Shown here: positions 1-54,499 of the stretch, piece after piece
Numbering within the stretch: position 1 is the first letter of the stretch
How the letters are laid out: the number at the start of each line of letters is the position of its first letter
IMG/VR virus record: IMGVR_UViG_3300028786_000010
Location: 1 to 54,499 of that record
Length of the DNA stretch: 54,499 nt
Source: a virus
Reading direction: 5' to 3' (one strand)
Notes under the pieces: generated by a model
Database searches by the model: none
Seen by the model: only the letters and a program-made list of their open reading frames with translations
What the model was told of the DNA's origin: nothing
Position numbers and translations under genes: made by a program

Positions 1-108
1 GTCCCTCTTTGCCCGCTGATCTTGCGTCACCACCCCTCCCCCCTACCCACCGTGACCTGCGCCCATCCGGGCCAACGTCACGCAGAGTAAGGTGCAACGG
101 AGAGTGAC
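1..108. other. Left end, no gene; likely cos-proximal
   Basis: I see no coding region here. A pyrimidine-rich run lies near 32-53. The flanking HNH gene and the terminase small subunit at the other end of the window suggest that the two ends are joined in the circular form and that cos lies at or near the junction. The cohesive ends themselves cannot be recognised from sequence alone. Confidence 0.4.
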
Positions 109-441
109 TCAGTCGCGAGCACCGCGGTTACAGGTTGAATGCTCTAGATGATCAGCACGCGATGTGCGGTCGAGACGTAGAGGTGCGTCGGACGGGTGAC
201 CTGCGTCGAGGTCTTGCGTGGGCCACATGGGCTGGCCACAGCGTGGGCATGCAGCGCCAGGCACGAGGTCGGCCAGTAGCCGATCACGGGTGGTCACGTG
301 GCCGGCGTCGTAGCCGCGCTCGTGCCGATTGCCGCGGACGCGCTCTCGCGCACTGGCGCAGGCTGGGCAGCGAGAGTCGGACCGGTCAGTGAGCTGGCCG
401 CACGGCTGTCCGGGTAGCCCGAGGCAGGGGCGCAGGGGCAT
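109..441 (-). CDS. HNH endonuclease, cos/terminase-associated type
   Basis: A 110-aa protein starting at the ATG at 441, preceded by AGGTGAGC. It has a CPACAS pair and the HNH-type segments YDAGH, CPRCG, LDAGH, ADHLEH and CNRGARD, typical of the small phage HNH proteins encoded next to terminase. Such HNH proteins assist cos cleavage with the terminase in several siphophages (family knowledge). In the circular genome this gene would be followed by the junction and then terS, in the same direction, which supports a packaging role. It could instead be a free-standing homing nuclease, but the position argues against that. Confidence 0.8.
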   Translation of the reverse strand: MPLRPCLGLPGQPCGQLTDRSDSRCPACASARERVRGNRHERGYDAGHVTTRDRLLADLVPGAACPRCGQPMWPTQDLDAGHPSDAPLRLDRTSRADHLEHSTCNRGARD

Positions 442-466
442 GCTCACCTGCCCTGGATAGCAGAAC

Positions 467-493
467 GCCCACCTCAGCATGTGCTGGGTGGGC
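467..493. terminator. GC-rich hairpin after the early operon
   Basis: GCCCACC-T-CAGCA pairs with TGCTGGGTGGGC, a 12-bp stem with one bulged T (474) and a two-base loop. It lies between the last gene of the leftward replication operon (ends 539) and the HNH start. No clear U-run follows on the minus strand, so it may be a weak terminator or a processing signal. Confidence 0.45.
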
Positions 494-538
494 TTGGCCT
501 AAGACAGGCGATGATCGCATAAGCTAGCTCTGACCAGC

Positions 539-1351
539 TCAAGATGCAAGTACCTCGACCTGGCGTGTCCTGCGCTTGAGCCTGGCCCGCACCTCGAGGA
601 CGTCGCCGACGCGATACCTGGGCCGGCCATATGCGTCCTGTCCGTGCGCCACGATCAGCCCATCGGCAACGTACGCGGCGATGGTCGAGTAGCCGACCTT
701 GGCATCGCCGAAGCCGCGCAGCACCCCGGCGATCTCGACCGGCCGCAGGAGCACACCCTCCAACGAGTCGAGCAGCCAGGCCCGGGACGTGGCCACATCG
801 TGCACGGCGCCACACGACGGGCACCTGCCGGTCACCGCGTCCGGCTTGGCCAGCACATCCGTCCAGCACATCTCGCCCGTGTCCGGGTTCTTCGTCTGGC
901 AAGGACCGAGGTACACCCGATCCGGCGGTTGGTCGATCAGGTGCAGCACGGACCCGACCAGCGGGCGCAGTGCCGCGTGGAACTCCGGCCAGGACTGCCG
1001 GTAGCGCGCCCAGCCGACCGCCGACCCCAGGTACCGCGCCACCGCGGAACCGGTGCTGCCCGCGATCTCCCTGCCGCTCTCCGCATACACCGCTCGCGCC
1101 CAGGTAACCAGCTCACCCTGGATCGCCCGGCCTCGGTCCGCCGTCGGATCGCGGTACGGCAGCGGCACCACCGCCCCGGTAGGCCGGGCGCCGCCGGAGC
1201 CGATGCGGTCCTGCTTGGCGATGGTCGTCTGCAGCTCCGGCAGGACTGCGGCCAGCTGGTCGAGACGCTGCGCCAGGTCGGCGCCGCAATGGGGGCAACC
1301 AAAGGCCGTGTCCGGAACCGGCCGCGAACAGGTCGTACAACGGTTCTGCAT
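539..1351 (-). CDS. Zinc-ribbon / helix-turn-helix DNA-binding protein
   Basis: 270 aa. I chose the ATG at 1351, which has GAGGTGACC just upstream; a GTG two codons earlier is less well placed. The N-terminus carries a zinc ribbon (CTTC near residue 5, CPHCG near 19). A second cysteine group (GPCQTKN, EMCWTD, GRCPSCG) lies in the middle. The C-terminus (GFGDAKVGYSTIAAYVADGLI, then RPRYRVGDVLEVRARL) looks like a DNA-binding helix-turn-helix with a wing. It is the last gene of the early operon and lies upstream of the packaging genes in the circular order, so a role in controlling late transcription is possible. That role is inference. Confidence 0.65.
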   Translation of the reverse strand: MQNRCTTCSRPVPDTAFGCPHCGADLAQRLDQLAAVLPELQTTIAKQDRIGSGGARPTGAVVPLPYRDPTADRGRAIQGELVTWARAVYAESGREIAGSTGSAVARYLGSAVGWARYRQSWPEFHAALRPLVGSVLHLIDQPPDRVYLGPCQTKNPDTGEMCWTDVLAKPDAVTGRCPSCGAVHDVATSRAWLLDSLEGVLLRPVEIAGVLRGFGDAKVGYSTIAAYVADGLIVAHGQDAYGRPRYRVGDVLEVRARLKRRTRQVEVLAS

Positions 1352-1376
1352 GGTCACCTCGATGATTCGGAGCGGA

Positions 1377-1424
1377 TCAGGGGCGGGTGCGTAGGCAGTC
1401 GAATTGGCGTTCGGCGACGCTCAT
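1377..1424 (-). CDS. Possible 15-aa peptide, translationally coupled
   Basis: The ATG at 1424 overlaps the stop of the preceding gene as ATGA and opens a 15-codon frame (MSVAERQFDCLRTRP). Coupling is the only support. It may simply be a leader that carries ribosomes toward the next start at 1351. Confidence 0.25.
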   Translation of the reverse strand: MSVAERQFDCLRTRP

Positions 1425-1636
1425 GCACGCTCCTTGACGTGCCATTTGCGGACGCCGTCCAGCGGGATGCTCGCGACGTGGTCGTAGGGGCCGTAGGCGC
1501 TGTTGCCCATGTAGAGCGACAGCACGCCGTCGCGGACCCCGATGGCTTCGTGGCGTAGGGCGTATCCGCCGACGTCGTAGGTCGCGGTGCGGCCGTCGAT
1601 CCATTCGACTTCGACGCTGGCCCAGAACGTGCTCAT
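1421..1636 (-). CDS. Small hypothetical protein
   Basis: 71 aa, from an ATG that overlaps the previous stop by ATGA (1633-1636). The protein is compact and beta-rich in appearance (ASVEVEWIDGRTATYDVGGY and SLYMGNSAYGPYDHVASIPL) and ends with a basic tail. I do not recognise a family. It is co-translated with the Cys-rich protein before it. Confidence 0.65.
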   Translation of the reverse strand: MSTFWASVEVEWIDGRTATYDVGGYALRHEAIGVRDGVLSLYMGNSAYGPYDHVASIPLDGVRKWHVKERA

Positions 1637-1893
1637 GAGTCGCATCCACACGCGCCGTTGGACGCAGGGAGCTGGAAGCACCGCGTGCATGCGATCGCTG
1701 CGGGCCGGTCGCGGTGCGGAGCGCCGGTCACCGCGCGCTCGCATTGGTCGTCGGCGTGCACCCAGCTGCTTTGTCCGTCGGACCGAGCATCCTCACCCGG
1801 GCAAATCGGCTCGTCGCAGCCGGAGCAGTCTGTCAGGTACTGGGCAGTGAAGACCGGGCCAAGCCGGTCGTGTTCGTTGTACAGGTCGTTCAC
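1633..1893 (-). CDS. Small cysteine-rich (probable zinc-binding) protein
   Basis: 86 aa, starting at GTG 1893 with GGAGAG nine bases upstream. Two Cys pairs (DCSGCDEPICPGE) and later CERA and CTRCF/CGC suggest two zinc knuckles. It follows the replicase gene (ends 1920) by a short gap and opens a three-gene coupled tail of the operon. No enzyme motif is seen. Confidence 0.65.
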   Translation of the reverse strand: MNDLYNEHDRLGPVFTAQYLTDCSGCDEPICPGEDARSDGQSSWVHADDQCERAVTGAPHRDRPAAIACTRCFQLPASNGACGCDS

Positions 1894-1919
1894 GGTGACT
1901 CTCCGTCCTTGGTGTCTGA

Positions 1920-4900
1920 TCAGGCCGAGTCGCGCCAGGCGAACGCGGGTTCGCTGGCTTCGGCGACGATCGGAATCCCGTACAACTCCCGGCTCATGCA
2001 GCGCACCAGCGTCTCGGTGGCCTCGGCGGCGTCCTGCTCCGGCACCATCGCCACGATCTCGTCATGGACGGGCAGGACCACACCGCCGCCCCACCGGGTC
2101 TTGTCCCAGTCGAGCAGTCCGTCCACGAGCAGCTCACGGGCGGTGCCCTGGATGCAAAAATTCGGTGATTTGTGGGGGTACTGCCGGTCCAGGTGGATGA
2201 TCCGGCCGGCGTAGGTGGGCATCTGAGTTGCGCCACCGCGTACGGCCCGTTTCACCTCATCGGCCCAACCCACGTAGCTGGGTGCGACCTGCTGCAGCGA
2301 CTCGATGATCGAAACCATGACCTGTTCGGGCACGCCGACCTGGCGGGCGAGGGACGCCGCGCCGCCGCCGTAGGCCCAGCCGAACACGCCCCGCTTGGCG
2401 GTGTAGCGGTGCGACTTGGTCCAATCCGGGCCGAAGGCCTTGCCGGCCACGATCGCGTGCAAGTCGTACCGGCTCTGCCATTCGCGCTTGGTCATCTGGC
2501 CCGACTCCACAAGCGCCTCGGCCTGCGTGCCCTCCATCAGCATGCGGATCAGGTCCGGGTCCTGACTCAGTGCGGCCATCACCCGGATCTCCACGCCGGA
2601 GAAGTCGGCGCTGATCAGTACATGGCCGGGGTCGGCGGTGATGCACGCGCGGACGCCGCCTTGGCGCGGGAGCTGCTGCAGGTTGGGCCGGACACAGGAC
2701 ATACGGCCCGTGTCGGTTCCGAGCGTGTAGACGGTGGGTCGGGCCCGGCCGTCGCCGCTCTCGCACAGCACCCTGTAGGGCTCCAGGAACGTGGTCAGCA
2801 CCGTCTCGTGGTGCCGGTACTCCAGGACAGCTGAAATCAGCCCACCGGCGGGCTCAGGAGTGTCACGGAGGCCCTCGAGCACACCGGCCGCCACGCTGGC
2901 CTGGCCGTCCGGGTGCCGTGTGCTCGGCGTGGTGCGGGGCAGCGTCACCCCGAGCTCCGAGAGCCGGTCGGCGAGCTGCCGGTCGCTGCCGGGGTTCTCC
3001 ACGCCGAACTGCCGGACCCTCTCGGCCGCGGCGAGCATGGCCGGGGTGTGCTCGTCCTGCAAGCGGCGCACCTGGTCGTGGTCGACTCGCACGCCGCGGT
3101 GAGTCACTCGCGCGGTGATCCGCTGGACGGCACGCTCGCGGCTGACCACCTCGGCCGGCGGCTGCGGTAGCCGGGTGGCCAGCGCCGCGGTGTCGAGCAC
3201 GTCACTTGCCGCGTAACGGATCATCGTGCTGCAGCTCGAGTCGACTTGCGCCCAGCCGGACCGCTCGAGCGGCGTGACGGCCTTGGTGTCGGTCAGCCAG
3301 CCGTTGACCTTGAACAGCGTGGCCCGCGCCTTGTCCGCCTCAGGTGCCGTTGCCGAGCCGTTCAGGACCGTCCCGGCGAGCTGCTTGAGGCCGGGATCCG
3401 AGCCTGTGCTCTGCGGGTCCGCCAGTTTGGCCGGGATCACCGTGTCATGCATCCGCTCCCATGCGGACTCATCAGTCAGCCCGGCGGCGGCCAGCGGCAC
3501 CAGGTCGGCTGTGGCCGAGTGGGCGTGCAGCACCGGAGCGCCGGCCAGCGCGGCCCTGATCACCTCAGCCTGATCCGGGTCGGCCGCGTCGAGCACCACC
3601 GCGGCCTGCTCGTCACCGAGCTGCACGGTCCGCAGCGCGTAGTCAGCGTGGCCCACCGGGTAGCCGGAGGTCTCCACATCGACCGTCAGCGCGCCCGATC
3701 GCGCTACAGCGGTGGCCACCTCGGCACCGGCCCGGACGGTGTCGATGGCCACGATGGCGCCGTCCCGGCCGACCAAGGCCGGAAGCGGCACCTGCTCGCC
3801 GGCGGCGGCCTGCCGAGCGGCCTCCTTCTCCGCTGCCTTCTGGGCCGCCTTGGTGTAACGCCCTGTAGCCGTGTTGGTCCGCCGAGCGGGCTTGGGGGCC
3901 GGTTCCGGTACGGGGAAGAGCCCGTCGGCGGGTGCCGGATCGCAGGCGGGTTCAGGCGGGTTTGCCGAACCCAACCCGCCTGGCGTGTTTACCGAGGTAG
4001 GGGCCTGTTTGTTGATAGGTCCCAGGCGGGTTGCGGGTTTGGCCGGTATTCCCCCCGTATTTTCTCTACTACTTACTTGTTGAGAATTTTTGTCTATCCC
4101 CCCAGTAAAACTATCTAAACCCGCCTGGGACCTATCAGAAAGTGCGCCCTGAGCTGGGGTTTCAGCCCCAGGCGGGTTTGCTCGGAAACCCGCCTGGAAC
4201 CCGCCTGAACCCGCCTGGAACCCGCCTGAACCCGCCTGGAACCCGCCTGAACCCGCCTGGGATCCACCCGGGAAGGTCATGAACTGCGCCAGGTTCGGCG
4301 GGGGTGACGAGGGTGCCCCGAACCCGCCGTTCAACACGGAGAGTGGCCGGTACTTGATTCCGGCGTGCGGCTGTACCGGGTACCCCAGCTCGGTCAGCCG
4401 GCGGCCGAACGCGGTCTCCGACGGCAGCGACAGGCGCCGGTAGCGGGGGTGGTCCTGGTGCCAGCGGGCGAACTGCTGGCTGTAGAGGATCCGGCCTGGT
4501 GTGCCCGGCTCAGTCGGCCCCGTGCACGTCTCGACCCACTCCTGGATCGGGTCCTGCCCCTCGGCGATCTCGTCGGCCAGCCCGCGGATGCTGACGGGGG
4601 CGGCGGAAGTGGCGGCGCTGTCCCGGTCGGCGAGGTATGCGGCGGCTTCGCGCATCATCGCGGCCAGGATGCCCGGCGCCTCGGCGATCAGGCTGTTGCC
4701 GAGCAACTGGAGCCGAAGCGGCCGGACGATCTCTTCCGGGGTGTCGCACGGAATCAGGCGTACACGGGCGCGCAGCGCGGGATCGGTCAGATTCGGCTCA
4801 GGGTTGGTCGTCATGACCAGGGTGTGGTTGGGCTTGAAGGTGACCGGGTTGGCGCGCATCGGCCGGCCGGTCAGCGAGCCGCCGCCGGTGAGCTGCTTGA

Positions 4901-6743
4901 GCCGCTCAGTGGCATCGTGCCCGCGTTTCGGGCCCTCGTCGATGAACGACAGCCGGCGGCCGCGCAGGTCGTAGATGATCGTGTCGTGTGAGCCGTCCTG
5001 CGCGCTGAGCAGCTTCGGGTTGGCGGCGTGCGCGTAGCTGCCGAGCACTTCGATCAGCATCTCGACCAGCGACGTTTTACCCGACCGTTCCCGCCCGTAC
5101 AGGATCGGCAGGGCCGCGTCCGGGTAGCCGGTCAGGGCGACCGACAGCACCCGCATCGCCCACGCCCGGACCTCCGGATCTGGCATCACCGCGGCCACGA
5201 ACGCGTCCCAGCGCGGCGTCGGCACGGTCGGGTTCGGTGCGCACAGAGCGGTACGCAGGTGCGGGGTATTGGGGTCGATCCACATCGCCGGCGTGGGAAT
5301 CTCCCCAGACGCGCGCAGGTCCCACGGGACGCCACCCGCCCACAGAACCTCGGGATTGGTGTCCAGGTCGGTGATACGCAGGGAGGCCGGGTGGTCACTG
5401 CGGATGATGGCCCGCAGCTTCCGCCCGACCTTCCCTGTCCCCTGGCTGCTCATGAACACCGCGCGCCGGGCCGCCTGCCAATGCAGCTCCGTACGCAACG
5501 AGGCGTCCTTGGGAACCGGGGTCTCACCCAGCGGCATCAGCTCGGCCAGCAGCGAGATGACCCAGTCGGACATGTCGTCGCCGCACTCTTCCCAGACGTT
5601 GCGCTCCCGCTTGATCCACAGCCCGGCGTCCTTGGCGTAGCGCAGCGCGGGATACATCCGGTACGCCACCGCCTTCGCCAGGCCCTGGTCAGAGGTGTCG
5701 CCGGCCGGGTCGAACGGGTCGACGCCCAGCGCGCTGAACACGCTCCAGGGCGGTTCAGCCGGAGGCTCGTCACCGGGCGGGGTCCCCTCACCCTCGCGGG
5801 CCACCGCCTGGGCCATCTCGGACTGGGTGCGTTCCTGCTCGGCGGTGAACACCCAGAACGGCCGGACGGCGCCGTCGTCTAGTCCCTGCTGGATCCACAG
5901 CAGGTCGTCGGTGTCCGGGCTGCCCCAGACGGCCGATACCGCCTTCTCGAGGCGCTCGCGAGCGTCCAGCTCGTCCAGATAGCCGCCGCCGACGTAGCCA
6001 CCAAGGGTCAGGGCAGCGCGCAGCAGCACCGTACGGAAGCCCACACCTGACCCCGTGGTCCAGGTGGCGACCTCGTTCAGTTTCCCTTCGATGGCCCTCT
6101 CGGCGGCCGGCGCGGACTGTGGCTCCCGCTGCGTCAGGAAGTCCTGCCACCACTGCGGACCGCCGACGCTGCGCACCGTCTCGGCGGACGCCCGCAGTTC
6201 CCGGATCCGGGCCGCCAGGTTCGCACCGGAGGTGTCCTGGCCGTTCAATCGGCTCAGGTCGGGGACCTGCACCCATCCGTACGGCACCGGCTCACCTGTG
6301 ACCGCGCTGACCCGCACGGTGGGCGCGATGAACGCGAATCCCCGACTCGACCCGTCCGGCACGCCGCCCTTGATGTCGACACCTGGGAGCACGTTGTCCC
6401 GGCTGCCGACACCGAGCGACGCGATGAACGCGTGTGCGCCGCCGGAAGGGGTCGCTGCCAGCCCGTAGAACCGGGGGGTCATCCCGTTCAGCACGGACGG
6501 ATCGCCGCCGTTGCGCGGGTCGAAGTCGACCAGGTCCAGCCCGCAGCCCATCACCGCGCACAGCGCCAGACCCGGACGCCACAGATCGACGACGGCCGGG
6601 TCCGGTGCAGTTCGCTCCCACCGCGGCGGCGGCCGGAATCCGGTCTTGGCGGTGCTGTCAGGATGCGCGATGAAGATCGGGATGCCGGACGTCGCGAGCC
6701 GGCGCGCGACGTCCAGAGCGGCAGCGATCTCTTCAGGGGTCAC
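1920..6743 (-). CDS. All-in-one replicase: Prim-Pol primase + SF3/D5 helicase + 3'-5' exonuclease + family A DNA polymerase
   Basis: 1607 aa in a single frame, starting at GTG 6743 (GTGA overlap with the upstream stop; AGGGGTG upstream). Residues 10-165 are an AEP/Prim-Pol domain with LVDFD (D73, D75), GGAH (H104) and DIKGG (123-127). Residues 340-800 are a D5/SF3-type helicase: Walker A GRERSGKTS (550-558), Walker B LSFIDEG (598-604), sensor MTTNPEPN and a following arginine-rich segment. Residues 824-985 are a low-complexity linker (SGGFQAG repeats, then Pro/Lys-rich). Residues 1015-1195 are a DnaQ-like exonuclease with DVE (D1022, E1024), D1080 and YAASD (D1181). Residues 1200-1607 are a PolA-type polymerase: motif A SADFSGVEIR (D1380), O-helix around K1450-Y1458, motif C PVHDE (H1560, D1561). 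All catalytic residues are present, so both synthesis and proofreading are expected. These functions are normally encoded by separate phage genes. Confidence 0.93.
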   Translation of the reverse strand: MTPEEIAAALDVARRLATSGIPIFIAHPDSTAKTGFRPPPRWERTAPDPAVVDLWRPGLALCAVMGCGLDLVDFDPRNGGDPSVLNGMTPRFYGLAATPSGGAHAFIASLGVGSRDNVLPGVDIKGGVPDGSSRGFAFIAPTVRVSAVTGEPVPYGWVQVPDLSRLNGQDTSGANLAARIRELRASAETVRSVGGPQWWQDFLTQREPQSAPAAERAIEGKLNEVATWTTGSGVGFRTVLLRAALTLGGYVGGGYLDELDARERLEKAVSAVWGSPDTDDLLWIQQGLDDGAVRPFWVFTAEQERTQSEMAQAVAREGEGTPPGDEPPAEPPWSVFSALGVDPFDPAGDTSDQGLAKAVAYRMYPALRYAKDAGLWIKRERNVWEECGDDMSDWVISLLAELMPLGETPVPKDASLRTELHWQAARRAVFMSSQGTGKVGRKLRAIIRSDHPASLRITDLDTNPEVLWAGGVPWDLRASGEIPTPAMWIDPNTPHLRTALCAPNPTVPTPRWDAFVAAVMPDPEVRAWAMRVLSVALTGYPDAALPILYGRERSGKTSLVEMLIEVLGSYAHAANPKLLSAQDGSHDTIIYDLRGRRLSFIDEGPKRGHDATERLKQLTGGGSLTGRPMRANPVTFKPNHTLVMTTNPEPNLTDPALRARVRLIPCDTPEEIVRPLRLQLLGNSLIAEAPGILAAMMREAAAYLADRDSAATSAAPVSIRGLADEIAEGQDPIQEWVETCTGPTEPGTPGRILYSQQFARWHQDHPRYRRLSLPSETAFGRRLTELGYPVQPHAGIKYRPLSVLNGGFGAPSSPPPNLAQFMTFPGGSQAGSGGFQAGSGGFQAGSGGFQAGFRANPPGAETPAQGALSDRSQAGLDSFTGGIDKNSQQVSSRENTGGIPAKPATRLGPINKQAPTSVNTPGGLGSANPPEPACDPAPADGLFPVPEPAPKPARRTNTATGRYTKAAQKAAEKEAARQAAAGEQVPLPALVGRDGAIVAIDTVRAGAEVATAVARSGALTVDVETSGYPVGHADYALRTVQLGDEQAAVVLDAADPDQAEVIRAALAGAPVLHAHSATADLVPLAAAGLTDESAWERMHDTVIPAKLADPQSTGSDPGLKQLAGTVLNGSATAPEADKARATLFKVNGWLTDTKAVTPLERSGWAQVDSSCSTMIRYAASDVLDTAALATRLPQPPAEVVSRERAVQRITARVTHRGVRVDHDQVRRLQDEHTPAMLAAAERVRQFGVENPGSDRQLADRLSELGVTLPRTTPSTRHPDGQASVAAGVLEGLRDTPEPAGGLISAVLEYRHHETVLTTFLEPYRVLCESGDGRARPTVYTLGTDTGRMSCVRPNLQQLPRQGGVRACITADPGHVLISADFSGVEIRVMAALSQDPDLIRMLMEGTQAEALVESGQMTKREWQSRYDLHAIVAGKAFGPDWTKSHRYTAKRGVFGWAYGGGAASLARQVGVPEQVMVSIIESLQQVAPSYVGWADEVKRAVRGGATQMPTYAGRIIHLDRQYPHKSPNFCIQGTARELLVDGLLDWDKTRWGGGVVLPVHDEIVAMVPEQDAAEATETLVRCMSRELYGIPIVAEASEPAFAWRDSA
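4013..4137. repeat. Perfect 20-bp inverted repeat flanking the AT-rich core
   Basis: The left arm 4013-4032 reads TGATAGGTCCCAGGCGGGTT and the right arm 4118-4137 is its exact reverse complement. The 85 bp between them are poor in G and rich in A/T, notably around 4053-4117. Each arm contains one copy of the 10-mer iteron. Confidence 0.85.
4168..4197. repeat. Perfect 12-bp palindromic hairpin built from two iterons
   Basis: CCAGGCGGGTTT (4168-4179) is followed by a 6-base loop and its exact complement AAACCCGCCTGG (4186-4197). It joins the inverted-repeat part of the origin region to the tandem array. Confidence 0.8.
4187..4259. repeat. Tandem iteron array, 7 copies with 10/11-bp spacing
   Basis: AACCCGCCTG starts at 4187, 4198, 4208, 4219, 4229, 4240 and 4250. 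Spacings alternate 11 and 10 bp, so the mean is 10.5 bp, one DNA helical turn, which puts every copy on the same face. The unit is also 21 bp, so it stays in frame and encodes SGGFQAG repeats in the replicase linker. Confidence 0.9.
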
Positions 6744-7027
6744 GGCTTACACCCCTGGCACTCCGCCCACGGCGTTTGATCGAAGCCGGTTGAGCGGCAG
6801 TTGAGACAGCCAGGCCCCTGGGTTATGCCGTCGGAGCAGCTCACACAGAAATGCGGGTGGTCCCCGCCGCGGCCAGTCGGCCACCCCGGTTTCGCCTCGG
6901 GCCGAGCGTCGGCTTGTCTAGCCGCATACGCCTCGCGGATGACTGCCAGCACGGATCGGGTGCTTCGGTCCTGGCGGAAGAACCAACGCCGGTAGATCCG
7001 GTAGGTCGGAATCAGGTCGTCGGCCAT
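6740..7027 (-). CDS. Small zinc-finger protein upstream of the replicase
   Basis: 95 aa, starting at the ATG at 7027, which shares one base with the previous stop (TGATG). The C-terminal half has three CxxC pairs (CVSC, CLNC, CQGC), arranged like a DnaJ-type or rubredoxin-like zinc module. The N-terminus is basic (YRIYRRWFFRQDRSTRSV). It overlaps the replicase start by GTGA, so the two are probably made together. Nucleic acid binding is a guess. Confidence 0.7.
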   Translation of the reverse strand: MADDLIPTYRIYRRWFFRQDRSTRSVLAVIREAYAARQADARPEAKPGWPTGRGGDHPHFCVSCSDGITQGPGCLNCRSTGFDQTPWAECQGCKP

Positions 7028-7389
7028 CAGGCACCTGCCTTGCGCACCCACGGCAGCCGAACCGCGGTATAGCCGCGATCCCGGCTGGCGTTCATGTAGC
7101 CCGGCTCGACCAGACCAGCCTTGACCAGGGCCTCGAGCAGCTCGACGTACGTTTCCCAGGGCATCTCGTGGTCGATGAACAGGTGGAAGTGACCCGGGGT
7201 GCTCGACGGCAGCAACGTGGCTGGGAGGTCGATGTCCAGGACGGGCTTGTGCATCCCGGTGCCGGCCACGCGCGACGTGATCAGGTTGGCCGCCTCGACG
7301 TCCGCGGTGACCGTGCGCTCCGCGTCGTACGCGCCGTCCAGCTCAGCCACAACCAGGGCCTGACCGGCCAGCGGAATCTCCCGGCTCAT
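7027..7389 (-). CDS. Hypothetical protein between RuvC-like and replicase genes
   Basis: 120 aa from ATG 7389, overlapping the preceding stop by ATGA. It has alternating strands and helices and a recognisable segment STPGHFHLFIDHEMPWETYVELLEALVKAGLVEPG compatible with a small alpha/beta domain. I do not recognise a family. Its tight coupling to replication genes on both sides suggests a helper of replication or recombination. Confidence 0.65.
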   Translation of the reverse strand: MSREIPLAGQALVVAELDGAYDAERTVTADVEAANLITSRVAGTGMHKPVLDIDLPATLLPSSTPGHFHLFIDHEMPWETYVELLEALVKAGLVEPGYMNASRDRGYTAVRLPWVRKAGA

Positions 7390-7886
7390 CGCACACCTGC
7401 CTTGCTGCTCAGCGGGTCGGGCAGGCCGTAGTCCTTCACGGCGCAGAACAACGCGTGCCTGGCGGCGTCACGCGCGTGGCGCATCCCAGCAGTGAGGTCG
7501 AGCAGGCCCGCCGCGTGCAGCCGCTTGTCGACAGCCCAGGGCTTCACATCGGCTGCAGCGCGAGTGACCAGCTTGAGTTGCTTGTCCGTGGCCCACCCGG
7601 TGATCTCACCGATCATGTCCCGGGTGCGCCCGCCTGCTGCCGCGGAGGCCGAACGGGCGGCCCTGCGCCCGACGACGAAGCGCTCCATGGCTACGACGTC
7701 GAAGGCGGTGGCCGTGTAGTGAAGACCGTCGAGAACCTGGATCAGCATCCCCGGCGTGACTTGCATCGCGTCGGTACCGCGAAGGTAGGCACCGTTGGCG
7801 ACAAGGTTCTCGCCGGGCCTGTTGATGTCGACCCGCAGCCGTACGACGCCCGGGATCGGGCCCGGGTCAATCCCCAAGATGTACAT
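7386..7886 (-). CDS. RuvC-like Holliday-junction resolvase / RNase H-fold nuclease
   Basis: 166 aa. Acidic catalytic residues typical of the RuvC fold are visible: D7 in LGIDPGP, E68 in VVAMERF and D140 in MRHARDAARHAL, in the right order and spacing. The family resolves recombination or replication branch points (known). It lies in the replication cluster directly between the SNF2-type helicase and a small protein, coupled by ATGA to the latter. The pairing suggests it trims concatemers or branched DNA before packaging. Confidence 0.8.
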   Translation of the reverse strand: MYILGIDPGPIPGVVRLRVDINRPGENLVANGAYLRGTDAMQVTPGMLIQVLDGLHYTATAFDVVAMERFVVGRRAARSASAAAGGRTRDMIGEITGWATDKQLKLVTRAAADVKPWAVDKRLHAAGLLDLTAGMRHARDAARHALFCAVKDYGLPDPLSSKAGVR

Positions 7887-9668
7887 CTAGCTGACCTTTC
7901 GTAGGGTTGACCCGCCGAGCAGTTCGCTGACGATCCGCTTGTCCTGCAACAGATCGGCAAGCTGCCCGGCCTTCTCGTGGAGCACGGCACGGATGCGCGT
8001 GTCGATGGTCTTGGCGGCCACCACGTCGATGACCTCGATGGAGTCGTGGATCTCGCTGCCGATGCGGTGACAGCGGTCCTCCGCCTGCGAGGCCTCTACG
8101 AGCGACCACGGACGCTGGAGGAACACCACAGTCCGCGCGGCGGTCAGGGTGAGCCCAACCCCGCCGGCGCCGGTGGTGACACAGAGCAGGTCGAACTTGC
8201 CGCGCTGGAACGCCTCGACCGTGTCGGTGCGCTCCCGCATGGACTGCCCGCCGACGACGTAGCCGACCTGGTGCCCGGCCTTGGTGGCCAGCTCGCCGGC
8301 CAGCATCATCAGCTGACGGCTCGGCGCGAACGTGACGACGGGCTCGCCCGGCCGCTCGGCCAGCACCTCGAGCAGCGCGTCGACCTTCCACGACGGAGCC
8401 TTCAGTCGCACCTCGACGTGCTCGCGGTCCTCGCCATTCTCGTCCCGTTCGGTGGTGACGCTGATGTCGGCCGCGGCGCTGGCCAGCTGGTTCAGCCGGG
8501 TCAACTGGGCCAGCACCGACATGACCGACAGCTCCTGCCCGTCGGGCAGTTGGGCGATCATCTGGTTTTCGAGCTCGTCGTACGCCTTGCGGTACGCGGT
8601 CGGTAGCTCGACCGTGCGCATGCTGTAGACCTTGGGCGGCAGCTGAGACAACACATCGGCCTTGGCGACCCGCCGGTGCTGGCCGAGCAGCGTGGTGCGC
8701 ATCTCCCGCTCGGTGGCCATGTTCAGGCCGATGACTTTGGCGCTGTAGTCGCCGGGGATCGTCTGGCAGTAGCGGGCCTTCCAGCGCTCCCCGGACGGCC
8801 ATGCCAGCGGCGCCAGGGCTTCCAGGGTGGGCCAGAGGTCGCCGGGGTGATGCGTGATCGGCGTGCCGGACAGCGCGACGAAGTTGTCCGCTCGCTTGGC
8901 CAGGCGCCGGGCGGCCATCGACCTGGCCGAGTGCGGGGTCTTGATCAGGTGGCACTCGTCTACGACCAGCGATCGCGGAGCCACCCGGGCCAGTGGCCCA
9001 CCCTTGGCCGAGTCCCGGGCCGCAGTCTCGTAGCTGGAGACAAGTACATGCGCCTGGCTGCCCTCAGGACGGTCTGCGAGGCGCCGTCGGTGCTCCGGAC
9101 TACCGCTCCAGGCGTTTACACGCCAGCCGGGCGCCCAGGTCTGCACCGCGGTCACCCAGGGGTCGACGACAGATCTCGGCGCGATGACGACCGTCGGAGT
9201 GACTTCGTACCCCTGGGCCGCGCGCTCGAGCAGACCGAGGATCGTGGTGATCGTTTTTCCGGTTCCGGGCTCGTCGAACAGCAACGCCCGGCCGAGCGCC
9301 CCGATCATCAGCGCGCCGTCCACCTGGTACGGCCGGGGTGTCAGGCCCTCCGGCAGTTCGATGGTCAGCGCGCCGCCGGACGGGGTACGTAGCACCGTCT
9401 CGGTCATCAGCCACTGCGTCAGCCGCGGCCCCGGCCGCCACGCCGCGCCGAACAGGCTTGCCAGCTGCACCACGGCCGCCCAGGTCGCCGGCAGCAGCAG
9501 CGCGCCGGGCGGGTCGCTGGGCTTGATCAGCGGCGTCATGAGCTGGATCCGCGCGGCCATCTGCGCGATGGCGTAGTCCGTACCGGTGCCGATGAGCACG
9601 ATGGTCTTGCCGTCGGCCGTGAGCTCGCCGTTCAGGACGGCCGGAGGCGCGTCATTCGTAGTGATCAC
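7887..9668 (-). CDS. SNF2-family DEAD/DEAH-type helicase
   Basis: 593 aa from GTG 9668, preceded by GGAGGTGCCCA. Walker A is DEPGTGKT (132-139) and motif II is DECH (237-240), followed by ALSGTPI (motif III). The C-terminal RecA lobe carries TTGAGGVGLTLT (motif V) and EDRCHRIGS (motif VI, QxxxRxxR type). The shape is that of the compact SNF2 proteins common in siphophage replication clusters, which translocate on duplex DNA without strand separation (family knowledge). It overlaps neither neighbour but is one base from the RuvC-like start. Confidence 0.9.
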   Translation of the reverse strand: MITTNDAPPAVLNGELTADGKTIVLIGTGTDYAIAQMAARIQLMTPLIKPSDPPGALLLPATWAAVVQLASLFGAAWRPGPRLTQWLMTETVLRTPSGGALTIELPEGLTPRPYQVDGALMIGALGRALLFDEPGTGKTITTILGLLERAAQGYEVTPTVVIAPRSVVDPWVTAVQTWAPGWRVNAWSGSPEHRRRLADRPEGSQAHVLVSSYETAARDSAKGGPLARVAPRSLVVDECHLIKTPHSARSMAARRLAKRADNFVALSGTPITHHPGDLWPTLEALAPLAWPSGERWKARYCQTIPGDYSAKVIGLNMATEREMRTTLLGQHRRVAKADVLSQLPPKVYSMRTVELPTAYRKAYDELENQMIAQLPDGQELSVMSVLAQLTRLNQLASAAADISVTTERDENGEDREHVEVRLKAPSWKVDALLEVLAERPGEPVVTFAPSRQLMMLAGELATKAGHQVGYVVGGQSMRERTDTVEAFQRGKFDLLCVTTGAGGVGLTLTAARTVVFLQRPWSLVEASQAEDRCHRIGSEIHDSIEVIDVVAAKTIDTRIRAVLHEKAGQLADLLQDKRIVSELLGGSTLRKVS

Positions 9669-9712
9669 TGGGCACCTCCGATTCGAGTTGGTTAGGTCTG
9701 ATCGGGTGCTGC

Positions 9713-9748
9713 CCGGCCCGGGCGCCGGGGAAGGCACGTCCGGGCCGG
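9713..9748. terminator. Perfect 9-bp hairpin downstream of the SSB-like gene
   Basis: CCGGCCCGG (9713-9721) pairs with CCGGGCCGG (9740-9748), loop 18 bases, in the 92-bp gap between the SSB-like stop and the SNF2 start. There is no U-run. It may protect the 3' end of the SSB message or reduce read-through to the helicase. Confidence 0.45.
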
Positions 9749-9760
9749 ACAGTCACCGGA

Positions 9761-10681
9761 TCAGCTGGGCTGGCCGGTGAGCTTGGCGAACAGCGCGGCC
9801 TGCTCCGCGTTGAATCCGGCCGGAGCGGCGCTGACCGGTGCCGCCTGCTGCGGCTGAGGCGCCGGAGCAGGGGCCGCGGCCGGAGCGGGCTGAGGCTGCG
9901 GTGCGGCCTGCGGCGCCACCGGTTGCGGCATGGGCTGCTGCTGGTACACCGGCTGAGCCTGCGGAGCGGGTGGCACCGCCTGCTGGTGCACGACCGGCTG
10001 ACCGTTGGCCGTGGACATCACCGGCGCGGACTGCGGCTGTGCGGTGGTTTGGCCCGCACCCTGCGGCCGGGCGTACTCGACCCGGTAGACGTACGCCGGG
10101 TTGAATCCCCCCGGCACCGGCCGCGTGGCGACCAACGTGACACGGATCCACGCGCCGCCCTCGGGTGCCCCCGCTGGAGCGCCCGCTTCGGACATGGCCC
10201 GTGCCAGGTCGTCGCGGGCCTGCCCCTTGCACCACCAGCCGGCCTGACCGTCGGGCAGTTCCTGCGAGGGCTGGCACAGCATCGGCACGACCATGACGAA
10301 CTTCGGCCGGCCGTCCTTGTAGGTCTGGACCCGTCCGTCCCGGTCGGTCTGCGCGCGGACATCGGCGTCCGTGAGCGGCCGGGCCACGAAGCCCTCGTAG
10401 AAGGTGCCAAGGGGCTTGTCCTTGAACTTCCATGACGGGCCGCCACTGCTGCTCGGCTGCTGGTAGAAGCTGTCCAGCGACCCGGTCGGCAGTGGCGGGG
10501 CCGGAGGAGCAGGCGGGGCGTACTGCTGCGGGTAGGCCTGCGGGTAACCCTGCTGCGGCATCGGCGGGGCGTAGGCCTGGGGCTGCTGGGGGTAGCCCTG
10601 CGGCTGCTGCGGATAGGCCGGCTGCGGGTAGGTCTGCGGCTGCTGCGGGTACTGCGGCGCCGTCGGGTACTGAGGCTGCAT
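9761..10681 (-). CDS. Putative single-stranded DNA-binding protein with low-complexity Pro/Gln arms
   Basis: 306 aa; the ATG at 10681 has AAGGAGAACC in good position. The first ~70 residues are YPQQPQ-type repeats, and residues ~210-295 are Pro/Gln/Ala-rich. Between them lies a folded domain (KFKDKPLGTFYEGFVARPLT, RPKFVMVVPMLCQ, AWIRVTLVAT) that resembles OB-fold phage SSB proteins. The C-terminus ends in a short conserved-looking tail (AEQAALFAKLTGQPS). Position between a Cas4-like nuclease and a helicase supports an SSB role. The two disordered arms are unusually long. Confidence 0.6.
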   Translation of the reverse strand: MQPQYPTAPQYPQQPQTYPQPAYPQQPQGYPQQPQAYAPPMPQQGYPQAYPQQYAPPAPPAPPLPTGSLDSFYQQPSSSGGPSWKFKDKPLGTFYEGFVARPLTDADVRAQTDRDGRVQTYKDGRPKFVMVVPMLCQPSQELPDGQAGWWCKGQARDDLARAMSEAGAPAGAPEGGAWIRVTLVATRPVPGGFNPAYVYRVEYARPQGAGQTTAQPQSAPVMSTANGQPVVHQQAVPPAPQAQPVYQQQPMPQPVAPQAAPQPQPAPAAAPAPAPQPQQAAPVSAAPAGFNAEQAALFAKLTGQPS

Positions 10682-10694
10682 TTCTTGGTTCTCC

Positions 10695-11495
10695 TTAGTT
10701 GGTGGGCCCGGGACATCCGGGTCCGTTGTCGCGCTTTGACTGGGGTCGATAGAAGGGGCAGAAATAACACTCGTCATCGTCAGCGGCAGTGGGAATGTCA
10801 GTGAATGTCTTCAGTCCGGAAATGAGTTCTTCTGCCATGGCCTTGCGTCGGTCGGTGAGCCTGAATACCTCCTCGATGAGCGCGTCGTCCTGCGGCCCCG
10901 TGGCTCGTTCCCAGACATAGAGCCCGTCCAGGCTGGCCGCGGTGCGGGGGTAGGCAGCCAGCGCGACGCGCGTCACCGGCAGCCCCATGACCCGGAACCC
11001 CTTGCCGTAGAGCAAGAGCTGAATGACGTATTTGATCGGTGGACCGCTGGCGCTGCGGATTTTTGCCATCGACGATTCGGCCAACACCTTGTGATCGACG
11101 ACGGCCGTTTCTTCCGCGTCGTAAAGGTCGCCCGTTCCGGAATGGTCGGGGTGCGGAACCACTCGTTGTTCGGCGAGCCACCGGGCCCGGCCGTGGCGGA
11201 CGTTGTCCGCGGTGAACGCGTCCGCCAGCCAGGCGTGCACCGCCGTTCCGACCACGGATGGCCACGGATCGGCCACATGGTTGGTGACCGGCAGCCCGGC
11301 CAGCTTGCCCACCACCTGCCGGTCGCACGGCACGCCCAGCTCACTCGGGCCGAGGTGCCGTTGCAGCGTCCGGGCCGAGCCGTTGGCCTGCTCGTGCACC
11401 ACCCGGCGCAGCTCGCCCGCGTACCGGGACGCCCAGGCGGTGTTGCCCTCCAGGCGTGCCGGCGCCGCGCTCATGAAGTCGGCCACGCTGGTCAC
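10695..11495 (-). CDS. Cas4/RecB-like PD-(D/E)XK exonuclease with probable Fe-S cluster
   Basis: 266 aa from GTG 11495 (GTGA overlap). Nuclease residues: H87 in GTAVHAWL, D123 in GTGDLYD, D134 and K136 in VVDHKV, and Q158 in IQLLLYG. Cysteines C57, C243, C246 and C261 match the one-plus-three pattern that holds a 4Fe-4S cluster in Cas4 and AddB. Phage members process DNA ends during recombination (family knowledge). No CRISPR array or other cas gene is present in the window, so a CRISPR role is not indicated. Confidence 0.82.
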   Translation of the reverse strand: MTSVADFMSAAPARLEGNTAWASRYAGELRRVVHEQANGSARTLQRHLGPSELGVPCDRQVVGKLAGLPVTNHVADPWPSVVGTAVHAWLADAFTADNVRHGRARWLAEQRVVPHPDHSGTGDLYDAEETAVVDHKVLAESSMAKIRSASGPPIKYVIQLLLYGKGFRVMGLPVTRVALAAYPRTAASLDGLYVWERATGPQDDALIEEVFRLTDRRKAMAEELISGLKTFTDIPTAADDDECYFCPFYRPQSKRDNGPGCPGPTN

Positions 11496-11914
11496 TGCAC
11501 GTACCGCCAGCGCGTGTGGCCAACGGCAAGCTTGCCGGCGTCGCGAAGCGCTAGCCGCTCAGCCACAAATTCCGTAAGAACAACGGTGCGTCCGGCCAAG
11601 CGGATCTTCGCGACCTTCGCGTGCTCAGCGCACACCTGTTTGACTCGGGGTGCCTTGGCGATGGCAGGTCGATCACAGTTCTTGTACCCGCACCCCCGCT
11701 CGGAGCCCAGTCGCGACCACCCCGGGATCAATCCGTGGTAGCAGATCGAGCACTCGGTGCCCCTGCCGAAACACAGCGCCGTGTCGCAGAGGGGGCACGT
11801 GGCTACTGGGCAGTCGTGGCTCTGCGCGCGTCCGCAGTACCGGCACTGCGCCCACGGGTATTGCTGGGCGTACCCACCCAGAGACCATCGGGCTGTCAGC
11901 GTCGGGGTGCTCAT
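11492..11914 (-). CDS. Multi-zinc-ribbon protein
   Basis: 140 aa from ATG 11914 (ATGA overlap). The first two-thirds carry CRYCG, CPVATCPLC, CFGRGTECSIC and CGYKNC, enough cysteines for three zinc sites. The C-terminal third is basic (RVKQVCAEHAKVAKIRLAGRT). It is coupled by GTGA to the Cas4-like gene. It could recognise DNA or act as a structural adaptor; no enzymatic motif is seen. Confidence 0.7.
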   Translation of the reverse strand: MSTPTLTARWSLGGYAQQYPWAQCRYCGRAQSHDCPVATCPLCDTALCFGRGTECSICYHGLIPGWSRLGSERGCGYKNCDRPAIAKAPRVKQVCAEHAKVAKIRLAGRTVVLTEFVAERLALRDAGKLAVGHTRWRYVQ

Positions 11915-12207
11915 GCCGACCCGCCCTTGCAGATCGCGCACCACGTGTAGTTCGGGTTGTCGAGGGCGTGCTGGCTCGGCCTGGTAATGCCGGCGGCTAG
12001 CACCATGTGCTTGGTCCAGGCCATCCGGTCGTGGGTGTAGAGCTCGCCGTCCAGCCACCGCCAGGTCCGCCCGAGCGCGTCGATCAGGTCGGGGCGCTCG
12101 GCTTCCTCGATCGCGCGCAGACTCTGGCGGGCCTCGTGCCATTCGTGGATAAGGTCGCCGAGTACCTCACTGACATGCACCGGGCCGCTCTTCGAGGTCG
12201 CCGTCAT
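11911..12207 (-). CDS. Hypothetical early protein
   Basis: 98 aa, largely helical, with a C-terminal CAIC pair (YTWCAICKGGSA). The segment HEWHEARQSLRAIEEAERPDLIDALGRTWRWLDGEL suggests a helical hairpin. It overlaps both neighbours by four bases. I do not recognise the family. Confidence 0.65.
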   Translation of the reverse strand: MTATSKSGPVHVSEVLGDLIHEWHEARQSLRAIEEAERPDLIDALGRTWRWLDGELYTHDRMAWTKHMVLAAGITRPSQHALDNPNYTWCAICKGGSA

Positions 12208-12536
12208 GCCTGCTGCCCTCGCAGCTGCCAGCTGCCGCCCTTGCGGGCGTACGCGACATACGTGGCCGGGTCCTCGGCCTTGAGCCGTTTGGAGTCGAGC
12301 GACCAGCTCTCTACGTACGACAGCCGCAGCGGCTGGGCGAGCGCCTCATGCGCGACGTCGATGCGCTGAGCTCCGGGCGCCGTCGCCATCAGCTCTGCCT
12401 TGATGGCATCGGTGACGGCCTTGAGCCGGGTGGTGATCTCGTCGGCCCGCGGCTTCAGCCCGGCGTAGACGGCCAGCAGGTCGTCGAGCCGGCTGCCCGG
12501 CTGCACCTCCGCCCGCTGCGCGATGGGGTCGGTCAT
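12204..12536 (-). CDS. Hypothetical early protein, helical N-terminus
   Basis: 110 aa. An N-terminal helical region (RLDDLLAVYAGLKPRADEITTRLKAVTDAIKAELMA) resembles the coiled-coil start of phage proteins that precede nucleases. The C-terminus has a beta segment (LRLSYVESWSLDSKRLK). Start by ATGA overlap with the preceding small gene. Function unknown. Confidence 0.65.
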   Translation of the reverse strand: MTDPIAQRAEVQPGSRLDDLLAVYAGLKPRADEITTRLKAVTDAIKAELMATAPGAQRIDVAHEALAQPLRLSYVESWSLDSKRLKAEDPATYVAYARKGGSWQLRGQQA

Positions 12537-12694
12537 GACAGAACCTCTTCCGGTGTTGATGCGAGACTAGTGGTCATATGACTAGAGGTATCGCCCACGT
12601 CCGGCTCGGACCACTCGGGATACGGCAGCCCGCAGCCCTGAAGGCATTCCGCGTCCAGGTCCAGTTCGTCCGGCCAGACGTGGGCGCAGTTCAC
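12533..12694 (-). CDS. 53-aa small protein coupled to WhiB
   Basis: GTG start at 12694 overlaps the WhiB stop as GTGA, with GGAGATAGCC upstream. The sequence holds three cysteines (NCAHVW, AECLQGCGLPYP), a possible metal site, and an acidic tail. Its position directly after WhiB suggests co-expression. Too short to assign. Confidence 0.6.
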   Translation of the reverse strand: MNCAHVWPDELDLDAECLQGCGLPYPEWSEPDVGDTSSHMTTSLASTPEEVLS

Positions 12695-13107
12695 GCGGCT
12701 ATCTCCTGCTCGCGCTTGGCCGGCCTGCCACCGGGGCCGAAGTGCGCGGCAAGGCCGAGTTCGACGCGGATCTTCTGCACGCTGCCGGGGTGCAGTCCGG
12801 TGCGCAGCGCGATGTCGCCGTCGGAGAGTCCCTGCTGCCAGCCCTTGATCACGCGGAACTCGTTGCGCCGGGTGATCGCCTTGCGCCGCTCGGGCTTCGA
12901 GCTCATCAGCACGCCGGCCCAGATGCCGAACTGCTCCCCCTGGTCGAGGGCCCGGTCCAGGCACTGGTCGCGGAAGACGCACCCCCGGCATGCTTCGCGG
13001 GCCAGCTCGATTTCGGGGCTGTTCCGGTCGCCGAAGAAGTGCTCCGGCTCGGCCTTGCCGGGTGCGCAGCCGCGGTCGGGGTCGTCGGCGAAGTCGAGAT
13101 CGGTCAT
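12691..13107 (-). CDS. whiB: WhiB-family Fe-S transcription factor with C-terminal HTH extension
   Basis: 138 aa from ATG 13107 (ATGA overlap). The four cluster cysteines are C14, C40, C43 and C49 (ACRGCVFRDQC). GIWAGV (61-66) matches the G[VI]WGG turn of the family. Residues 80-125 add a helix-turn-helix (GLSDGDIALRTGLHPGSVQKIRVELGLA) that standard WhiB proteins lack. Phage WhiB of TM4 represses host whiB2 and alters septation (known), so this one may reprogramme the host or early genes. Restricted to Actinobacteria and their phages, which supports the host assignment. Confidence 0.9.
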   Translation of the reverse strand: MTDLDFADDPDRGCAPGKAEPEHFFGDRNSPEIELAREACRGCVFRDQCLDRALDQGEQFGIWAGVLMSSKPERRKAITRRNEFRVIKGWQQGLSDGDIALRTGLHPGSVQKIRVELGLAAHFGPGGRPAKREQEIAA

Positions 13108-13607
13108 GACGCCACCGCCTCTGACTCGGCAGCCGGGCTCAGGGTCCTGCCGAACCGGTCCTTGGGCACCGCCGGGTCGATCAGGTCGGCAGCCCAGGCA
13201 ACACCTTCGCGCCGGTACCGCGAGGGCACACTGACTTCGTTGCACCGGTCCCGGATCATCTCGGCGAGATCCTTGGCCGCCTCCCGGTAGACCCGGGCGA
13301 CCTCTGCGCGCATCTCCTTGACCTGCTGCTCGGCCGTCTCGCGACCCATGCGGTCGACGATGGTGTGCCCGTCGCGCACATGATCGGCCTCAGCCTGGGT
13401 GATCAGTCCGCGGCCGTCCGTCAGGCGCTCGTACGGAAAGACCCGTTCGCGGTCACGCTGCTCGTTCGCCGCGCGGTAGCCGAATGTGCGCCGCAAGGCT
13501 TCGGCGTAGCGTGTGGAGTCCGGGCCGTAGAAGTTCTCCTCGTGGATCATCTGATGCATCACTGCGACCAGGCGGTCAGCGATGACATTCCAGTCGACGG
13601 CGGTCAC
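13104..13607 (-). CDS. Hypothetical protein, helical
   Basis: 167 aa from GTG 13607, overlapping the previous stop as GTGA. It is rich in charged helices (DRMGRETAEQQVKEMRAEVARVYREAAKDLAEMIRDRC) and has no cysteine motif beyond one. It precedes WhiB with a four-base overlap. I do not recognise a family. Confidence 0.65.
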   Translation of the reverse strand: MTAVDWNVIADRLVAVMHQMIHEENFYGPDSTRYAEALRRTFGYRAANEQRDRERVFPYERLTDGRGLITQAEADHVRDGHTIVDRMGRETAEQQVKEMRAEVARVYREAAKDLAEMIRDRCNEVSVPSRYRREGVAWAADLIDPAVPKDRFGRTLSPAAESEAVAS

Positions 13608-14464
13608 AGGACACCCCCGGCGGCGGCCATCGTGACCGTGACGCGGATCGGCGTGCCCTTCTCGGCCTTCGCCTTGCGCGGCGCCGGCACCTTCGGGGCG
13701 ACGGTGGGAAGCGGCACGTCCCAGGCCGCGGGCCCGGTCCGGCGGGTGTGCCGGCCCGACTTCACCGCGGCGTCGTACTGCTCGATGCCCCAGGCGATGG
13801 CGTGCAGGTTGTGCAGGAAGTGGTAATCCCAGTCGGTGAGGTTCCACTCCCAGGTGTCCGAGACGACGCCGAGGGTTTCCAGCTCGCGCAGCAGTTCACG
13901 GGCACCGTCTTCGTAACCGGAGCCGATGCCGTAGTGCTGGTGGTCCTCGATCACCTCCCAGATTTCTTCCAGCGTCTTGGGCGCCTCCGGCTGGCGGATG
14001 TCGCCGCGCGGCCACCGCTCCTCGGGCCGGGCGCTGTCCCAGGTGACCTGGTCCAGCTCGTAACGCTGCTGGCGCTGCTCGGCGCCAGTGCGCCAGTCGT
14101 CCATGTGTTCGTCGAGCAACGCCTTGAACGTCGCCTCGCTGTAGACCTTGACCGAGCGGCCGGAGTCGGGCAGTTTCTCGGCCCAGTAGCCGGGGTTGAT
14201 TCCGTAGTTGTACGAGCTGCGGGCCACGCGGAAGAACTGGAACATGTCGGCCATCCGGCGGAAGGTGTGCGCGCCGCGGTCTCCGGTGATGGTGAGCGAG
14301 CCCGGTGCGGTGATCAGTTCGAAGCGGTCGTTCCAGGAGTGCTCGCGCTGCTCGAAGACCAGGTGCCGGTACAGGCCGTGGTCGAGCTTGACGATCATGC
14401 GGTGCTCGGCGACGTCGCGGGCGAAGGCCGTGGCTACCTGGTGCTCGATGTGTGAATCGGTCAT
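13604..14464 (-). CDS. Conserved-looking phage early protein, unknown function
   Basis: 286 aa. Aromatic-rich and acidic, with segments SWNDRFELITAPGSLTITGDRGAHTF, MFQFFRVARSS and WNLTDWDYHFLHNLHAIAWGIEQYD. The C-terminal ~40 residues are Pro/Lys-rich. It has the look of a protein frequent in actinophage early regions, but I know no function for it. ATGA overlap with the previous gene. Confidence 0.65.
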   Translation of the reverse strand: MTDSHIEHQVATAFARDVAEHRMIVKLDHGLYRHLVFEQREHSWNDRFELITAPGSLTITGDRGAHTFRRMADMFQFFRVARSSYNYGINPGYWAEKLPDSGRSVKVYSEATFKALLDEHMDDWRTGAEQRQQRYELDQVTWDSARPEERWPRGDIRQPEAPKTLEEIWEVIEDHQHYGIGSGYEDGARELLRELETLGVVSDTWEWNLTDWDYHFLHNLHAIAWGIEQYDAAVKSGRHTRRTGPAAWDVPLPTVAPKVPAPRKAKAEKGTPIRVTVTMAAAGGVL

Positions 14465-15006
14465 CGGCCGACTCCCTGCTTGACGGCTTCGGCGATGAGT
14501 TCGGCGGCCTTGGCCCGCACGGCGACGACGACCTTCTCCTTCTCGGCGGCCATGACCTTGTTCAGTTCGCCGATGAAGGCCCGGCTGATTTCTTCGCGGA
14601 CCAGCTTTTGGAGGAAGGTCTCGCCCCGGCCGTAGGAGTCCGTCGGCTTGGACACGATCTTCTTCGCCTCGGCCATGACGAGCTCGCGCATCGACGTCGT
14701 CTGACCGGTCGGCTCGCCGTAGGTGTTGGTCTTCTGGATCGGCCCGGTCAGTGCCTCGGTGACCAGCGGCTTGACCTGTTCGCGGATTTCCTCGTCGCGT
14801 AGTTCGAGGAACCGTTTGCGCAGCCCGGGGTAGCTGTCGTCCTTGGTGAGGTCGGCGCTGATCCGGCGGGCGACGATCTCGCCCAAGGTCACGGGAGTCT
14901 CGACGTAGTCATCGAGTTCGCCGTCGTAGCGCCGGACAGTCTGGACCTCGGTAGTGAGGTCGATGCCGTCTTGGCCGTCCACTGTCACGTTTACGTTGAT
15001 GTTCAT
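14461..15006 (-). CDS. Hypothetical early protein with helical C-terminus
   Basis: 181 aa from ATG 15006, with GGGAGGACCC upstream, the first gene after an 87-bp gap. The N-terminus is beta-like (MNINVNVTVDGQDGIDLTTEV); the rest forms charged helices (RDEEIREQVKPLVTEAL, AAEKEKVVVAVRAKAAELIAEAVKQ). No known motif. Confidence 0.65.
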   Translation of the reverse strand: MNINVNVTVDGQDGIDLTTEVQTVRRYDGELDDYVETPVTLGEIVARRISADLTKDDSYPGLRKRFLELRDEEIREQVKPLVTEALTGPIQKTNTYGEPTGQTTSMRELVMAEAKKIVSKPTDSYGRGETFLQKLVREEISRAFIGELNKVMAAEKEKVVVAVRAKAAELIAEAVKQGVGR

Positions 15007-15093
15007 CGGGTCCTCCCGGTGATTTCGGATTCGGTCGAGGTGCGGGGTCGCGGGATTCGCGTAGGCCCGGCGTTGACGGCGCGGCGTACCACC

Positions 15094-15468
15094 TCAGCCA
15101 CGGTCCTCACCGCCCTGGTTGGCGTGCTGCTCGAGCTGGGCGATGACGGCGGCCACGTCGGCGACGGGCAGGTCGGCCTGGCCGGTGAGGAAGCCGTGCT
15201 CCCAGGCGGGCAGGGGCTCGATCTGGCCGCCGCTCGCCTGCCACGCCTGCGTCCACTCGTCGACGACGTGCAGCAGGATGGCGATCTGGGCGTCCTTCTT
15301 GCTGTGGCCGCGCCGCAGCCCGCCGAGCTCGTCGTCGCGTTGCCGTAGCTGCTGCGTGAGGCGCAGGTTCTCCCTGCGCTCGGTCCGGCCCCACCGCACG
15401 GCGGCGCAGGTCAGGGTGAACAGGACGAGGCAGGCGAGGAAGCAGGCGCCGGTGAAGGGATTGGTCAT
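15094..15468 (-). CDS. Membrane-anchored coiled-coil protein
   Basis: 124 aa from ATG 15468, chosen because it overlaps the preceding stop as ATGA. One hydrophobic segment (ACFLACLVLFTLTCAAV, residues ~7-23) is followed by a charged coiled coil (RRENLRLTQQLRQRDDELGGLRRG). It probably sits in the cell membrane with its coil in the cytoplasm. Function unknown; a host-takeover or replication-anchoring role is speculative. Confidence 0.6.
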   Translation of the reverse strand: MTNPFTGACFLACLVLFTLTCAAVRWGRTERRENLRLTQQLRQRDDELGGLRRGHSKKDAQIAILLHVVDEWTQAWQASGGQIEPLPAWEHGFLTGQADLPVADVAAVIAQLEQHANQGGEDRG

Positions 15469-15896
15469 GCCCACACCGCCCTGCGCTCAGCGTTGGTCCG
15501 GACCTTGGTGGCAAGACCGAGCCGTTTGCGGACCCGGCCGACCTTGCTGGGATTCAGACCGGTCCGTGCCGAGATGGTCACGTCGCGCAGCCCCTGGGCC
15601 CACAGCTGACGGACTTGCTGCTCGACCCGGGCGTTCCGTGACGCTGTCGATTCCGGGTGCTCGTCGGGCAGCACCGCCTGGAGCTGCCCGAACGGCCAGG
15701 ACAGCAGGTTGACCAGGTCGAGCAGTGTGGCGCCGCGGCTGAGTCCGGTGCTGACTACCTCACTGCGTTCCTCGGTGGACATCGCCACGAACAGCGGCCT
15801 GTCGCCGGCGACAGCCCGGTCGATGGCCACGTGGTCGTACGGGTAGTCGTCGGGCAACTCGGATAGACAAGCCGGGCAGATGATCAGTTCGTTCAT
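15465..15896 (-). CDS. HTH protein paralogous to the WhiB tail
   Basis: 143 aa. N-terminal CPAC pair; C-terminal helix-turn-helix GLRDVTISARTGLNPSKVGRVRKRLGLA, which matches residue for residue in spacing the extension of the WhiB protein at 12691-13107 (xxxRTGLxPxxVxxxRxxLGLA). A DNA-binding regulator is likely. The N-terminus lacks the remaining WhiB cysteines, so it is not a degenerate WhiB. ATGA overlap with the gene before. Confidence 0.7.
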   Translation of the reverse strand: MNELIICPACLSELPDDYPYDHVAIDRAVAGDRPLFVAMSTEERSEVVSTGLSRGATLLDLVNLLSWPFGQLQAVLPDEHPESTASRNARVEQQVRQLWAQGLRDVTISARTGLNPSKVGRVRKRLGLATKVRTNAERRAVWA

Positions 15897-16396
15897 GCCG
15901 CCCCACCGCCGAGGGTGTCCAGCTGCGTACGGATCTCAGCCAGCCGGGCTTCGAGCCGCGCGGCTTCGTCGACCAGGGCGGCGCGGGCTTCGGCGCGCAT
16001 CGTTTGCTCGTGGAGCATCAGCCGCAGGTCGCCGATGAGGCTGCTGATGCGGTCCGCGTGCCCGGCCAGCTCGCTGTCCCCGGTAGCAACAGCCGCGTTG
16101 AGCAGGTCGGCGATGTCCTCGGGTCCGTGGAGTACCTGGACGGACTTCTCGGCCGGCGCGTTTTGCTCCTGGGTCGGCTCGTCAGTGGCCGACAGGTTCG
16201 CCTTCTCATATTCGGCGATGAGCTCCTTGGCCCGGGCCTGGTTGTTCTCGGCGACGTCCCAGACGAGGCTGCGAATGTCCGCGACTGCCGCGCCGGTCTG
16301 GCCTGCGATCTGACGCAGCGTCTGGCCGGCCGCGAACCGGGTGAGGATCCGGTACTCGTCCTCGGTGATGCGGGTAGCGGTGACGGTGGCGGTCAT
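15893..16396 (-). CDS. HTH plus coiled-coil protein
   Basis: 167 aa from ATG 16396, with GAGGAACGAGC upstream and an ATGA overlap. Residues ~10-50 (EYRILTRFAAGQTLRQIAGQTGAAVADIRSLV) look like a sigma-type or LuxR-type helix-turn-helix. Residues ~110-165 form a charged coiled coil ending in an acidic/Gly tail. A regulator or DNA-organising protein is plausible. Confidence 0.65.
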   Translation of the reverse strand: MTATVTATRITEDEYRILTRFAAGQTLRQIAGQTGAAVADIRSLVWDVAENNQARAKELIAEYEKANLSATDEPTQEQNAPAEKSVQVLHGPEDIADLLNAAVATGDSELAGHADRISSLIGDLRLMLHEQTMRAEARAALVDEAARLEARLAEIRTQLDTLGGGAA

Positions 16397-16551
16397 GCTC
16401 GTTCCTCCTGGCGGGCGCGGGCCTGTGCGGCGCGTGCGCGGTCGTACTGGTGGCCGGCCGTGGCGACGCTGAGGCCGTAGGCGGCGGCGCGTTCGATCTG
16501 CTTGGCGGCGTCGATGACGGCCCGTTCGGCCGCCGCGGTCTTCGGGGTCAC
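16393..16551 (-). CDS. 52-aa small protein, coupled on both sides
   Basis: The GTG at 16551 overlaps the J-domain gene stop (GTGA) and the stop overlaps the next start (ATGA). The product is Ala/Arg-rich and helical (AAAERAVIDAAKQIERAAAYGL and QARARQEERA). The double overlap and regular high-GC third positions support it as a real gene. Confidence 0.6.
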   Translation of the reverse strand: MTPKTAAAERAVIDAAKQIERAAAYGLSVATAGHQYDRARAAQARARQEERA

Positions 16552-17210
16552 GACAGACCCCCGGTCTCGGTGGTCCCGAGCAGCACGTCACGGGCTTTCG
16601 TGATGAGCCGGAAGACATCCGCGTTGCCGCCGGCGTCCGGGTGGGCGGTGCGCGCCGCGATTCGCCAGGCGGCGTGAATCCGGGTGGCGTCGATGAGATC
16701 CCCGGTGGGAATACCAGCAGCGTCGGACAGCACGCGCCGCGCCTCGGCGCGCGTCATCTCGTTCTCGGCTGGCTTCGACGTGATGGCGGACCAGCCGCGG
16801 TACTGCTCACCGGTCCGGGTCACTCCGTAGCGGTCGACCGCCCGCAGCGCCTCGAGGGCTAGCGCGATGGCCCGGACGTTGGCCTGCCAGCTGGCGAGGT
16901 CTCCGCCCCATCGCTGCTCGTAGGCATCGGTGGCATAGGTGAGCGGGCCGAAGCGGGACTCAAAGGAGACCTTGACGCCGGGGAAGCCGACCGGGGCACG
17001 CGCTCGGAGCATGCCGTCACGGCGTAGCTCGCTCGGGTCCGCGTCGACCTGGACGACGACGAGCGCGCCATCGAGGTGGTCGACCTCGCTGAGCAGCAGC
17101 TTGACCGTGTCGTCCCATGTGGCACGGAACCGACCGGAGCTGGCGCGGGGATCGGTGACCGGCCGGTCCCAGAGGCCGAGGGTCCGGATTTCGAAGCGAG
17201 GGCTAGGCAC
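16548..17210 (-). CDS. J-domain (DnaJ-like) protein
   Basis: 220 aa from GTG 17210, which has GGAGGTGGG upstream; in-frame starts further up lack one. The C-terminal 70 residues are a J domain: RRVLSDAAGIP, helix II IHAAWRIAARTA, then the HPD loop (AHPDAGGNADVFRLITKARDVL). J domains stimulate Hsp70/DnaK (known). The N-terminal 140 residues have no recognised domain. It probably recruits host DnaK to phage replication or assembly, as lambda P/DnaJ do. Confidence 0.75.
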   Translation of the reverse strand: MPSPRFEIRTLGLWDRPVTDPRASSGRFRATWDDTVKLLLSEVDHLDGALVVVQVDADPSELRRDGMLRARAPVGFPGVKVSFESRFGPLTYATDAYEQRWGGDLASWQANVRAIALALEALRAVDRYGVTRTGEQYRGWSAITSKPAENEMTRAEARRVLSDAAGIPTGDLIDATRIHAAWRIAARTAHPDAGGNADVFRLITKARDVLLGTTETGGLS

Positions 17211-17439
17211 GGCTACCCACCTCCATCGCGCCGGCGGCCCAGCTGGCGGTGACCTCGCCATCGATGACCCGCGGCTCAGGCAGGTCGACAACCGGCCAGC
17301 CGATCGCGGCGACGGTCCGGCAGTACTCCGGCGGGTCCTGCCCGCCGGTGGCGCGATTCCAGGCGAGGCTGTTGGCGGAGAGGTAGACGTGCCCGGCGGC
17401 CTCGGTGAGCGGGACGCGGTACTGGGCGGGCTGCGTCAT
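17203..17439 (-). CDS. Small hypothetical protein
   Basis: 78 aa from ATG 17439 (ATGA overlap with the gene before). VPLTEAAGHVYLSANSLAWNRATGGQDPPEYC resembles the start of a helix-turn-helix, but too little is present to call it. Overlaps the J-domain gene start by eight bases. Confidence 0.6.
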   Translation of the reverse strand: MTQPAQYRVPLTEAAGHVYLSANSLAWNRATGGQDPPEYCRTVAAIGWPVVDLPEPRVIDGEVTASWAAGAMEVGSRA

Positions 17440-17801
17440 CGGGCACCGTCGGGATTTGAACCGGTAGTCCTGCGGCCACGCTTGCGGGTAGGCCGCCGAT
17501 TTGTTTTCGTCGCGAGCGCGCCCATCTCCGCCGGGCTCGGGATACCTCGCTCGGCGAAGATCTCCCGAGCGATGGTCAGCATCTCGTCGCCGATTACCTG
17601 CTCGACCTCCAACAGCAGGCCGTCGTGCTCCTCGGGGTCAATCTCGAAGTGCAGGATCAACTGCCGAGCAACCTCGCTGACTCCGGTGATCGGGCCAAAG
17701 GCGATGGCCATCTCCGGGCCGATGCGATCACAGTCCCAGTAGCGGAGGCACGGCATGTCGACTAGGTGCGTATGCGGCTGACGGTAGGTCTGATCAGGCA
17801 T
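17436..17801 (-). CDS. Hypothetical early protein
   Basis: 121 aa from ATG 17801. The middle is acidic and helical (VARQLILHFEIDPEEHDGLLLEVEQVIGDEMLTIAREIFAERG), the tail very basic (KTNRRPTRKRGRRTTG), suggesting nucleic acid contact. Overlaps the preceding gene by eight bases. Confidence 0.62.
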   Translation of the reverse strand: MPDQTYRQPHTHLVDMPCLRYWDCDRIGPEMAIAFGPITGVSEVARQLILHFEIDPEEHDGLLLEVEQVIGDEMLTIAREIFAERGIPSPAEMGALATKTNRRPTRKRGRRTTGSNPDGAR

Positions 17802-18315
17802 CGCGCACCTCGCTGGCATACGGACGGGTATCTCCGGCCAGCAGGTTCGGCTCGGCGTCGATGAGGTCGAGATAGACGCCGCCGTCGAAGTGGGCGAGGA
17901 ACGCGGCGATGGCGTCCGGGACGGGCAGGCAGACGTTCGTGTCGTCGTCGACCGGGACGGCGATCTGGTCGCGGCTGACGTAGGCGGTGATGCCCTTGGT
18001 GTCCAGGTAGACGGCCAGCACGCACACGTTCGACAGCAGCCGGACGCCCCGGACGTCGAGGGCGCGCAGCTTGTCGGCGATCTTGTCGGCGGTGTCGCCG
18101 AGGTCGGCCAGCAGTCGTACAGCCCGTTCGGCTGCGACGACGGCCCGCATGCGCAGGACCAGTGGCGTCGGCTCCATGTACTCGACGCGTGCGGCTTCGT
18201 CTTGCAGCAGGTCGAGGTCGGCGCGGTGCATGCCCTCGGTGAAGCGCTTGAGGCAGCTGGCGATGAGCTGCAGCTTGTCGGCCTCGGTCATCAGCCGGAC
18301 GTCGGTGGCGATCAC
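17794..18315 (-). CDS. Hypothetical early protein, alpha/beta
   Basis: 173 aa from GTG 18315 (GTGA overlap). Helical N-terminus (DKLQLIASCLKRFTEGMHRADLDLLQDEAARV) and a beta-rich C-terminus (GVRLLSNVCVLAVYLDTKGITAYVSRDQIAVPVD). No catalytic motif recognised. Confidence 0.65.
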   Translation of the reverse strand: MIATDVRLMTEADKLQLIASCLKRFTEGMHRADLDLLQDEAARVEYMEPTPLVLRMRAVVAAERAVRLLADLGDTADKIADKLRALDVRGVRLLSNVCVLAVYLDTKGITAYVSRDQIAVPVDDDTNVCLPVPDAIAAFLAHFDGGVYLDLIDAEPNLLAGDTRPYASEVRDA

Positions 18316-18704
18316 AGCGACTCACCACCCTCGGCGTCGCCGGGGACCGGGCAGGAGCACCAGACCTCGACATACTCGTAGTCCAGCCAGACCGGCCCGT
18401 CGTGGCCGGAGAGCTTGGCGCCCACGCTCACCCACGCCCGGCCGCGGACGCGATCCGCCGGTTCGGTGTAGGCGCGCTCGACCTCGATATCGGCACGCAG
18501 GTGGCTGGCCCAGGCAAGGACGCCGTCGCGCTGCCCCTCGTCGAGCCGCAGGCTGATGCCTGTTGACGAGTACTGGGCCGGGTCGTCGGAGAAGTCGATC
18601 GTCATCGGCATGGGCAGGCGCAGCTGTGCGGACTCGGCGCAGATCCTGGCCAGCGCCTCACGACGGCGCTCGTCGACCTCGGAGTGGTCGTTCACGGTGG
18701 TCAC
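18312..18704 (-). CDS. Hypothetical early protein
   Basis: 130 aa from GTG 18704 (GTGA overlap). The centre is beta-rich (PMTIDFSDDPAQYSSTGISLRL, PVWLDYEYVEVWCSCP). Its last residues EGGESL echo the end KAGESL of the upstream gene, where both stops fall in the same short DNA motif (GGTCACAGCGACTCACC-like), hinting at a local duplication of the junction. Confidence 0.62.
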   Translation of the reverse strand: MTTVNDHSEVDERRREALARICAESAQLRLPMPMTIDFSDDPAQYSSTGISLRLDEGQRDGVLAWASHLRADIEVERAYTEPADRVRGRAWVSVGAKLSGHDGPVWLDYEYVEVWCSCPVPGDAEGGESL

Positions 18705-19009
18705 AGCGACTCACCTGCCTTGCGCCCGGCGGCGTACGCCCGGCTGATCAGGCCGATGACGACCTGCGCGGTGGAGGTCTCGCCCTGGGCCAGCCAGGTC
18801 AGAACGCGGCTGTCGTAGTCACCGAGGCTGATGCCGGCGCTGTGGCAGGCCAGCAGGAGGTGCCTGCGGATGACCGGCTCGTGCACGCCCTGGCCGGGGG
18901 TGAGCGCCTGGACGTCACGCTGCAGCGGGCTGTCGTAGGTGTCGCGTTCGGTCTCGTACGGGCCGTGGACGGGAGGCTCGGGCTGCTGGGTGGTCGGTTG
19001 ATCAGACAT
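18701..19009 (-). CDS. Hypothetical early protein
   Basis: 102 aa from ATG 19009, downstream of a hairpin. The first 35 residues are Pro/Gln-rich; the rest is helical (HLLLACHSAGISLGDYDSRVLTWLAQGETSTAQVVIGLISRAYAAGRK). It opens the long coupled block that runs to the WhiB gene. Function unknown. Confidence 0.65.
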   Translation of the reverse strand: MSDQPTTQQPEPPVHGPYETERDTYDSPLQRDVQALTPGQGVHEPVIRRHLLLACHSAGISLGDYDSRVLTWLAQGETSTAQVVIGLISRAYAAGRKAGESL

Positions 19010-19090
19010 CTGCGAGAATGTCCTTTCGGGTCGGCCCTGCCATCTCTCCTGCTAAGTCGGGTGGTAGGGCTGTTCTGCGGGTGGGGTGTT

Positions 19091-19133
19091 CCGGGCCGTC
19101 CGGCGGCGATTGCAGCGGCACCGGCCGGCCCGG
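19091..19133. terminator. GC hairpin after the first two early genes
   Basis: CCGGGCCG (19091-19098) pairs with CGGCCCGG (19126-19133), and after one mismatch CCGG/CCGG extends the stem inward. It lies immediately downstream of the 19138-19401 stop. It is placed to limit leftward transcription to the first two genes unless read through. No U-run is present. Confidence 0.45.
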
Positions 19134-19137
19134 GGTC

Positions 19138-19401
19138 TCAGGCGGCCTCGGTGGTCGCGGGTTTGCGCCGGGATTCGGCGGACTTCTTGGCGATGCGCTT
19201 CATGTGGGCGCGCTGCAGCAGCTGGGCGCTCTTCATCCGCTCGACCGGGTCGGTGATCTCGTCCGGGACCTGCGCGAGGAAGCGGCGCATCCGCCCTTCG
19301 GCGGCGCGTGCCTTGCGGTAGTCCTCGTTGGTCTTGCGTGCGGCCCGGACCAGGCCGCCGATGGCTCCGGCCTGCTGGTGGTGCTTGGAGTAGTCAGGCA
19401 C
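19138..19401 (-). CDS. Small basic early protein
   Basis: 87 aa from ATG 19401, overlapping the Cro-like gene by eight bases. Very basic and helical (GGLVRAARKTNEDYRKARAAEGRMRRFLAQVP, KRIAKKSAESRRKP). Second gene of the leftward early transcript. It resembles no family I know. Confidence 0.65.
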   Translation of the reverse strand: MPDYSKHHQQAGAIGGLVRAARKTNEDYRKARAAEGRMRRFLAQVPDEITDPVERMKSAQLLQRAHMKRIAKKSAESRRKPATTEAA

Positions 19402-19666
19402 AGGGGCCGCCTTCGAAGACGCGGTGCAGAGGCAGGCCGATGCGATCGGCGACCTTGAGGGCGTGGGAGAGGCGGATGTCGAACTGGCCGCGGCGTACGC
19501 GCCAGAAGCTCTGCCGGCTGAATCCGAGTTCTTGGCCGAGGGCGTCGATGTCGGAGATGTTCAGCCTGGTCTTGGCACGCTCGACGGCTGCGGTGCTGAG
19601 CCGCGGGTACGGGCCGGTGGCCGTATCAGCCACGATGACCTCCTGGACCGTCTGTGTATCAGGCAT
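19394..19666 (-). CDS. Cro-like XRE-family regulator, first gene of the leftward operon
   Basis: 90 aa from ATG 19666. A helix-turn-helix of XRE type covers residues ~40-85 (LGQELGFSRQSFWRVRRGQFDIRLSHALKVADRIGLPLHRVF). There is no ribosome-binding site, but a promoter (TTGCGT, 17 bp, CATCCT) ends seven bases before the ATG, fitting leaderless transcription. A GTATCAG-AC-CTGATAC operator fills the promoter spacer. The divergent gene at 19872 encodes another XRE protein, so the pair forms a repressor/Cro type switch. Confidence 0.75.
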   Translation of the reverse strand: MPDTQTVQEVIVADTATGPYPRLSTAAVERAKTRLNISDIDALGQELGFSRQSFWRVRRGQFDIRLSHALKVADRIGLPLHRVFEGGPCA

Positions 19667-19702
19667 GTTACTTAGGATGCAGGTATCAGACCTGATACGC
19701 AA
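19667..19702 (-). promoter_or_regulatory. Leaderless leftward early promoter with operator in its spacer
   Basis: On the minus strand the -35-like TTGCGT (19697-19702), a 17-bp spacer and the -10-like CATCCT (19674-19679) are followed by seven bases and the ATG. The perfect operator GTATCAG-AC-CTGATAC (19683-19698) occupies the spacer, so a bound repressor would block RNA polymerase. A half site GTATCAG lies at 19656-19662 just inside the gene. Confidence 0.6.
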
Positions 19703-19787
19703 GAGGTCGTGCGGGTGCTCTTTTGGGTGCCATCGACGTGTGTCACTCTTGGCCGTGCGAACGCGAACGCACAGCTAGGGGGTAGTC

Positions 19788-20297
19788 ATGAGACAATCAA
19801 CTGTGTATCAGGCAGGATACGTAACACCCCTGATACGTGACGAGGTATCTGAGCTGCACTATCGTGTTGGCATGACGGACGTCGGTCGGCGGGATGCTGC
19901 GCCTTCGAGCAGGTTCGCCGAACTCATCCAGTTGACCCGCGAACAGCGCGGGTGGACCCAGGACGAGCTGGCCGACCGTGCCGGCGTGTCCCGTCCGACG
20001 ATCAACCGCTACGAGCAGGCCAAGACCCGCACCCCGGATCCGGAGACCGCGCGCCGCATCTTCGTCGCCCTGAAGCTCGACCCGCGCCGCATCCCCGTCC
20101 TGCTCGGGTACGTCACCGAGGAGGAGATGGGCCTCCCGCCGGAGCCGTCGCGGACCTTCCACGCCACCACCGAAGACGCGATCGCCATCCTCGAGGACCC
20201 GGCCGTCGACAGCCGCGTCAAAGCCGAGTGGGTCAGGTACCTGCAGATCCGCACGGCCGATGACGACGACGCCAGGCCTGGCCGCGCGATCGGCTGA
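19788..20297 (+). CDS. Phage repressor, XRE family (start 19788 or 19872)
   Basis: 169 aa from ATG 19788, which has AGGGGG upstream, or 141 aa from ATG 19872. The XRE helix-turn-helix is FAELIQLTREQRGWTQDELADRAGVSRPTINRYEQAKTRTPDPETARRI, followed by a ~60-residue C-terminal part without a peptidase motif. I favour 19872: a promoter (GTGACG, 17 bp, TATCGT) ends seven bases before it and the operator sites 19805-19851 would then be upstream of the gene rather than inside it. It lies next to integrase and divergent to the Cro-like gene, so it is the likely lysogeny repressor. The lack of a LexA-type protease domain argues against RecA-driven self-cleavage. Confidence 0.75.
   Translation: MRQSTVYQAGYVTPLIRDEVSELHYRVGMTDVGRRDAAPSSRFAELIQLTREQRGWTQDELADRAGVSRPTINRYEQAKTRTPDPETARRIFVALKLDPRRIPVLLGYVTEEEMGLPPEPSRTFHATTEDAIAILEDPAVDSRVKAEWVRYLQIRTADDDDARPGRAIG
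19805..19871 (+). promoter_or_regulatory. Repressor promoter with clustered operators
   Basis: Sites related to the operator half GTATCAG occur at 19805-19811, 19815-19820 (GGATAC), 19830-19836 (CTGATAC) and 19845-19851 (GTATCTG). The promoter -35 GTGACG (19837-19842) and -10 TATCGT (19860-19865), 17 bp apart, overlap them, which suggests autoregulation and leaderless start at 19872. Confidence 0.55.
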
Positions 20298-20321
20298 CAG
20301 GCCTGCTTTCAGCGACCCTTC

Positions 20322-20512
20322 GCTTAGCCGTTTTCCGTTGAACGCCCAGCCCAGGTAACCTGGCAGTGCTTAGTCGCTCAGGGCTGTTCTACTTACAAGC
20401 GAGGGGTCGCAGGTTCGAAACCTGCCGCGCCCACTACGGGTCTTTGACCTGCACAAACAGACCTGTTCCTTGACGGTATCAGACCTGATGCGCTTGGCTT
20501 AGTCGTTTACCG
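20322..20512 (+). other. attP: attP region with tRNA-Val(UAC) 3' core and arm-type repeats
   Basis: 20392-20433 reads as the 3' half of a tRNA-Val: anticodon loop CTTACAA, GCGAG stem strand, T-arm GCAGG-TTCGAAA-CCTGC, acceptor strand CGCGCCC and discriminator A. The 5' side of the anticodon stem does not pair, so this is a fragment and not a tRNA gene. GCTTAGCCGTTTTCCG (20322-20337) and GCTTAGTCGTTTACCG (20497-20512) are 14/16 direct repeats on either side, with a shorter match at 20368, as expected of integrase arm sites. Integration would restore the host tRNA 3' end. Confidence 0.75.
20476..20491 (+). promoter_or_regulatory. Operator copy upstream of integrase
   Basis: GTATCAG-AC-CTGATGC differs by one base from the perfect operator at 19683-19698. 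It lies 48 bp before the integrase ATG and inside the attP region, so the switch regulator could control integrase expression or the att complex. Confidence 0.6.
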
Positions 20513-20539
20513 ACCACTCGCCTACGGATCGGGGTCCTG

Positions 20540-21478
20540 ATGACCAGCCGCCGCGGAGCACTGCCCGACAACCTCGGCGCGTTCGCGCCCTGGCTCGACT
20601 CGTTCGACCTGGATCTGATCTCGCGTGGGCGCTCCGACCGCACACGCGAGATGTACCTCGACGCGGTCCGCTGGTTCGCCGCCTGGCTCACCCGGGAGCA
20701 CAAGGCGAAGACCTGGGACAAGGTCGGACGGGACCAGCTGCGGGCGTTCTTCGCCCACATGACCGAGCTGGGGTACCAGCAGTCGTACCGCAACAACGTC
20801 GCGCGCTGCCTGCAGGCGTACTTCAAGTGGTGGTCGGCCGAGGAAGACCTGCCCAACCCCTACGCCACGTTCACCCCGCCGGCGGCGCCGAGATTCGGTG
20901 TGCACCCGGACAAGCTGCTGGACACCGGCGACCTGGGCAGATTGTTGAAGGACGCCGAGACCGGCAGGGACTTCGAATCACGCCGTGACGCCGCCATGCT
21001 GCGCCTGTTCGCGAGCACCGGCTGCAGGCTGGCTGAGATCGCCGGCCTGGACGTGTCCCGGGTCGACGTGAAGGCGCGCACCGCGGTCGTCACCGGCAAG
21101 GGCGACAAGACGCGAATGGTTCGCTTCGACGCAAAGACCGCGCTTGCCGTGGACCGCTACCTGCGCGTTCGCGCCACGCACCCGGCGGCCGACCTGCCGG
21201 CCCTGTTCATCGGCGTGCGGCGGCGGGTCCGGATGACCGCATCCGGGATGCGCCGAGCCCTGGTCCGCCGTGCTCAGCGGCTGGGGATCAAGCTGCATCC
21301 GCACATGCTCAGGCACACGTTCGCCCACCTGTGGCTGGATGCCGGCGGCGCCGAGGGCGACTTGATGGAGTTGATGGGCTGGGAGTCCCCGCAGATGCTG
21401 CGGCACTACGGCGCGTCCGCCCGTGGCGCCCGGGCCCGGCGCGCGTACGACCGGGTGAATGTGATGGGTGACCTCTGA
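20540..21478 (+). CDS. int: Tyrosine integrase
   Basis: 312 aa. N-terminal SAM-like core-binding domain (residues ~15-110), then the catalytic domain with R163 (TGCRLAEI), K187 (TGKGDKTR), H255-x-x-R258 (HMLRHTF), W281 and nucleophile Y290 (MLRHYG). It is the XerC/D-like size class and lacks a long arm-binding domain. It follows the attP core by about 100 bp on the same strand. Together with the Xis-like protein at 24203 it would integrate and excise the phage at a tRNA-Val gene. Confidence 0.93.
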   Translation: MTSRRGALPDNLGAFAPWLDSFDLDLISRGRSDRTREMYLDAVRWFAAWLTREHKAKTWDKVGRDQLRAFFAHMTELGYQQSYRNNVARCLQAYFKWWSAEEDLPNPYATFTPPAAPRFGVHPDKLLDTGDLGRLLKDAETGRDFESRRDAAMLRLFASTGCRLAEIAGLDVSRVDVKARTAVVTGKGDKTRMVRFDAKTALAVDRYLRVRATHPAADLPALFIGVRRRVRMTASGMRRALVRRAQRLGIKLHPHMLRHTFAHLWLDAGGAEGDLMELMGWESPQMLRHYGASARGARARRAYDRVNVMGDL

Positions 21479-21482
21479 GGGT

Positions 21483-22070
21483 TCAGCCAGGCGGCCGGTT
21501 CTGGCGCCGCTGCAGGCGCACCACGTCGGCGGTGCCGACTACCCGGGAGTCGTCCGTCCCGGTCTGGCGCACTGACCTCACCCCGGTCCCGAAGCCGGCG
21601 TAGAACCGCTGGGCGAGTTCTTCGCCGAGCAGGTCGACCAGCAGGAACAGGCCGTTTTCGACGCGGGCCATCTCGCTCAGTAGATGTTGGTGCGTCCGGT
21701 CGACTTCGGCGCGGGCGAGTTCGACGTTGCGGCGTGTGGTGCGGTTCATCCGCTCGGTGCAACCCAGCGCTGCGGCCAGCAGGCCGAGGCCGTAGAGCGG
21801 GATGACGATCTCGTAGGGCATGGGCCCGTCGAAACCGGCACGCCACACCAGTGCGGTGGTCATCGTCAGCACGACGCCGACCGCCCCTGTGATGATCAGC
21901 CACAGGCCGCGGGTCCGCACACGTTCTTCGGGGACGGCTTCCTCGTCCGTGTCGTTTGAGGATTTCCGGCGGGGCCGGACGGCAAAGTCCTGTGTGATCG
22001 GACCGCCGTCGGCAAAAGGGGACGGTGAGGCCTCTGTGGAGTCGCCTGCTTTGTCCGTCGACTGTGACAT
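21483..22070 (-). CDS. Two-TM membrane protein, possible superinfection-related gene
   Basis: 195 aa from ATG 22070, with GGAGG upstream. Two hydrophobic segments (GLWLIITGAVGVVLTMTTALVW ~68-88 and MPYEIVIPLYGLGLLAAALG ~95-114) follow a charged, disordered 60-residue N-terminus and precede a helical cytoplasmic tail. It is convergent with integrase. Location within the lysogeny module suggests expression in the lysogen, perhaps for exclusion of other phages, but nothing in the sequence proves it. Confidence 0.65.
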   Translation of the reverse strand: MSQSTDKAGDSTEASPSPFADGGPITQDFAVRPRRKSSNDTDEEAVPEERVRTRGLWLIITGAVGVVLTMTTALVWRAGFDGPMPYEIVIPLYGLGLLAAALGCTERMNRTTRRNVELARAEVDRTHQHLLSEMARVENGLFLLVDLLGEELAQRFYAGFGTGVRSVRQTGTDDSRVVGTADVVRLQRRQNRPPG

Positions 22071-22512
22071 TTGGGGCCTCCGTGCCTGGTAGCGCCCGGT
22101 CACACTTATCCGGGCACAGACACTGAATCATGCCCCCAACCAGCGGTTACTTCCAGTCCTCCGGTCGATATGGATCAGTGACCGTTCGGCAAGGTCAATA
22201 CGCGTAACCGGTCAGTTGCCTAATCGTTTACTGTCACCGTTCCGCAACACGCCGTAATTCGCAGTAACTGACGGTACGGACAAGACAGCAGAATGCTTCG
22301 TACGCCATCCGGGCGGACGCGCCGCGGACCGGACCGGGCACAACTCCCGCATCGATAGGTATTTCCGTCTGATCTTCACCTCCGATCATCCGAGTTTCGG
22401 CCTGACCTGTTCCGCCTCCGTCCACGCATGCTCCACTCTGGTCAGGCGGCCGGCTCCGGGCTGGGGCCGGTCGCGCCACCAGCCCACCCCAGCCCGGACG
22501 CGGAGCCAGTCG
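22071..22512. other. Divergent intergenic region
   Basis: This 442-bp stretch separates the two membrane-protein genes and should hold promoters for both. GTCAGTT (22211-22217) and AACTGAC (22265-22271) form a spaced inverted repeat, and CTAATCGTTTACTG near 22220 is similar to the integrase arm repeats. I see no open frame with a ribosome-binding site here. Confidence 0.4.
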
Positions 22513-22989
22513 ATGAGTCAGCAGCCGCAGCAGCCCGCACCCGAAGAGCCGCCGTTCCACTGGGCGGCAACGACGCCACCGCGGAAGCCCCGCCCGCCCT
22601 GGGTCGTCCTGGCCGCAGGCATCGCCGCCGCGCTCCTCATCGGCGCCGGAGCCTTCTACGCCTACACACGCCTGTCGGGCCCTTCGCTGGCCGGCGCGGA
22701 GAAGCAGTGCAACGACGGACCGCCCGGGACGACGCTGGCCGACGGCGGCAAGACGCTCATCATCGACGGGAAAAGCCAGAGCCAGCAGCTCAACGGGCAG
22801 GGCACCGGTGTGGACGCCAAGACCGAGGCGTGCATCCTGAAAAACCTCGGCGTGACCGCTGCGGTACTCAACCACATGGACAACACCCGGGCGCTCGACG
22901 GCCGCCAGACCGACACCTGGGACGGCTTCACCGCCTCCTGGACATACCACCCGGACGACGGCCTGGACATCACCATCCAGGCGAAGTAG
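22513..22989 (+). CDS. Membrane-anchored exported protein
   Basis: 158 aa. A Pro/Gln-rich cytoplasmic N-terminus (~28 aa), one TM segment (PPWVVLAAGIAAALLIGAGAFYAYTRL, ~29-54) and a ~100-residue domain expected outside the membrane with two cysteines (EKQCND, EACILK) that could form a disulfide. This type II topology resembles lysogen-expressed cell-surface proteins. Role in exclusion or lysogenic conversion is inference. Confidence 0.65.
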   Translation: MSQQPQQPAPEEPPFHWAATTPPRKPRPPWVVLAAGIAAALLIGAGAFYAYTRLSGPSLAGAEKQCNDGPPGTTLADGGKTLIIDGKSQSQQLNGQGTGVDAKTEACILKNLGVTAAVLNHMDNTRALDGRQTDTWDGFTASWTYHPDDGLDITIQAK

Positions 22990-22992
22990 CGG

Positions 22993-24135
22993 TCAGAACG
23001 ACTCGTAAGCGGCACGCACGGCGTCGCGCACCGAGCCGGGCACGCGCTCACCGGCTACCATTCGCCACACCTGCCCGAGCAGCTCTGGCACCCGCGCCGA
23101 CCGGGCGGATCCGGCGTGCCGCATGAGGTCGTCGACGATGGCCGGGACCTCGCGCCACGCGTGTCCGGCGACCGCGTTGTGCAGGAGCATGGCGCGGAAC
23201 AGGACCTGATCGCGGCCCTGAACGTCCGGCAGCCATTCGACGCCACGGTGTGCCCAGTCGACGGCGTCGCGCGTGCCGGCCCGGGACAGGATGACCGCCT
23301 TGTGGATGGCCATCTCAGAGTCGTGGATCCAGTACGTCAGCCCGTCGTCGGTGGATGGCGACACGGTGAGCATGTGCTCGGCCCGGTCCCAGGCGTCCAG
23401 GGCGTCGGAGTAGGCGCCGAGGCCGGACAGCGCCCGCGCCCGGCGCACCTGGACCATCGCCAGTACACGCGGGTTGTCCGGTGCCTCGGCGAGGATCCGC
23501 TCGGCATACGCGAGGGCGTCACCGTGCCGACCGGCGTGCTCGGACACCATCGACAGATGGCTGAGCAGGAACCGGTGCAGGCGGGTGTCGCCTGCCAGAT
23601 CGGCCAGGGCGAGCGCCTCGAGGGCGATGGCCCGGGACTGGTCGCGCTCGGTCGCGTCGGCTGCGATCCAGGCGGCTGCGGTGCCGAGGTCGGCAACGGC
23701 TGACCGGACGTCCGCCGTACCGCCGGCGATGGCCAGTTGGTCGGCGGCTACGCGGAAGGCGCGGGTGGCGACTGGCACGAGCCCGTCCGAGCCCTGCAGC
23801 GTGTCCAGGGCGACCAGGTGGGCGGTGGTGGCGCGCGCCCGCGCTTCCTCGGCGTCTCCAAGGCCGCGCGGGGAGATCTCCGCCGCGGGCATCGCCTCCC
23901 GCCTGGACAGTTCGACCAGCTCGCCGTCCGCGCGCAGGGCGGTGTCGAGCGCGGCAACAAGGCTGGGGCCGGGTATGGGCCGGGTGCCGTTGGCCACCTT
24001 GTTCAGGTAGCCCGGATCGGCATTTACGGCGGCTCCCAGGGTCCGGAAGCTGCGGCCGTCGGCATGCATGAGTTCGGTCATGCATGCAGCGAACAGGCCG
24101 CGCCCCCGGATCTGGGTGTTGTCAGCGTCGCTCAC
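22993..24135 (-). CDS. XRE-TPR transcriptional regulator
   Basis: 380 aa from GTG 24135. N-terminal XRE helix-turn-helix (RSFRTLGAAVNADPGYLNKVANGTRPIPGPSLVAALDTAL), then about 280 residues of helical repeats of TPR type (HGDALAYAERILAEAPDNPRVLAMVQVRRARALSGLG, YSDALDAWDRAEHML). This architecture is common among actinomycete chromosomal regulators and resembles RRNPP peptide sensors (family knowledge). Its start codon sits inside an inverted repeat, which suggests autorepression. No signalling-peptide gene is obvious nearby. Confidence 0.8.
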   Translation of the reverse strand: MSDADNTQIRGRGLFAACMTELMHADGRSFRTLGAAVNADPGYLNKVANGTRPIPGPSLVAALDTALRADGELVELSRREAMPAAEISPRGLGDAEEARARATTAHLVALDTLQGSDGLVPVATRAFRVAADQLAIAGGTADVRSAVADLGTAAAWIAADATERDQSRAIALEALALADLAGDTRLHRFLLSHLSMVSEHAGRHGDALAYAERILAEAPDNPRVLAMVQVRRARALSGLGAYSDALDAWDRAEHMLTVSPSTDDGLTYWIHDSEMAIHKAVILSRAGTRDAVDWAHRGVEWLPDVQGRDQVLFRAMLLHNAVAGHAWREVPAIVDDLMRHAGSARSARVPELLGQVWRMVAGERVPGSVRDAVRAAYESF

Positions 24136-24160
24136 CGTTGCCCGTTTCCAGGGGCAACGG
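24135..24160. promoter_or_regulatory. Inverted repeat at the XRE-TPR start, probable operator
   Basis: CCGTTGCCC (24135-24143) and GGGCAACGG (24152-24160) are exact complements separated by eight bases. The left arm touches the GTG start codon. Confidence 0.6.
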
Positions 24161-24202
24161 TCGGTAGCTTCCAGCAGGTCGTAAATGCGACAACCGTGGA
24201 GC

Positions 24203-24484
24203 TCATGGAACTCCCTCGGTCTTTCCGGCCTTCCGCAGCACAGCACTGCGGCGCAGCTGGTAGATGGTGCGCTCAGCGAGAGGCTTGCGACGCCACCCGT
24301 CGCCCTCGACGCCCCACTCACGCGAGCGGCGGTCATCATCGGCCAGCGACCGCTGGACGGTTCGTGGTGTCACCTCCAGCACCTCGGCAGCATCGGCGAC
24401 GCTCATCCAGTCAGCCAACCCACACCCCTCATCCGGCACGTCAGATGAGGTTGATCTTACGTCTATCACGACAGTCGACACCAT
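24203..24484 (-). CDS. Excisionase-like / MerR-type helix-turn-helix protein
   Basis: 93 aa from ATG 24484. WMSVADAAEVLEVTPRTVQRSLAD is a MerR/AlpA-type helix-turn-helix, followed by a segment (RRKPLAERTIYQL) that could be the wing. No ribosome-binding site is seen, and GATACT just upstream could be a -10 for a leaderless message. Size and fold fit a recombination directionality factor. It could instead be an AlpA-type activator. Confidence 0.65.
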   Translation of the reverse strand: MVSTVVIDVRSTSSDVPDEGCGLADWMSVADAAEVLEVTPRTVQRSLADDDRRSREWGVEGDGWRRKPLAERTIYQLRRSAVLRKAGKTEGVP

Positions 24485-24644
24485 GGCATGAGTATCGCGT
24501 CTATCCAGACTCTTGCGCTAGTGGCGACTTTCGCGACATGATGGGTCGGCAACGCCCGAAGACATCCAGAAAGCAGACGGCCCCCAAGACGCGATTCCAG
24601 CGCGACTCAGGGGCCTCGGCGAGAACCCTGCGGAGGTTCGCACC
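24485..24644. other. Divergent promoter region of the transfer-like operon
   Basis: 160 bp between the Xis-like gene (leftward) and the first gene of the rightward operon. It must hold promoters for both. I see no strong repeat or stem. Confidence 0.4.
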
Positions 24645-24950
24645 GTGAACATTCTTGCACCTGAAACAACCTGCCCCAGCTGGTGCAGCGGAGGTCACAT
24701 CCCCGCTGACAACGGCGTCGTGCACATCAGCGTCGAGCAGGTCCTGGCCGTGTCGGCCGGCCGCGAGACGGGCACCGTCTACGTCTCCGTCGAGCAGGTC
24801 GAGCAGCCGGGCGCCCCGATGGACGCGCCGAGCCTGCGGATCGAGGGCGCCGGGTCGAGGCCGATGACGCTCGCTCAGGCGATGCACCTGGCTCACGTCC
24901 TACAGGCGACGGTCTTCGCTGCCCTGACCGGCGGGCAGGTGTCGCGATGA
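24645..24950 (+). CDS. DUF6907-like small protein, first gene of the rightward operon
   Basis: 101 aa from GTG 24645, with CGGAGG upstream. The N-terminus has CPSWCSGGH, the C-P-x-W-C-x3-H signature of a family common in actinomycete mobile elements and chromosomes. The rest is beta-rich and ends in a helix (MTLAQAMHLAHVLQATVFAAL). Function of the family is not established. Overlaps the next start by ATGA. Confidence 0.7.
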   Translation: MNILAPETTCPSWCSGGHIPADNGVVHISVEQVLAVSAGRETGTVYVSVEQVEQPGAPMDAPSLRIEGAGSRPMTLAQAMHLAHVLQATVFAALTGGQVSR

Positions 24951-25132
24951 AGCGCATCTCATCCTCGTTCGCCTGCGCAAAGCCGCAGCGCGACAGCCGG
25001 ACCGAGACCCCGACAGACGACGTCACCACCTGGGCCCGTCGCCTGATCGCTGACCCGGCCCGTTACGGCGCGACGGAGCGCGAGCGCCAGATCGTCGCCG
25101 ACCTGCTCGCCCAGGCGGAGGTGTCCCGCTGA
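24947..25132 (+). CDS. Small hypothetical protein
   Basis: 61 aa, ATGA-coupled to the gene before and sharing one base with the next. A short helical part (WARRLIADPARYGATERERQIVADLLAQAEVS) is the only visible structure. Confidence 0.6.
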   Translation: MKRISSSFACAKPQRDSRTETPTDDVTTWARRLIADPARYGATERERQIVADLLAQAEVSR

Positions 25133-25329
25133 TGGCCGCGAAGCGCAAGGACGACGGGATCTCGCAGCGCACCGAGGACGCCATCGTCAACAAGATCGCA
25201 GAGCGGCTGGCGGAGAAGGGCCTGCTCGGCGACATGCTGAAGAACGCTCGCAAGGACCGCAAGGTCATCGAGGACAGCCTGGAGCGTCACGCCGCCCGCC
25301 AGCGCGCTGCCGGAAAGCCCGGGTGGTGA
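25132..25329 (+). CDS. Small charged helical protein
   Basis: 65 aa, strongly charged and probably all-helical (EDAIVNKIAERLAEKGLLGDMLKNARKDRK). Overlaps neighbours by one and seven bases. No family recognised. Confidence 0.6.
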   Translation: MAAKRKDDGISQRTEDAIVNKIAERLAEKGLLGDMLKNARKDRKVIEDSLERHAARQRAAGKPGW

Positions 25330-25505
25330 CGGTGAGCCTCCTGCTGCTGAACGTCCTGCTGATGACCGTCGGCCCGTTCCTGGTGGTGGCGCCGCTGGCG
25401 CTGGCCGCGCGCCTGTCCTGCCCGTCCGGCCACCGCGTACGCCGGCCGTTCCTTCGGATGCCGTCCTTGCGGCTACCGACGATCCGACTCGAGGTGTCGT
25501 GGTGA
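25323..25505 (+). CDS. Small single-TM protein
   Basis: 60 aa from GTG 25323 (a second GTG follows at 25326). One TM segment (LLLLNVLLMTVGPFLVVAPLALAA) and a basic C-terminal tail in the cytoplasm. Part of the small-membrane-protein set of the operon. Confidence 0.6.
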   Translation: MVTVSLLLLNVLLMTVGPFLVVAPLALAARLSCPSGHRVRRPFLRMPSLRLPTIRLEVSW

Positions 25506-25768
25506 CCTCCCCCGCGTACCTGACGGTTGTCATTCGGGCCGAGGCGCAGGCCGCACCGCAACTGTTCTACGCGGTGCGCAGTTCCCGCCCCGCCGTATCG
25601 CCGGAGGACGGCTGCAGCAGCTGCGGCGCCGATGTGTGTGACGTCGTGGTCCGCGGCATCGAGGGCTACTGCTGGTCGTGCATCGACACCTGGCCGGCCA
25701 CCGCAGCGGGCCCGCTCGACCAGCTCGGCGTCAACGTTCTCCCCGGACACGAAAGGAGCGTCCGATGA
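25499..25768 (+). CDS. Small protein with a zinc-binding motif
   Basis: 89 aa from GTG 25499, overlapping the gene before. CSSCGADVCDVV and GYCWSCIDTW provide five cysteines in two groups, typical of a small zinc finger. The N-terminus is beta-like. ATGA overlap with the next gene. Confidence 0.6.
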   Translation: MVTSPAYLTVVIRAEAQAAPQLFYAVRSSRPAVSPEDGCSSCGADVCDVVVRGIEGYCWSCIDTWPATAAGPLDQLGVNVLPGHERSVR

Positions 25769-26049
25769 CCAAGAAGTTCAAGGTAACGATCGAGCTACCC
25801 AAGGTCGGCCGTAAGCGCCTGATCGGCGCGGGTGTCCTGTCCGCGACGGCGACGACGCTGTGGATCGCCGCGCCGGCGTATCTGCCGTGGGCGGTGGTGT
25901 CGCCGGAGCATGTGCTCGAGGGCTTCGCCATCCCGTTCGGTGTCGGCGTCGTGGCGTTGCTGTTCATGGAGTACCGGATCGCCCGCGACCTGGAGAAGCC
26001 CGCCGAGCGGCCGTCGCGGTCGGAGCGCGAGAAGGCGGACGCACGATGA
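25765..26049 (+). CDS. Small two-TM protein
   Basis: 94 aa with AAGGAG upstream. Hydrophobic segments IGAGVLSATATTLWIAAPAYL and VLEGFAIPFGVGVVALLFMEY, basic N-terminus and charged C-terminus. It is coupled by ATGA to the DUF2637/SpdB-like gene, so it may be a partner in the same membrane complex. Confidence 0.65.
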   Translation: MTKKFKVTIELPKVGRKRLIGAGVLSATATTLWIAAPAYLPWAVVSPEHVLEGFAIPFGVGVVALLFMEYRIARDLEKPAERPSRSEREKADAR

Positions 26050-26804
26050 GGCGCCCCAAGCAGGTCGACCCTGCATCGCGGTTGAAGCGGATCCGCTGGG
26101 TGGTCCGGGCTGTGCTGGTCCTGGGGGTCGGTGCGTCGATCGCGGGGAACGTGCTGCACGCCTCGGGCACGATCATCAGCCAGATCATCGCCGGGTGGGC
26201 GCCGACCGCGCTGCTGCTGACCATCGAACTGATCTCCCGGGTGCCGGTGCATCACAGGTCTCTGGCGCTTGCCCGGTGGGCGGCGACGGCGCTGATCGCG
26301 GGAATCGCGGCGTGGGTGTCGTACTGGCACATGGCGGCGGTGGCGTCGCGGTACGGCGAGACGGGTGCATCTCCGTACCTGCTGCCGTTGAGCGTGGACG
26401 GTCTGGTGATCGTCGCGTCCATCTGCCTGGTGGAGCTCGGCGGACGGATTCGCGACGCGGAACTGTCCACCGATGTGTCCGCCCCGGTGTCTTCTGCCGG
26501 GTCCGCGGCCCCGGGTGAAGTTGATCCACCTCTGCCGATCTTCGACCACCCGCGGCCGATCGGTCCGCTGCCGCAGCCGGTGGACAGTTTGACCACCCCG
26601 GTTGTCCAGGCTCGGAAGCCGCAGCCGTCCAGTCGTGAGCGGGTGGAGAAGGCGCATCGGCGCACCCCGGCGGCGACCAACGATCAGCTGGCGGAGCGCC
26701 TCAATCTGTCCACCAAGACCGTCCAGCGGTGGCGGCCGAAGCCTGACCCGGAGCCGACCAAGGTCAACGGCAATGCCCCGGTGCTCGAGGACGCGCCGGT
26801 CTGA
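26046..26804 (+). CDS. DUF2637/SpdB-like membrane protein with C-terminal HTH
   Basis: 252 aa. Four hydrophobic segments in the first 140 residues (VVRAVLVLGVGASIAGNVLHA, IIAGWAPTALLLTIELISRV, ALARWAATALIAGIAAWVSYWHM, PLSVDGLVIVASICLVELGGRI) match the DUF2637 family, linked to spread proteins of actinomycete conjugative elements. Residues ~205-235 (RRTPAATNDQLAERLNLSTKTVQRW) form a helix-turn-helix. Known Spd proteins act with TraB to spread plasmid DNA between mycelial compartments. The presence of TraB downstream supports that role here. Confidence 0.8.
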   Translation: MRRPKQVDPASRLKRIRWVVRAVLVLGVGASIAGNVLHASGTIISQIIAGWAPTALLLTIELISRVPVHHRSLALARWAATALIAGIAAWVSYWHMAAVASRYGETGASPYLLPLSVDGLVIVASICLVELGGRIRDAELSTDVSAPVSSAGSAAPGEVDPPLPIFDHPRPIGPLPQPVDSLTTPVVQARKPQPSSRERVEKAHRRTPAATNDQLAERLNLSTKTVQRWRPKPDPEPTKVNGNAPVLEDAPV

Positions 26805-26810
26805 GATAGC

Positions 26811-26842
26811 GCGACGGCCGAGCATGCAGGCCCGGCCGTCGC
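26811..26842. terminator. Perfect 10-bp intercistronic hairpin
   Basis: GCGACGGCCG (26811-26820) pairs with CGGCCGTCGC (26833-26842), loop 12 bases, directly after the SpdB-like gene. It probably lowers or protects the upstream message. The ATG at 26824 lies in its loop and is rejected as a start. Confidence 0.5.
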
Positions 26843-26892
26843 ATCAACCCAAGGCCGCCGGCAAGCGGCCCGTACTTCAGGAGATGACCAGG

Positions 26893-27048
26893 ATGTCAGA
26901 TCGGCAGCTGCGCGACCAGTACGACGAGGTTCGTGAGCGCAACCGGAAGCAGCGAGAGGCCACGATGCGCCAGGCGGCGCAGATCTCGGCCGAGAACAAC
27001 CGCCGGCACGCGGCGCAGGCAGCCGGCCGCGGCAAGCGGTCCATCTAA
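26893..27048 (+). CDS. Tiny basic protein 1
   Basis: 51 aa from ATG 26893, with CAGGAG nine bases upstream. Charged helix (RQLRDQYDEVRERNRKQREATMRQAAQ) and a basic end (GRGKRSI). First of a series of tiny basic proteins before TraB. Confidence 0.55.
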   Translation: MSDRQLRDQYDEVRERNRKQREATMRQAAQISAENNRRHAAQAAGRGKRSI

Positions 27049-27081
27049 CAGCCTGACCCCAGGCAGAACAGGAGAAACAGC

Positions 27082-27234
27082 ATGGCGAAGAACGAGGGCA
27101 GGAAGGTCGTCCACTCGCAGCTGCCGCCTCTGCGGACGGAGGCCGAGAAGAAGGCTTTCCACGCGGCTAATGAGGCCGCGCACAAGAAGGCTCACTGGCG
27201 CATCTATGGCAAGGCCAAGGAGGAGAAGCGCTGA
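27082..27234 (+). CDS. Tiny basic protein 2
   Basis: 50 aa from ATG 27082, with CAGGAGAAAC upstream. Lys-rich helix (AEKKAFHAANEAAHKKAHW) and the end KAKEEKR. Its stop and the next start share a base (TGATG). Confidence 0.55.
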   Translation: MAKNEGRKVVHSQLPPLRTEAEKKAFHAANEAAHKKAHWRIYGKAKEEKR

Positions 27235-27386
27235 TGGCGAAGCACACGACGGAGCTGGGCGACGACGGCCGCCTGCATACCTACAAGTCGACCCGGGCGC
27301 GGCGCAGGAGCGAGGCGCAGCTGATCGGGTGGACGCCCGGCCCGGCGACGCCGTGGCAGAGGTTTAAGCGGAAAGCGGTCGGCTGA
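27234..27386 (+). CDS. Tiny basic protein 3
   Basis: 50 aa, starting at the ATG that overlaps the stop of the previous gene. Basic (KSTRARRRSEAQL, FKRKAVG). No family recognised. One-base overlap with the next. Confidence 0.55.
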   Translation: MAKHTTELGDDGRLHTYKSTRARRRSEAQLIGWTPGPATPWQRFKRKAVG

Positions 27387-27586
27387 TGGGCCTGTTCAGC
27401 AAGGGATCGAAGACGCCGAGCGGCGAAGCGTACCGGGGCGGCTGCTCCGAGCACGACATGTACGGCCCGGCGCGCAAGACGTTCAAGGCCGCGAACAAGG
27501 ACACGTACGGCCATGGAGATCGGATGCATGGGTCGAAAACGCACTCCGGCGGCTATGTCGAGAGTCTCGGAAAGGAGAAGCGCTGA
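27386..27586 (+). CDS. Tiny basic protein 4
   Basis: 66 aa, Gly/Lys-rich (LFSKGSKTPSGEAYRGGC, KTFKAANKDTYGHGDR) with one cysteine and His residues, ending KEKR. One-base overlaps on both sides show translational coupling. Confidence 0.55.
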   Translation: MGLFSKGSKTPSGEAYRGGCSEHDMYGPARKTFKAANKDTYGHGDRMHGSKTHSGGYVESLGKEKR

Positions 27587-27771
27587 TGGCCTGGATCAGC
27601 AAGGAGCAGCAGAAACGCGACCACCGCGGGCTGCGGGACGTGTGTGCGGCCGACGGTCGTAAGGGCTCGGACAAGGACCCGCTCGGGCTTGCCGACACCG
27701 GCTCCCGGGTCCACAAACGGCACTTCAAGGACCCGGCGGACGGGTTCTACGGCTGCCAGCAAAAGAAGTAG
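27586..27771 (+). CDS. Tiny basic protein 5
   Basis: 61 aa, basic (KEQQKRDHRGLRDVCAADGRKGSDKD) with two cysteines. Coupled to the gene before by one base; 18 bases separate it from the next. Confidence 0.55.
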   Translation: MAWISKEQQKRDHRGLRDVCAADGRKGSDKDPLGLADTGSRVHKRHFKDPADGFYGCQQKK

Positions 27772-27789
27772 CGAGAGGACGGGCCAGCG

Positions 27790-27981
27790 ATGGCAACCAA
27801 GAAGAGTGATCGGAACTCGGACGAGAACACCGCCCGAATGAGTCGGCTCATGCGCAAGAAGGGTTCCTACGGCCGGATCGTGTCGCAGATGCCAGCCGAT
27901 CAGCGCAAGCAGACCCATGACGGGGAGCGTCGCTGGGCGGCCAAGTCGGTCTGCCAGAAGTTGAAGGAACTCGGCAAGTAG
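27790..27981 (+). CDS. Tiny basic protein 6
   Basis: 63 aa, basic (ATKKSDRNSDENTARMSRLMRKKGSYG, WAAKSVCQKLKELGK). GAGAGG lies upstream. Last of the series before a large hairpin and the TraB-like gene. Confidence 0.55.
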   Translation: MATKKSDRNSDENTARMSRLMRKKGSYGRIVSQMPADQRKQTHDGERRWAAKSVCQKLKELGK

Positions 27982-27989
27982 TTCGAGCA

Positions 27990-28031
27990 GGGGCGCGGCC
28001 GGGTCCACCCCCGGACCTGTGGCCGCGCCCC
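27990..28031. terminator. Perfect 11-bp hairpin upstream of the TraB-like gene
   Basis: GGGGCGCGGCC (27990-28000) pairs with GGCCGCGCCCC (28021-28031). The loop can form an inner GGTCC/GGACC stem. It separates the tiny-protein cluster from the translocase gene and could set their relative expression. Confidence 0.5.
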
Positions 28032-28060
28032 CATCGCCCTGTGAGAGGAGCGGCACCAGC

Positions 28061-30115
28061 ATGACAGACACGCTGCCCGAGGCGTACGAGCCGGGACCGC
28101 CGCGGCCGGACGACGCCGAGTCGTACGTGGAAGAGCCCACGGTCCGGGTAGCGGTCACGTCGCGGCCCGAGACTCCCACCGTCTACGCGACGGTTACTCA
28201 ACTGGCGGAGAGCAAGCGCCGGCCGATCATCCCCGGCTGGATGCGCACTGCTGACGCGCGCAAGACCTACTTCAAGCAGGTGGCTGGCCTGGTCGGATAC
28301 ACCGTGGCGTTGCAGCTGTGGTTGTCGCCCCAGTACTTGGCCAAGACCGCGGTGTACGCGCCGTGGGGCATGCTGAAGCTGCTGGGCCGGCAGATCCGCT
28401 GGGCGGCGCACCCTGAGCTGACCAGCCTGATGCAGGCGGCTGCCGGCAAGAACGACCTGGATCACGGCCGCGGGTATGCCGCAGATGTGGCAGCAGCGCG
28501 CAAGGCCCGTTTTCTGGGTCTCGGCGCCGAGCTGGTCGCTGTCGCTGTCGCCGTGCTCGCGCTCAGGTTGCTCGCCCCTTGGTGGGCGCAATGGCTGGTC
28601 ATCGCGGTCGCCCTGCCAGTGTTCGCCCGAGTCGGCCGCCCGGTCGGCCAGCCGATTATCCAGCACGTGACGATCGGCAAGCGGTTCACCCGCCTCACCC
28701 AGGAGCAGGTCCGAGATGCCGTGGTGGCGTTGCGGCTGACCGGCTTGAAGAGCCCGGGTGATATCTCCTTTCCGCCGCCTGGTGTCCACGCGGATGGTCC
28801 GGGCTGGATGGCCCGTTTCGAGCTGCCGCCGGGCCTGATCGCCGCGGACGTGCTGGAGAAGCGGGACCGGTTGTCCGGTGCGCTGCGGCTGCCGATCGAT
28901 CAGGTGTGGCCGGAGGTCGGGCCGGAGCACCTGGCGCAGGTGGACCTGTGGGTCGGGTTCAAGCCGGCGTCGCAGATGGGTGACCCGAAGTGGGCACTGT
29001 CCAGCCCCAACGCTGTCACCAGCATCTTCGAGCCGAACCCGTTCGCCACCGACGCCCGCGGCCGGGCGATCGACGTCATCCTGTTCGAGCGCAACATCCT
29101 GATGGGTGGCCAGCCGGGCGCCGGCAAGAGCTTCGGCGCGCGGACGTTCGCGACGATCGCGGGGCTGGACCCGACATGCGAACTGAAGATCGCCGAGTTC
29201 AAGGGCGTCGGAGACTTCCTGGACATGGCGCCGCTGTGCACCGACTACGCCTGCGGGGTCGACGACGAGGCATTCGACATCGGCGAGGCCATCATCGACT
29301 GGGCCCTCGCCGAGTGCGAGCGGCGCGGCGCGCGGATCAAGAAGCTGCGGCTGAACGGCATCGCGCCTGACGGGAAGATCACCCCTGAGTTGGCTGCTCA
29401 GAAGGGTCTGGGCCTGCACCCGGTGTTCATCCTGATCGACGAGTTCCACGAGCTGCTGATGAACCGCAAGGGGGTGGCGGAGAAGTGTGAGCGGGTCATC
29501 CGCCGCGGCCGGGCGCTGGGCATCATCTTCGTGCTGGCCACGCAGATCCCGGACGCGAACACCATTCCCACCTCGATCACGAAGTGCGTGTCGGTGCGCG
29601 TGTGCATGTCGGTGGCGGACTGGCAGTCCAACGACCAGATCCTCGGCACCGGCGCCTACAAGCGGGGCCACAGCGCCACCATGTACCGCCCGGGTTTCGA
29701 CGCTGGCTGGGGCGTCATGCAGGGCCTGGTCCGCGACGGGCAGACCGGCAAGACGTACTTCCCGGACAAAGAGACCCGCGCGGCGATCGTCGAGCGGATG
29801 CGCGCCCTACGCGGCGGAGTGGTCGGCGACCAGGGTGAGCGGATCAAGGCACGGGACATGCTGGCCGACGCTCGTGCTGTCCTGCTGCCCGGTGAGGCCG
29901 GCGTGCCGTGGGGCGTCCTGGCGGAGCGGCTCGCCGGCCTGGCGCCGGAGACGTACGCGGGGATCACGGCGGACATGGTCCGGGAGGCGCTGAAGCGGTA
30001 CGACGTGCCCACCCAGGACGTCAAGGTGAAGGTCAACGGCGAGTGGACGACCGTCAAGGGCATGCGCCGCACAGCACTTGAGGCGGCGGAGGCCAAGCGT
30101 GCAATCGAAGACTGA
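28061..30115 (+). CDS. TraB/FtsK-SpoIIIE-like DNA translocase
   Basis: 684 aa from ATG 28061, with GAGAGGAG upstream. A disordered acidic N-terminus, a membrane-near region with hydrophobic segments at ~77-90 and 153-190, then a RecA-type motor with Walker A GGQPGAGKSF (349-358) and Walker B FILIDE (456-461). The ~70-residue C-terminus (PETYAGITADMVREALKRYDV) could be a winged helix for DNA recognition. In actinomycete conjugation one such protein forms a hexameric channel and moves double-stranded DNA (known). Size, membrane segments and the SpdB-like neighbour favour a TraB-type role over cell division FtsK. No relaxase is present, as expected for this system. Confidence 0.85.
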   Translation: MTDTLPEAYEPGPPRPDDAESYVEEPTVRVAVTSRPETPTVYATVTQLAESKRRPIIPGWMRTADARKTYFKQVAGLVGYTVALQLWLSPQYLAKTAVYAPWGMLKLLGRQIRWAAHPELTSLMQAAAGKNDLDHGRGYAADVAAARKARFLGLGAELVAVAVAVLALRLLAPWWAQWLVIAVALPVFARVGRPVGQPIIQHVTIGKRFTRLTQEQVRDAVVALRLTGLKSPGDISFPPPGVHADGPGWMARFELPPGLIAADVLEKRDRLSGALRLPIDQVWPEVGPEHLAQVDLWVGFKPASQMGDPKWALSSPNAVTSIFEPNPFATDARGRAIDVILFERNILMGGQPGAGKSFGARTFATIAGLDPTCELKIAEFKGVGDFLDMAPLCTDYACGVDDEAFDIGEAIIDWALAECERRGARIKKLRLNGIAPDGKITPELAAQKGLGLHPVFILIDEFHELLMNRKGVAEKCERVIRRGRALGIIFVLATQIPDANTIPTSITKCVSVRVCMSVADWQSNDQILGTGAYKRGHSATMYRPGFDAGWGVMQGLVRDGQTGKTYFPDKETRAAIVERMRALRGGVVGDQGERIKARDMLADARAVLLPGEAGVPWGVLAERLAGLAPETYAGITADMVREALKRYDVPTQDVKVKVNGEWTTVKGMRRTALEAAEAKRAIED

Positions 30116-30125
30116 TATGTCGCGG

Positions 30126-30150
30126 CCGGGGGTCCCCATGAAACCCCCGG
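30126..30150. terminator. Hairpin after the TraB-like gene
   Basis: CCGGGGGT (30126-30133) pairs with ACCCCCGG (30143-30150), nine-base loop, eleven bases after the stop. A second, less GC-rich inverted repeat ATTTCGTG/CACGAAAT (30256-30277) precedes the HNH gene and may be an operator. The 200-bp gap contains no gene. Confidence 0.5.
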
Positions 30151-30317
30151 ATCAGGCCGTTTTCAGGGGTCTGCAGGGCACGCCGCGCCACGCAACAGGG
30201 GGCTGTTTTCCCAGCTCAGCCCATGTAGCTGGCTTTGGCGCGGATCCGCGACAAGATTTCGTGCCGCGACACGAAATTTCGGGGCTGGTTGGTAGATCAA
30301 ACAGAGGGGTGGGGAAG

Positions 30318-30710
30318 ATGAACATCGATCAGATCGGTGATCTGCGGGCACAGGCAAAGATTTCGATCAACCCTCATTCTGGTTGCTGGGAGTGGACAGG
30401 TGCCGTCGGAAAGGACGGCTATGGGCAGGTGCGTCGAGATGGCCGAGTTCAGCGATCGCACCGTTACATCTACGAGCGGCTCGTGGGCCCAATCGGAGTC
30501 AATGCCCGGCAGTTGGATCACCTGTGCCGGGTACGGCACTGCGTGAATCCGAAACATCTTGAGCCCGTGACGCCTCAACAGAACGTGCGCCGGGGGCTGG
30601 CAGCAATCACCGCCCCGCTACCCCCTGAACTTCACCAGAGTCTGGCGGACCTGCTGGAGAAGGTTTACCAACGGGGTGTCCTCGACGGCCTTCGGCAGGC
30701 GCTCGGATGA
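30318..30710 (+). CDS. HNH endonuclease, homing type
   Basis: 130 aa from ATG 30318, with GGGGAAG upstream. HNH motif: WEWTG, RSHRYIYERLVG, LDHLCRVRHCVNPKHLEPVTPQQNVRRG, the HNH_3 type. The last 40 residues are a helical tail. It sits in the rightward operon and its stop overlaps the next start by ATGA. It is related in its core to the HNH protein at 44752-45333. Codon use is less GC-rich than its neighbours, a sign of recent arrival. Confidence 0.82.
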   Translation: MNIDQIGDLRAQAKISINPHSGCWEWTGAVGKDGYGQVRRDGRVQRSHRYIYERLVGPIGVNARQLDHLCRVRHCVNPKHLEPVTPQQNVRRGLAAITAPLPPELHQSLADLLEKVYQRGVLDGLRQALG

Positions 30711-30955
30711 CCATCGGAATACTGATCGGCTGGGCGCTCGCCGCGGGCGTCATCGGGCTCGTCTGGCATCTGGTCGCGTGCGCGGTCTACCCGTTCGCGT
30801 CGTGTGGCAAGTGCGGCGGCTCGGGCAAGCGCCGATCACCGTCGGGGAAGAACCACGGAAGGTGCCGGCGGTGCAAGGGCCACGGCGAGCGGGTGCGGTT
30901 GGGCCGGCGGGCGTGGACGAAGCTCGGCGCCGCGAAGAAGAGTCTGGTCGACTGA
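30707..30955 (+). CDS. Small membrane protein with DnaJ-type zinc motif
   Basis: 82 aa. One TM segment (IGILIGWALAAGVIGLVWHLVACAVYPF), then CGKCGGSGK and CRRCKGHGE, two CxxCxGxG halves as in DnaJ zinc centres. Small proteins of this build occur with transfer genes in actinomycetes. Its stop overlaps the left arm of the operator of the next gene. Confidence 0.65.
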   Translation: MTIGILIGWALAAGVIGLVWHLVACAVYPFASCGKCGGSGKRRSPSGKNHGRCRRCKGHGERVRLGRRAWTKLGAAKKSLVD

Positions 30956-31020
30956 ATTTCCGGTACCGCTTATTGACGCCAGACTGCACCGTCGGGCAGA
31001 ATAAGCGGTACCGGAAATTC
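30954..31020. promoter_or_regulatory. Promoter held between arms of a perfect 21-bp inverted repeat
   Basis: The left arm 30954-30974 and right arm 31000-31020 are exact complements, 25 bp apart; each contains the palindrome CGGTACCG. The -35-like TTGACG (30973-30978) begins at the edge of the left arm and the -10-like CAGAAT (30997-31002) runs into the right arm. The layout suggests two operators that close the promoter of the ribbon-helix-helix gene downstream. Confidence 0.65.
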
Positions 31021-31038
31021 ACTGAGAGGGCGCAGATC

Positions 31039-31476
31039 ATGAGCATCATCAAGCTGATGGCAGGCCAGTTCGCCGACGACTCCACCGTCAGTGAAGAAGA
31101 GATCTACGAGGCCAACCGAACGGCGGGCAGCTTCAACACCGAAACCGCCGAATGGTGGGCCGCGACCGACGGCACCACCGACCGGGTGTGGCGTACACCA
31201 TCCGGTCGGTGGGTCTACACCAGCAAGCACCGCGACTGCTACCTCACCATCGCGCAGGCCCGCGAATGGCTGGCCGCCCACGGCCACAGCGACGTCATCG
31301 TCAAATACATCGACCGTGAGCAGGATGGCCCCGGACGTCCGGAGATCGGCCCGGAAATCAAGTTCCGGGTGCCCGAGCAGGTTCGCGACGCCATCGACCA
31401 GATGGCCCGAGAGAACGGCGTTACCCGCGCCGACCAGCTCCGCATGATCGTGATGGACGTCGTTCCGCTCGGCTAA
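31039..31476 (+). CDS. Ribbon-helix-helix DNA-binding protein
   Basis: 145 aa from ATG 31039, preceded by GAGAGGG. The C-terminal 45 residues (EIKFRVPEQVRDAIDQMARENGVTRADQLRMIVMD) fit an Arc/CopG ribbon-helix-helix. The N-terminal 95 residues (WWAATDGTTDRVWRTPSGRWVYTSKHRDCYLTIAQAREWLAAHG) form a separate domain of unknown role. The inverted repeat at its promoter makes autoregulation likely. It ends the rightward operon at a strong convergent terminator. Confidence 0.75.
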   Translation: MSIIKLMAGQFADDSTVSEEEIYEANRTAGSFNTETAEWWAATDGTTDRVWRTPSGRWVYTSKHRDCYLTIAQAREWLAAHGHSDVIVKYIDREQDGPGRPEIGPEIKFRVPEQVRDAIDQMARENGVTRADQLRMIVMDVVPLG

Positions 31477-31489
31477 CTTCACGCCCAAA

Positions 31490-31531
31490 AGCGCCCCCAC
31501 CCCGCCGGAATGGCAGAGGTGGGGGGCGCTT
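31490..31531. terminator. Convergent bidirectional terminator
   Basis: AGCGCCCCCAC (from 31490) pairs with GTGGGGGGCGCT (31519-31530), 11-12 bp with one bulged G, and A/T residues flank the stem (CAAAA before). It lies between the rightward operon and the end of the late leftward operon. Confidence 0.7.
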
Positions 31532-31605
31532 CGGTGTGCCTTGACCTGCGGCGGCCCGCTGTACGGACTGCTGACGGCTTTTGATCTACCGCCGTGGGTG
31601 ATTCC

Positions 31606-31953
31606 CTACGCCTGATGTGCGCCTGTGGCGCTTACGGGCGCGGTGACCTGGGTTCGGATGAACGCGGCCGCGGCGGCGCCGACGAACGACATGATCGCGG
31701 CCTGGCCTTCGGCGCTGATGTGCAGGCCGAATCCGACGGCGAGCGCGAGCAGCGCCTGGGCGAGGCCGAGCAGGGCTGCGACCTGACCGTCGCGCTTCAC
31801 CCAGACGGCGACGATGAGGCCGGCGACTGCGGTGGCGCCGGCGTTGAGCCAGGCCTGGTGGTCGGCGTCGAGGTGGATGACGAAGGCGCCGAACAGGCGA
31901 GCGGCGGTGGCGAAGACGGTCAGCCAGAGCGCCGGGTCGCGGGAGAGTCTCAT
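31606..31953 (-). CDS. Holin-like protein, probably 3-4 TM
   Basis: 115 aa from ATG 31953, with GGAGCCCC upstream. Hydrophobic segments: ALWLTVFATAARLFGAFVIHL, LNAGATAVAGLIVAVWV, ALLGLAQALLALAVGFGLHI and AIMSFVGAAAAAFIRTQV. Size and topology resemble holins of actinophages that lie after the lysin gene. It is the last late gene and is separated from the lysin by four small genes. It shares an intergenic region with a CTATAG array. Confidence 0.7.
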   Translation of the reverse strand: MRLSRDPALWLTVFATAARLFGAFVIHLDADHQAWLNAGATAVAGLIVAVWVKRDGQVAALLGLAQALLALAVGFGLHISAEGQAAIMSFVGAAAAAFIRTQVTAPVSATGAHQA

Positions 31954-32034
31954 TAGGGGCTCCGATCTCGAGGGGCTTGCCGGAATTTGACGGACGTCCG
32001 ATCAGTGGTGTCGCTTCCCCCGAACGGGCAGTAG

Positions 32035-32073
32035 CTATAGCGGACTATAGACATGAGCTATAGCTCGCTATAG
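32035..32073. promoter_or_regulatory. Four helically phased CTATAG sites
   Basis: CTATAG lies at 32035, 32045, 32058 and 32068, that is two pairs, each with 10-bp start-to-start spacing. The hexamer is palindromic and AT-rich within a high-GC genome. The last copy includes TATAGA, a possible -10 for the rightward gene at 32113. The array lies between that gene and the leftward holin, so it could control either or both. Confidence 0.6.
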
Positions 32074-32112
32074 AGTTGTGTCATCGAAAGCGACGACATC
32101 CCGGAGGACGAA

Positions 32113-32595
32113 ATGACCACCCACATCGCCACCATCGGCACCGCGACCGACGTCGTCCTCGGCGACACCTGCGACCTGACCGTCTACCGGGCCAAGACCG
32201 AGATCAGCGCCTACCTCGGCAGCGACGAGGAAACCACCGAGTATGTCGCCGATGGCGACGCCACTTTCACCAGCGACCTCACGGTCCTGCTGGACGACGA
32301 GGACCGCGACGTGAAGGCCATGGCCGAGGCCGACGACATCCTGACCGCCCGGGGATACACGCGTACCAGCGATTGGGGGTTCGGCGGCAACGCCATGTAC
32401 GCCGAAGTCGAGGCGGCCGACGAGGACCTGGTGAGGGAATTGACGATCGTGGCCGCTGAGATCGACACGAAGATGGCCCGTCGCGACCTGCTCGTGCAAT
32501 CGCTGATGGACACCCCGGTGGCGCGCAAGCGGATCGCCGAGGCGGCCAAGCTGAGCGAGCCCCGGCTGTACCAGATCCGCGACGGACGACGGTAA
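32113..32595 (+). CDS. Plus-strand orphan gene with C-terminal HTH-like segment
   Basis: 160 aa from ATG 32113, with CGGAGGACG upstream. The N-terminal 100 residues are acidic and beta-rich (TDVVLGDTCDLTVYRAKTEISAYL). The C-terminus (PVARKRIAEAAKLSEPRLYQIRDGRR) looks like an XRE-type helix-turn-helix found at the end of small actinomycete proteins. It lies alone on the plus strand within late minus-strand genes and may be expressed from the prophage. Autoregulation through CTATAG sites is a guess. Confidence 0.65.
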   Translation: MTTHIATIGTATDVVLGDTCDLTVYRAKTEISAYLGSDEETTEYVADGDATFTSDLTVLLDDEDRDVKAMAEADDILTARGYTRTSDWGFGGNAMYAEVEAADEDLVRELTIVAAEIDTKMARRDLLVQSLMDTPVARKRIAEAAKLSEPRLYQIRDGRR

Positions 32596-32619
32596 GAGAC
32601 GCTCCGGGCGTCCGGGCAC

Positions 32620-32643
32620 CGGCCAGGCCGCGAATCCTGGCCG
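32620..32643. terminator. Convergent hairpin
   Basis: CGGCCAGG (32620-32627) pairs with CCTGGCCG (32636-32643), loop eight bases, between convergent genes ending at 32595 and 32727. Confidence 0.5.
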
Positions 32644-32726
32644 TAACCCCGGCGCCGGACCCGGGGGTCATGGGCTGTGGTGGCGCAGGGGCCGCCCGAA
32701 CACCCGGAGCGGGTCTGTGGGGATTC

Positions 32727-32978
32727 CTAGACGCGCGGCGGCCACCACGCGGTGTGCTCCGCAGCCCCGTCGACGGACGGCCCGTCCAGCAGTCGCACCG
32801 AGGTCTTACTCAGCGGCGCGGCCGGGGTGTCGACGAAGACCCGCAGGTTGACCACCCATCCGCCGTCAGGGTGTTCGCCCCACACGCGGGTGATGACGGC
32901 CGGGGCCTCGCTCGATCCGTTGTTCAGCGCCGGATCGACGTGGGCGATGACCATCCGGCACAGGCTCGGCTTCTGCAT
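32727..32978 (-). CDS. Small hypothetical late protein
   Basis: 83 aa from ATG 32978, with GGAGGAG upstream. Beta-rich sequence (CRMVIAHVDPALNNGSSEAPAVITRVWGEHPDGGWVVNLRVFVDTP). No membrane segment or enzyme motif. Likely expressed with the lysis genes. Confidence 0.6.
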   Translation of the reverse strand: MQKPSLCRMVIAHVDPALNNGSSEAPAVITRVWGEHPDGGWVVNLRVFVDTPAAPLSKTSVRLLDGPSVDGAAEHTAWWPPRV

Positions 32979-33010
32979 TGCTACTCCTCCGAAGGGTTTA
33001 CGGTGGCCCG

Positions 33011-33325
33011 GTGGACAAGCTGACCGGCCGCCAGCGGATGGCGGTCGCCAAGATTTCCGGGGCTGCCGAGTTGCTGACCATCGGCCGCTACAGGGACACG
33101 CCACGGGACCGGGCGGTCGCCCAGCTGCACGCGATCAGCGACGACCCGGCGGTGCTCGGCGCCGCCCTGGGCAATGTGCTGTACCGGATCGCGGTGGAGT
33201 CACCTGGCTATCAGGTGACGGCCGATCTGCTGCGCGCGGCCGGCGCCGATGAGGACGCGGCAGCGGCGAGGCTGGCGTGGCAGCGGGACCGGGCCAGCCG
33301 CAACGATGGTGGCTTCAGGTTGTAG
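33011..33325 (+). CDS. Small plus-strand gene within the lysis region
   Basis: 104 aa from GTG 33011. Helical (GRQRMAVAKISGAAELLTIGRYRDTPRDRAVAQLHAI) with strong GC-rich third positions, so it is probably coding. Its stop is three bases from the convergent stop at 33329. Function unknown; may be a prophage-expressed moron with the other plus-strand gene nearby. Confidence 0.55.
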   Translation: MDKLTGRQRMAVAKISGAAELLTIGRYRDTPRDRAVAQLHAISDDPAVLGAALGNVLYRIAVESPGYQVTADLLRAAGADEDAAAARLAWQRDRASRNDGGFRL

Positions 33326-33328
33326 CGC

Positions 33329-33673
33329 CTATTCGCAGTTCTTCGCAAGATCGATCCACGCTTGTGTGATCGTCTTGTACGTCTTGGTCGGGGGATTCGG
33401 CGGATCTTCCAGATACGCATCACGAATGGTGGTGATAAACGCACAGGACGCGGCCCTGTTTTGTGCCTGACGCTGCGCTTCCTGGGCAGCGTCTTTCGCA
33501 TCCTGTTCGCGCTGAATCTGTAGCGCGCGGTCGATGGCTTTGTCGCTGGCCTGCACGGAGATACTGACCGCAGTGACCATGCACACGAGCATCCCGGCGA
33601 TGACGATCAGGATCGAGTACATCGCCGAGTGCTGGACCCCATGCGCCGCGAGCACCTTCCGGAATGGGCTCAA
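33329..33673 (-). CDS. Single-TM protein with coiled coil, lysis-region
   Basis: 114 aa from TTG 33673, which overlaps the upstream stop as TTGA and has GGTGAG upstream. TM segment MYSILIVIAGMLVCMVTAVSISV, then a charged helix (DKAIDRALQIQREQDAKDAAQEAQRQAQNR). The layout resembles i-spanin-like or holin-accessory proteins next to lysins, but an actinomycete host has no outer membrane. Coupled to the two-TM gene before it. Confidence 0.62.
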   Translation of the reverse strand: MSPFRKVLAAHGVQHSAMYSILIVIAGMLVCMVTAVSISVQASDKAIDRALQIQREQDAKDAAQEAQRQAQNRAASCAFITTIRDAYLEDPPNPPTKTYKTITQAWIDLAKNCE

Positions 33674-33954
33674 CTCTCACCACCCGAAGACGATGCGGGC
33701 AACGGACCGGGCTGCGATCCCGGCGGCGAGGAGGCCGAGGGCGAAGACGGCGAAGCGGTAGGTGTCCCAGAACGCCACGCGATCACGTGCAGGATTCCCG
33801 GCACGTTGGACATCAGCGCTCCGACCGTCAGTAGCTCGATGCTGACGGATGCTGGGGGGTCGAAGAAGATCCCCGCCTGCCTTGCGATGATCAACACTCC
33901 GAGAATGAAGATCACCGTGTCTCGGAACACCACCACCCAGCCTGGCCTGCTCAC
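33670..33954 (-). CDS. Two-TM protein, candidate second holin
   Basis: 94 aa from GTG 33954. Two hydrophobic segments (VVVFRDTVIFILGVLIIARQAG and IELLTVGALMSNVPGILHVIAW) and a Pro/Ser-rich hydrophilic tail. This type is common directly after endolysin genes in actinophages. A frame that starts at ATG 33958 overlaps it but gives a hydrophilic shadow product. Confidence 0.6.
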   Translation of the reverse strand: MSRPGWVVVFRDTVIFILGVLIIARQAGIFFDPPASVSIELLTVGALMSNVPGILHVIAWRSGTPTASPSSPSASSPPGSQPGPLPASSSGGES

Positions 33955-33998
33955 TCATGGTCCGCCGAACTGATCACACGAGACCGATCCGCCGGGGG

Positions 33999-34931
33999 TC
34001 ACGCCGGCGAGCCGAACGCGTGCGCGAAAGCCTCGCGAACCGCCGTGGTGACCTCTTCCTGGCTGACCGGATCGGTGGTGTCCGGCATCCCGGCCAGAAC
34101 GAGGGAGGCGACGCCGGGGGCGAGCGCGGCGGCCAGGGCCTGCTCGTCGACCGCATCCTTAGCGGCCAGCGCGGTGATCGCCGCCGTGAGCGACTTCCCC
34201 ATCGCAGCGACGTCTTTGCGGAGTGCCCTGGTCTCATCGAGCGCGAGGCTGGCACGCGAGGCGTACCGCAGTGCCCACGCCACGGTCATTTCGGGGTTGT
34301 AGCCCGGCTTGCCCACCACGCCGGGGTTGACGTCGTTGGTGATCTTGTCGGCGTTCAGCAACTCGTCGGGCGTCATGTCGTCCTCCTCGGGAATCAAGCC
34401 GATGTGCTGCAGCCAGCGGGTGGCGAGCCGGATCATCCGGTGGCCGTCCGCGTCGCGGAACTCAGACTCATGGGTGTGGAGCAGGTGGGAGCTGTCACCG
34501 GTCGTGCGGCGGCCTTCGCGGTCCCAGCGCTTCACGACCTTGCCGTCGGGCGAGTAGATGACCTCGCGCAGATCAGCGGTGTCCGGGTCACCGGCCTTGC
34601 ACAGCCCGACCAACCAGACGCTGTAGTCGCGCAGATCGTACGTCCCGCGCGCGGTCGTGACCTTGAAATAGCCGATGTCCATCGCGGACGCGTAGTTGTC
34701 CAGGCCGCGCTTGTCGCGGGGCGACTCGTCGACGGAATACCGGTGCCCGCTGGTACGGATCTGGTCCTTGCCCAGGTGGTAGCTGTCGCCGCCCTCGGCA
34801 TGGCTGGCGTCGCCGACGATGCCGGCCTCGGCCGGGTCGAGGTCCACATCGACGGTCTTGCCCGGGTGCAGATCCAGATACTGCAGCAGCAGCGCCCGTG
34901 CCGCCTTGTGGTTGGCCTTCGCGGTCGTCAT
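33999..34931 (-). CDS. Endolysin candidate with M15-like peptidase domain
   Basis: 310 aa from ATG 34931, directly after the previous stop. Residues 35-165 carry GDASHAEGGDSYHLGKD (H52), NYASAMDIG (D85) and LLHTHESEF (H152, H154), an arrangement compatible with the His/Asp/HxH zinc site of LAS/M15 peptidases. The C-terminal ~130 residues are helical (ALRKDVAAMGKSLTAAITALAAKD) and may bind or multimerise. Position between tail and holin genes supports lysin. No classic cell-wall-binding repeat is seen. Confidence 0.55.
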   Translation of the reverse strand: MTTAKANHKAARALLLQYLDLHPGKTVDVDLDPAEAGIVGDASHAEGGDSYHLGKDQIRTSGHRYSVDESPRDKRGLDNYASAMDIGYFKVTTARGTYDLRDYSVWLVGLCKAGDPDTADLREVIYSPDGKVVKRWDREGRRTTGDSSHLLHTHESEFRDADGHRMIRLATRWLQHIGLIPEEDDMTPDELLNADKITNDVNPGVVGKPGYNPEMTVAWALRYASRASLALDETRALRKDVAAMGKSLTAAITALAAKDAVDEQALAAALAPGVASLVLAGMPDTTDPVSQEEVTTAVREAFAHAFGSPA

Positions 34932-35969
34932 TCAGGTCCCCTGGCAGGCGATCGAGTTAGCGGCGGCCGCGGCGGCAGCCTGGGACAGGCGCCCGGCGTC
35001 GCCGGCGGACGCGGTCACGTACGCGGCGGCCTCGGCCAGCCACTGGTCGCCCATCTCGCACCAGAGCGTCGTGCTCGGATCGGCGAGGCCCTGCGAGCCC
35101 GGACCGCCCGGGGTGGACACCAGCTGCAGGTGCGCACGGCGGCCCTGGTCGTCGGTGGCCGCGCCGGACAGTCCCGAATACACGCCCGCCCTGCCCACCG
35201 GGTAGGTGAGGAAGTACAGCGAGCGGGCGGTGTAGGCGCCGTGGTCCGGGTCCTGCTCGACCGTCTGCCCGTCGATATACGGCCAGCCTGCCCAGTCGCT
35301 GCGGTACGCCGTCACCTCGCGGCGGGTGATGTCCACGACCAGCTGCTGCAGGCCTGTGCGGCCGAAGCCTGCCGCGCTGGCCTGGGTGAGGTAGTCGGCG
35401 GCGCCCGCGGAGACGTTGTGCACGCAGTAGGCCGCGTCATTGGCCGATCTGGAGTAGGTGAGGCACTGACCGGTCGAGTTCGTGAGCCGCGTCGTGCCCG
35501 AAACGAGCAGCCGAGTGATGGCCTGCAGCGGCTCCGGGTCGGTGAGCGCGCCATGCTTCCACGCCTCGAGCAGCGCGGGCCCGACGTGGCCGGCCAGCGT
35601 CACGGTGTACGTCGTGCTCGCGGGATTGGTGGTCCCGTCTTGGAAGGCGTCCCAGGGGATGCTGACGCCCCAGCCGCCGTCCGGGTTGCGCAGCGCCATG
35701 ATGGCCGAGATCAGGCTGGGGATCTGCGAGTCGCCCCAGCCGTACAGCCGGCCGGTCGCCAGCAGCGCATTGCTGAAGATCATCGCCTGGGATGAGGCAG
35801 GCGCCGGCGCGAGCTCGTACGCGTCCAGCGCCGACACGGCGACGGCCCGCCACTGCTGCGACCGTGTCAGGGGCGGAGTCGGCGCGGAGTCCGACGGGCT
35901 CGGGTCCGCCTGAATCGGGGCAGCCAGAAGGGCCGCCGCGGTGAATGCGGCGGCTGCGGTGCGCAGCAT
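34932..35969 (-). CDS. Secreted protein with alpha/alpha-toroid-like motif
   Basis: 345 aa from ATG 35969, with TAGGAGCAC upstream. A clear Sec signal peptide: MLRTAAAAFTAAALLAAPIQA, cleavage after AXA-like IQA near residue 21. The mature part has NPDGGWGVSIPWDAF, a GGWG motif seen in toroid enzymes such as prenyl cyclases and some glycan-active proteins, and repeats of helical pairs. It is encoded between a tail protein and the lysin. Signal peptides are rare in virion proteins, so an exported lysis or cell-wall function, or lysogenic conversion, is plausible. Confidence 0.6.
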   Translation of the reverse strand: MLRTAAAAFTAAALLAAPIQADPSPSDSAPTPPLTRSQQWRAVAVSALDAYELAPAPASSQAMIFSNALLATGRLYGWGDSQIPSLISAIMALRNPDGGWGVSIPWDAFQDGTTNPASTTYTVTLAGHVGPALLEAWKHGALTDPEPLQAITRLLVSGTTRLTNSTGQCLTYSRSANDAAYCVHNVSAGAADYLTQASAAGFGRTGLQQLVVDITRREVTAYRSDWAGWPYIDGQTVEQDPDHGAYTARSLYFLTYPVGRAGVYSGLSGAATDDQGRRAHLQLVSTPGGPGSQGLADPSTTLWCEMGDQWLAEAAAYVTASAGDAGRLSQAAAAAAANSIACQGT

Positions 35970-36011
35970 GAAGTGCTCCTAGCGATGGCAGGAGTGGTGG
36001 AAAAAGCGCGC

Positions 36012-37658
36012 CTAGCGGCGGCGTACGGCCGGGCGCTTGACGAGCGCGGCCATGGCCCGGGCCACGGACGGCGAGAACGAATCGAGGTCCAGCGTCGCGG
36101 CGGCCTCGGACGCGGAGTAGCTCGTGGCGGCGATCTTGAAGATGGTCAGGCCGTCACGCCCGTCGGAATTCAAGGCGCTCGGGTAGCTCTCCACGCCACG
36201 GACCCGGATGAGGTTGCCGGGGCGGATCTCCCACGGCATGACCATCCGGCCGGTCAGCGTGTCGAGGATCGGCGTGCGAACGGTCAGGCTGCCCTGGTTG
36301 ATCGGGAACCTGTGCTCGGCCATGTACTGGTCGCCGACCTGACCGGCATTGGTCGACGTGCTGGCCTCATCGCCCAGATCGACGAACGCAACGCGGTCGA
36401 ATCCTGCGGCGGTCAGGTCGGGCACCGACTGAGAGCTGACCCTGATGTGTGTGGTGCCCCGATTGCGGTACCGCACAGCGATCTTGTTGAACACCGTGTT
36501 GCCGGAGGCGGGCGAGGTGAAGCCGTCGAGCACGTCAGCCTCGTACCGCACGGTGCTCGGCCAGGGCACCCACTCGAACTTGAACTTGTCACCGTTGTTC
36601 GGGTTGGACTCCCACAGGTGGTATGTGTAGCCCTGCTCGAACTGGATTAGGTCTTCGAGCACCTTCGCCGGGGTGACGCCGTCCGGGTAACAGAGCTGCT
36701 CGATCAGGTACGAGGTGGTGAAGATGGCCGCGTTAGGGCCGTCGACCGTCGCGCCGAGGATCCGGCCCAGCAGGTCCTCGACCACCTGGTGCGCGAGCAC
36801 CATGTCCGAGGTGTACGAGGCACCGGTCAGCAGTTCGTTGCCGGACTTGTCGTAGCGGGTCGCCAGAAGATTGACGCCGGAGACCTGCAACCACCACGTG
36901 TCAGCCGAGACGCTCGACGCCGCACCTGTGTAGTGAAACCGGATGATGGGCCGGTTGCGGCCAGCCGTCCAGTCGGTGCCGATGACTTTGGTGGTAGCGC
37001 TCGACGTGGTGGAGAACGTGGTGGAGAAGGCAATGTCCGCCGCGCCCACGCCGGCCGTGGCGGCGTACATGGAGTGGGTGATGTTGGCTGTCGTCAGCCC
37101 GCAGTCGTAGTTATAGCTGAGCCGGCCCATCTTCTGGCCGGCTTCGGCGAGACCGCGATGCGCGGCCACTGTCCGGGACGGGATTGCGCCATCGACCGAG
37201 GTGCCCTGCGGAATCCGCAGGAACATCACCGGAACACCGGTGTCGTTGACGTCGCCGACCTGCTCGACACTCGACGCCTGGGTCGCATTGTCGACCTTGT
37301 CCCAGCGGGTCATGTCGGTGTCGACCATGTAGTACTGCCGGGTGTCGTCGGACAAGTGCGCCTGCCCGCCGACCGCGGCCAGGGCGTACGTCTCGCCATC
37401 GTCGCCCGCTGACCGGCCAGGATCCTGTAGGCGGCCCTCCCAAACCGTGGCGCCGGTGCGGCCGTCGTAGACGTAGAGCCGGCCGAACTGGGCGATCTCT
37501 CCGGGCATGAACCGCAGCGGCCGATGCAGCGACAGGGTGCACGTGTCGAAACCGCCCGGCGACGTCGAGCCGAACACCAGATCGGCGACCTCGTTCGTGA
37601 TGTGGACGTCGCGCGTCGACGTACGCAGCCGAACGGACAGCGGCACCGGCAGGCTCAT
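36012..37658 (-). CDS. Minor tail protein (Tal/baseplate-like)
   Basis: 548 aa from ATG 37658, which overlaps the previous stop as ATGA; an earlier in-frame start is rejected. The N-terminus (VPLSVRLRTSTRDVHITNEVADLVFGSTSPGGFDTCTLSLHRPL) and later GRLYVYDGRTGATVWEGRLQ are typical of siphophage tail proteins that follow Dit. The middle is variable, and the C-terminus (IRPGNLIRVRGVE, AATLDLDSF) resembles the end of gp27-like hub proteins. Likely part of the tail tip. Confidence 0.75.
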   Translation of the reverse strand: MSLPVPLSVRLRTSTRDVHITNEVADLVFGSTSPGGFDTCTLSLHRPLRFMPGEIAQFGRLYVYDGRTGATVWEGRLQDPGRSAGDDGETYALAAVGGQAHLSDDTRQYYMVDTDMTRWDKVDNATQASSVEQVGDVNDTGVPVMFLRIPQGTSVDGAIPSRTVAAHRGLAEAGQKMGRLSYNYDCGLTTANITHSMYAATAGVGAADIAFSTTFSTTSSATTKVIGTDWTAGRNRPIIRFHYTGAASSVSADTWWLQVSGVNLLATRYDKSGNELLTGASYTSDMVLAHQVVEDLLGRILGATVDGPNAAIFTTSYLIEQLCYPDGVTPAKVLEDLIQFEQGYTYHLWESNPNNGDKFKFEWVPWPSTVRYEADVLDGFTSPASGNTVFNKIAVRYRNRGTTHIRVSSQSVPDLTAAGFDRVAFVDLGDEASTSTNAGQVGDQYMAEHRFPINQGSLTVRTPILDTLTGRMVMPWEIRPGNLIRVRGVESYPSALNSDGRDGLTIFKIAATSYSASEAAATLDLDSFSPSVARAMAALVKRPAVRRR

Positions 37659-39091
37659 GACGCCGCCGGACGGAAGCCACCGAGATAGCGGGGGTAATAG
37701 CTGCACGTGAGCACGTGGGTCGCGGTGACGGAGTCGCTCGTGCCGGCCGACGCCACGCCGGTGCCGAGGTCGCGGACGAAGAAGACGCGGTTGGCGCGAC
37801 CGGGCGTGATCATCAGTCCTCCGCCCGCGATCTCGATGGTCTCCGTCGTGCGGATGTAGCCGGTCGTGTCGAGGCAGTACGCGGCCGGACGGGCGCCACC
37901 CTCAGCGATGTAGATGTCGGTCGAGAACGCCTGCAGCGTCGGCCACTTGACGAATTCCAGGCGGTCGTCGGCGGGCATGAACAACAACAAGTCCATGTCG
38001 AAGGTGCCGGTGCCGGAGTTGCGGCGCACGTACACCGCAAGGAACGTGCCCTGCACGGCCAGCTCGACGCCGGACAGGCCGTCGGTCACCGGGTCATAGC
38101 CTGCGGGGAACTGGATCAGGCCGAGGTCCAGGTACTTGATTTGCACATCGCCGGGCACGCGCACGATGTCGTTGGAGATGACCGGCGAGCTGGTACCCCA
38201 CTGCAGTTGAACGTCGATCGAATCGGAAGCTGTGTTCTGCCGACACCGCAGGAAAACCCGGTACGTGCCCCGGTAGTCGTTCGAACTCCCCGACGGCCAC
38301 GGGTTGATCGACAGGCGCTGCTGGCCCGACGGCGTGCCGAACGTGCATCTGGAGTAGTTGTTGCCGCTGCCCGAGAATGAGGCGCTGTTGGCCTGCGTCG
38401 TCGTGTCCGTGCCCTGCGTCATGGCCTCGGCCTGCAGGAAGAACGGGACGTTCGCCGGGGTGCCGCGGCGGCGGACAGCCAAGCCGGAACGCAGCCGGCC
38501 CGTCGCGCCCAGACTGCCGGTGCCGTTGGTGATGGCGACCGTCAGCGGCGTCTCGACGTCGCCCTTGGGGCTGGCGATGTCCAAGAACATCCCGTTGCTG
38601 CCGGCGGCCGGATTGTTGGTGACGGTGACCGGCGACAAGGTCTCCTTCAAGCCGAGCGCGAACGGCTCGGCCAGCAGCGTGACAACGAGCTCGCGGCCGT
38701 TCGGTGTGAACGTGACCGAGTCGGGCCCGCTGCGATACGTCCGGAAGAACACCGGCGCCGACGTGCCTGCCTGGTAGCGCAAGATGTTCGTCGGCCGGTC
38801 CAGTTCCCGCACCAGTAGTTGCAGCTGAGCGGCGGCGTTGTCCGGGCTCATGAACGCGCCGTTGCTCATCGGCTGCAGGACCAGCACGATCGTGCGATTG
38901 TCGTACGAGGCGCTGGTCGGGGTACCGCCGTCAGCGAGCAGCGTCGACGGGATCGACCGCTTCAGCGGCGGCGGATCGAAGCGGGTGCCGTCGCGCAGGT
39001 TGAACGGGCCCTTGGTGCCGCCGGACATGTCGAGGCGCACCGTCGGGCTGGCCGCGATCGAGTCGACGAACGCCAGGTAGTGCTTCTCCAT
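37655..39091 (-). CDS. Distal tail protein (Dit-like)
   Basis: 478 aa, starting at the ATG that shares a base with the tape-measure stop. The N-terminal ~200 residues match the siphophage Dit pattern (FNLRDGTRFDPPP, ILRYQAGTSAPVFFRTYRSGPDSVTF, ELVVTLLAEPFALGLKET). An inserted domain (residues ~210-400) with beta-sandwich appearance may bind cell-wall sugars. Order tape measure, Dit, Tal is the norm. Confidence 0.78.
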   Translation of the reverse strand: MEKHYLAFVDSIAASPTVRLDMSGGTKGPFNLRDGTRFDPPPLKRSIPSTLLADGGTPTSASYDNRTIVLVLQPMSNGAFMSPDNAAAQLQLLVRELDRPTNILRYQAGTSAPVFFRTYRSGPDSVTFTPNGRELVVTLLAEPFALGLKETLSPVTVTNNPAAGSNGMFLDIASPKGDVETPLTVAITNGTGSLGATGRLRSGLAVRRRGTPANVPFFLQAEAMTQGTDTTTQANSASFSGSGNNYSRCTFGTPSGQQRLSINPWPSGSSNDYRGTYRVFLRCRQNTASDSIDVQLQWGTSSPVISNDIVRVPGDVQIKYLDLGLIQFPAGYDPVTDGLSGVELAVQGTFLAVYVRRNSGTGTFDMDLLLFMPADDRLEFVKWPTLQAFSTDIYIAEGGARPAAYCLDTTGYIRTTETIEIAGGGLMITPGRANRVFFVRDLGTGVASAGTSDSVTATHVLTCSYYPRYLGGFRPAAS

Positions 39092-42000
39092 CAGAAGGAC
39101 CCCCGCGCGTATTGGTCGATGCGGGCGCCCAGCTCACGGTTCACCGCGGAAGCGATCTGGCCGGGCGTCAGATTCGAGCCGTTGATGTTGATGACCGGCG
39201 CGAGGGTCACGGTGGTCGTCGAGCCGCCGCCGGCGGCACCGCCGAGGTGGACGCCGGGCAGCACCGTCTCCGGGCGGCCACCCTCGCCGAATGAGTAGGT
39301 GTCGCCGGACACTCCGATGCCGAAGACCGGTTCACGGATGACGCCGCCGTCGCGCATCGCGACGTGATCGTGCGCGTTGCCGCCCGCGAAGTTGTGCTGC
39401 TGCCAGACCGCACCGGTGTACGTGTGCCTCCGGCCGTTAAGGATGTTCAAATCCTGATATGGGGAGATGAACTCCTTGATCCGGCTCTTGTAACGAAGGT
39501 TGAACCACTCGGCCAGCGGCCGGCTGGGCGGGAAGTCCACGGCCCGGCCGACTGCGTGATAGCTACGGTTGCCGGTCAAGGTAACCGCACCGGGCCGGTA
39601 GTCCGACAGCACCGCCATGCCGGGGAATGCGGCCCGCACGGCGGACTCGATCCACCGATACGTCATCCCGCTCGGCGGACCGACGGCGCCGGCAACCTCT
39701 TTCGGCGACGGGATCCGGGTCATCGACGCGGTGGTCGGGAAGGGCCACGTCACGCGGCCGCCGCGGTCGTAGCCGGGGGTCACTTCGCCAGTGAGGTTCA
39801 TCTTGTCGAGCAGGCCCGGGTTCTCCCGCTCGATCTTGCGGCGCGAGCTCTTCTTGATGACGTACTCGTCGGCGTGCACGATGCCCGCAGGGTCGAGCGT
39901 GTCGCCCGGTCCGGTCCAGCCGCCGGCGTCGAAGCCGAACATGCGCCGCGCCGGGGCGGGCAGCTGGGTGCCCTTCTTGAGCGCCGATTGCACCTGTGAC
40001 AGCAGGGCGAGCTTCTGCCCGGTGGGCTCGTAGTTGGTGAGGGTGATCCTGGTGGTCACATCGTCGGGCATCTTCGCGTACGCCGCGATGAGCTTGTCGA
40101 CCTGACCCTTGGTCAGACCGGACTGGCGCAGCGTCTTGCGCAGGTCGCCGATGTACGTGTCGTACGTCTTCGACGCTTCCTTGACCGAGCTGGTCTCCTC
40201 GTACTTGGCCTGCGCCGCCTTGGCGGCCGCCTCGGCGGCGTTACCGACCGCGATGCGGTTCTTCAGGGCCGCCTCGGAGTTGCCGTCGATGGCGTTCTTG
40301 TTGGTCTTGAACGACTTGGCCACATCGTCGATGGTGGTCTTCGCGGCGAGCGCAGCCTTGTCGCTGGACAACATCGCACCGTGCAACTGGTTCCACACGT
40401 CGGTCAGGGTCTGCCCGGCCTGGATCGCTGCGTCGAGGGCACTGGTCATCGTCTTGGCGTTGGCCTCGCTGGTACCGAAGCCTTTCGCCAGCCCGGTGTT
40501 CGCCGTCGCGGCGCTCTGGCTGGCGGCCGCGTAGTCGGGCAGCATCCCGGTGAGGATTTTGAACTGATCGGCGGTCAGCGTCCCGGACGCGGCCAGCTGG
40601 TCCAGGAAGATCTTCGCCTGGTTGGCGCCGCCCGACTTGACCAGCCCGGCCAGGGCGGTGTCGAGGTCCTTGATGTCCTGCACGGCCTGCGGGTCGACCG
40701 GGTTCCAGTTCGCGGTCGCCTCCGCGGCCGTCAGCCCCGCGGCATAGTCGGCCTGCGCCTTGGCAAGGTCTGCCATGCCCTTGGTCACCGAGGAGGCGTC
40801 CTGGCCGATCTTCTGCAGCTGGGCGCCGTAGTGGCTGGCCAGCTCACCGGTGGCCTGGCCAGTGGCGGCGAAATCCTTGATCGAGGTGGTCAGCGCGTCG
40901 ATGTCGGCCTTGACCGGGGCGTGCTTCTTCTGAACCCAGTCACCGAACGCCTTGAAGCCCTCGAACAGCACGCCGACGCCGAGGCCGGCCACGCCGAGCG
41001 TACCGGCGACCTTGCCAATCCCGCTGAGGGCCGACACCGCGGACACGCCGGCCGGGCCCATCTTGGTGAGCTCGCCGATGAAATCGGTGACGGTCTTGCG
41101 TGCTTTCAGCAGACCGGTCGCACCGAGGAGGCCCGCACCCGACAGAGCCGTCACCCAGACGACGCTCTGCTGCAGCCAGCCGGGCAGATCCGCAAAACCG
41201 TTCACCAAGCCGTTCGCCGCCTGGGTAAGGCTACGCAGACCGCCGTTTGCGCCGGAGCCCGCCTGGATGGCCAGGGTCTCGATGGATCCCTTGAGCCGCT
41301 CCAGGTCACCGGCCAAGTTGTCCGTCTTGATCTTCGCGGTGTCGGCCGCGTAGCCCGAGTCGTTCGTCTTGTCGATCCAGGTCTGAATGCCCGCCGCACC
41401 CTGCTGATAGAGCACACTCGCGGCGCGGGTGGCGTCCGAACCGAAGATCTGCGCCAGCGCGTGGGCCCGCTCCGCCTGGGTCAGCCCACCCAGCTTGTCC
41501 TTCAGCTGGCCGGCCAGCGCGGTGATCCCGATGAAGCCGCCCTGCGCGTCGTAGGCGGAGATACCCAGCTCGTCCATCAGGTCCTGGGTTTTGCCTGACG
41601 GGGCCTGCAACGCCTGCAACATCGTCTTGAAGCTGGTGCCCGCGTCGGAGCCGGTCAGGCCGGCACTCGCGAACGCGGCCAGCGTGCCCGTGGTGTCCTC
41701 GATGGTCAGGCCGGTCCCGGCGGCGACCAGCCCGGCCTGGTTCAGGGCCGCGCTCATGTCAGCGACCGATCCCTGCGCCTTGCCTGCGCCCGCGGCGAGC
41801 AGATCCGCGACGTGCGGCAGATCTTTGCCCTGCAGCTTGAACTGCGTCATCGCCGACGCGGCCGTCTCGGCGGCATCACCGACTGCGATCTGGCCGGCCG
41901 CGGCGAGATCGAGGGCGCCCTTGAGGCCACCACCGAGGATGTCCGCCGTGGACACGCCGGCCTTGGACAGTTCCTCGATGCCCTTGCCCGCCTCGGTGGC

Positions 42001-42315
42001 GCTGTACTGCGTGTCCTTGCCCGCCTTGATGGCGGCCTTGCGCAGCAGGTCCATCTCGGCCGCCGGCGCATGGGTGGCGGCCGCGACCGAGCTCATCTGC
42101 TTGTCGAAGTCGGCGGCCATCTTCACCGCCACAGCGGCCACCCCGAGCAGGCCGACACCGAGCACGGTCGCCTGGTGGGTGACCCTGTCAAGTTTGCCCG
42201 CCTTGGATGCCTTGTCCAGCTCACCGGTGAACCCGCGGGTAAGCCCACCCGACTCGCGAATCTTCCGGTTGTAACTGGCGGTCTCCGCCTCGAGCTTCAC
42301 ACCGACGGTACGCAC
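39091..42315 (-). CDS. Tape measure protein with embedded M15-type peptidase
   Basis: 1074 aa from GTG 42315, abutting the chaperone stop, with GGAAGG upstream. TP901-type core (DFDKQMSSVAAATHA, YSATEAGKGIEELSKAG, LLAAGAGKAQGSVADMSAALNQAG), a hydrophobic zone near residues 375-455, then helical repeats. Residues ~880-990 contain SYHAVGRAVD (H920, D927) and HDHVAM (H982, H984), the SxHxxGxxxD plus HxH signature of M15 D-Ala peptidases. It would set tail length and open the cell wall on DNA entry. Confidence 0.88.
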   Translation of the reverse strand: MRTVGVKLEAETASYNRKIRESGGLTRGFTGELDKASKAGKLDRVTHQATVLGVGLLGVAAVAVKMAADFDKQMSSVAAATHAPAAEMDLLRKAAIKAGKDTQYSATEAGKGIEELSKAGVSTADILGGGLKGALDLAAAGQIAVGDAAETAASAMTQFKLQGKDLPHVADLLAAGAGKAQGSVADMSAALNQAGLVAAGTGLTIEDTTGTLAAFASAGLTGSDAGTSFKTMLQALQAPSGKTQDLMDELGISAYDAQGGFIGITALAGQLKDKLGGLTQAERAHALAQIFGSDATRAASVLYQQGAAGIQTWIDKTNDSGYAADTAKIKTDNLAGDLERLKGSIETLAIQAGSGANGGLRSLTQAANGLVNGFADLPGWLQQSVVWVTALSGAGLLGATGLLKARKTVTDFIGELTKMGPAGVSAVSALSGIGKVAGTLGVAGLGVGVLFEGFKAFGDWVQKKHAPVKADIDALTTSIKDFAATGQATGELASHYGAQLQKIGQDASSVTKGMADLAKAQADYAAGLTAAEATANWNPVDPQAVQDIKDLDTALAGLVKSGGANQAKIFLDQLAASGTLTADQFKILTGMLPDYAAASQSAATANTGLAKGFGTSEANAKTMTSALDAAIQAGQTLTDVWNQLHGAMLSSDKAALAAKTTIDDVAKSFKTNKNAIDGNSEAALKNRIAVGNAAEAAAKAAQAKYEETSSVKEASKTYDTYIGDLRKTLRQSGLTKGQVDKLIAAYAKMPDDVTTRITLTNYEPTGQKLALLSQVQSALKKGTQLPAPARRMFGFDAGGWTGPGDTLDPAGIVHADEYVIKKSSRRKIERENPGLLDKMNLTGEVTPGYDRGGRVTWPFPTTASMTRIPSPKEVAGAVGPPSGMTYRWIESAVRAAFPGMAVLSDYRPGAVTLTGNRSYHAVGRAVDFPPSRPLAEWFNLRYKSRIKEFISPYQDLNILNGRRHTYTGAVWQQHNFAGGNAHDHVAMRDGGVIREPVFGIGVSGDTYSFGEGGRPETVLPGVHLGGAAGGGSTTTVTLAPVININGSNLTPGQIASAVNRELGARIDQYARGSF

Positions 42316-43295
42316 TCAGCCCACCGCCTTCCGCATCGAGATCCGCCACAACCGGGCAGGGGCATCCGGGTTGTCCTGCGTGCTGCCGGCCTTCGCCCGT
42401 TGCGCCTCAAGCAGTGCCGCACACGCCCGGCACGTCGTCGACCGGGCGGAGTACTCAGGCCCGTCGTCCTCATGTGTGGTGGTCTCAGCGATCGGATACC
42501 CGCACCCACCAGGGCACAGCGACGACCGGTACACGGCCAGGGCGAGGATCTCGGCGACGTCCTGCTCCGTCCATTCCGGCTCCCGGCTGGTCACCGACCG
42601 CGCCAGCCGACCCCGCCGGTCGTAGGTATAGCGGGTCGTGCTGGTCGGCTCCCGGCCGTCGAGCCGCGACGGAGCGACACCGAGACGGTCAGCCGCCTCT
42701 ACTCGCCGCCGGAACGCTTCTTCACGAACGAGGCGGCGCGCGAGAAAGGGACATCGATGGCTCCGGCGTTGAGGACCCACGCCGTGTAGGCCAGCTCCTG
42801 GAACTGATAGTCCGTCAGCAGGCCGTCCTCGACAGGCTCGCCCGCTGCCTCCCGCCGCGCCCGCTCAGCATCGTCGTCACCGAGCAGCTCCCGCCAGTCG
42901 TCATCGTCCAGCACCGGCTCGACCAGCGCGGCACGGATCAGCGCCGGGTAGAACGTCTCCCGGTTCACCCCGAGAACGGCGTCCTCCTCCAGCGGGTTCC
43001 CGTCCTCGCCGCGGCGCGGTGGGTGTGCGTTCCTCAGTGCCCGGAACTTCGGGCCGCCCATCGCCCGTACCCGGAAGTTGTCGGTGTGCTCGCTCATCTC
43101 GGCCTGCAGGGCTTCGATGCGTTCGACCAGCGCCCCGGTGCCGCCTCCCTCGAGGGAATCGTCCGGCTGGTCCTGTATCCGCTTCAGGGCCCGGTCGGCT
43201 TCCTCCCACTCGGCGACCAGGTCACCGCGCAGACAGATCGGCACCGACCGCTCCGGCGCGCGAGCCTGCTTGAGGCGTGTCTTGTAGGCGCTCAC
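42316..43295 (-). CDS. Tail assembly chaperone long form (gpGT-like), -1 frameshift product
   Basis: The product fuses the first 184 residues of the 198-aa chaperone to 142 residues read in the -1 frame, 326 aa in all. The downstream frame (42316-42780) has no start of its own in a good context and lies in exactly the -1 frame. Its part holds CPGGC and TTCRACAALL, a possible zinc site. A -1 frameshift between chaperone genes ahead of the tape measure is conserved in siphophages (known). Confidence 0.82.
42699..43295 (-). CDS. Tail assembly chaperone short form (gpG-like)
   Basis: 198 aa from GTG 43295, with GGAGAAC about ten bases upstream; longer open frame upstream is a shadow that would run over a hairpin. 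Acidic and helical (ADRALKRIQDQPDDSLEG, VEPVLDDDDWRELLGDDDAERAR). It lies between tail tube and tape measure, the usual chaperone position. Confidence 0.82.
   Translation of the reverse strand: MSAYKTRLKQARAPERSVPICLRGDLVAEWEEADRALKRIQDQPDDSLEGGGTGALVERIEALQAEMSEHTDNFRVRAMGGPKFRALRNAHPPRRGEDGNPLEEDAVLGVNRETFYPALIRAALVEPVLDDDDWRELLGDDDAERARREAAGEPVEDGLLTDYQFQELAYTAWVLNAGAIDVPFSRAASFVKKRSGGE
42744..42750 (-). promoter_or_regulatory. -1 ribosomal frameshift site CCCTTTC
   Basis: In the 0 frame the site is read gtC-CCT-TTC, a perfect X-XXY-YYZ heptamer. After slippage the frame continues as F-LARRLVREEAF into the downstream part. It lies 43 bases before the 0-frame stop. Confidence 0.85.
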
Positions 43296-43336
43296 GATGC
43301 GTCGTTCTCCATGCTCTGGCGGACCTGGCGGCGTGA

Positions 43337-43373
43337 GTGCGGGGCCGGCGCCGCCAGACGACCGGCCCCGCAC
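43337..43373. terminator. Perfect 12-bp hairpin after the tail tube gene
   Basis: GTGCGGGGCCGG (43337-43348) pairs with CCGGCCCCGCAC (43362-43373), loop 13. It lies between the tail tube stop and the chaperone start and could lower read-through from the abundant protein to the catalytic-level chaperones. Confidence 0.55.
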
Positions 43374-43417
43374 GAAGAAGCCCCCCACGCGGGAGGGCCG
43401 TCGACGGTGGGTACGGA

Positions 43418-43897
43418 CTACGCGACCGCGGCGCGGATCGTCGGCTGGCCGGTCAGTTTGACAGGGATATCGAAGCGTTCCGGCATGTTGTCGTCCTGAT
43501 CGAGCCAGGACGTCTCGGAGCAGATCACGGGGAACACCGCGAGCGGCTGTGCCGACGCGAACGCCGTCGCGGCCGCGAGGCTCTTACGGCGCGTAAGGAA
43601 ACCCGCCACGTCCGGCAGCATCGTCGCGTACACGGTGTCCGTGCCGGACTGCTTCTTGAACCGCAGCCTCGGGCCGTTGAGGCTTCGGCGTCCGTTCGTG
43701 TTCGTGTCGAAGGTCGACTCGATGTTGGACGTCGGCGCGTCCGCGGTGTCGATCTGGAAACCGGTCGCGCCGTCCTTGGTCATGTACTGGCTGATGCGGA
43801 TGCCCGCGTTCAGTTCGGTCGTGGTGGGCGCACTCTGGATGGCGATGGCCGGGACCCAGTCCCAACGCTCTTTGCCGTCGCCGATGATGTCTGGCAT
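43418..43897 (-). CDS. Major tail (tube) protein
   Basis: 159 aa. The segments WDWVPAIAIQSAPTTTELNAGIRIS, GFQIDTADAPTSNIESTFDTNTNG and YATMLPDVAGFLTRRKSLAAATAF and SWLDQDDNMPERFDIPVKLTGQP are typical of short siphophage tail-tube proteins. Its position directly before the chaperones and its following hairpin fit an abundant product. Confidence 0.78.
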   Translation of the reverse strand: MPDIIGDGKERWDWVPAIAIQSAPTTTELNAGIRISQYMTKDGATGFQIDTADAPTSNIESTFDTNTNGRRSLNGPRLRFKKQSGTDTVYATMLPDVAGFLTRRKSLAAATAFASAQPLAVFPVICSETSWLDQDDNMPERFDIPVKLTGQPTIRAAVA

Positions 43898-43900
43898 CGA

Positions 43901-44275
43901 CTACTTCTCCTTCGTCTCGCCGCCGGCGGCGGAAGCCTTGGGCTTGCTGGTCGTCTCCGCCTTATCGGCGGCCGTAGGCGTGGGCTCTGGTACGGCTCCC
44001 GGCTGATCGCGGTTGAACGGGCTCTCCGGCTCGGCCGGAGCCCCGGGCTGCCAACCCTTCGCCTTCCACACCGTGTCGAGAATCCCGGCGGGGAACGCCG
44101 CGGGAACGTCGATGCCCTCGTGGCGGCACCAGACCAGCTCGGTCCCGGTCGGCTCGCCAGCCTCAACCCAGCCGAGTCCGCGCCACCGGTCACGCTCGGC
44201 GGCACCCTCGACGAGGGCCTTCCTACCGGTGTCGTCAGCCAGCCAGTACGTGCTCTTGTCGGTCATCGCGTTCAC
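43901..44275 (-). CDS. Hypothetical tail-region protein
   Basis: 124 aa (the internal ATG four codons in may also serve). N-terminal part YWLADDTGRKALVEGAAERDRWRGLGWVEAGEPTGTELVWCRHEGI is compact; the C-terminal 45 residues are Pro/Thr/Lys-rich and disordered. Three bases separate it from the tail tube gene. Possibly a minor structural or adaptor protein. Confidence 0.6.
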   Translation of the reverse strand: MNAMTDKSTYWLADDTGRKALVEGAAERDRWRGLGWVEAGEPTGTELVWCRHEGIDVPAAFPAGILDTVWKAKGWQPGAPAEPESPFNRDQPGAVPEPTPTAADKAETTSKPKASAAGGETKEK

Positions 44276-44278
44276 CCC

Positions 44279-44623
44279 TCAGGCCTTGTAGATCTCGTAG
44301 GTCACGCCGGTCAGCGCGCCGCTGAACGTGACCGTCGCGACCCCGGTGGCCGGGTTGATCGCGGAGAGCGGCACGAGCAGTTCCCGGTTGCCGGTTGCGG
44401 GCGTGGCGTACGACGGGGCGGTGCCCGGGTTCGCCGACGGTGTGTAACCGGGATCCAGCGGCGACACGTTCGTGAGGGTGCCGGTCGTGATGACCCGCAT
44501 CCGCATTCCGGTCGCGCCGAAGCAGCCGGTGCCGAGGAACGTCTCGGATGCGGTCGGAGTGATCGGCACTGGCGTCGTGAATCCGCCCGCCGTGACAGAC
44601 GGCGCAGTCGATTGGAGCGCCAT
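44279..44623 (-). CDS. Small beta-rich structural protein
   Basis: 114 aa from ATG 44623 with AAAGGGG upstream. Thr/Gly/Pro-rich, beta-like (GATGMRMRVITTGTLTNVSP, GVATVTFSGALTGVTYEIYKA). It resembles Ig-like or decoration domains found in tail regions. It is the first minus-strand gene after the inserted HNH gene. Confidence 0.6.
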   Translation of the reverse strand: MALQSTAPSVTAGGFTTPVPITPTASETFLGTGCFGATGMRMRVITTGTLTNVSPLDPGYTPSANPGTAPSYATPATGNRELLVPLSAINPATGVATVTFSGALTGVTYEIYKA

Positions 44624-44751
44624 GCGGCGCACCCCTTTCTGACGATGGACAGGGTGAAGCCGCCGGACGACCGGCGAGCACTGGTGAGCGGAAGGTCAGC
44701 CCGGGATGGACTGCAGGACGTGTGCGACGTTTTACAAGGTCACCGCATACA

Positions 44752-45333
44752 ATGGAACGCGTGGCGAACCCCTGCGTAGATCCCGAATGTGAACGTCGAG
44801 CCGACGCCCGCGGGATGTGCTCGATGCACTACCGACGCTGGTATCGGGCGCTTGGTCGTGAGGGCCGTCGACTTCGAATGTCGCCGATGAATCGGTTCAT
44901 GCGACAGGTCAACAAGAGCGGGCCCATACCTGACTACCGCCCGGATCTGGGGCCGTGCTGGCTCTGGATGGGATTGGTCGGCGATCAGGGCTACGGCAGG
45001 TTCACGGTTGGTAGAACATCGCCCCGCAACGCCCATCGGTGGCTTTGGGAGCAGATCAACGGGCCAGCGTCACCGAAACTGCATCTCGATCACTTGTGTC
45101 GCGTCCGCCTATGCGTAAATCCCGACCACACCGAGCTGGTGACGCATGCCGTTAACATCCGGCGCGGCACCCCGAGCAGATGGAACGCGGCTAAAACCCG
45201 CTGCCCACAGGGCCACCCGTACGACGATGAGAACACCGGCTGGAATCAAGCCCGAACGGTCCGGCGTTGTCGGAGCTGCAACCGGGATCGCATGCGGCAG
45301 AGACCAAAACGCCAACAGGCTAACCGGGTATAG
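44752..45333 (+). CDS. HNH endonuclease inserted in the tail operon, antisense
   Basis: 193 aa from ATG 44752, or from GTG 44761, for which TACAAT (44748-44753) would be a leaderless -10. An N-terminal zinc-like motif (CVDPECERRADARGMCSMHYRRWYR), HNH core WLWMG, RNAHRWLWEQINGP, LDHLCRVRLCVNPDHTELVTHAVNIRRG, and a C-terminal zinc segment (CPQGHPYDDENT, RRCRSCNRDRMRQ). Its base composition is less GC-rich than its neighbours. It lies opposite to the late operon and its end overlaps the tail terminator stop by 14 bases. A mobile gene that reached the phage by homing is the simplest reading. Confidence 0.85.
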   Translation: MERVANPCVDPECERRADARGMCSMHYRRWYRALGREGRRLRMSPMNRFMRQVNKSGPIPDYRPDLGPCWLWMGLVGDQGYGRFTVGRTSPRNAHRWLWEQINGPASPKLHLDHLCRVRLCVNPDHTELVTHAVNIRRGTPSRWNAAKTRCPQGHPYDDENTGWNQARTVRRCRSCNRDRMRQRPKRQQANRV

Positions 45334-45727
45334 AGGCCAAAACATAGGTATCGATCTGATCCATGACCGTCGAACCGGTCGTCTCGTCGCGTTGCGGCGG
45401 CATACCCGGCTCACGCTCGATCTGGAAGCAGGACCGGCCGGACACCGTCGGTGTCACGTTGTAAAGCGCGGTCCGGACCCGGTCGGCGACCATCCGTGCC
45501 GCCTGCGCGCTCGCGCCAACGCAGTGGCAGGTCGCGGTCAGCACGAACACGTACGGCCGTGCCTCGAAGTCGTCCTCGGGATCGTTGCTGTCGAAGTAGA
45601 CGAGCACGTACGGGGAGACGCTCGGGTCGGTGCCGTTAGGCACCTTGCCGTCGTGCACGTTCAGCGGTGGCGCCGCATTGTCGGCGTCCAACAGCGCCAG
45701 GACCACGGCGGCGTGTTCGTCGATCAC
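45320..45727 (-). CDS. Tail terminator / minor tail protein
   Basis: 135 aa from ATG 45727 (ATGA overlap). SPYVLVYFDSNDPEDDFEARPYVFVLTATCHCVGASAQAARMVADRVRTALYN is the pattern of siphophage tail-terminator proteins. Position after the neck protein and before tail tube fits. Confidence 0.72.
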   Translation of the reverse strand: MIDEHAAVVLALLDADNAAPPLNVHDGKVPNGTDPSVSPYVLVYFDSNDPEDDFEARPYVFVLTATCHCVGASAQAARMVADRVRTALYNVTPTVSGRSCFQIEREPGMPPQRDETTGSTVMDQIDTYVLASIPG

Positions 45728-46110
45728 CGGTGGTCACCGATCGCGTCGACGGCGACCTTCTCCAGGAAGCCCATCCACACCGGGACTTCCTTATCGGCCG
45801 CGGGCCGCCAGTGCGGGATCGGCGCACTCGTGGGGGTCCCGTACTCCGCTACCCAGTCGAGCTTGCCCTGTGGCCGCTCATGCTCGGCGCCGACCTCGCC
45901 GACGACCAGTGATCCCTTCGTGGCCACGTCGTACGTGAAGGAGCGCCCGAGGTGCGGCAGGTGGGAGATCCCGGCGACCCGCTTCTGAGCGTCCTTCTTC
46001 ATCTGGTTGCAGGCCATGCCGGTGACCTTCGCGACCTCTTTGGTGATGTCCACGCCGGCGCGTTCCAGATCGGCGGCTAGCTCGTCGAAGCCGAACTTCT
46101 CAACGATCAC
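45724..46110 (-). CDS. Neck / HK97 gp10-like protein
   Basis: 128 aa from GTG 46110, with GGAGGTGA and a GTGA overlap. FGFDELAADLERAGVDITKEVAKVTGMACNQMKKDAQKRVAG and GHLPHLGRSF-type region, then VGAEHERPQGKLDWVAEYGT and PIPHWRPAADKEVP match the minor capsid/neck family placed between head closure and tail terminator. Confidence 0.75.
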   Translation of the reverse strand: MIVEKFGFDELAADLERAGVDITKEVAKVTGMACNQMKKDAQKRVAGISHLPHLGRSFTYDVATKGSLVVGEVGAEHERPQGKLDWVAEYGTPTSAPIPHWRPAADKEVPVWMGFLEKVAVDAIGDHR

Positions 46111-46496
46111 GAAGTCACCTCCAGGACGGTCACCCGGCGCGCGGTCAGATGCGTCTTGCGCAGCACGTCGCGCACCGTGAAGACCCTGCCCACCAGGTCG
46201 GCGTCGCCAGAGGCGGTGACGGTGATCTGGTCGCCTTCCAGCAACCCGAGCACCGACATAGGCAACTGCACCTCGTGGCGTTCGACGATCACAAACGCCT
46301 CGCCGACATCTGCGCCCTGACGGGTGATCGCATTGGATTGCACCCGGCACTTGCCGGTGTAGAGCGTCGACCAGGCCGGGGTGACGACGCCGCCCGCGCC
46401 GGTGGTCTCGCCGGTCTTGTGCTTGATCACGCAGGCGTCGGTCATCAGTCGTTCGGCGGCGGCCCGGCCCTTCAGCGTGGCGGTCAAGGCGGTCAC
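46107..46496 (-). CDS. Head closure protein (DUF6093-like)
   Basis: 129 aa from GTG 46496, with AGGGGG upstream. LMTDACVIKHKTGETTGAGGVVTPAWSTLYTGKCRVQS and LEGDQITVTASGDADLVGRVFTVRDVLRKTHLTARRVTVLEV are typical of actinophage head-closure proteins. Confidence 0.75.
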   Translation of the reverse strand: MTALTATLKGRAAAERLMTDACVIKHKTGETTGAGGVVTPAWSTLYTGKCRVQSNAITRQGADVGEAFVIVERHEVQLPMSVLGLLEGDQITVTASGDADLVGRVFTVRDVLRKTHLTARRVTVLEVTS

Positions 46497-46505
46497 CGAT
46501 GCCCC

Positions 46506-46577
46506 CTATGGTCGCGTCGTAGTGCCAGAGGTCGGCCGCGTCGTGGTGCCGGTGTTCGGGCGGACGGTGTCGGCCAT
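46506..46577 (-). CDS. 23-aa microprotein with repeated GTTTRP
   Basis: ATG 46577 is preceded by CTGAGGAGAAC, a strong ribosome-binding site. The peptide contains NTGTTTRP and TSGTTTRP in tandem and then stops. It fills the gap between adaptor and head-closure genes. The good site and the repeat support translation. Confidence 0.5.
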   Translation of the reverse strand: MADTVRPNTGTTTRPTSGTTTRP

Positions 46578-46606
46578 GTTCTCCTCAGTCCGTCAGGCGG
46601 TGTGGA

Positions 46607-47152
46607 TCAGCCGACAAGGACACCCCGGTAGGAATTGGCGACGGCGGCCGCCGATGGGGCCAACTGCAGGCCGCCACCGGTGGTGGCGTAGCGGACCGCG
46701 TAGTCGTCGATGGTCTCGCTGACGACGGCGCCGACCGGGATCTCGTAGGCCTGTGCCGCCGTCTCCAGCACCGCACCTTTCACTTCGTCCGGGGCGGTGA
46801 TGTAGCCGTGGGTGTAGTCCACCTCGATCAGGTCGGGCGGGAACGCCCAGCGATAGCCGAACCCGATCAACCGGTACAGGACGTTGCCGATGCGCGTGTA
46901 GTCGACAATCGCCGTCCCGTTGATACGCACCGCCGACACAGCTGTGACGGGGGTGTGCGGCAGATAGATCCGGTAGTTGGCGGTGCCGTCAGTGCTCGCC
47001 ACCGAGTAGGTGACGCTGTTGGACTCGAATCGGGTACAGGCCCGGTCGGCGAACAGGTCCGACGCGATCGTCAGGACCAGCGTCGCGGTGGCCGTGTCGA
47101 CGTCCTTCTGCAGATAGGAGGCCAGCTCATTCGCGGTTGCGTACATCGCCAT
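46607..47152 (-). CDS. Head-tail adaptor
   Basis: 181 aa from ATG 47152 with GGAGG. ATANELASYLQKDVDTATATLVLTIASDLFADRACTRF, LPHTPVTAVSAVRINGTAIVDY, and LIEVDYTHGYITAPDEVKGAVLETAAQAYE are the standard segments of HK97 gp6-type adaptors. It forms the first ring under the portal. Confidence 0.8.
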   Translation of the reverse strand: MAMYATANELASYLQKDVDTATATLVLTIASDLFADRACTRFESNSVTYSVASTDGTANYRIYLPHTPVTAVSAVRINGTAIVDYTRIGNVLYRLIGFGYRWAFPPDLIEVDYTHGYITAPDEVKGAVLETAAQAYEIPVGAVVSETIDDYAVRYATTGGGLQLAPSAAAVANSYRGVLVG

Positions 47153-47161
47153 GCCGGCCTC

Positions 47162-47353
47162 CTACCTCTTGGCGGCGGCCAACTGCTCGCAGGCGACGAC
47201 CACGATGGCAATGTCAGGCAGTCGCTCTTTCAGTTTGGCGCTGAAGCCCTGCATCTGCTCCGGATTGGTGTCCGGCCGCACGCGCAGGATCAGCGTGTCG
47301 CCCGGCCGGACCGTGACCGCCTCCTGGGCTACGACTTCCAGGTCGTCCGTCAT
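47162..47353 (-). CDS. Small head-region protein
   Basis: 63 aa, ATGA overlap. EAVTVRPGDTLILRVRPDTNPEQMQGFSAKLKERLPDIAIVVV resembles small phage proteins with a ferredoxin-like pattern found near adaptors. No function known. Confidence 0.6.
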   Translation of the reverse strand: MTDDLEVVAQEAVTVRPGDTLILRVRPDTNPEQMQGFSAKLKERLPDIAIVVVACEQLAAAKR

Positions 47354-47559
47354 TTGTCGGCCGGCCTGGTGCGGGACTTGTCGGCTGGTCTGTCGGCTTG
47401 CTTCGCGGCAGGCTTCGGCGGATCCAGCAGGCCCACCTTGCGGGCCACGTCGGCGGGGATCTCGTCGCCCTTTGCGTATACCAAGGTCTCGGCGTCGAGG
47501 TCGCCGGTGGGGACGAAGCGCCCGTCCGCGGTGCGCCAGTAGTGGCGGTCGGCGATCAC
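47350..47559 (-). CDS. Small head-region protein
   Basis: 69 aa, ATGA overlaps at both ends. RHYWRTADGRFVPTGDLDAETLVYAKGDEIPADVARKVGL, then a basic Pro/Lys/Asp tail. Similar small proteins precede adaptors in actinophages. Confidence 0.6.
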   Translation of the reverse strand: MIADRHYWRTADGRFVPTGDLDAETLVYAKGDEIPADVARKVGLLDPPKPAAKQADRPADKSRTRPADK

Positions 47560-47963
47560 TTGTAGAACACCACCACTCGGAACTTGCCTGCGGTCACCGT
47601 CGCAGCAGCGATCGTGATGGTCAGGCTGCGCGCTGCCGTGGTCTTTACGGCCGTCGTTCCGAATGAGGGAAGAATCGCGACGATACCGCTGCCGGTCGTG
47701 GCGTAGACGGTGAAAGCTGTGGCCGCGGCCTTGATGTCACCCGCTGCCTCCGAGTTGACGCCGACGGTCGCGGCTCCGCCGGAGGTGAGCGTGGTCAGGA
47801 CCTCGATGTATCCACCGACGATGACCGCACCGGCGGGGATCAGGTTGGGTAGCGTACTACCCGTTTGGCGGAGGGTGATGGTGCTGATCGCGCCGCCGTC
47901 GACCGCGAAGTCGTACTCCGCCTGAATCGTCTTTTCGGCAGTGGCGCCCGGGGTGACTGTCAT
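47556..47963 (-). CDS. Head decoration-like protein
   Basis: 135 aa, Thr/Ala/Gly-rich beta protein (ISTITLRQTGSTLPNLIPAGAVIVGGYIEVLTTLTSGGAATVGV) with a repeated strand pattern to the C-terminus (TAARSLTITIAAATVTAGKFRVVVFYK). The position after capsid and the beta-sandwich look suggest a decoration or head-fibre protein. Confidence 0.6.
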   Translation of the reverse strand: MTVTPGATAEKTIQAEYDFAVDGGAISTITLRQTGSTLPNLIPAGAVIVGGYIEVLTTLTSGGAATVGVNSEAAGDIKAAATAFTVYATTGSGIVAILPSFGTTAVKTTAARSLTITIAAATVTAGKFRVVVFYK

Positions 47964-47979
47964 GTCGTTCTCTTCCTAC

Positions 47980-48249
47980 TCAAGTCCGCAGCACCGACAG
48001 GACGACATCCGCGCCCGCCGAACGGATCGCGTACAGGACATCGCCAGGCTTGACGAAGATGGTCACGGCCGCCGGTGTTGCCGAGCCGGGCAGAGGAAAT
48101 CCGGCACCCGCGGTCACGGCCGACGTGCCGAGGTCTGCGCCGTTCGTTCCATCAAGATTCTTGACGGTCAGATAGCCGCCGTCCTGGGTGCCGGTGTTCA
48201 GGGCGACCGCGGTCGTGCTGACGGTTATCCGTTGCGCGCTGATGGCCAT
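47980..48249 (-). CDS. Small beta-rich head protein
   Basis: 89 aa (MAISAQRITVSTTAVALNTGT, LTVKNLDGTNGADLGTSAVT, GFPLPGSATPAAVTIFVKPGDVLYAI). Similar in pattern to small head decoration proteins. It directly follows the hairpin after the capsid gene. Confidence 0.6.
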   Translation of the reverse strand: MAISAQRITVSTTAVALNTGTQDGGYLTVKNLDGTNGADLGTSAVTAGAGFPLPGSATPAAVTIFVKPGDVLYAIRSAGADVVLSVLRT

Positions 48250-48268
48250 GTCCGCTCACCTTCTGTCC

Positions 48269-48302
48269 AGGCGGGGGAGCGGCCGGAAACGCTCCCCCGC
48301 CT
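48269..48302. terminator. Perfect 12-bp hairpin after the capsid gene
   Basis: AGGCGGGGGAGC (48269-48280) pairs with GCTCCCCCGCCT (48291-48302), loop 10, in the 65-bp gap after the capsid stop. There is no U-run. It may stabilise the capsid message or cause partial termination. Confidence 0.55.
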
Positions 48303-48314
48303 TGTCGACATGGA

Positions 48315-49592
48315 TCAGAGGCCGGTGACTGTACAAATAGCCGCCGGCCGATAGACCACGAAGGCCACGCGGACGTCAGCCCTAACCGCCTGCTTGCCCT
48401 CGACGAAGAACGTCGAGTGACTGTTGCTGACCTGCACATTGAGACCGCGGCGGGTGTACAGCGCGGTGTAGCGCAACAGGTCGGCCACCAGTGCGGTACC
48501 GGCCGTGAGCGTCTCCGTCTGTGCGACGGGCAGGCCCCAGATCTGCTCCGGACCGGCCGTCGACGGCGAACCCCAGATGTAGTTGCCGTTGGCGTCCTTG
48601 AGCAGCCGGATGTTCTGCCAGTCGGTCGAGTGGATCAGCACCGCCGACGGGACGGCGCGACCGGTCACCCGCACCTTGACGATCGCCTTCAGGATGGCGT
48701 CCGGGGAAGCATCAGTGCCGCGGGCCTGGGTGGAGATACCCACCACGTTGACCATGCCGCGCAGGTTCGGCGAGGTGCCGTCACCAGACACGATCTGGCC
48801 GTCGAGACGCTGCTGAACCATGAACGGCAGCCGCGAGTCGAGGTACTGTTGCGCGCCCGGGATGTCCTCCAACTGCTCGTCGGTGACCGGCAGGAAGGTG
48901 GTGACCTTCCGCACCGCCGACGTCCGCTCGGTGAACGCCAGCGCCGACTCCGGGTAGGTGCCCGGCGTGCCCTGGACGGACTCCAGAGTCTCCGCCGCGG
49001 AGTTGGTGAAGGTCGTCTCCTCCATGAACACCACCGAGGTCTGCGTGGTGGACAGGGACGGGATCAGATCGGTGACCTGGACCGGGCGCTGCGCCGACGG
49101 GATCACCACGTCGGTGCGCACAGCCTGCGGCGCCCAGCCGGCACCGGTCGACATGACCGTCTTCAGCTCGACGTCGAGCATGCTCTCCGGGCCGATCAGC
49201 GAGCCGTTGCGGGACTTTCGGCCGATGCCCTCGTAGCTGTACAGCTTCTTGTAGGACTCCGACTCGACGAACAGCTGGCCGGCGGTCTTGAGCTGCGGCG
49301 GCCCCGCCTGGTCACCGTTCTCCGACCCGTTCTCCCGCCGATCGACGCTCTTGGTGGAGTCCTCGACTGCCTTCTGCACAGCCATCAGATCGTCGACCTC
49401 CTTCTGGAGGTCACCCATCTCGTCGTTGAGGGCACGGATGTGGGAGGCGACGCCCTTGGCGTCGCTGACGCCGGACACCGACTTGACCTTGGACAGGTCG
49501 AGCTCGGGGCCGGCCTCGTTGAAGATGGCGTGCACCTCGTCGCGCTTGGCGTCGAGGCGGCCCTGTGCTTCCTTCAGCGCGGGAAAACTCAT
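48315..49592 (-). CDS. Major capsid protein, HK97 fold
   Basis: 425 aa from ATG 49592, which overlaps the protease stop as ATGA and has GGAGAG upstream; an upstream extension is rejected. Residues 1-90 are a coiled-coil delta domain (LDAKRDEVHAIFNEAG, HIRALNDEMGDLQKEVDDLMAV) that serves as internal scaffold and is removed by the protease. The rest has HK97 capsid segments (VVIPSAQRPVQVTDLIPSL, LAFTERTSAVRKVTTFLPVTDEQLEDIPGAQQYLDSRLPF, ILKAIVKVRV). Confidence 0.92.
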   Translation of the reverse strand: MSFPALKEAQGRLDAKRDEVHAIFNEAGPELDLSKVKSVSGVSDAKGVASHIRALNDEMGDLQKEVDDLMAVQKAVEDSTKSVDRRENGSENGDQAGPPQLKTAGQLFVESESYKKLYSYEGIGRKSRNGSLIGPESMLDVELKTVMSTGAGWAPQAVRTDVVIPSAQRPVQVTDLIPSLSTTQTSVVFMEETTFTNSAAETLESVQGTPGTYPESALAFTERTSAVRKVTTFLPVTDEQLEDIPGAQQYLDSRLPFMVQQRLDGQIVSGDGTSPNLRGMVNVVGISTQARGTDASPDAILKAIVKVRVTGRAVPSAVLIHSTDWQNIRLLKDANGNYIWGSPSTAGPEQIWGLPVAQTETLTAGTALVADLLRYTALYTRRGLNVQVSNSHSTFFVEGKQAVRADVRVAFVVYRPAAICTVTGL

Positions 49593-50695
49593 GGTGTCTG
49601 CTCTCCGAGAGTGCTGCGGAGGAAGCGGAGGTACTCGTGTGCCGCTTCGTCCTCGATGGGTGTGAGCAGGAACTTCAGCCGCCGCAGATCTGTGTCGAGC
49701 CAATCCATCAGCTCGCTGGAACCGATCGACAGCGGGGTCCGTCCCTTCTTCGCGCGGAGAGCTACGACTTCCGACGCACGGTCGAGCAGGTTGTCCAACT
49801 CGCAGAGGACGAGCGACAACTCATCGTTGAACTTCAGGCCGTCCGCCGGGCCACTACGAAGCTCCGGCAGTTCCCGGTCCGCGTCCCGCAGGTGCGCGGC
49901 TAGGTGGTTGTACACGCCCTTGCGGTCCGCTTCAGGTATGGAAGCGCCACCGCGGACGCCGTTGAGGGCGGCGATGTGCTTGATGCAGGCGCGAACGCTG
50001 GCCGGACCGCCGACGGCGGAGTGATGTGGGAAGCGGTACGACGCCTTCAGCTCCGGGTCGCCGTCGGGATCGACCCACGCGAATACCGAGCGCAGGTCCG
50101 ACACCGAGGCATCCGGGGCGATTCCCTTGACGGCCGCGTGAACATCCCATGGCCCGGACATCACTTCCGTGTCATGCGGCTTGATGGCGGCCTTGTACTC
50201 AAAGCCCACGGGGGCACCTCCGGCATTGATTGGGCTAAGACCCTTTGTCGCGAGCGTTCGGGTGTTGACGCCGGCGCCCTTCAGGACAGGCGAGAACTCG
50301 TCGACTGCGAGCCGCTTCAGGTAGCGGACCTGCTTACCGGCTACCTCGCCGTAGTCGGCTTCGATGACCTGGTATCCGTACGACCACTCGCCGAGACCGG
50401 CGAGCTGCTTGACCGTCAGGAACGCGTCGCGGCCGTGGGTGGTGTCCATGAAGAACTGGCCGTCGAGAATGGCCTCTTTGCCGCTGACCCGGATACGGCC
50501 CTTGCCGACCGGAAGGGCTCCGGTCCATGAGGTGTGGCCGTACTGCGAGATCGGCGCCTCGGCGCCACCTTGGAAAGCGTCCTTCAGGGTGATGTCGCCG
50601 TCGGAGTCCAGCACGTCGAAGGTGGAGAACACGGCAGTGACCTGCCCCAGATCTTCACTCTTGATCTCGATGTGGGAGAAGCTCTTAGCGTCCAT
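49589..50695 (-). CDS. Prohead protease (U35/HK97 gp4 type) with C-terminal extension
   Basis: 368 aa. Protease core 15-160: FSTFDVLDSDGDITLKDAF, QYGHTSW with the catalytic His and GEWSYGYQV with the Ser. The C-terminal 190 residues (VFAWVDPDGDPELKASYRFPHHSAVGGPASVRACIKHIAALNG) form an extra domain that is common in actinophage proteases and may bind the capsid interior. Overlaps the portal by eleven bases. Confidence 0.88.
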   Translation of the reverse strand: MDAKSFSHIEIKSEDLGQVTAVFSTFDVLDSDGDITLKDAFQGGAEAPISQYGHTSWTGALPVGKGRIRVSGKEAILDGQFFMDTTHGRDAFLTVKQLAGLGEWSYGYQVIEADYGEVAGKQVRYLKRLAVDEFSPVLKGAGVNTRTLATKGLSPINAGGAPVGFEYKAAIKPHDTEVMSGPWDVHAAVKGIAPDASVSDLRSVFAWVDPDGDPELKASYRFPHHSAVGGPASVRACIKHIAALNGVRGGASIPEADRKGVYNHLAAHLRDADRELPELRSGPADGLKFNDELSLVLCELDNLLDRASEVVALRAKKGRTPLSIGSSELMDWLDTDLRRLKFLLTPIEDEAAHEYLRFLRSTLGEQTP

Positions 50696-52103
50696 TCATC
50701 GCACCATTCATCGAGGCGGGCGTCGGTCCGGAGCCGTTCGGCGAGATGATCGGCTCGCCGAGGGTGGGCATCGCCGACGCGTCGGCAGGCGGCTGCAGTT
50801 GCACGCTGAACAGGCCGGAGTGACGCAGCAGGCCCGGGTCGCGGGCCTGCAGCGCGGCGATCGCGCTGTCCGGCTCGTACCCTGCGTCGGTCCACTGCCG
50901 AAGGGTCTGGGCCTGCAGGAACAGGATCTCCGCCGCGTCCTTCTCGTCCTCGCGCAGGAACGGGATGTCCCGATCGTCATACCAGAGCCGGGCCCCACTG
51001 GGCGCGGTGACCAGCGCGGCAAGACTCGCCGCGGCCTTCGCCCACAGGTCGCGCATGGTCGAGTCGACGAACAACCGCCGGGCGGCCGAGAAGTTCCCTG
51101 CGTTCAGCGACGAACCCTGCAACCCCTCAGAAATCCCGAGGATCGCGGCGGGCACCCCCGCGGCGACTGCGAGCCGGTTCTCGCCGGCGCCCTGGGTGAC
51201 TTTGAAGTCCATCTGCTTGAAGTCCATCGACAGCGGTGTGACGTCGGCGCCGCCGGCCAGGAACATCGTCTTGTAGGCGTTGTCGGCACCGCGGTGGGCG
51301 TCGTTGAACTTCTGCACGAACAGTTCGAACGCTTCGGGGCGGGTGTCCTTGTCGAACTTGATGGCCATGTTGGGCGTGGCGCCGTTGTCGAAGAACTTCA
51401 GCTTGTGGCGGGTGGCGGCCTTGTCCGCCATGACCTCTTGCAGGACCGGTGTCAGCCAGGACATGCCCCGGAATCTGGCCATCGGGTCCGGCTTCGGCGA
51501 GTAGTGGCAGACCTCGTCGGGCAGCAGCGTCACCGGCTCCGACCGGCCACCCATCGGCACCGCGGCCATCGGCTCATACAGGAAGGCGACCACCCGGGCG
51601 TCGAGGTTGAACGGATTCCCGCTCGGCGCGTCGATGATCAATGATGTCCAGTCGGGGCGCATCCGCGCTATCCGCACGCCCGGCCCTGTAGCCGAGCGGC
51701 CGATGCCACCGCGCTCGTCGACCTTCGTGCAGTAGAACTGGCCGGCCAGCGAGGCGTCCGACTCCATGTGCGACAGCAGCTCGCCGGTGGTGCCGTTCGG
51801 CCAGGGCTGCTCCAGCAGGGCCAACTCCTGCGAGCCGAACAGGTCGCCCGGCCGGCCGTTGCGGAAGTTGCGCCACTGGAAGCGGGCCTGGCTGAAAACC
51901 TGCTGGCGACGGTCGATGCACGCGAACACGACACCATTCGACTTGTAGGCGCCCTGGACGTAGCCCTCGAAGTTGTTCTCGATGCGTTCCCGGTCCGGCT
52001 GCTGTGCAGCCATCCACGGCCAGGTCAACGCGTCGGCAGCCCAGAACGGCGGCTCACCCGACCAGGACTTACGTCCCGCACTGGGAAACAGCCACGACTT
52101 CAC
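50685..52103 (-). CDS. Portal protein, HK97 family
   Basis: 472 aa. SNGVVFACIDRRQQVFSQARF, YEPMAAVPMGGRSEPVTLLPDEVCHYSPKPDPMARFRGMSWL, FFDNGATPNMAIKFD, and GVPAAILGISEGLQGSSLNAGNFSAARRLFVD are standard portal segments. The start is four bases inside the small membrane protein gene. Confidence 0.92.
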   Translation of the reverse strand: MKSWLFPSAGRKSWSGEPPFWAADALTWPWMAAQQPDRERIENNFEGYVQGAYKSNGVVFACIDRRQQVFSQARFQWRNFRNGRPGDLFGSQELALLEQPWPNGTTGELLSHMESDASLAGQFYCTKVDERGGIGRSATGPGVRIARMRPDWTSLIIDAPSGNPFNLDARVVAFLYEPMAAVPMGGRSEPVTLLPDEVCHYSPKPDPMARFRGMSWLTPVLQEVMADKAATRHKLKFFDNGATPNMAIKFDKDTRPEAFELFVQKFNDAHRGADNAYKTMFLAGGADVTPLSMDFKQMDFKVTQGAGENRLAVAAGVPAAILGISEGLQGSSLNAGNFSAARRLFVDSTMRDLWAKAAASLAALVTAPSGARLWYDDRDIPFLREDEKDAAEILFLQAQTLRQWTDAGYEPDSAIAALQARDPGLLRHSGLFSVQLQPPADASAMPTLGEPIISPNGSGPTPASMNGAMNGR

Positions 52104-52345
52104 GCCGACCTCGACGCCAGCCGTGTCACGTCACGGGCCGGCTGCTGCTCCTGCGACTGCGCCTGCGCGGCGTTGACGTGGGCGATATACGACAGCCCGA
52201 CCGCGACAGCGCCGCCAGCGAGCGCCGACCACCACCAGTTGCCGGTCAGTCCGCCAACCGCCGCGACGAGCGTGATGAGTCCGGCCAGGCCAAGCAGGTT
52301 GGAAAACATGCCCCGCGGCAGCGCCGGAATCTTGATCGTGACCAT
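52100..52345 (-). CDS. Small two-TM protein between terminase and portal
   Basis: 81 aa from ATG 52345, with TGAGGAGCG upstream. Hydrophobic segments GMFSNLLGLAGLITLVAAVGGLTG and WWWSALAGGAVAVGLSYIAHV. Its place between terL and portal is unusual for a membrane protein. It could anchor packaging at the membrane or act at entry; no evidence decides. Confidence 0.65.
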   Translation of the reverse strand: MVTIKIPALPRGMFSNLLGLAGLITLVAAVGGLTGNWWWSALAGGAVAVGLSYIAHVNAAQAQSQEQQPARDVTRLASRSA

Positions 52346-52356
52346 GGGGGCGCTCC

Positions 52357-53961
52357 TCAGCCGAAGGCGATTAGTGGTACGGGGGATTGCTCGGGAACTT
52401 CGTTCAGCACCCAGACGCCCATGCACAAGGTGATCGCGCCGTCGATGTGACGCTTGCTCTTGCCCTTCGACAGCGTGAATCCGCGGTCCTGCTCGCGTTT
52501 CACCGCGGCCTTCATGTGCGCGCCCAGCTCGAGGTCGCCGTCGTGGACGATGCGGCCCTCGATGATCAGGTCGAACGCCAGCCCGCACGCCGGGGCCATG
52601 CGCTGCGGCGACTGGTCGAACTGGATGGCGAGGATTCCCTGCTCTTCCAGCATCCGGCCGGGGAGCTCGAAGAACCGCGGGTCGTACACCACGCCCCGAA
52701 ACGCGGCGCCGTGTGCCCGGGAGCGGATGTAGTTGAAGATGTCGAGGTGGTCGACGGGCCCGGAGTCGGGGCGCCAGATCCGGCTGGTGATCGCGTAGCG
52801 GTCGTCCGGCAGATGCTCGATACGGCTGACCGCCACCGAGTCGTGCTTCAGCGCCATGTCGACGACCACGACGAACGGGTTGCCGTCATCCGACGTCCAG
52901 GTGCCCTCACAGGCACCCCAGGCGCCCGGGTGGTCGGCCAGCCACGATTCCTCGGCGACGTCCACCCACCGGTTGGCGTAGTAGCGCAACCACTCGTGCC
53001 GCTGCACGCCCGGCTTGCCCCACTCGTTCACCCGATCCCGCACCGACCACAGCACACCGGCGGCGCCAGAGGCCGCGGTGACGGCGGCAGCGCGCTGCTC
53101 GGCATCGTCATAGTCGAGACCCTCGGGAGCCTCGTGCCAGTCGAAAAGGAACCGCGGCGCCAGCGACGGATCACGCCCGGCCTGCTTGCCGAGCTTGTAC
53201 ATCGCGCCCAGCAGGGAATGGTCGACGTCGAAACCGGCCGTGGACAGGTTCAGCCGGCGGCCGGAGCCGCGGCGGGTGCGGCGCTTCTTCGTCGACTTGC
53301 CGATGACCGTGTGGACGCGGGCCTTGCGGGAGCCTTCCTCGCCCCATTCGTGCAGCTCGTCGGCGATGAACAAGCTGGGCAGACCGCCCTCGTTCGTGCC
53401 GGCCACCGCAGCGACCCGGTAGATACGCCCGACGCGCCCGTCGCGGAACTTGATCTCAGTGTCGTACACCTCGAAGTAGCCGCACAGGGGCGATTCCCTG
53501 ACCGCCTCGTCCCGGCCGCCGCACATCGTGGCCACCGCCGTGAACAGCAGATTCGCCTGCTCGAACGATGCGGCACCGATCGGGATGTTCGGCGACGGCA
53601 CGGCGATCTCATCCGGGCCGGCGAACTCGACCAGTGCCAGCGCGGCGATGAACTGGGTCTTGCCGTCGCCGGTCGCGGCGCCCCGCAGGCCCTCGTCGTG
53701 GTGCCATTCCCCGCACCCGGGGCAGTACTCGAACCAGCGCCAGGCGAATGCCTGCTGATCGGGCCGCAGCTTGATCAGCTGCCCGTACCAGTCACCTTCG
53801 CCGCAGATGCAGTTGTCCTCGATCCAGTCGACCGCGAGGCCACCATGCGAGGGCCACAGCTCGCCCGGCTCCGGGCGCCAGCCGCAGGCCTGGCAGCCGG
53901 GGTCAGGCCTGGACTTGGATGATCCGGGGGTCGGGGCGAGGGTCGCGGTCGACACGGCCAC
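52357..53961 (-). CDS. terL: Terminase large subunit
   Basis: 534 aa from GTG 53961. Cys pairs CQACGW, CICGEG and CPGCGEW precede the ATPase: Walker A GAATGDGKT (94-102), Walker B LFIADE (197-202). The nuclease has D368 (VVVVDMA), D427 (VVYDPRF) and D507 (HIDGAI). It packages DNA with the small subunit, and with the HNH protein across the junction. Confidence 0.93.
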   Translation of the reverse strand: MAVSTATLAPTPGSSKSRPDPGCQACGWRPEPGELWPSHGGLAVDWIEDNCICGEGDWYGQLIKLRPDQQAFAWRWFEYCPGCGEWHHDEGLRGAATGDGKTQFIAALALVEFAGPDEIAVPSPNIPIGAASFEQANLLFTAVATMCGGRDEAVRESPLCGYFEVYDTEIKFRDGRVGRIYRVAAVAGTNEGGLPSLFIADELHEWGEEGSRKARVHTVIGKSTKKRRTRRGSGRRLNLSTAGFDVDHSLLGAMYKLGKQAGRDPSLAPRFLFDWHEAPEGLDYDDAEQRAAAVTAASGAAGVLWSVRDRVNEWGKPGVQRHEWLRYYANRWVDVAEESWLADHPGAWGACEGTWTSDDGNPFVVVVDMALKHDSVAVSRIEHLPDDRYAITSRIWRPDSGPVDHLDIFNYIRSRAHGAAFRGVVYDPRFFELPGRMLEEQGILAIQFDQSPQRMAPACGLAFDLIIEGRIVHDGDLELGAHMKAAVKREQDRGFTLSKGKSKRHIDGAITLCMGVWVLNEVPEQSPVPLIAFG

Positions 53962-54400
53962 CCCCGTACTGGCTGTTCATCTGCTGCAGGGACTTCTGCT
54001 CGGTGATCACCGCGATACCGAGGTTCGAGCGGTACAGCGGTCCGACGCCCATCTGCTTCTCGCAGCGCTCCGCCGCGTCCAGCGCCCGATAGGCGATCTT
54101 GTACAGGGGGTTCTCCACCTGTTGCCCGGTCGAGCCGAGCACCAGCGGACACTCGTCGGCCTCAGCGACGGTGCGCAGGTAGCGGTCATACTCGGTGATC
54201 CAGCGCGTCAGCACCCCGCGGTCCACCGGCGTCTGCACGGTGGACACGGTGTCCGACCAGTAGGCATCCCACAGGGCCGTCGCCTGCTCGGACAGACCCT
54301 CAGGGGCTTCGAACCGGCCACCGGCCACCGGCGTCAAACCGGCGCGGCGGCCGTTACGCGGGTCGACGGTGGTGCCCGCCGGCTTCTTCGTCCGAGGCAT
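53903..54400 (-). CDS. terS: Terminase small subunit (P27-like)
   Basis: 165 aa from ATG 54400, with AGGCGGTGACG upstream; the GTG at 54421 is less well placed. Basic N-terminus (PRTKKPAG), then EGLSEQATALWDAYWSD, LTRWITEYDRYLRTVAEAD, and LGIAVITEQKSLQQMN match P27-type small terminases. The end overlaps terL by about 59 bases in another frame. Confidence 0.82.
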   Translation of the reverse strand: MPRTKKPAGTTVDPRNGRRAGLTPVAGGRFEAPEGLSEQATALWDAYWSDTVSTVQTPVDRGVLTRWITEYDRYLRTVAEADECPLVLGSTGQQVENPLYKIAYRALDAAERCEKQMGVGPLYRSNLGIAVITEQKSLQQMNSQYGGGRVDRDPRPDPRIIQVQA

Positions 54401-54499
54401 CGTCACCGCCTGTAATGACACGCAGAGTAGCGGACTTCAGGGCAATAACGCTGGGTAACCCAAAAACGGGCGGCCTTGGTACCAGGGATCTTGATGAGG
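54401..54499. other. Right end, no gene; likely cos-proximal
   Basis: No gene in this 99-bp end upstream of terS. It should join to position 1 in the circular form and carry cos or late promoter sequence. I see no clear promoter or palindromic site. Confidence 0.4.

Follow-up and report, generated by a model that had tools for sequence, protein, structure and literature searches.

The replicase gene of the phage analysed here encodes, with a probability that we put at roughly 80%, an initiator-replicase that reads an iteron replication origin situated in the linker of its own gene. Nearly as probable, in our estimate, is the broader reading of a widespread actinobacterial replicase which combines initiator, helicase, primase, proofreader and polymerase, carries its own origin in the linker, and recognises it by a wing code that gives rise to private lineage origins. 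The repeat array in the linker was absent from the observations of the first-pass annotation of this DNA, which had highlighted the fusion of the replication domains. Of the two, the intragenic array, with its origin-like features and its coevolution, has the greater novelty.

The window, i.e., the whole stretch of DNA under analysis, is a 54.5-kb virus record (IMGVR_UViG_3300028786_000010). It carries integrase, terminase, portal, major head, and tape-measure genes and therefore represents a temperate tailed phage, for which a temperate actinobacterial siphophage is the best explanation. Its relatives in isolate genomes are actinobacterial prophages (Micromonospora zingiberis, Nocardioides, Labedaea rhizosphaerae), and a search with the first 25 kb of the window revealed no near DNA relative among cultivated phages. 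The replicase ORF occupies positions 1920..6743 on the minus strand and codes for 1607 aa from a GTG start, which overlaps the stop codon of the upstream ORF (GTGA). The first-pass annotation had described this open frame correctly, omitting its strand. The same minus-strand gene run includes an SNF2-type helicase (7887-9737), a 338-aa Pro/Gln-rich protein with a repeat tract (9761-10777; phrog_1911, unknown function), and a PHROG exonuclease (10695-11495).

A single polypeptide with the predicted domain order PrimPol – D5/SF3 helicase – winged helix – linker – 3'-5' exonuclease – PolA is well supported. Its parts, from the N-terminus onwards, are:

5844..6743, minus strand: PrimPol (AEP) domain, residues ~1-300 (PHROG 1156; PF09250 in two of ten close homologues; invariant residues)
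5187..5663, minus strand: D5_N domain, residues 361-519 (Pfam E 9e-4, slightly below the cut-off)
4791..5102, minus strand: SF3 helicase core (DUF5906), residues 548-651 (Pfam 9e-9; profile match to ASFV C962R)
4335..4505, minus strand: winged helix ending the helicase, residues 747-803 (secondary structure of the model; weak PF03288)
4353..4376, minus strand: wing VQPHAGIK, residues 790-797 (residues 792, 794, and 797 covary with iteron bases 7, 10, and 6)
3819..4334, minus strand: interdomain linker, residues 804-975, protein tether and DNA element (open frame, drop in GC3)
3168..3746, minus strand: 3'-5' exonuclease (DNA_pol_A_exo1), residues 1000-1192 (Pfam 2e-5; model)
1962..3053, minus strand: family A DNA polymerase (DNA_pol_A), residues 1231-1594 (Pfam 6e-45; fold match)

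For the exonuclease–polymerase half, matches to PF00476 and PF01612 were found together with a confident PolA fold (model pLDDT 91.7, pTM 0.88), which is closest to phage G20c Pol I and phiVC8 DpoZ. The model of the N-terminal half is of moderate confidence only (pLDDT 76, pTM 0.44); profile and fold searches returned ASFV C962R PrimPol and poxvirus D5 as best matches. These proteins likewise combine a PrimPol with a D5-type SF3 helicase but, to our knowledge, have no fused polymerase, and we know of no iteron origin in their genes. PHROG 1156 ('DNA primase') matches residues 11-789 of the window protein (2e-53). In Pfam, the N-terminus of the window protein itself gave no Prim-Pol match; PF09250 was detected in the two close homologues listed above (best 4.6e-9) and in 21 of 28 fused relatives, mostly those with the other type of N-terminus. 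The putative PrimPol residues D73/D75, H104, and D123 are invariant in ten homologues, and the PrimPol assignment is supported by the combination of PHROG 1156, PF09250, and these residues. An SF3 core with a C-terminal winged helix is present, the latter being derived from the model and from weak matches of PF03288 (Pox_D5) to this region in two of 28 relatives. Invariant among the fused homologues are also the putative residues of the helicase (Walker A K556, Walker B D602/E603, N647), the exonuclease (D1022/E1024/D1080/D1181), and the polymerase (D1380/K1450/D1561/E1562). This invariance agrees with the earlier statement that the predicted catalytic residues of all four domains are intact, and the joint occurrence of Prim-Pol, SF3/D5, DnaQ-like exonuclease, and PolA in one frame was recovered by means of Pfam, PHROG 1156, and the contigs described below.

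Across the fused family, two types of PrimPol N-terminus (residues 1-320) are placed on one common helicase–PolA body. The two types show no mutual similarity by BLASTP or profile–profile comparison, and a PDB sequence search with each type alone retrieved no relative. Furthermore, the window PolA contains about 21 extra residues, TQAEALVESGQMTKREWQSRY, at positions ~1406-1426 between conserved blocks, which are missing from its closest relatives.

The same single-frame fusion occurs in about 50 distinct contigs at 28-86% identity, including prophages of Micromonospora, Nocardioides, and Labedaea isolates. In the first search round, 36 of 43 rows showed it as one ORF, and 21 further contigs did so as well, all from IMG/VR and isolate genomes; counts of distinct contigs are approximate, as some rows represent one contig under two ids and the collections are metagenome-heavy. 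Among 399 sampled genomes from the order of the Micromonospora host, four match the N-terminal half over its full length, the open frames measuring 1568-1988 aa. In 40 linkers, picked because both domains share one frame, the fused frame contains no stop codon and each of the other frames contains 114-206. Only L092 and L099, of the later-fetched loci whose contigs enclose both domains, have the polymerase in a different frame; L092 keeps its iterons and an open linker, and its frame break is therefore located further downstream. In three loci (L031, L089, and L094), the fused ORF is 1855-2004 aa long and its polymerase region includes a large additional segment, possibly an intein or other insert.

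As the window comes from an uncultivated virus, a fused frame created by sequencing or assembly would be conceivable. However, recurrence of the identical frame in about 50 contigs at the identities given above, isolate genomes included, leaves such an artefact a negligible probability, and we reject it. Likewise, a frame split by a sequencing error is excluded for the family. The search for fused homologues proposed along with the first-pass annotation found them in IMG/VR and isolate genomes, while in 50,697 phage records there was no case of 80% of the replicase being covered in one place. The plasmid collection yielded nothing beyond partial matches of 22-28% identity to less than half of the protein. 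In the best-matching cultivated phages, those of Microbacterium, Curtobacterium, and Arthrobacter, the gene order is the same, with 27-30% identity to both halves, but primase/helicase and PolA are encoded by separate adjacent genes.

Fused replicases have precedents. In hot-spring viruses, OS3173 Pol unites primase/helicase, exonuclease, and PolA in a polyprotein of 1606 aa; like the window gene, OS3173 Pol and the TOSV 'Pyrovirus' PolA polyprotein consist of one ORF with N-terminal primase/helicase motifs, a 3'-5' exonuclease, and PolA, and their relatives exist both fused and unfused (PMC7689252, in its accessible parts). They differ in belonging to Aquificae hot-spring viruses and in a DUF927-type helicase region, with the N-terminal halves compared by description only; the accessible parts of PMC7689252 mention neither an iteron array nor an intragenic origin. 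GP55 of the lactococcal phage 1706 is, according to the accessible parts of PMC12205980, a biochemically shown SF3 helicase-AEP-PolB four-in-one replicase. It has in common with the window protein, whose activities are read from sequence, an SF3 helicase, an AEP primase, an exonuclease, and a polymerase in one polypeptide. In contrast to the window protein, GP55 has a family B polymerase, a helicase in first position, and a different helper domain, and the same parts of that source mention no internal origin. Because both systems came earlier, the fused-replicase concept is not new. The interpretation given in the first-pass annotation consequently holds, at the level of sequence, for one four-domain polypeptide, but not for the suggested new replicase class: the fusion is a new actinobacterial branch of fused replicases.

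The linker DNA that connects helicase and exonuclease contains the following elements:

3943..4259, both strands: iteron array of 13 exact AACCCGCCTG decamers (exact-copy count)
3973, 4118, 4187, 4198, 4208, 4219, 4229, 4240, and 4250, plus strand: AACCCGCCTG copies
3943, 3953, 4023, and 4169, minus strand: AACCCGCCTG copies
4023..4207, both strands: core iterons with conserved spacing (4198, 4187, 4169, 4118, and 4023)
4033..4117, between core iterons: AT-rich segment of 44% GC, candidate unwinding element

The 13 decamers span 317 bp, and their copies fall into several frames. The 54.5-kb window contains no further exact copy of AACCCGCCTG and three more with one mismatch; elsewhere in the window, among the 500-bp stretches listed, none exceeds four copies of any 8-mer. 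The array directly follows the helicase coding sequence, such that iterons and AT-rich region both lie within the putative initiator gene. At the protein level, the linker comprises about 170 residues of low complexity that are variable among relatives. Third-position GC, at 0.90 in the helicase, drops to 0.63 in the linker, and the AT-rich segment averages 55% GC versus 70% in the loci compared.

Relatives carry a decamer of their own at the same place, e.g., AACTGTCCTG, AACCCTCCAG, AACCCGTCAC/T/G, AACCCTTCAC, AACTGGTCAC, or AACCCGACAC, among others. The layout starts with two decamers in the same orientation (~11 bp), followed after ~18 bp by one in the opposite orientation, after ~50 bp by a pair in the first orientation (8-9 bp), and after ~80 bp by another opposite one. 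Despite their differing decamers, 32 of 34 loci recognisably show this layout, with gaps of 10-12, 17-19, 48-52, 8-9, and ~70-95 bp; since these decamers had been found in those very sequences, the layout table is a description and not a test. A few exceptions concern single gaps, for instance 61-62 bp in L031 and L012, or the window, which lacks one second pair member. In L016, L030, L060, and L061 the iterons are weak or degenerate. Three further loci (L037, L038, and L043) contain the same PolA half in a long ORF whose N-terminal half gave no match to the helicase queries at 1e-5; L043 nonetheless shows CTGCACCC repeats at core spacing.

At the first glance, the repeats might seem to lack any function as DNA and to reflect a protein linker of low complexity or an expanded microsatellite, as in the window a 21-bp tandem array of 3.5 copies encodes a repeated peptide. 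Yet the copies lie on both strands and in several frames, and their spacing is kept across loci whose decamers differ. Shuffling of synonymous codons, which keeps the protein, produced at most 3-8 copies of any 8-mer as compared to 5-14 observed, with the observed number above the maximum in every tabled locus; as any 8-mer is scored, this result is free of decamer choice. Finally, the decamer covaries with residues of the wing. The chance that the array is a plain repeat is thus practically nil, and this explanation is rejected as refuted by the following coevolution tests.

In 27 loci, we tested the variable iteron bases 6, 7, and 10 for association with each of the ~1050 variable columns in the fused protein. 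The top-associated columns are residue 797 for base 6, residue 792 for base 7 (here residue 497 equals 792 in z-score, with about half the information), and residue 794 for base 10. According to the model, all three residues reside within one eight-residue wing hairpin of the winged helix. Base 6 is paired as K/W with G and mostly N with T, base 7 as H with T and mostly K/R with C, and base 10 as K/R with C, E or A with G, and M with T. The rule is broken by L002 at base 6 and by L072 and L090 in the out-of-sample test described below, and P792 of the window is not among the usual partners of C7. A comparison of whole-helicase distance windows with iteron distance gave a weak and unspecific signal (partial r <= 0.28), and the per-column test was used instead.

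The pattern was first noticed by eye in the same loci, and an out-of-sample test hence carries more weight. Rules taken from the first 27 loci predicted 32 of 34 bases correctly on later-fetched contigs (20,000 shuffles: mean 19, maximum 31), where the search was limited to CCNNCAN, loci were excluded if they had no clear winner or no recognisable wing, and wings and motifs of the new contigs had already been seen when the test was written. As the shuffles ignore relatedness, a tree-aware test was added, in which independent pairs were compared on a tree built without the winged helix. Pairs changed in the same direction in 7.3 of 8, 7.0 of 8, and 5.9 of 7 cases, and never the other way round (median p of the sign tests 0.016, 0.016, and 0.031). 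Individual loci illustrate the correspondence. L010 and L027 have near-identical helicases, while the wing changes from SVHTKNGK to AMRTKYGN and the decamer from AACCCGTCAC to AACCCTCCAC. L181, an isolate genome found later, combines the wing AMKRRHGH with nine copies of CCCTGCAC, and L026 is alike, with a similar wing. Taken as a whole, the covariation strongly supports recognition of the iterons by the winged helix of the very helicase whose gene contains them.

Based on these findings, we propose a mechanism in three steps. First, residues 792, 794, and 797 of the wing would read the decamer, which is strongly supported by coevolution. Second, by analogy to SaPI Rep/Cch2 and lambda O, protomers would assemble on the array, the AT-rich segment would melt, and SF3 rings would be loaded. 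Third, as suggested by the conserved catalytic residues, the PrimPol would prime and the tethered PolA would extend with proofreading. Initiator, helicase, and polymerase would form one chain, with the origin inside its gene. That the array serves as replication origin is inferred from the iteron layout, the AT-rich segment, and the precedent of SaPI Rep/Cch2 and ori-lambda.

Alternatively, the winged helix may bind the iterons as a regulatory or copy-control site, e.g., for autorepression, incompatibility, or partition, with replication starting elsewhere. Coevolution proves recognition only and not origin function, the GC-skew table of the window shows no clear switch at the array and thus no origin signal, and iteron arrays of plasmids serve copy control, too. 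However, the array is the sole such cluster in the window, its iterons and AT-rich segment are arranged in a constant pattern over both strands, and its position directly after the helicase coding sequence resembles that of the SaPI Rep and Cch2 origins. On balance, we consider a purely regulatory site improbable.

Among the systems with comparable iterons, lambda O is devoid of enzymatic domains and recruits the host replisome, whereas the initiator of the window would itself be helicase, primase, and polymerase. Both have iterons within the initiator's own gene, ori-lambda being located in the middle of gene O (PMC3985674) and the array of the window being a presumed origin. In the case of SaPI Rep and the D5-family Cch2 of SCCmec, the C-terminal domain binds iterons just 3' of the helicase gene (PMC7581432). 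This corresponds to the window, where short iterons directly follow the coding sequence of an initiator helicase that putatively binds them, but for SaPI Rep and Cch2 the origin lies between genes, the helicase stands as a protein of its own, and no polymerase is fused to it. Because PolA is fused behind the helicase in the window, a site just downstream of the helicase falls inside the frame.

A likely history would be that an origin just 3' of a D5-type helicase gene was engulfed by the in-frame fusion of the next gene, polA. In the unfused Microbacterium, Arthrobacter, and Curtobacterium phages, a search for 8-mers and for the family pattern CCNNCAN revealed no array near the primase/polA junction, which leaves the proposed history tentative. 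A distant D5-type helicase ORF of 28% identity without PolA match harbours nine in-frame AACCCTACAT-like repeats (L105:2475-2811). Iterons inside a non-PolA helicase frame indicate that intragenic iterons may predate the PolA fusion.

The replicase may also act in parts. PolA could be freed by proteolysis, as in PfPREX, or arise from an internal start, and the replisome would then consist of two proteins. In favour of this, the linker is long, of low complexity, and variable, related phages have separate genes, and PfPREX is processed (PMC7689252, in its accessible parts). On the other hand, the linker frame is open in all fused loci, and the linkers contain no conserved internal PolA start with a strong Shine-Dalgarno sequence; the scattered Shine-Dalgarno-like matches of some relatives mostly represent the iteron's own GGAGG. 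We regard expression as two proteins as a minor, albeit real, possibility. It is compatible with the proposed intragenic origin, a reading that survives either way.

In the open-access literature, no intragenic iteron origin in a fused replicase was found, where a description in a subscription journal may be missed. The linker would constitute a clear case of dual coding, maintained both as an open frame and as spaced protein-binding DNA. If our main reading is true, the phage possesses a nearly self-contained replicon, in which one gene provides the start site and the main enzymes of the fork, and which would lend itself to orthogonal or cell-free DNA replication and to questions concerning minimal replisomes. 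The pairs of wing and iteron yield a specificity code for D5-type initiators that is open to direct testing, and hence also one for origin incompatibility between related prophages. Under such an amino-acid-to-base code, initiator and origin would drift together, giving rise to phage lineages with private origins.

Follow-up and report, generated by a model that had tools for sequence, protein, structure and literature searches.

The window analysed in this work is the whole stretch of 54,499 bases from the virus record IMGVR_UViG_3300028786_000010. As inferred from sequence alone, this record represents a temperate phage or a prophage, since an integrase, a portal protein, a terminase and a tail protein are encoded within it; no near match to its DNA was found by database search. 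The gene of main interest is a minus-strand open reading frame for a fused replicase, annotated in PHROGs as DNA primase / DNA polymerase, in which the Pfam families DUF5906, DNA_pol_A_exo1 and DNA_pol_A are matched, with D5_N remaining below the cut-off. The match to DNA_pol_A (PF00476) scores 154 bits against a cut-off of 34.3, by which the criterion for a family-A DNA polymerase is met, and the profile matches of the helicase (ASFV C962R, 2e-15; poxvirus D5, 0.013) meet that for a D5/SF3-type core. No Pfam domain was reported by the Pfam search across residues 651-1000 of the replicase, and the linker is of low complexity. At the search sensitivity used, none of the 3892 matching records from isolate phages covers 80% of the protein, and the helicase matches found in plasmids are every one below 60% identity. 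Elsewhere in the window, a SNF2-type helicase is encoded close to the replicase (7887-9737), and a 698-aa plus-strand open reading frame (28019-30115) shows a weak match, below the cut-off, to FtsK/SpoIIIE. The features of the replicase gene are as follows.

1920..6743, minus strand: fused replicase gene, an open reading frame of 1607 aa with Pfam and PHROGs matches
Residues about 11-325: primase region of the replicase
Residues about 326-735: D5-type SF3 helicase of the replicase
4326..4556, minus strand: winged helix, C-terminal in the helicase module, residues 730-806 (AlphaFold pLDDT 90, match to 1ka8); proposed origin-binding domain
4335..4373, minus strand: wing of the winged helix, residues 791-803, bearing the covarying P792, A794 and K797
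4187..4259, plus strand: seven tandem iterons AACCCGCCTG, spacing 11,10,11,10,11,10 (mean 10.5 bp)
4169..4178, minus strand: oppositely oriented iteron whose start lies 18 bp from that of the tandem block, forming the conserved inverted pair
4118..4137, no strand: right arm of the perfect 20-bp inverted repeat TGATAGGTCCCAGGCGGGTT; the arms pair at 20/20 bases
4118..4127, plus strand: iteron at the edge of the AT-rich core, within the right inverted-repeat arm, 51 bp from the iteron at 4169..4178
4033..4117, no strand: AT-rich core, 43.5% GC versus 68.1%; proposed unwinding element
4013..4032, no strand: left arm of the perfect 20-bp inverted repeat TGATAGGTCCCAGGCGGGTT, containing a minus-strand iteron at 4023-4032
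3973..3982, plus strand: second-set iteron beyond the AT-rich core, exact AACCCGCCTG
3953..3962, minus strand: second-set iteron, exact AACCCGCCTG
3943..3952, minus strand: second-set iteron, exact AACCCGCCTG
3707..4325, minus strand: coding linker containing the putative origin, residues about 807-1012, limits from tblastn of the helicase and polymerase modules
Residues 1000-1594: 3'-5' exonuclease and PolA of the replicase

The 10-mer AACCCGCCTG is present in 13 exact copies (9 forward and 4 reverse), all of them within 3943-4259, and no other exact copy of it is found in the 54,499 bases, while its backwards-read control word has no occurrence. If one mismatch is allowed, then just 3 extra sites are seen in the whole contig (at 23466, 23578 and 41256), and these scattered sites are no more than chance gives, the chance expectation at one mismatch or fewer being 5.4; the total of 16 sites was reached in 0 of 100 shuffles. 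When an iteron score was computed across 203 windows of the contig, the best value (13.0) was that of the array and the next region scored 5.4. A chance origin of the array is thus ruled out by the exact-copy count, the shuffles and the contig-wide score. The runner-up region of repeated words, which lies at 10147-10948, is far under the array in score. The lowest-GC 60-mer of the AT-rich core, which starts at 4058, is 31.7% GC, and nowhere else in the contig is the GC content that low. The GC skew of the contig showed nothing decisive. A first-pass annotation of this DNA had claimed that thirteen copies of a 10-mer (seven of them at 10.5-bp mean spacing), an AT-rich core and a perfect 20-bp inverted repeat all fall in the linker, and every part of this description held.

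When the codons of the linker were resampled synonymously, a maximum of 6 copies of any 9-mer was obtained and 13 copies were seen in 0 of 1000 recodings; permutation of the codons inside the linker gave a maximum of 4 copies, and 13 were again seen in 0 of 1000. Because synonymous recoding never reproduces the 13 copies, these iterons are DNA sites that overlie the coding sequence of a linker, and the protein sequence fails to explain them. Of the 29 linkers from relatives that were recoded likewise, 26 hold more copies than almost any of their recoded versions, the observed count being matched in no more than 4 of 300, and three, viz. those of L017, L018 and L029, did not exceed theirs. The further claim of the first-pass annotation, that the protein sequence here looks dictated by DNA sites, is supported both by these recodings and by the conservation of the sites in relatives.

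Scans of viral contigs and of genomes provided 58 distinct loci with this helicase, to which whole-genome searches contributed only marginally (4 of 397 genomes in one case and 2 of 394 in another). Each locus was tested for an array over 535 bases spanning the end of the helicase and the DNA that follows it, and a threshold score of at least 4.4 was reached by 45 of the 58 linkers as against 10 of 575 windows elsewhere in these loci. In all 56 loci having a downstream polymerase the reading frame runs uninterrupted through the linker into the polymerase, while the other two forward frames are open in 0 of 56. The repeat word itself varies by phage (AACCCGTCAC, AACCCGTCAT, AACCCGTCAG, AACCCTTCAC, AACCCTCCAG, AACTGTCCTG and others), and a common layout is found in which the tandem sites are 10-12 apart, the inverted site is at 17-19, the next site at about 50 and its neighbour at 8-9. 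A layout score of 5 or more was obtained for 33 of 39 loci compared with 4 of 780 shuffled words. In L030, L045 and L050, a spacing of 61-62, i.e. about one extra helical turn, replaces that of about 50, and L044, L105, L085, L087, L088, L091 and L094 deviate from the common spacing. The AT-rich core, strong in the window, is moderate in the relatives, where 25 of 39 linkers have their minimum in the lowest 5% of the windows of the locus, and the perfect 20-bp inverted repeat is not retained in L010 and L014, the two relatives whose linker DNA was inspected. Two peculiarities of individual relatives are also recorded, viz. a 9-mer (ACGGAACCC) present 10 times in L102 (2339-2869), with eight copies about 37-43 bases apart, and an interruption of the polymerase match by about 690 bases in L030 (9003-9691), where an intein or an insert in PolA is possible.

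The first-pass annotation had itself named related replicases with the same linker and no such repeats as an observation that would refute its reading, and the 13 of 58 linkers that are below the array score threshold bear upon this point. Four of them can be accounted for: in L093 the array lies further into the linker, past the 520-base reach of the scan, L096 is cut by the contig end, and L018 and L063 have kept a long AT-rich core with degenerate sites. For the remaining 9 sub-threshold linkers we have no explanation. In both L018 (8418-8840) and L063 (7428-7850), which contain few recognisable iterons and a very long AT-rich core, AGGTCAGACC is common to the core edge, and it is possible that it represents a second origin element.

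Eight distant relatives in which the helicase is unfused (25-30% identity) were also examined, L206 being a copy of L205. In 6 of the 8 (L201, L202, L204, L205, L207 and L208) the protein ends shortly past the wing, and in the same six an array and AT-rich DNA follow the stop codon at a distance of no more than about 340 bases. The array scores of these six loci are 5.8-8.0, compared with at most 3.2 in their other windows. The spacing in L201, L202 and L204 is about 50, 8, about 91 and 8, while the arrays of L205, L207 and L208 were judged mostly by score and not by exact layout; no stand-out array score was seen in L203 (3.6) and L200 (2.2). In four isolate phages with separate genes for the primase-helicase and PolA (Gack, SWEP2, SpecialK and BaileyBlu; 27-30% identity), no array is present between the two genes. 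Hence, these isolates should not be interpreted as showing the unfused state of the present system, which is shown instead by the loci of the L201 type. The layout of the latter is the PICI arrangement, and the simplest history would be one in which a polymerase gene became fused through the origin, although the direction of the fusion is inferred.

Covariation between the repeat words and the replicase was examined in 39 of the 58 loci, after exclusion of those that scored below 5 or had fewer than 5 sites at up to 1 mismatch, of L079 and L099 by hand (words out of register), and then of 2 near-duplicates; the word of L009 was placed into the common register by hand. Residue 797 ranks first among 442 helicase columns for iteron base 6, and residues 792 and 794 lead the same columns by MI, for bases 7 and 10 respectively, and come second by z, while none of 525 polymerase columns matches any of these three helicase residues. 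The pairings seen among the 39 loci are, for residue 797 and base 6, K with G (17 loci) and N with T (13); for residue 792 and base 7, H with T (17), and H with C never; and for residue 794 and base 10, R or K with C (21), E with G (3), M with T (3) and A with G (4). Exceptions occur, among others, at base 6 (K797 with T in L009, R with T in L086) and at base 10, where T794 is found with C in 2 loci and with G in 1. In a test of independent pairs, for which the tree was built without the winged helix, the mean number of agreeing pairs is 6.3 of 7 for base 6, 4.9 of 6 for base 7 and 5.8 of 6 for base 10, with 0 contrary; however, taken singly, the sign tests give p values of about 0.03 (0.06 for base 7), and the residue classes were defined post hoc. 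Between the sisters L027 and L028, bases 6 and 7 and residues 797 and 792 differ while base 10 and residue 794 are the same, and between the sisters L021 and L023 it is base 10 and residue 794 that differ. Further, four loci outside the derivation set (L112, L113, L166 and L167) all agree at bases 6 and 10, the agreement of L112 resting on a single close precedent, viz. L026.

The distribution of the arrays relative to the other modules of the replicase is also informative. Arrays are found with two kinds of N-terminal module, and in many loci the tblastn alignment with the window does not start until about residue 320 (322-336 in L011-L013). An array is present in L097, where the polymerase is just 28% identical over the matching part. 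On the other hand, arrays were not found in L032, L035, L036 and L037, the polymerases of which are 57-61% identical to that of the window and are attached to other helicases (L032, L036 and L037) or to none (L035). Due to these related polymerases without an array, and to the absence of covarying polymerase columns, the polymerase was rejected as the reader of the sites. Since the covarying residues are located in the helicase winged helix, and arrays occur with differing N-termini and not with related polymerases on other helicases, the winged helix at the C-terminal end of the helicase module, and mainly its wing, is indicated as the site reader, although no binding data are available. The suggestion of the first-pass annotation that the replicase binds its own gene as origin, through its Prim-Pol or its helicase, is thereby supported, with the winged helix of the helicase being favoured and initiation remaining unproven. 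Two separate observations concern loci with other helicases: in L041 a weaker cluster is seen (an 8-mer present 7 times), and the translation of L032 (5845-11559) contains an intein-like insert with Hint-like ends at the Walker-A region of the helicase part.

The model of the helicase (pLDDT 86) matches poxvirus D5/E5 with Z of about 25 and the SaPI5 primase-helicase (7ola) with Z 24.4 and an rmsd of 4.6 over 383. When the last 79 helicase residues were modelled alone (pLDDT 90), the top row among the VIA matches was 1ka8, the origin-binding domain of P4 (Z 8.5, rmsd 2.2 over 74), followed by ASFV PrimPol and RFX domains (RFX at ranks 3 and 4), rows within 1 being tied; Foldseek alone gave only a weak match that was not significant (E 0.2). 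By its predicted fold, this region meets the criterion of a C-terminal winged-helix origin-binding domain, the binding itself being inferred. In the AlphaFold model the wing strands are formed by residues 791-793 and 796-803, and residues 792, 794 and 797 are located in the wing. A wing-based code is physically reasonable because the wing of RFX1 reads the DNA major groove (PMC4333399). The pairing of K or R with G, of N with A and of E with C on the read strand is in keeping with common contacts.

Based on these results, we consider it very likely (probability about 0.85) that 3943-4259 is the replication origin of this phage, an iteron origin like those of P4 and the PICIs that is translated as a linker, its activity as an origin being inferred. 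What has been shown by computation are the sites, their geometry and conservation, their in-frame status, the covariation, the fold match and the unfused counterpart; the binding and melting of the DNA, the loading of the helicase, initiation and the direction in which the fusion occurred are inferences, and no replication or binding experiment exists. According to this proposal, the helicase module would bind the 10-bp iterons via its C-terminal winged helix, chiefly by the wing, with residue 797 reading base 6, residue 792 base 7 and residue 794 base 10. Several protomers would bind in helical phase, one per site of about 10.5 bp, in two sets around the AT-rich core, which would then open and permit the SF3 helicase ring to load there; the N-terminal primase would prime and the tethered PolA would extend. 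The array would have kept the P4/PICI position directly 3' of the initiator, and with the polymerase joined in frame behind it the origin would be read as a linker.

The main rival to this interpretation is that the iterons are indeed bound by the helicase module, and that this binding serves control (autorepression, handcuffing, copy number or a role like that of P4 crr) instead of, or besides, initiation, with replication starting elsewhere. In its favour, the covariation supports binding alone, and the replication of P4 is controlled by crr, a repeat locus in addition to its origin. However, no second iteron array was found in the contig, the lowest-GC place of the contig is enclosed by the array, and the unfused relatives place the array at the position of a PICI-type origin, and we therefore regard a purely regulatory role as unlikely. 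It is less likely still that the reader is a different part of the replicase (the primase or the polymerase) or a separate protein, such as a host factor or one acting in partition or packaging. Conserved spacing alone is compatible with any cooperative DNA binder, but the covarying residues sit in the helicase winged helix, nothing comparable is seen in the polymerase columns, and the arrays co-occur with different N-terminal modules and, in L097, with a highly divergent polymerase.

A different kind of explanation is that the array is a low-complexity protein repeat, in which slippage multiplied a GSGGFQA heptad and the DNA repeat arose only incidentally. It is true that the seven tandem copies are translated as a repeat of 7 aa (period 21 bp), and some copies may well stem from local expansion in this phage, the tandem block in the relatives being mostly of 2-4 sites. 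However, the iteron copies occupy both strands and different frames, the synonymous resampling contradicts such a reading for the array as a whole, and the relatives retain the sites yet encode other peptides (e.g. QDS, LEG and NPS). A protein repeat alone is rejected by the resampling, and this explanation is all but excluded.

A bolder interpretation can also be considered, which we favour only by a small margin. In this interpretation, these phages would constitute a replicon family with the initiator, the origin and the polymerase in one open reading frame, in which the linker is a captured and translated iteron origin of the P4/PICI kind, and replicon specificity is set by a code of three wing residues (797 with base 6: K-G, N-T; 792 with base 7: H-T; 794 with base 10: R/K-C, E-G, M-T). 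Closely related phages would then have switched to new and possibly mutually orthogonal origins by changes of 1-3 residues together with all of the iterons. Throughout a clade, one stretch of DNA would be under two constraints, viz. as a protein linker and as an origin, and a computed amino-acid-to-base code is offered for how an SF3 helicase initiator recognises its origin. The code is directly testable, as the sister pairs L027/L028, L021/L023 and L011/L033 provide natural variants. Further, the origin could be tied to the replicase in such a manner that recombination outside the gene cannot part them, and a stepwise change of replicon specificity, perhaps with phage incompatibility, is suggested.

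Both origins inside initiator genes (lambda O, Rep of pSK41/pT181) and the winged-helix binding of repeats by P4 alpha are already known, while in the open-access literature searched, which lacks most subscription papers, no report was found of an origin in a helicase-initiator/polymerase linker or of a wing code. The RFX1 DNA-binding domain (1dp7; PMC4333399, PMC4212688) resembles the present domain in being a winged helix; however, it belongs to a eukaryotic transcription factor and the likeness is one of fold only. In pSK41 (ori) and pT181 (dso), as proposed here, the origin lies within the coding region of rep, and the protein sequence that bears it is dispensable for replication (PMC5703833). 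The initiators of these two plasmids belong to families other than that of the present replicase and are not known to include an SF3 helicase or a polymerase fusion. The origin in lambda gene O (PMC4488673, PMC5043065) likewise consists of iterons and an adjacent A-T-rich segment within the coding sequence of the initiator that binds them, and the window meets this lambda-type criterion. However, lambda has four 19-bp dimer sites and O, which binds by its amino-terminal half, is neither a helicase nor a polymerase, whereas the sites in the window are 10-mers and the gene encodes a helicase and PolA, so that the criterion for the O family is not met. P4 alpha (PMC4234260; 1ka8) similarly combines primase and helicase in one chain and binds origin repeats (the P4 ori site is named in PMC6092414) by a winged helix, but its primase is of the bacterial (Toprim) type, no polymerase is fused to it, and the origin and crr of P4 lie apart. 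A close likeness in layout is to the PICI (SaPI-type) Pri-Rep and ori (PMC6092414; 7ola/7om0), with which the present system shares a matching SF3 primase-helicase fold. PICI origins are situated directly 3' of rep with two iteron sets around an AT-rich region (PMC6092414), and the two sets flanking the AT-rich region of the window, directly 3' of the initiator module, meet this P4/PICI-type criterion. The accompanying criterion, that the origin is outside the initiator gene, is not met, for whereas the PICI ori lies outside coding sequence, the array described here is inside the reading frame, which continues through it into a family-A polymerase.

Follow-up and report, generated by a model that had tools for sequence, protein, structure and literature searches.

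What is a conjugation-type gene module, with a translocase resembling TraB, doing inside a phage? The question is raised by a stretch of 54,499 nucleotides (IMG/VR virus record IMGVR_UViG_3300028786_000010, here called the window), the source being a virus record of metagenome type that mentions no end repeats. We think it fairly probable that a cassette of the type found in actinomycete integrative conjugative elements (AICEs), with TraB and its docking site, clt, has been taken up by temperate actinophages and serves to move the dsDNA of the phage through septa or from one mycelium to another.

A conjugation-type cassette among phage genes

The window is that of a temperate tailed phage: genes for small and large terminase subunits, portal, protease, capsid, tape measure, holin and integrase were identified with PHROGs and Pfam. 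The first-pass annotation had spoken of complete structural genes, and for terminase, portal, protease, capsid and tape measure this stands, with the qualification that no endolysin was identified among the window genes. An AICE is defined by Int, Tra and an AICE Rep, the last being RepSA, RepAM or Prim-Pol/RepPP (PMC3218068); Int and Tra are found in the window, and its replication protein is a 1607-aa phage-type primase/polymerase fusion (PHROGs). The conjugation-type module described for 24645-31476 is present there, all its genes on the + strand, with a DUF2637 protein, small membrane and basic proteins and an FtsK/TraB-like ATPase (Table 1), and the cassette is more than a solitary FtsK-like gene. 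Could the join of phage and AICE have been made by an assembler? The kind of record, and its want of noted end repeats, would allow for such a chimera, but the same join is met in the independent records G001 and G003, in a Microtetraspora contig and in the circular element pPaSha2, and an origin in assembly is extremely improbable.

Table 1. Features of the cassette and its flanks in the window
Feature	Position	Strand	Remarks
Tyrosine integrase, phage	20540..21478	+	Phage_integrase 3.2e-26; left of cassette
Divergent XRE/TPR regulator	22993..24135	-	HTH_31 9.8e-9; left edge of cassette
DUF6907 protein	24645..24950	+	Pfam 8.6e-9
Small ORFs, 61 and 65 aa	24947-25132, 25132-25329	+	pI 9.2 and 10.0
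94-aa membrane protein	25765..26049	+	hydrophobic segment, residues 49-72
DUF2637 membrane protein, C-terminal HTH	26043..26804	+	Pfam 1.8e-9; 3 hydrophobic regions
Five tiny basic ORFs, 51/50/66/61/63 aa	26893..27981	+	pI 9.6-11.4
TraB-type dsDNA translocase, 684 residues	28061..30115	+	N-terminal membrane helices, FtsK motor, C-terminal winged helix
Candidate clt unit TGTCGCGG	30118..30125	+	
One-mismatch copies of candidate clt word	30183 and 30236		
Candidate clt unit, inverted, CCGCGACA	30246..30253	-	
Candidate clt unit, inverted, CCGCGACA	30264..30271	-	
HNH endonuclease	30318..30710 (about)	+	HNH_3 1.3e-7; between array and orf82
orf82 (82 aa)	30707..30955	+	one membrane helix and CxxCxGxG zinc-ribbon; hydrophobic 1-33
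RHH protein	31039..31476	+	Arc/RHH matches under cut-off; right edge, cassette membership unsure
Holin	31606..31953	-	phrog_9752 8.9e-21; right neighbour of cassette

Relatives of the XRE/TPR regulator lie upstream of TraB in 12 further loci, on the opposite strand in nine of them as in the window, relatives of the DUF2637 protein do so in 26 of 120 loci, and the Microtetraspora contig too has a DUF6907 gene upstream of its TraB. On the downstream side a membrane zinc-ribbon protein of the orf82 type, which has weak matches to the DnaJ zinc centre, adjoins TraB in 103 of 120 loci. The 94-aa membrane protein has no family match in Pfam, and the tiny basic ORFs have no relatives at E 0.01 among the 15 loci examined. 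The related loci L005 and L006 are without the HNH gene, and TraB, array and orf82 abut there; HNH gene, array and orf82 had all gone unmentioned in the first-pass annotation. The reading frames of TraB, DUF2637 and orf82 are all intact in the window.

The description of the DUF2637 protein as SpdB-like did not find sequence backing. Neither pSVH1 SpdB2 nor pIJ101 SpdB has any Pfam match at 0.01, hence no DUF2637, and a BLASTP comparison of SpdB2 with the window protein gave E 0.13; homology to SpdB was dropped on these grounds, and the basis of the label is its gene context. Since spd genes are highly diverse (excerpt of PMC4170104), the missing relatedness weighs little against an Spd function.

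The translocase, its kin and its distribution

Against the Pfam FtsK_SpoIIIE model the product of 28061-30115 scores 21.2 bits (E 2.2e-4), under the curated cut-off of 24, and PHROGs matches it to an FtsK/SpoIIIE-like family at 1.1e-19; with the Pfam match sub-threshold, it was fold and profile comparisons that were decisive for its identity as a translocase. The Walker A and Walker B motifs of its FtsK/SpoIIIE RecA motor are intact, and the motor (residues 208-597) can be superposed on FtsK 2iut with Z 31.6 and, with Z 26.8, on the conjugation protein TcpA. Hydropathy predicts membrane segments around residues 148-189, and the structure model has long helices. A C-terminal winged helix is predicted as well (AF2 model, pLDDT 86.8), and the solved folds nearest to it are mostly DNA-binding winged helices, at Z 7.3 or less; Foldseek with this domain alone returned no match at E 0.001 or better.

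Is this a TraB or a cell-division FtsK? The A2 profile aligns with pSVH1 TraB over 415 columns, nearly the whole length, at E 8.7e-42, scoring 213 bits, where four rows of chromosomal FtsK reach 24-40, and on a tree of 81 selected rows, made by a quick method and with long-branched plasmid references, the chromosomal FtsK rows stand in a separate starred group from the TraB-like rows. Tree and profile scores rule out a cell-division FtsK identity, and the earlier assignment to the TraB side is borne out: the protein is nearer to the TraB of plasmids and AICEs than to the FtsK of chromosomes. pIJ101 Tra, long-branched on the tree, was not matched by the TraB profile. In pSVH1 TraB, as in the window, there is an FtsK motor, and the profile match reaches the N- and C-terminal parts; the two are 27% identical, the window copy sitting in a phage. 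The nearest non-phage kin are AICEs. The AICE-like loci L009-L013 (Nocardioides, Catelliglobosispora, Catellatospora, Dactylosporangium) have a TraB 44-47% identical to that of the window, an array at the same place and orf82 downstream, and no terminase was found near their TraB in the genomes searched (L009 not being among these); L009 has Int, Prim-Pol, DUF3631 Rep and GntR, whereas the window phage has its phage primase/polymerase instead. TraB-like genes also occur in Mycolicibacterium plasmids (excerpt of PMC8190616).

At least 24 records have a TraB of such type beside phage packaging genes. Terminase is present in 23 of 36 records, at 2.2-36 kb from TraB in 21 of these, and a strong portal match makes L101 one further phage-context record; in G072 a terminase lies 46 kb from TraB. 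IMG/VR records are pre-selected as viral. Phage and AICE copies of TraB interleave on the tree (gene-by-gene checks of the AICE label were made for L008, L009, L013 and part of L011), and the search of related genomes that had been suggested at the outset located the same cassette in phages and in AICEs. The genome scan for TraB relatives kept 80 of 363, and terminase was sought for 50 of these 80 loci, in 48 genomes, that of L009 not among them. The cassette, being also in other phages, is not unique to the window phage. A Pilimelia locus (L008), labelled phage on the first tree but not by the terminase-distance recount, was dropped as a TraB phage after gene calling identified an AICE close to a prophage: window-like portal and capsid lie at about 80-83 kb of the contig, and from about 106 kb it has an AICE-like element whose TraB resembles that of the window.

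Does TraB then belong to this phage lineage? The capsid, polymerase or tail genes of the window phage led to 49 records, many of them fragments and 15 exceeding 35 kb, a count that leaves out the short L178, L186 and L187, nine weak capsid matches (L199-L207) and L213, which is the same record as the TraB-bearing G003. Because a TraB-like gene is present in only one of the 49, the cassette is accessory and not fixed in the lineage, and the idea of TraB as one of its core genes was abandoned. Of the seven genes that the window shares with L005, TraB is the best conserved (76% as against 47-54%), which speaks for a function that is kept; compared with L087, at 57% and a dN/dS of 0.61 (a simple count at high GC, good for ranking only), it is not better conserved than other genes. 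A comparison for an empty site with G119 and G120 found no matching integrase there. Might the cassette be a relic, acquired when the phage recombined with a neighbouring AICE and now out of use? That fusions of this sort can arise is indicated by the Pilimelia contig, and the module is accessory; in the window its array is partly decayed and an HNH gene has come into the cassette. Yet its frames and motor motifs are intact, TraB leads in conservation against L005 and several separate phage branches retain it, and disuse appears improbable.

Another possibility dispenses with transfer between mycelia: the pump would help segregation or development, keeping excised or plasmid-like phage DNA in growing tips and spores, or disturbing host septation. 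Actinophages are reported to have ftsK, parB and ssgA homologues that are seen as development-manipulating tools (excerpt of PMC10117723), and Streptomyces phage Gilgamesh has, like the window, a phage-borne FtsK-family ATPase, a distant one (27.5% over 42% of the query) with no orf82 found adjoining and no 7-mer occurring more than 3 times after the gene. Then there is pPaSha2, a 41.9-kb circular element of Pseudonocardia alni deposited as a plasmid, which like the window has integrase, DUF2637, TraB-like, orf82, holin, terminase, portal (matched in two pieces) and capsid on one molecule; its TraB, 32% identical to that of the window, is on another tree branch, it has TGTAGCG repeats after orf82, and no mention of it was found in the excerpt of PMC8928166. 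A helper role of this kind is unlikely, however, as the window protein groups with TraB and not with FtsK and is accompanied by a clt-like array and AICE-type neighbours; besides, intramycelial movement would employ the same machine.

Repeats directly 3′ of traB

A look for clt-like repeats, recommended by the first-pass annotation, was rewarded right after TraB. The word TGTCGCGG, derived from the relatives L005 and L087 and then sought in the window, is there three times exactly within 200 bp after TraB; no other 200 bp has it more than once, and the rest of the 54.5 kb has only two exact copies. The inverted 8-mer array TGTCGCGG/CCGCGACA lies directly after the traB stop codon. Three related phages have 5-6 copies at the same place, and the array of the window, with its three exact copies and near-copies, looks partly decayed beside those of L005, L006 and L087. 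Without the word from the relatives three copies would be ordinary, 171 of 1,078 other windows reaching that number; 7-9 bp repeats next to the gene, as in a clt, are found, in an array that is weak by itself.

At least four copies of one 7-mer directly follow TraB in 76 of 117 loci, as against 312 of 11,205 background windows and 0-7 of the 117 loci at each of 13 other offsets. L088 and L007, being the same contig, are both in the 117 and in the 120 loci given above; when the test was repeated after clustering at 70% identity the array was in 25 of 47, compared with 0-2 at other offsets. Fewer than four copies in the first 200 bp after TraB are found in 13 of 24 phage rows. The positive control, pSVH1, has GACCCGGA four times directly after traB: there, as in the window, the repeats (clt, 8-bp TRS repeats) are directly 3′ of the gene, but the words differ, and the units are partly inverted in the window and mainly direct in pSVH1. 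The clt of pWTY27 comprises the 3′ end of the tra gene and 159 bp, with 7-bp repeats (excerpt of PMC3583192), and for the archetype AICE, pSAM2, PMC9513070 notes the lack of any described clt. Repeat words differ by clade; covariation of the word with the TraB C-end was dropped as an argument, the end of the gene and the array being physically linked.

Could these repeats instead be an operator, an origin iteron or a hairpin in the operon RNA? Some are inverted, the folding of the strand is somewhat better than that of shuffled sequences (z -2.15 for the window, -3.38 for L005, -4.61 for L087), and iterons are known near replication genes, for example in pWTY27 (excerpt of PMC3583192). This is rather doubtful, however, given a position that is the same as that of clt in pSVH1 and pWTY27 and the finding of no terminator- or promoter-like site in 29900-30800; a regulon-wide operator is unlikely because there are only two other exact copies in 54.5 kb.

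A proposed second route for phage DNA besides virions

In the uptake of an AICE-type cassette that we favour, the bearer would be a temperate phage whose actinomycete host is probably mycelial, with regulator, membrane proteins, TraB, clt-like array and zinc-ribbon membrane protein set between integrase and holin. TraB would form a membrane-seated hexamer of the FtsK kind and, with the winged helix at its C-terminus reading the TGTCGCGG array beside the gene, would pump circular phage dsDNA through the septal cross-walls of the mycelium and, at mycelial contacts, into another mycelium. The cassette would probably come into use while the phage is not lysing and its DNA is in excised or circular form. 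Such a phage may be able to move its own DNA between cell compartments or mating cells, besides in virus particles. Against this reading are the single TraB among 49 records, the weak array of the window with its partly inverted units, the phage rows (13/24) short of four copies, the failure of sequence comparison to find an SpdB relative (pSVH1 SpdB2 included), the conservation relative to L087 and the unmatched pIJ101 Tra. A grander proposal, possible but held tentatively, is of recurrent phage-AICE chimeras in mycelial actinomycetes that spread both as virions and as naked circular dsDNA, which TraB would pump, starting at a clt on the phage, through septa and from mycelium to mycelium; the TRS array 3′ of traB would be a general, readable address tag of AICEs and of these phages.

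No description of a phage with a clt or a TraB of AICE type was found in the open-licence literature, nor anything on FtsK in the excerpt of PMC7650747. In mycelial bacteria the spread of phages and conjugation by TraB are studied as separate routes, which phages with TraB and a clt-like array would join, and such a pairing could explain how septa are crossed in a multicellular host. The array rule predicts a candidate clt for dozens of AICEs, and orf82, a small conserved zinc-ribbon membrane protein, is a new candidate part of the transfer machine. If the dual-spread reading is true, these phages could settle throughout a mycelium with no need of lysis, and mobilisation of the host chromosome may occur as well.

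A transfer cassette in a temperate phage genome

The 54,499-base virus record encodes the gene set of a temperate tailed phage and, on its + strand, a transfer cassette flanked by integrase and holin. The cassette was described in the first-pass annotation, and that observation is confirmed. Its AICE-type nature (AICE, actinomycete integrative conjugative element) is well supported, and a repeat array resembling clt, the TraB docking site, newly adds to that support.

Features of the phage genome and its transfer cassette
Feature	Position	Strand	Remark
Primase/polymerase	1920-6743		1607 aa
Repressor	19872-20297	+	
Integrase	20540-21478	+	
Divergent regulator	22993-24135		left of cassette
TraB	28061-30115	+	predicted dsDNA translocase, 684 aa
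orf82	30707-30955		one membrane helix, CxxCxGxG zinc-ribbon
Holin	31606-31953	-	
Tape measure	39091-42315	-	
Capsid	48315-49592	-	
Portal and protease		-	
Terminase large	52357-53961	-	
Terminase small	53903-54406	-	

Inside the primase/polymerase gene, at 4118-4327, there is a dense array of ~10-11 bp repeats, GAACCCGCCTG-like, with up to 8 copies of CCCGCCTG.

The translocase and its neighbours

Walker A and B motifs are intact in the TraB product. The AlphaFold2 model (52 relatives in the alignment, mean pLDDT 86.7) begins with long helices, residues 148-189 forming a hydrophobic stretch. Residues 208-597 form the motor, whose fold aligns with that of FtsK (2iut; Z 31.6, rmsd 3.4, 349 residues) and with that of TcpA, a conjugation protein (6o1x; Z 26.8, rmsd 6.1, 319 residues). 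The C-terminal end is predicted as a winged helix, with the same fold when modelled alone; its matches among solved folds are mostly DNA-binding winged helices, the best at Z 7.3 being below the sure level. Assignment to TraB rather than to cell-division FtsK holds. The window-family profile matches TraB of the Streptomyces conjugative plasmid pSVH1 with E 8.7e-42 over 415 columns (213 bits), whereas four chromosomal FtsK rows score 24-40 bits, their matches covering parts of the protein, and are set apart (100*) on the motor tree; pIJ101 Tra gave no match to the profile. On that tree the window pairs with phage locus L005 within a group (100*) of 13 loci, some phage, some AICE-like and others viral but unassigned.

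Against the fetched part of L005, TraB at 76% has the highest conservation among seven shared genes (the rest 47-54%), with dN/dS of 0.27 versus 0.55-0.77 for the others; against a second related phage, L087, it is 57% with dN/dS 0.61 and is not the most conserved.

A small protein gene, orf82, lies directly downstream of TraB in 103 of 120 TraB-like loci, AICEs and phages alike. Its family matches are solely weak DnaJ-like ones, and we know of no name for the protein. In the window's copy of the cassette an HNH endonuclease gene is inserted between array and orf82. DUF2637 is present in 26 of the 120 loci by iterative search, and by Pfam model in 15 of 36 records; the earlier label 'SpdB-like' for the window's DUF2637 protein is without sequence kinship, no relationship to the plasmid spread protein SpdB2 being found.

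A clt-like array after TraB

A clustered 8-mer scan recovers four copies of GACCCGGA, the known pSVH1 repeat word, directly 3' of traB. The same scan yields TGTCGCGG/CCGCGACA directly 3' of TraB in L005 and L087; phage L006 has five copies. The clt-like 8-mers that the first-pass annotation proposed looking for are present in the window too, with this same word at 30118, 30246 and 30264: three exact copies in the 200 bp after TraB, at most one in any other 200 bp and just 2 further copies in the record, though three repeats are ordinary when scored without the word from relatives. At least 4 copies of one 7-mer follow TraB immediately in 76/117 loci, versus 312/11,205 windows elsewhere, and 13 other offsets from TraB give 0 to 7. 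With TraB clustered at 70% identity, the array is found in 25 of 47 clusters, the eight other offsets compared giving 0 to 2; of the phage rows, 24 in all, 20 have at least 3 copies and 11 have 4 or more. The words vary by branch, and those of the window's group resemble KGTNRCGG variants. Enrichment of KGTNRCGG after TraB is seen in most; it is only moderate for L010, L090 and the window, while L092, the Pseudonocardia alni element pPaSha2 and pSVH1 lack it. The position is that of clt in pWTY27, which according to PMC3583192 takes in the 3' end of the tra gene plus the 159 bp that follow and has 7-bp repeats bound by the protein; the binding of TraB to 8-bp clt repeats is reviewed in PMC12857230.

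Phage and AICE contexts, and possible spread

TraB-like relatives comprise 363 passing loci in genome contigs, 80 of them retained for analysis, and 33 in viral contigs. The search of related genomes proposed earlier found the gene in both settings. A large terminase is also present in 23 of 36 records (window, pPaSha2 and 34 from IMG/VR), 2.2-36.3 kb from TraB in 21 IMG/VR cases, and one record beyond these, L101, has a strong portal match. L009 has the integrase, Prim-Pol, DUF3631 Rep and Tra of AICE criteria published in PMC3218068, and also GntR. Among 48 host genomes searched, a terminase lies within 50 kb of TraB on the same contig in two clear cases (G038, G039) and a doubtful third (G072, 46 kb); these being alone, the majority of chromosomal copies covered by the search have no neighbouring terminase. 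Since the phage relatives were found via TraB, its being common to them proves nothing by itself; a TraB-like gene occurs in just 1 of 49 records fetched via capsid, polymerase or tail genes, and the module is therefore accessory.

With 61 labelled rows, 8 changes between phage and AICE are needed on the tree, so the cassette probably either moved repeatedly between the two contexts or arose through repeated fusion. In Pilimelia terevasa (L008), prophage genes and an AICE-like element lie close together at 66-126 kb of the contig. The prophage genes include a window-like portal and capsid; the element carries a window-like TraB, DUF2637 and Prim-Pol, and a tRNA-Ser is located beyond it. This arrangement is a possible route to, or birthplace of, phage-AICE fusions. 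A Microtetraspora contig has phage genes, then GntR, HD and XRE regulators, DUF6907, TraB and orf82.

Two further elements may be recorded. The circular 41.9-kb 'plasmid' pPaSha2 (CP052773.1) is phage-like and carries a TraB module; the portal of this element is matched in two pieces, and its integrase annotation spans just 555 bases. In Dactylosporangium roseum, TraB-like genes at 3923-6175 and 12053-14305, ~8 kb apart with identical scores, suggest a tandem element.

Where the hosts of relatives are named, they belong to mainly mycelial genera, Nonomuraea, Micromonospora, Streptomyces and Frankia among them. In the most likely reading, TraB would assemble at the membrane, dock by its winged helix on the array and pump circular phage dsDNA across septa and into contacted mycelium. 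For Streptomyces plasmids, PMC4170104 and PMC12857230 have TraB and Spd proteins serving both septal passage and mycelium-to-mycelium transfer. What the analysis establishes is the family of the gene, its layout, the place of the array and conservation; docking and pumping are inferred. It is plausible that the phage may spread in two ways, by virions and by TraB transfer.
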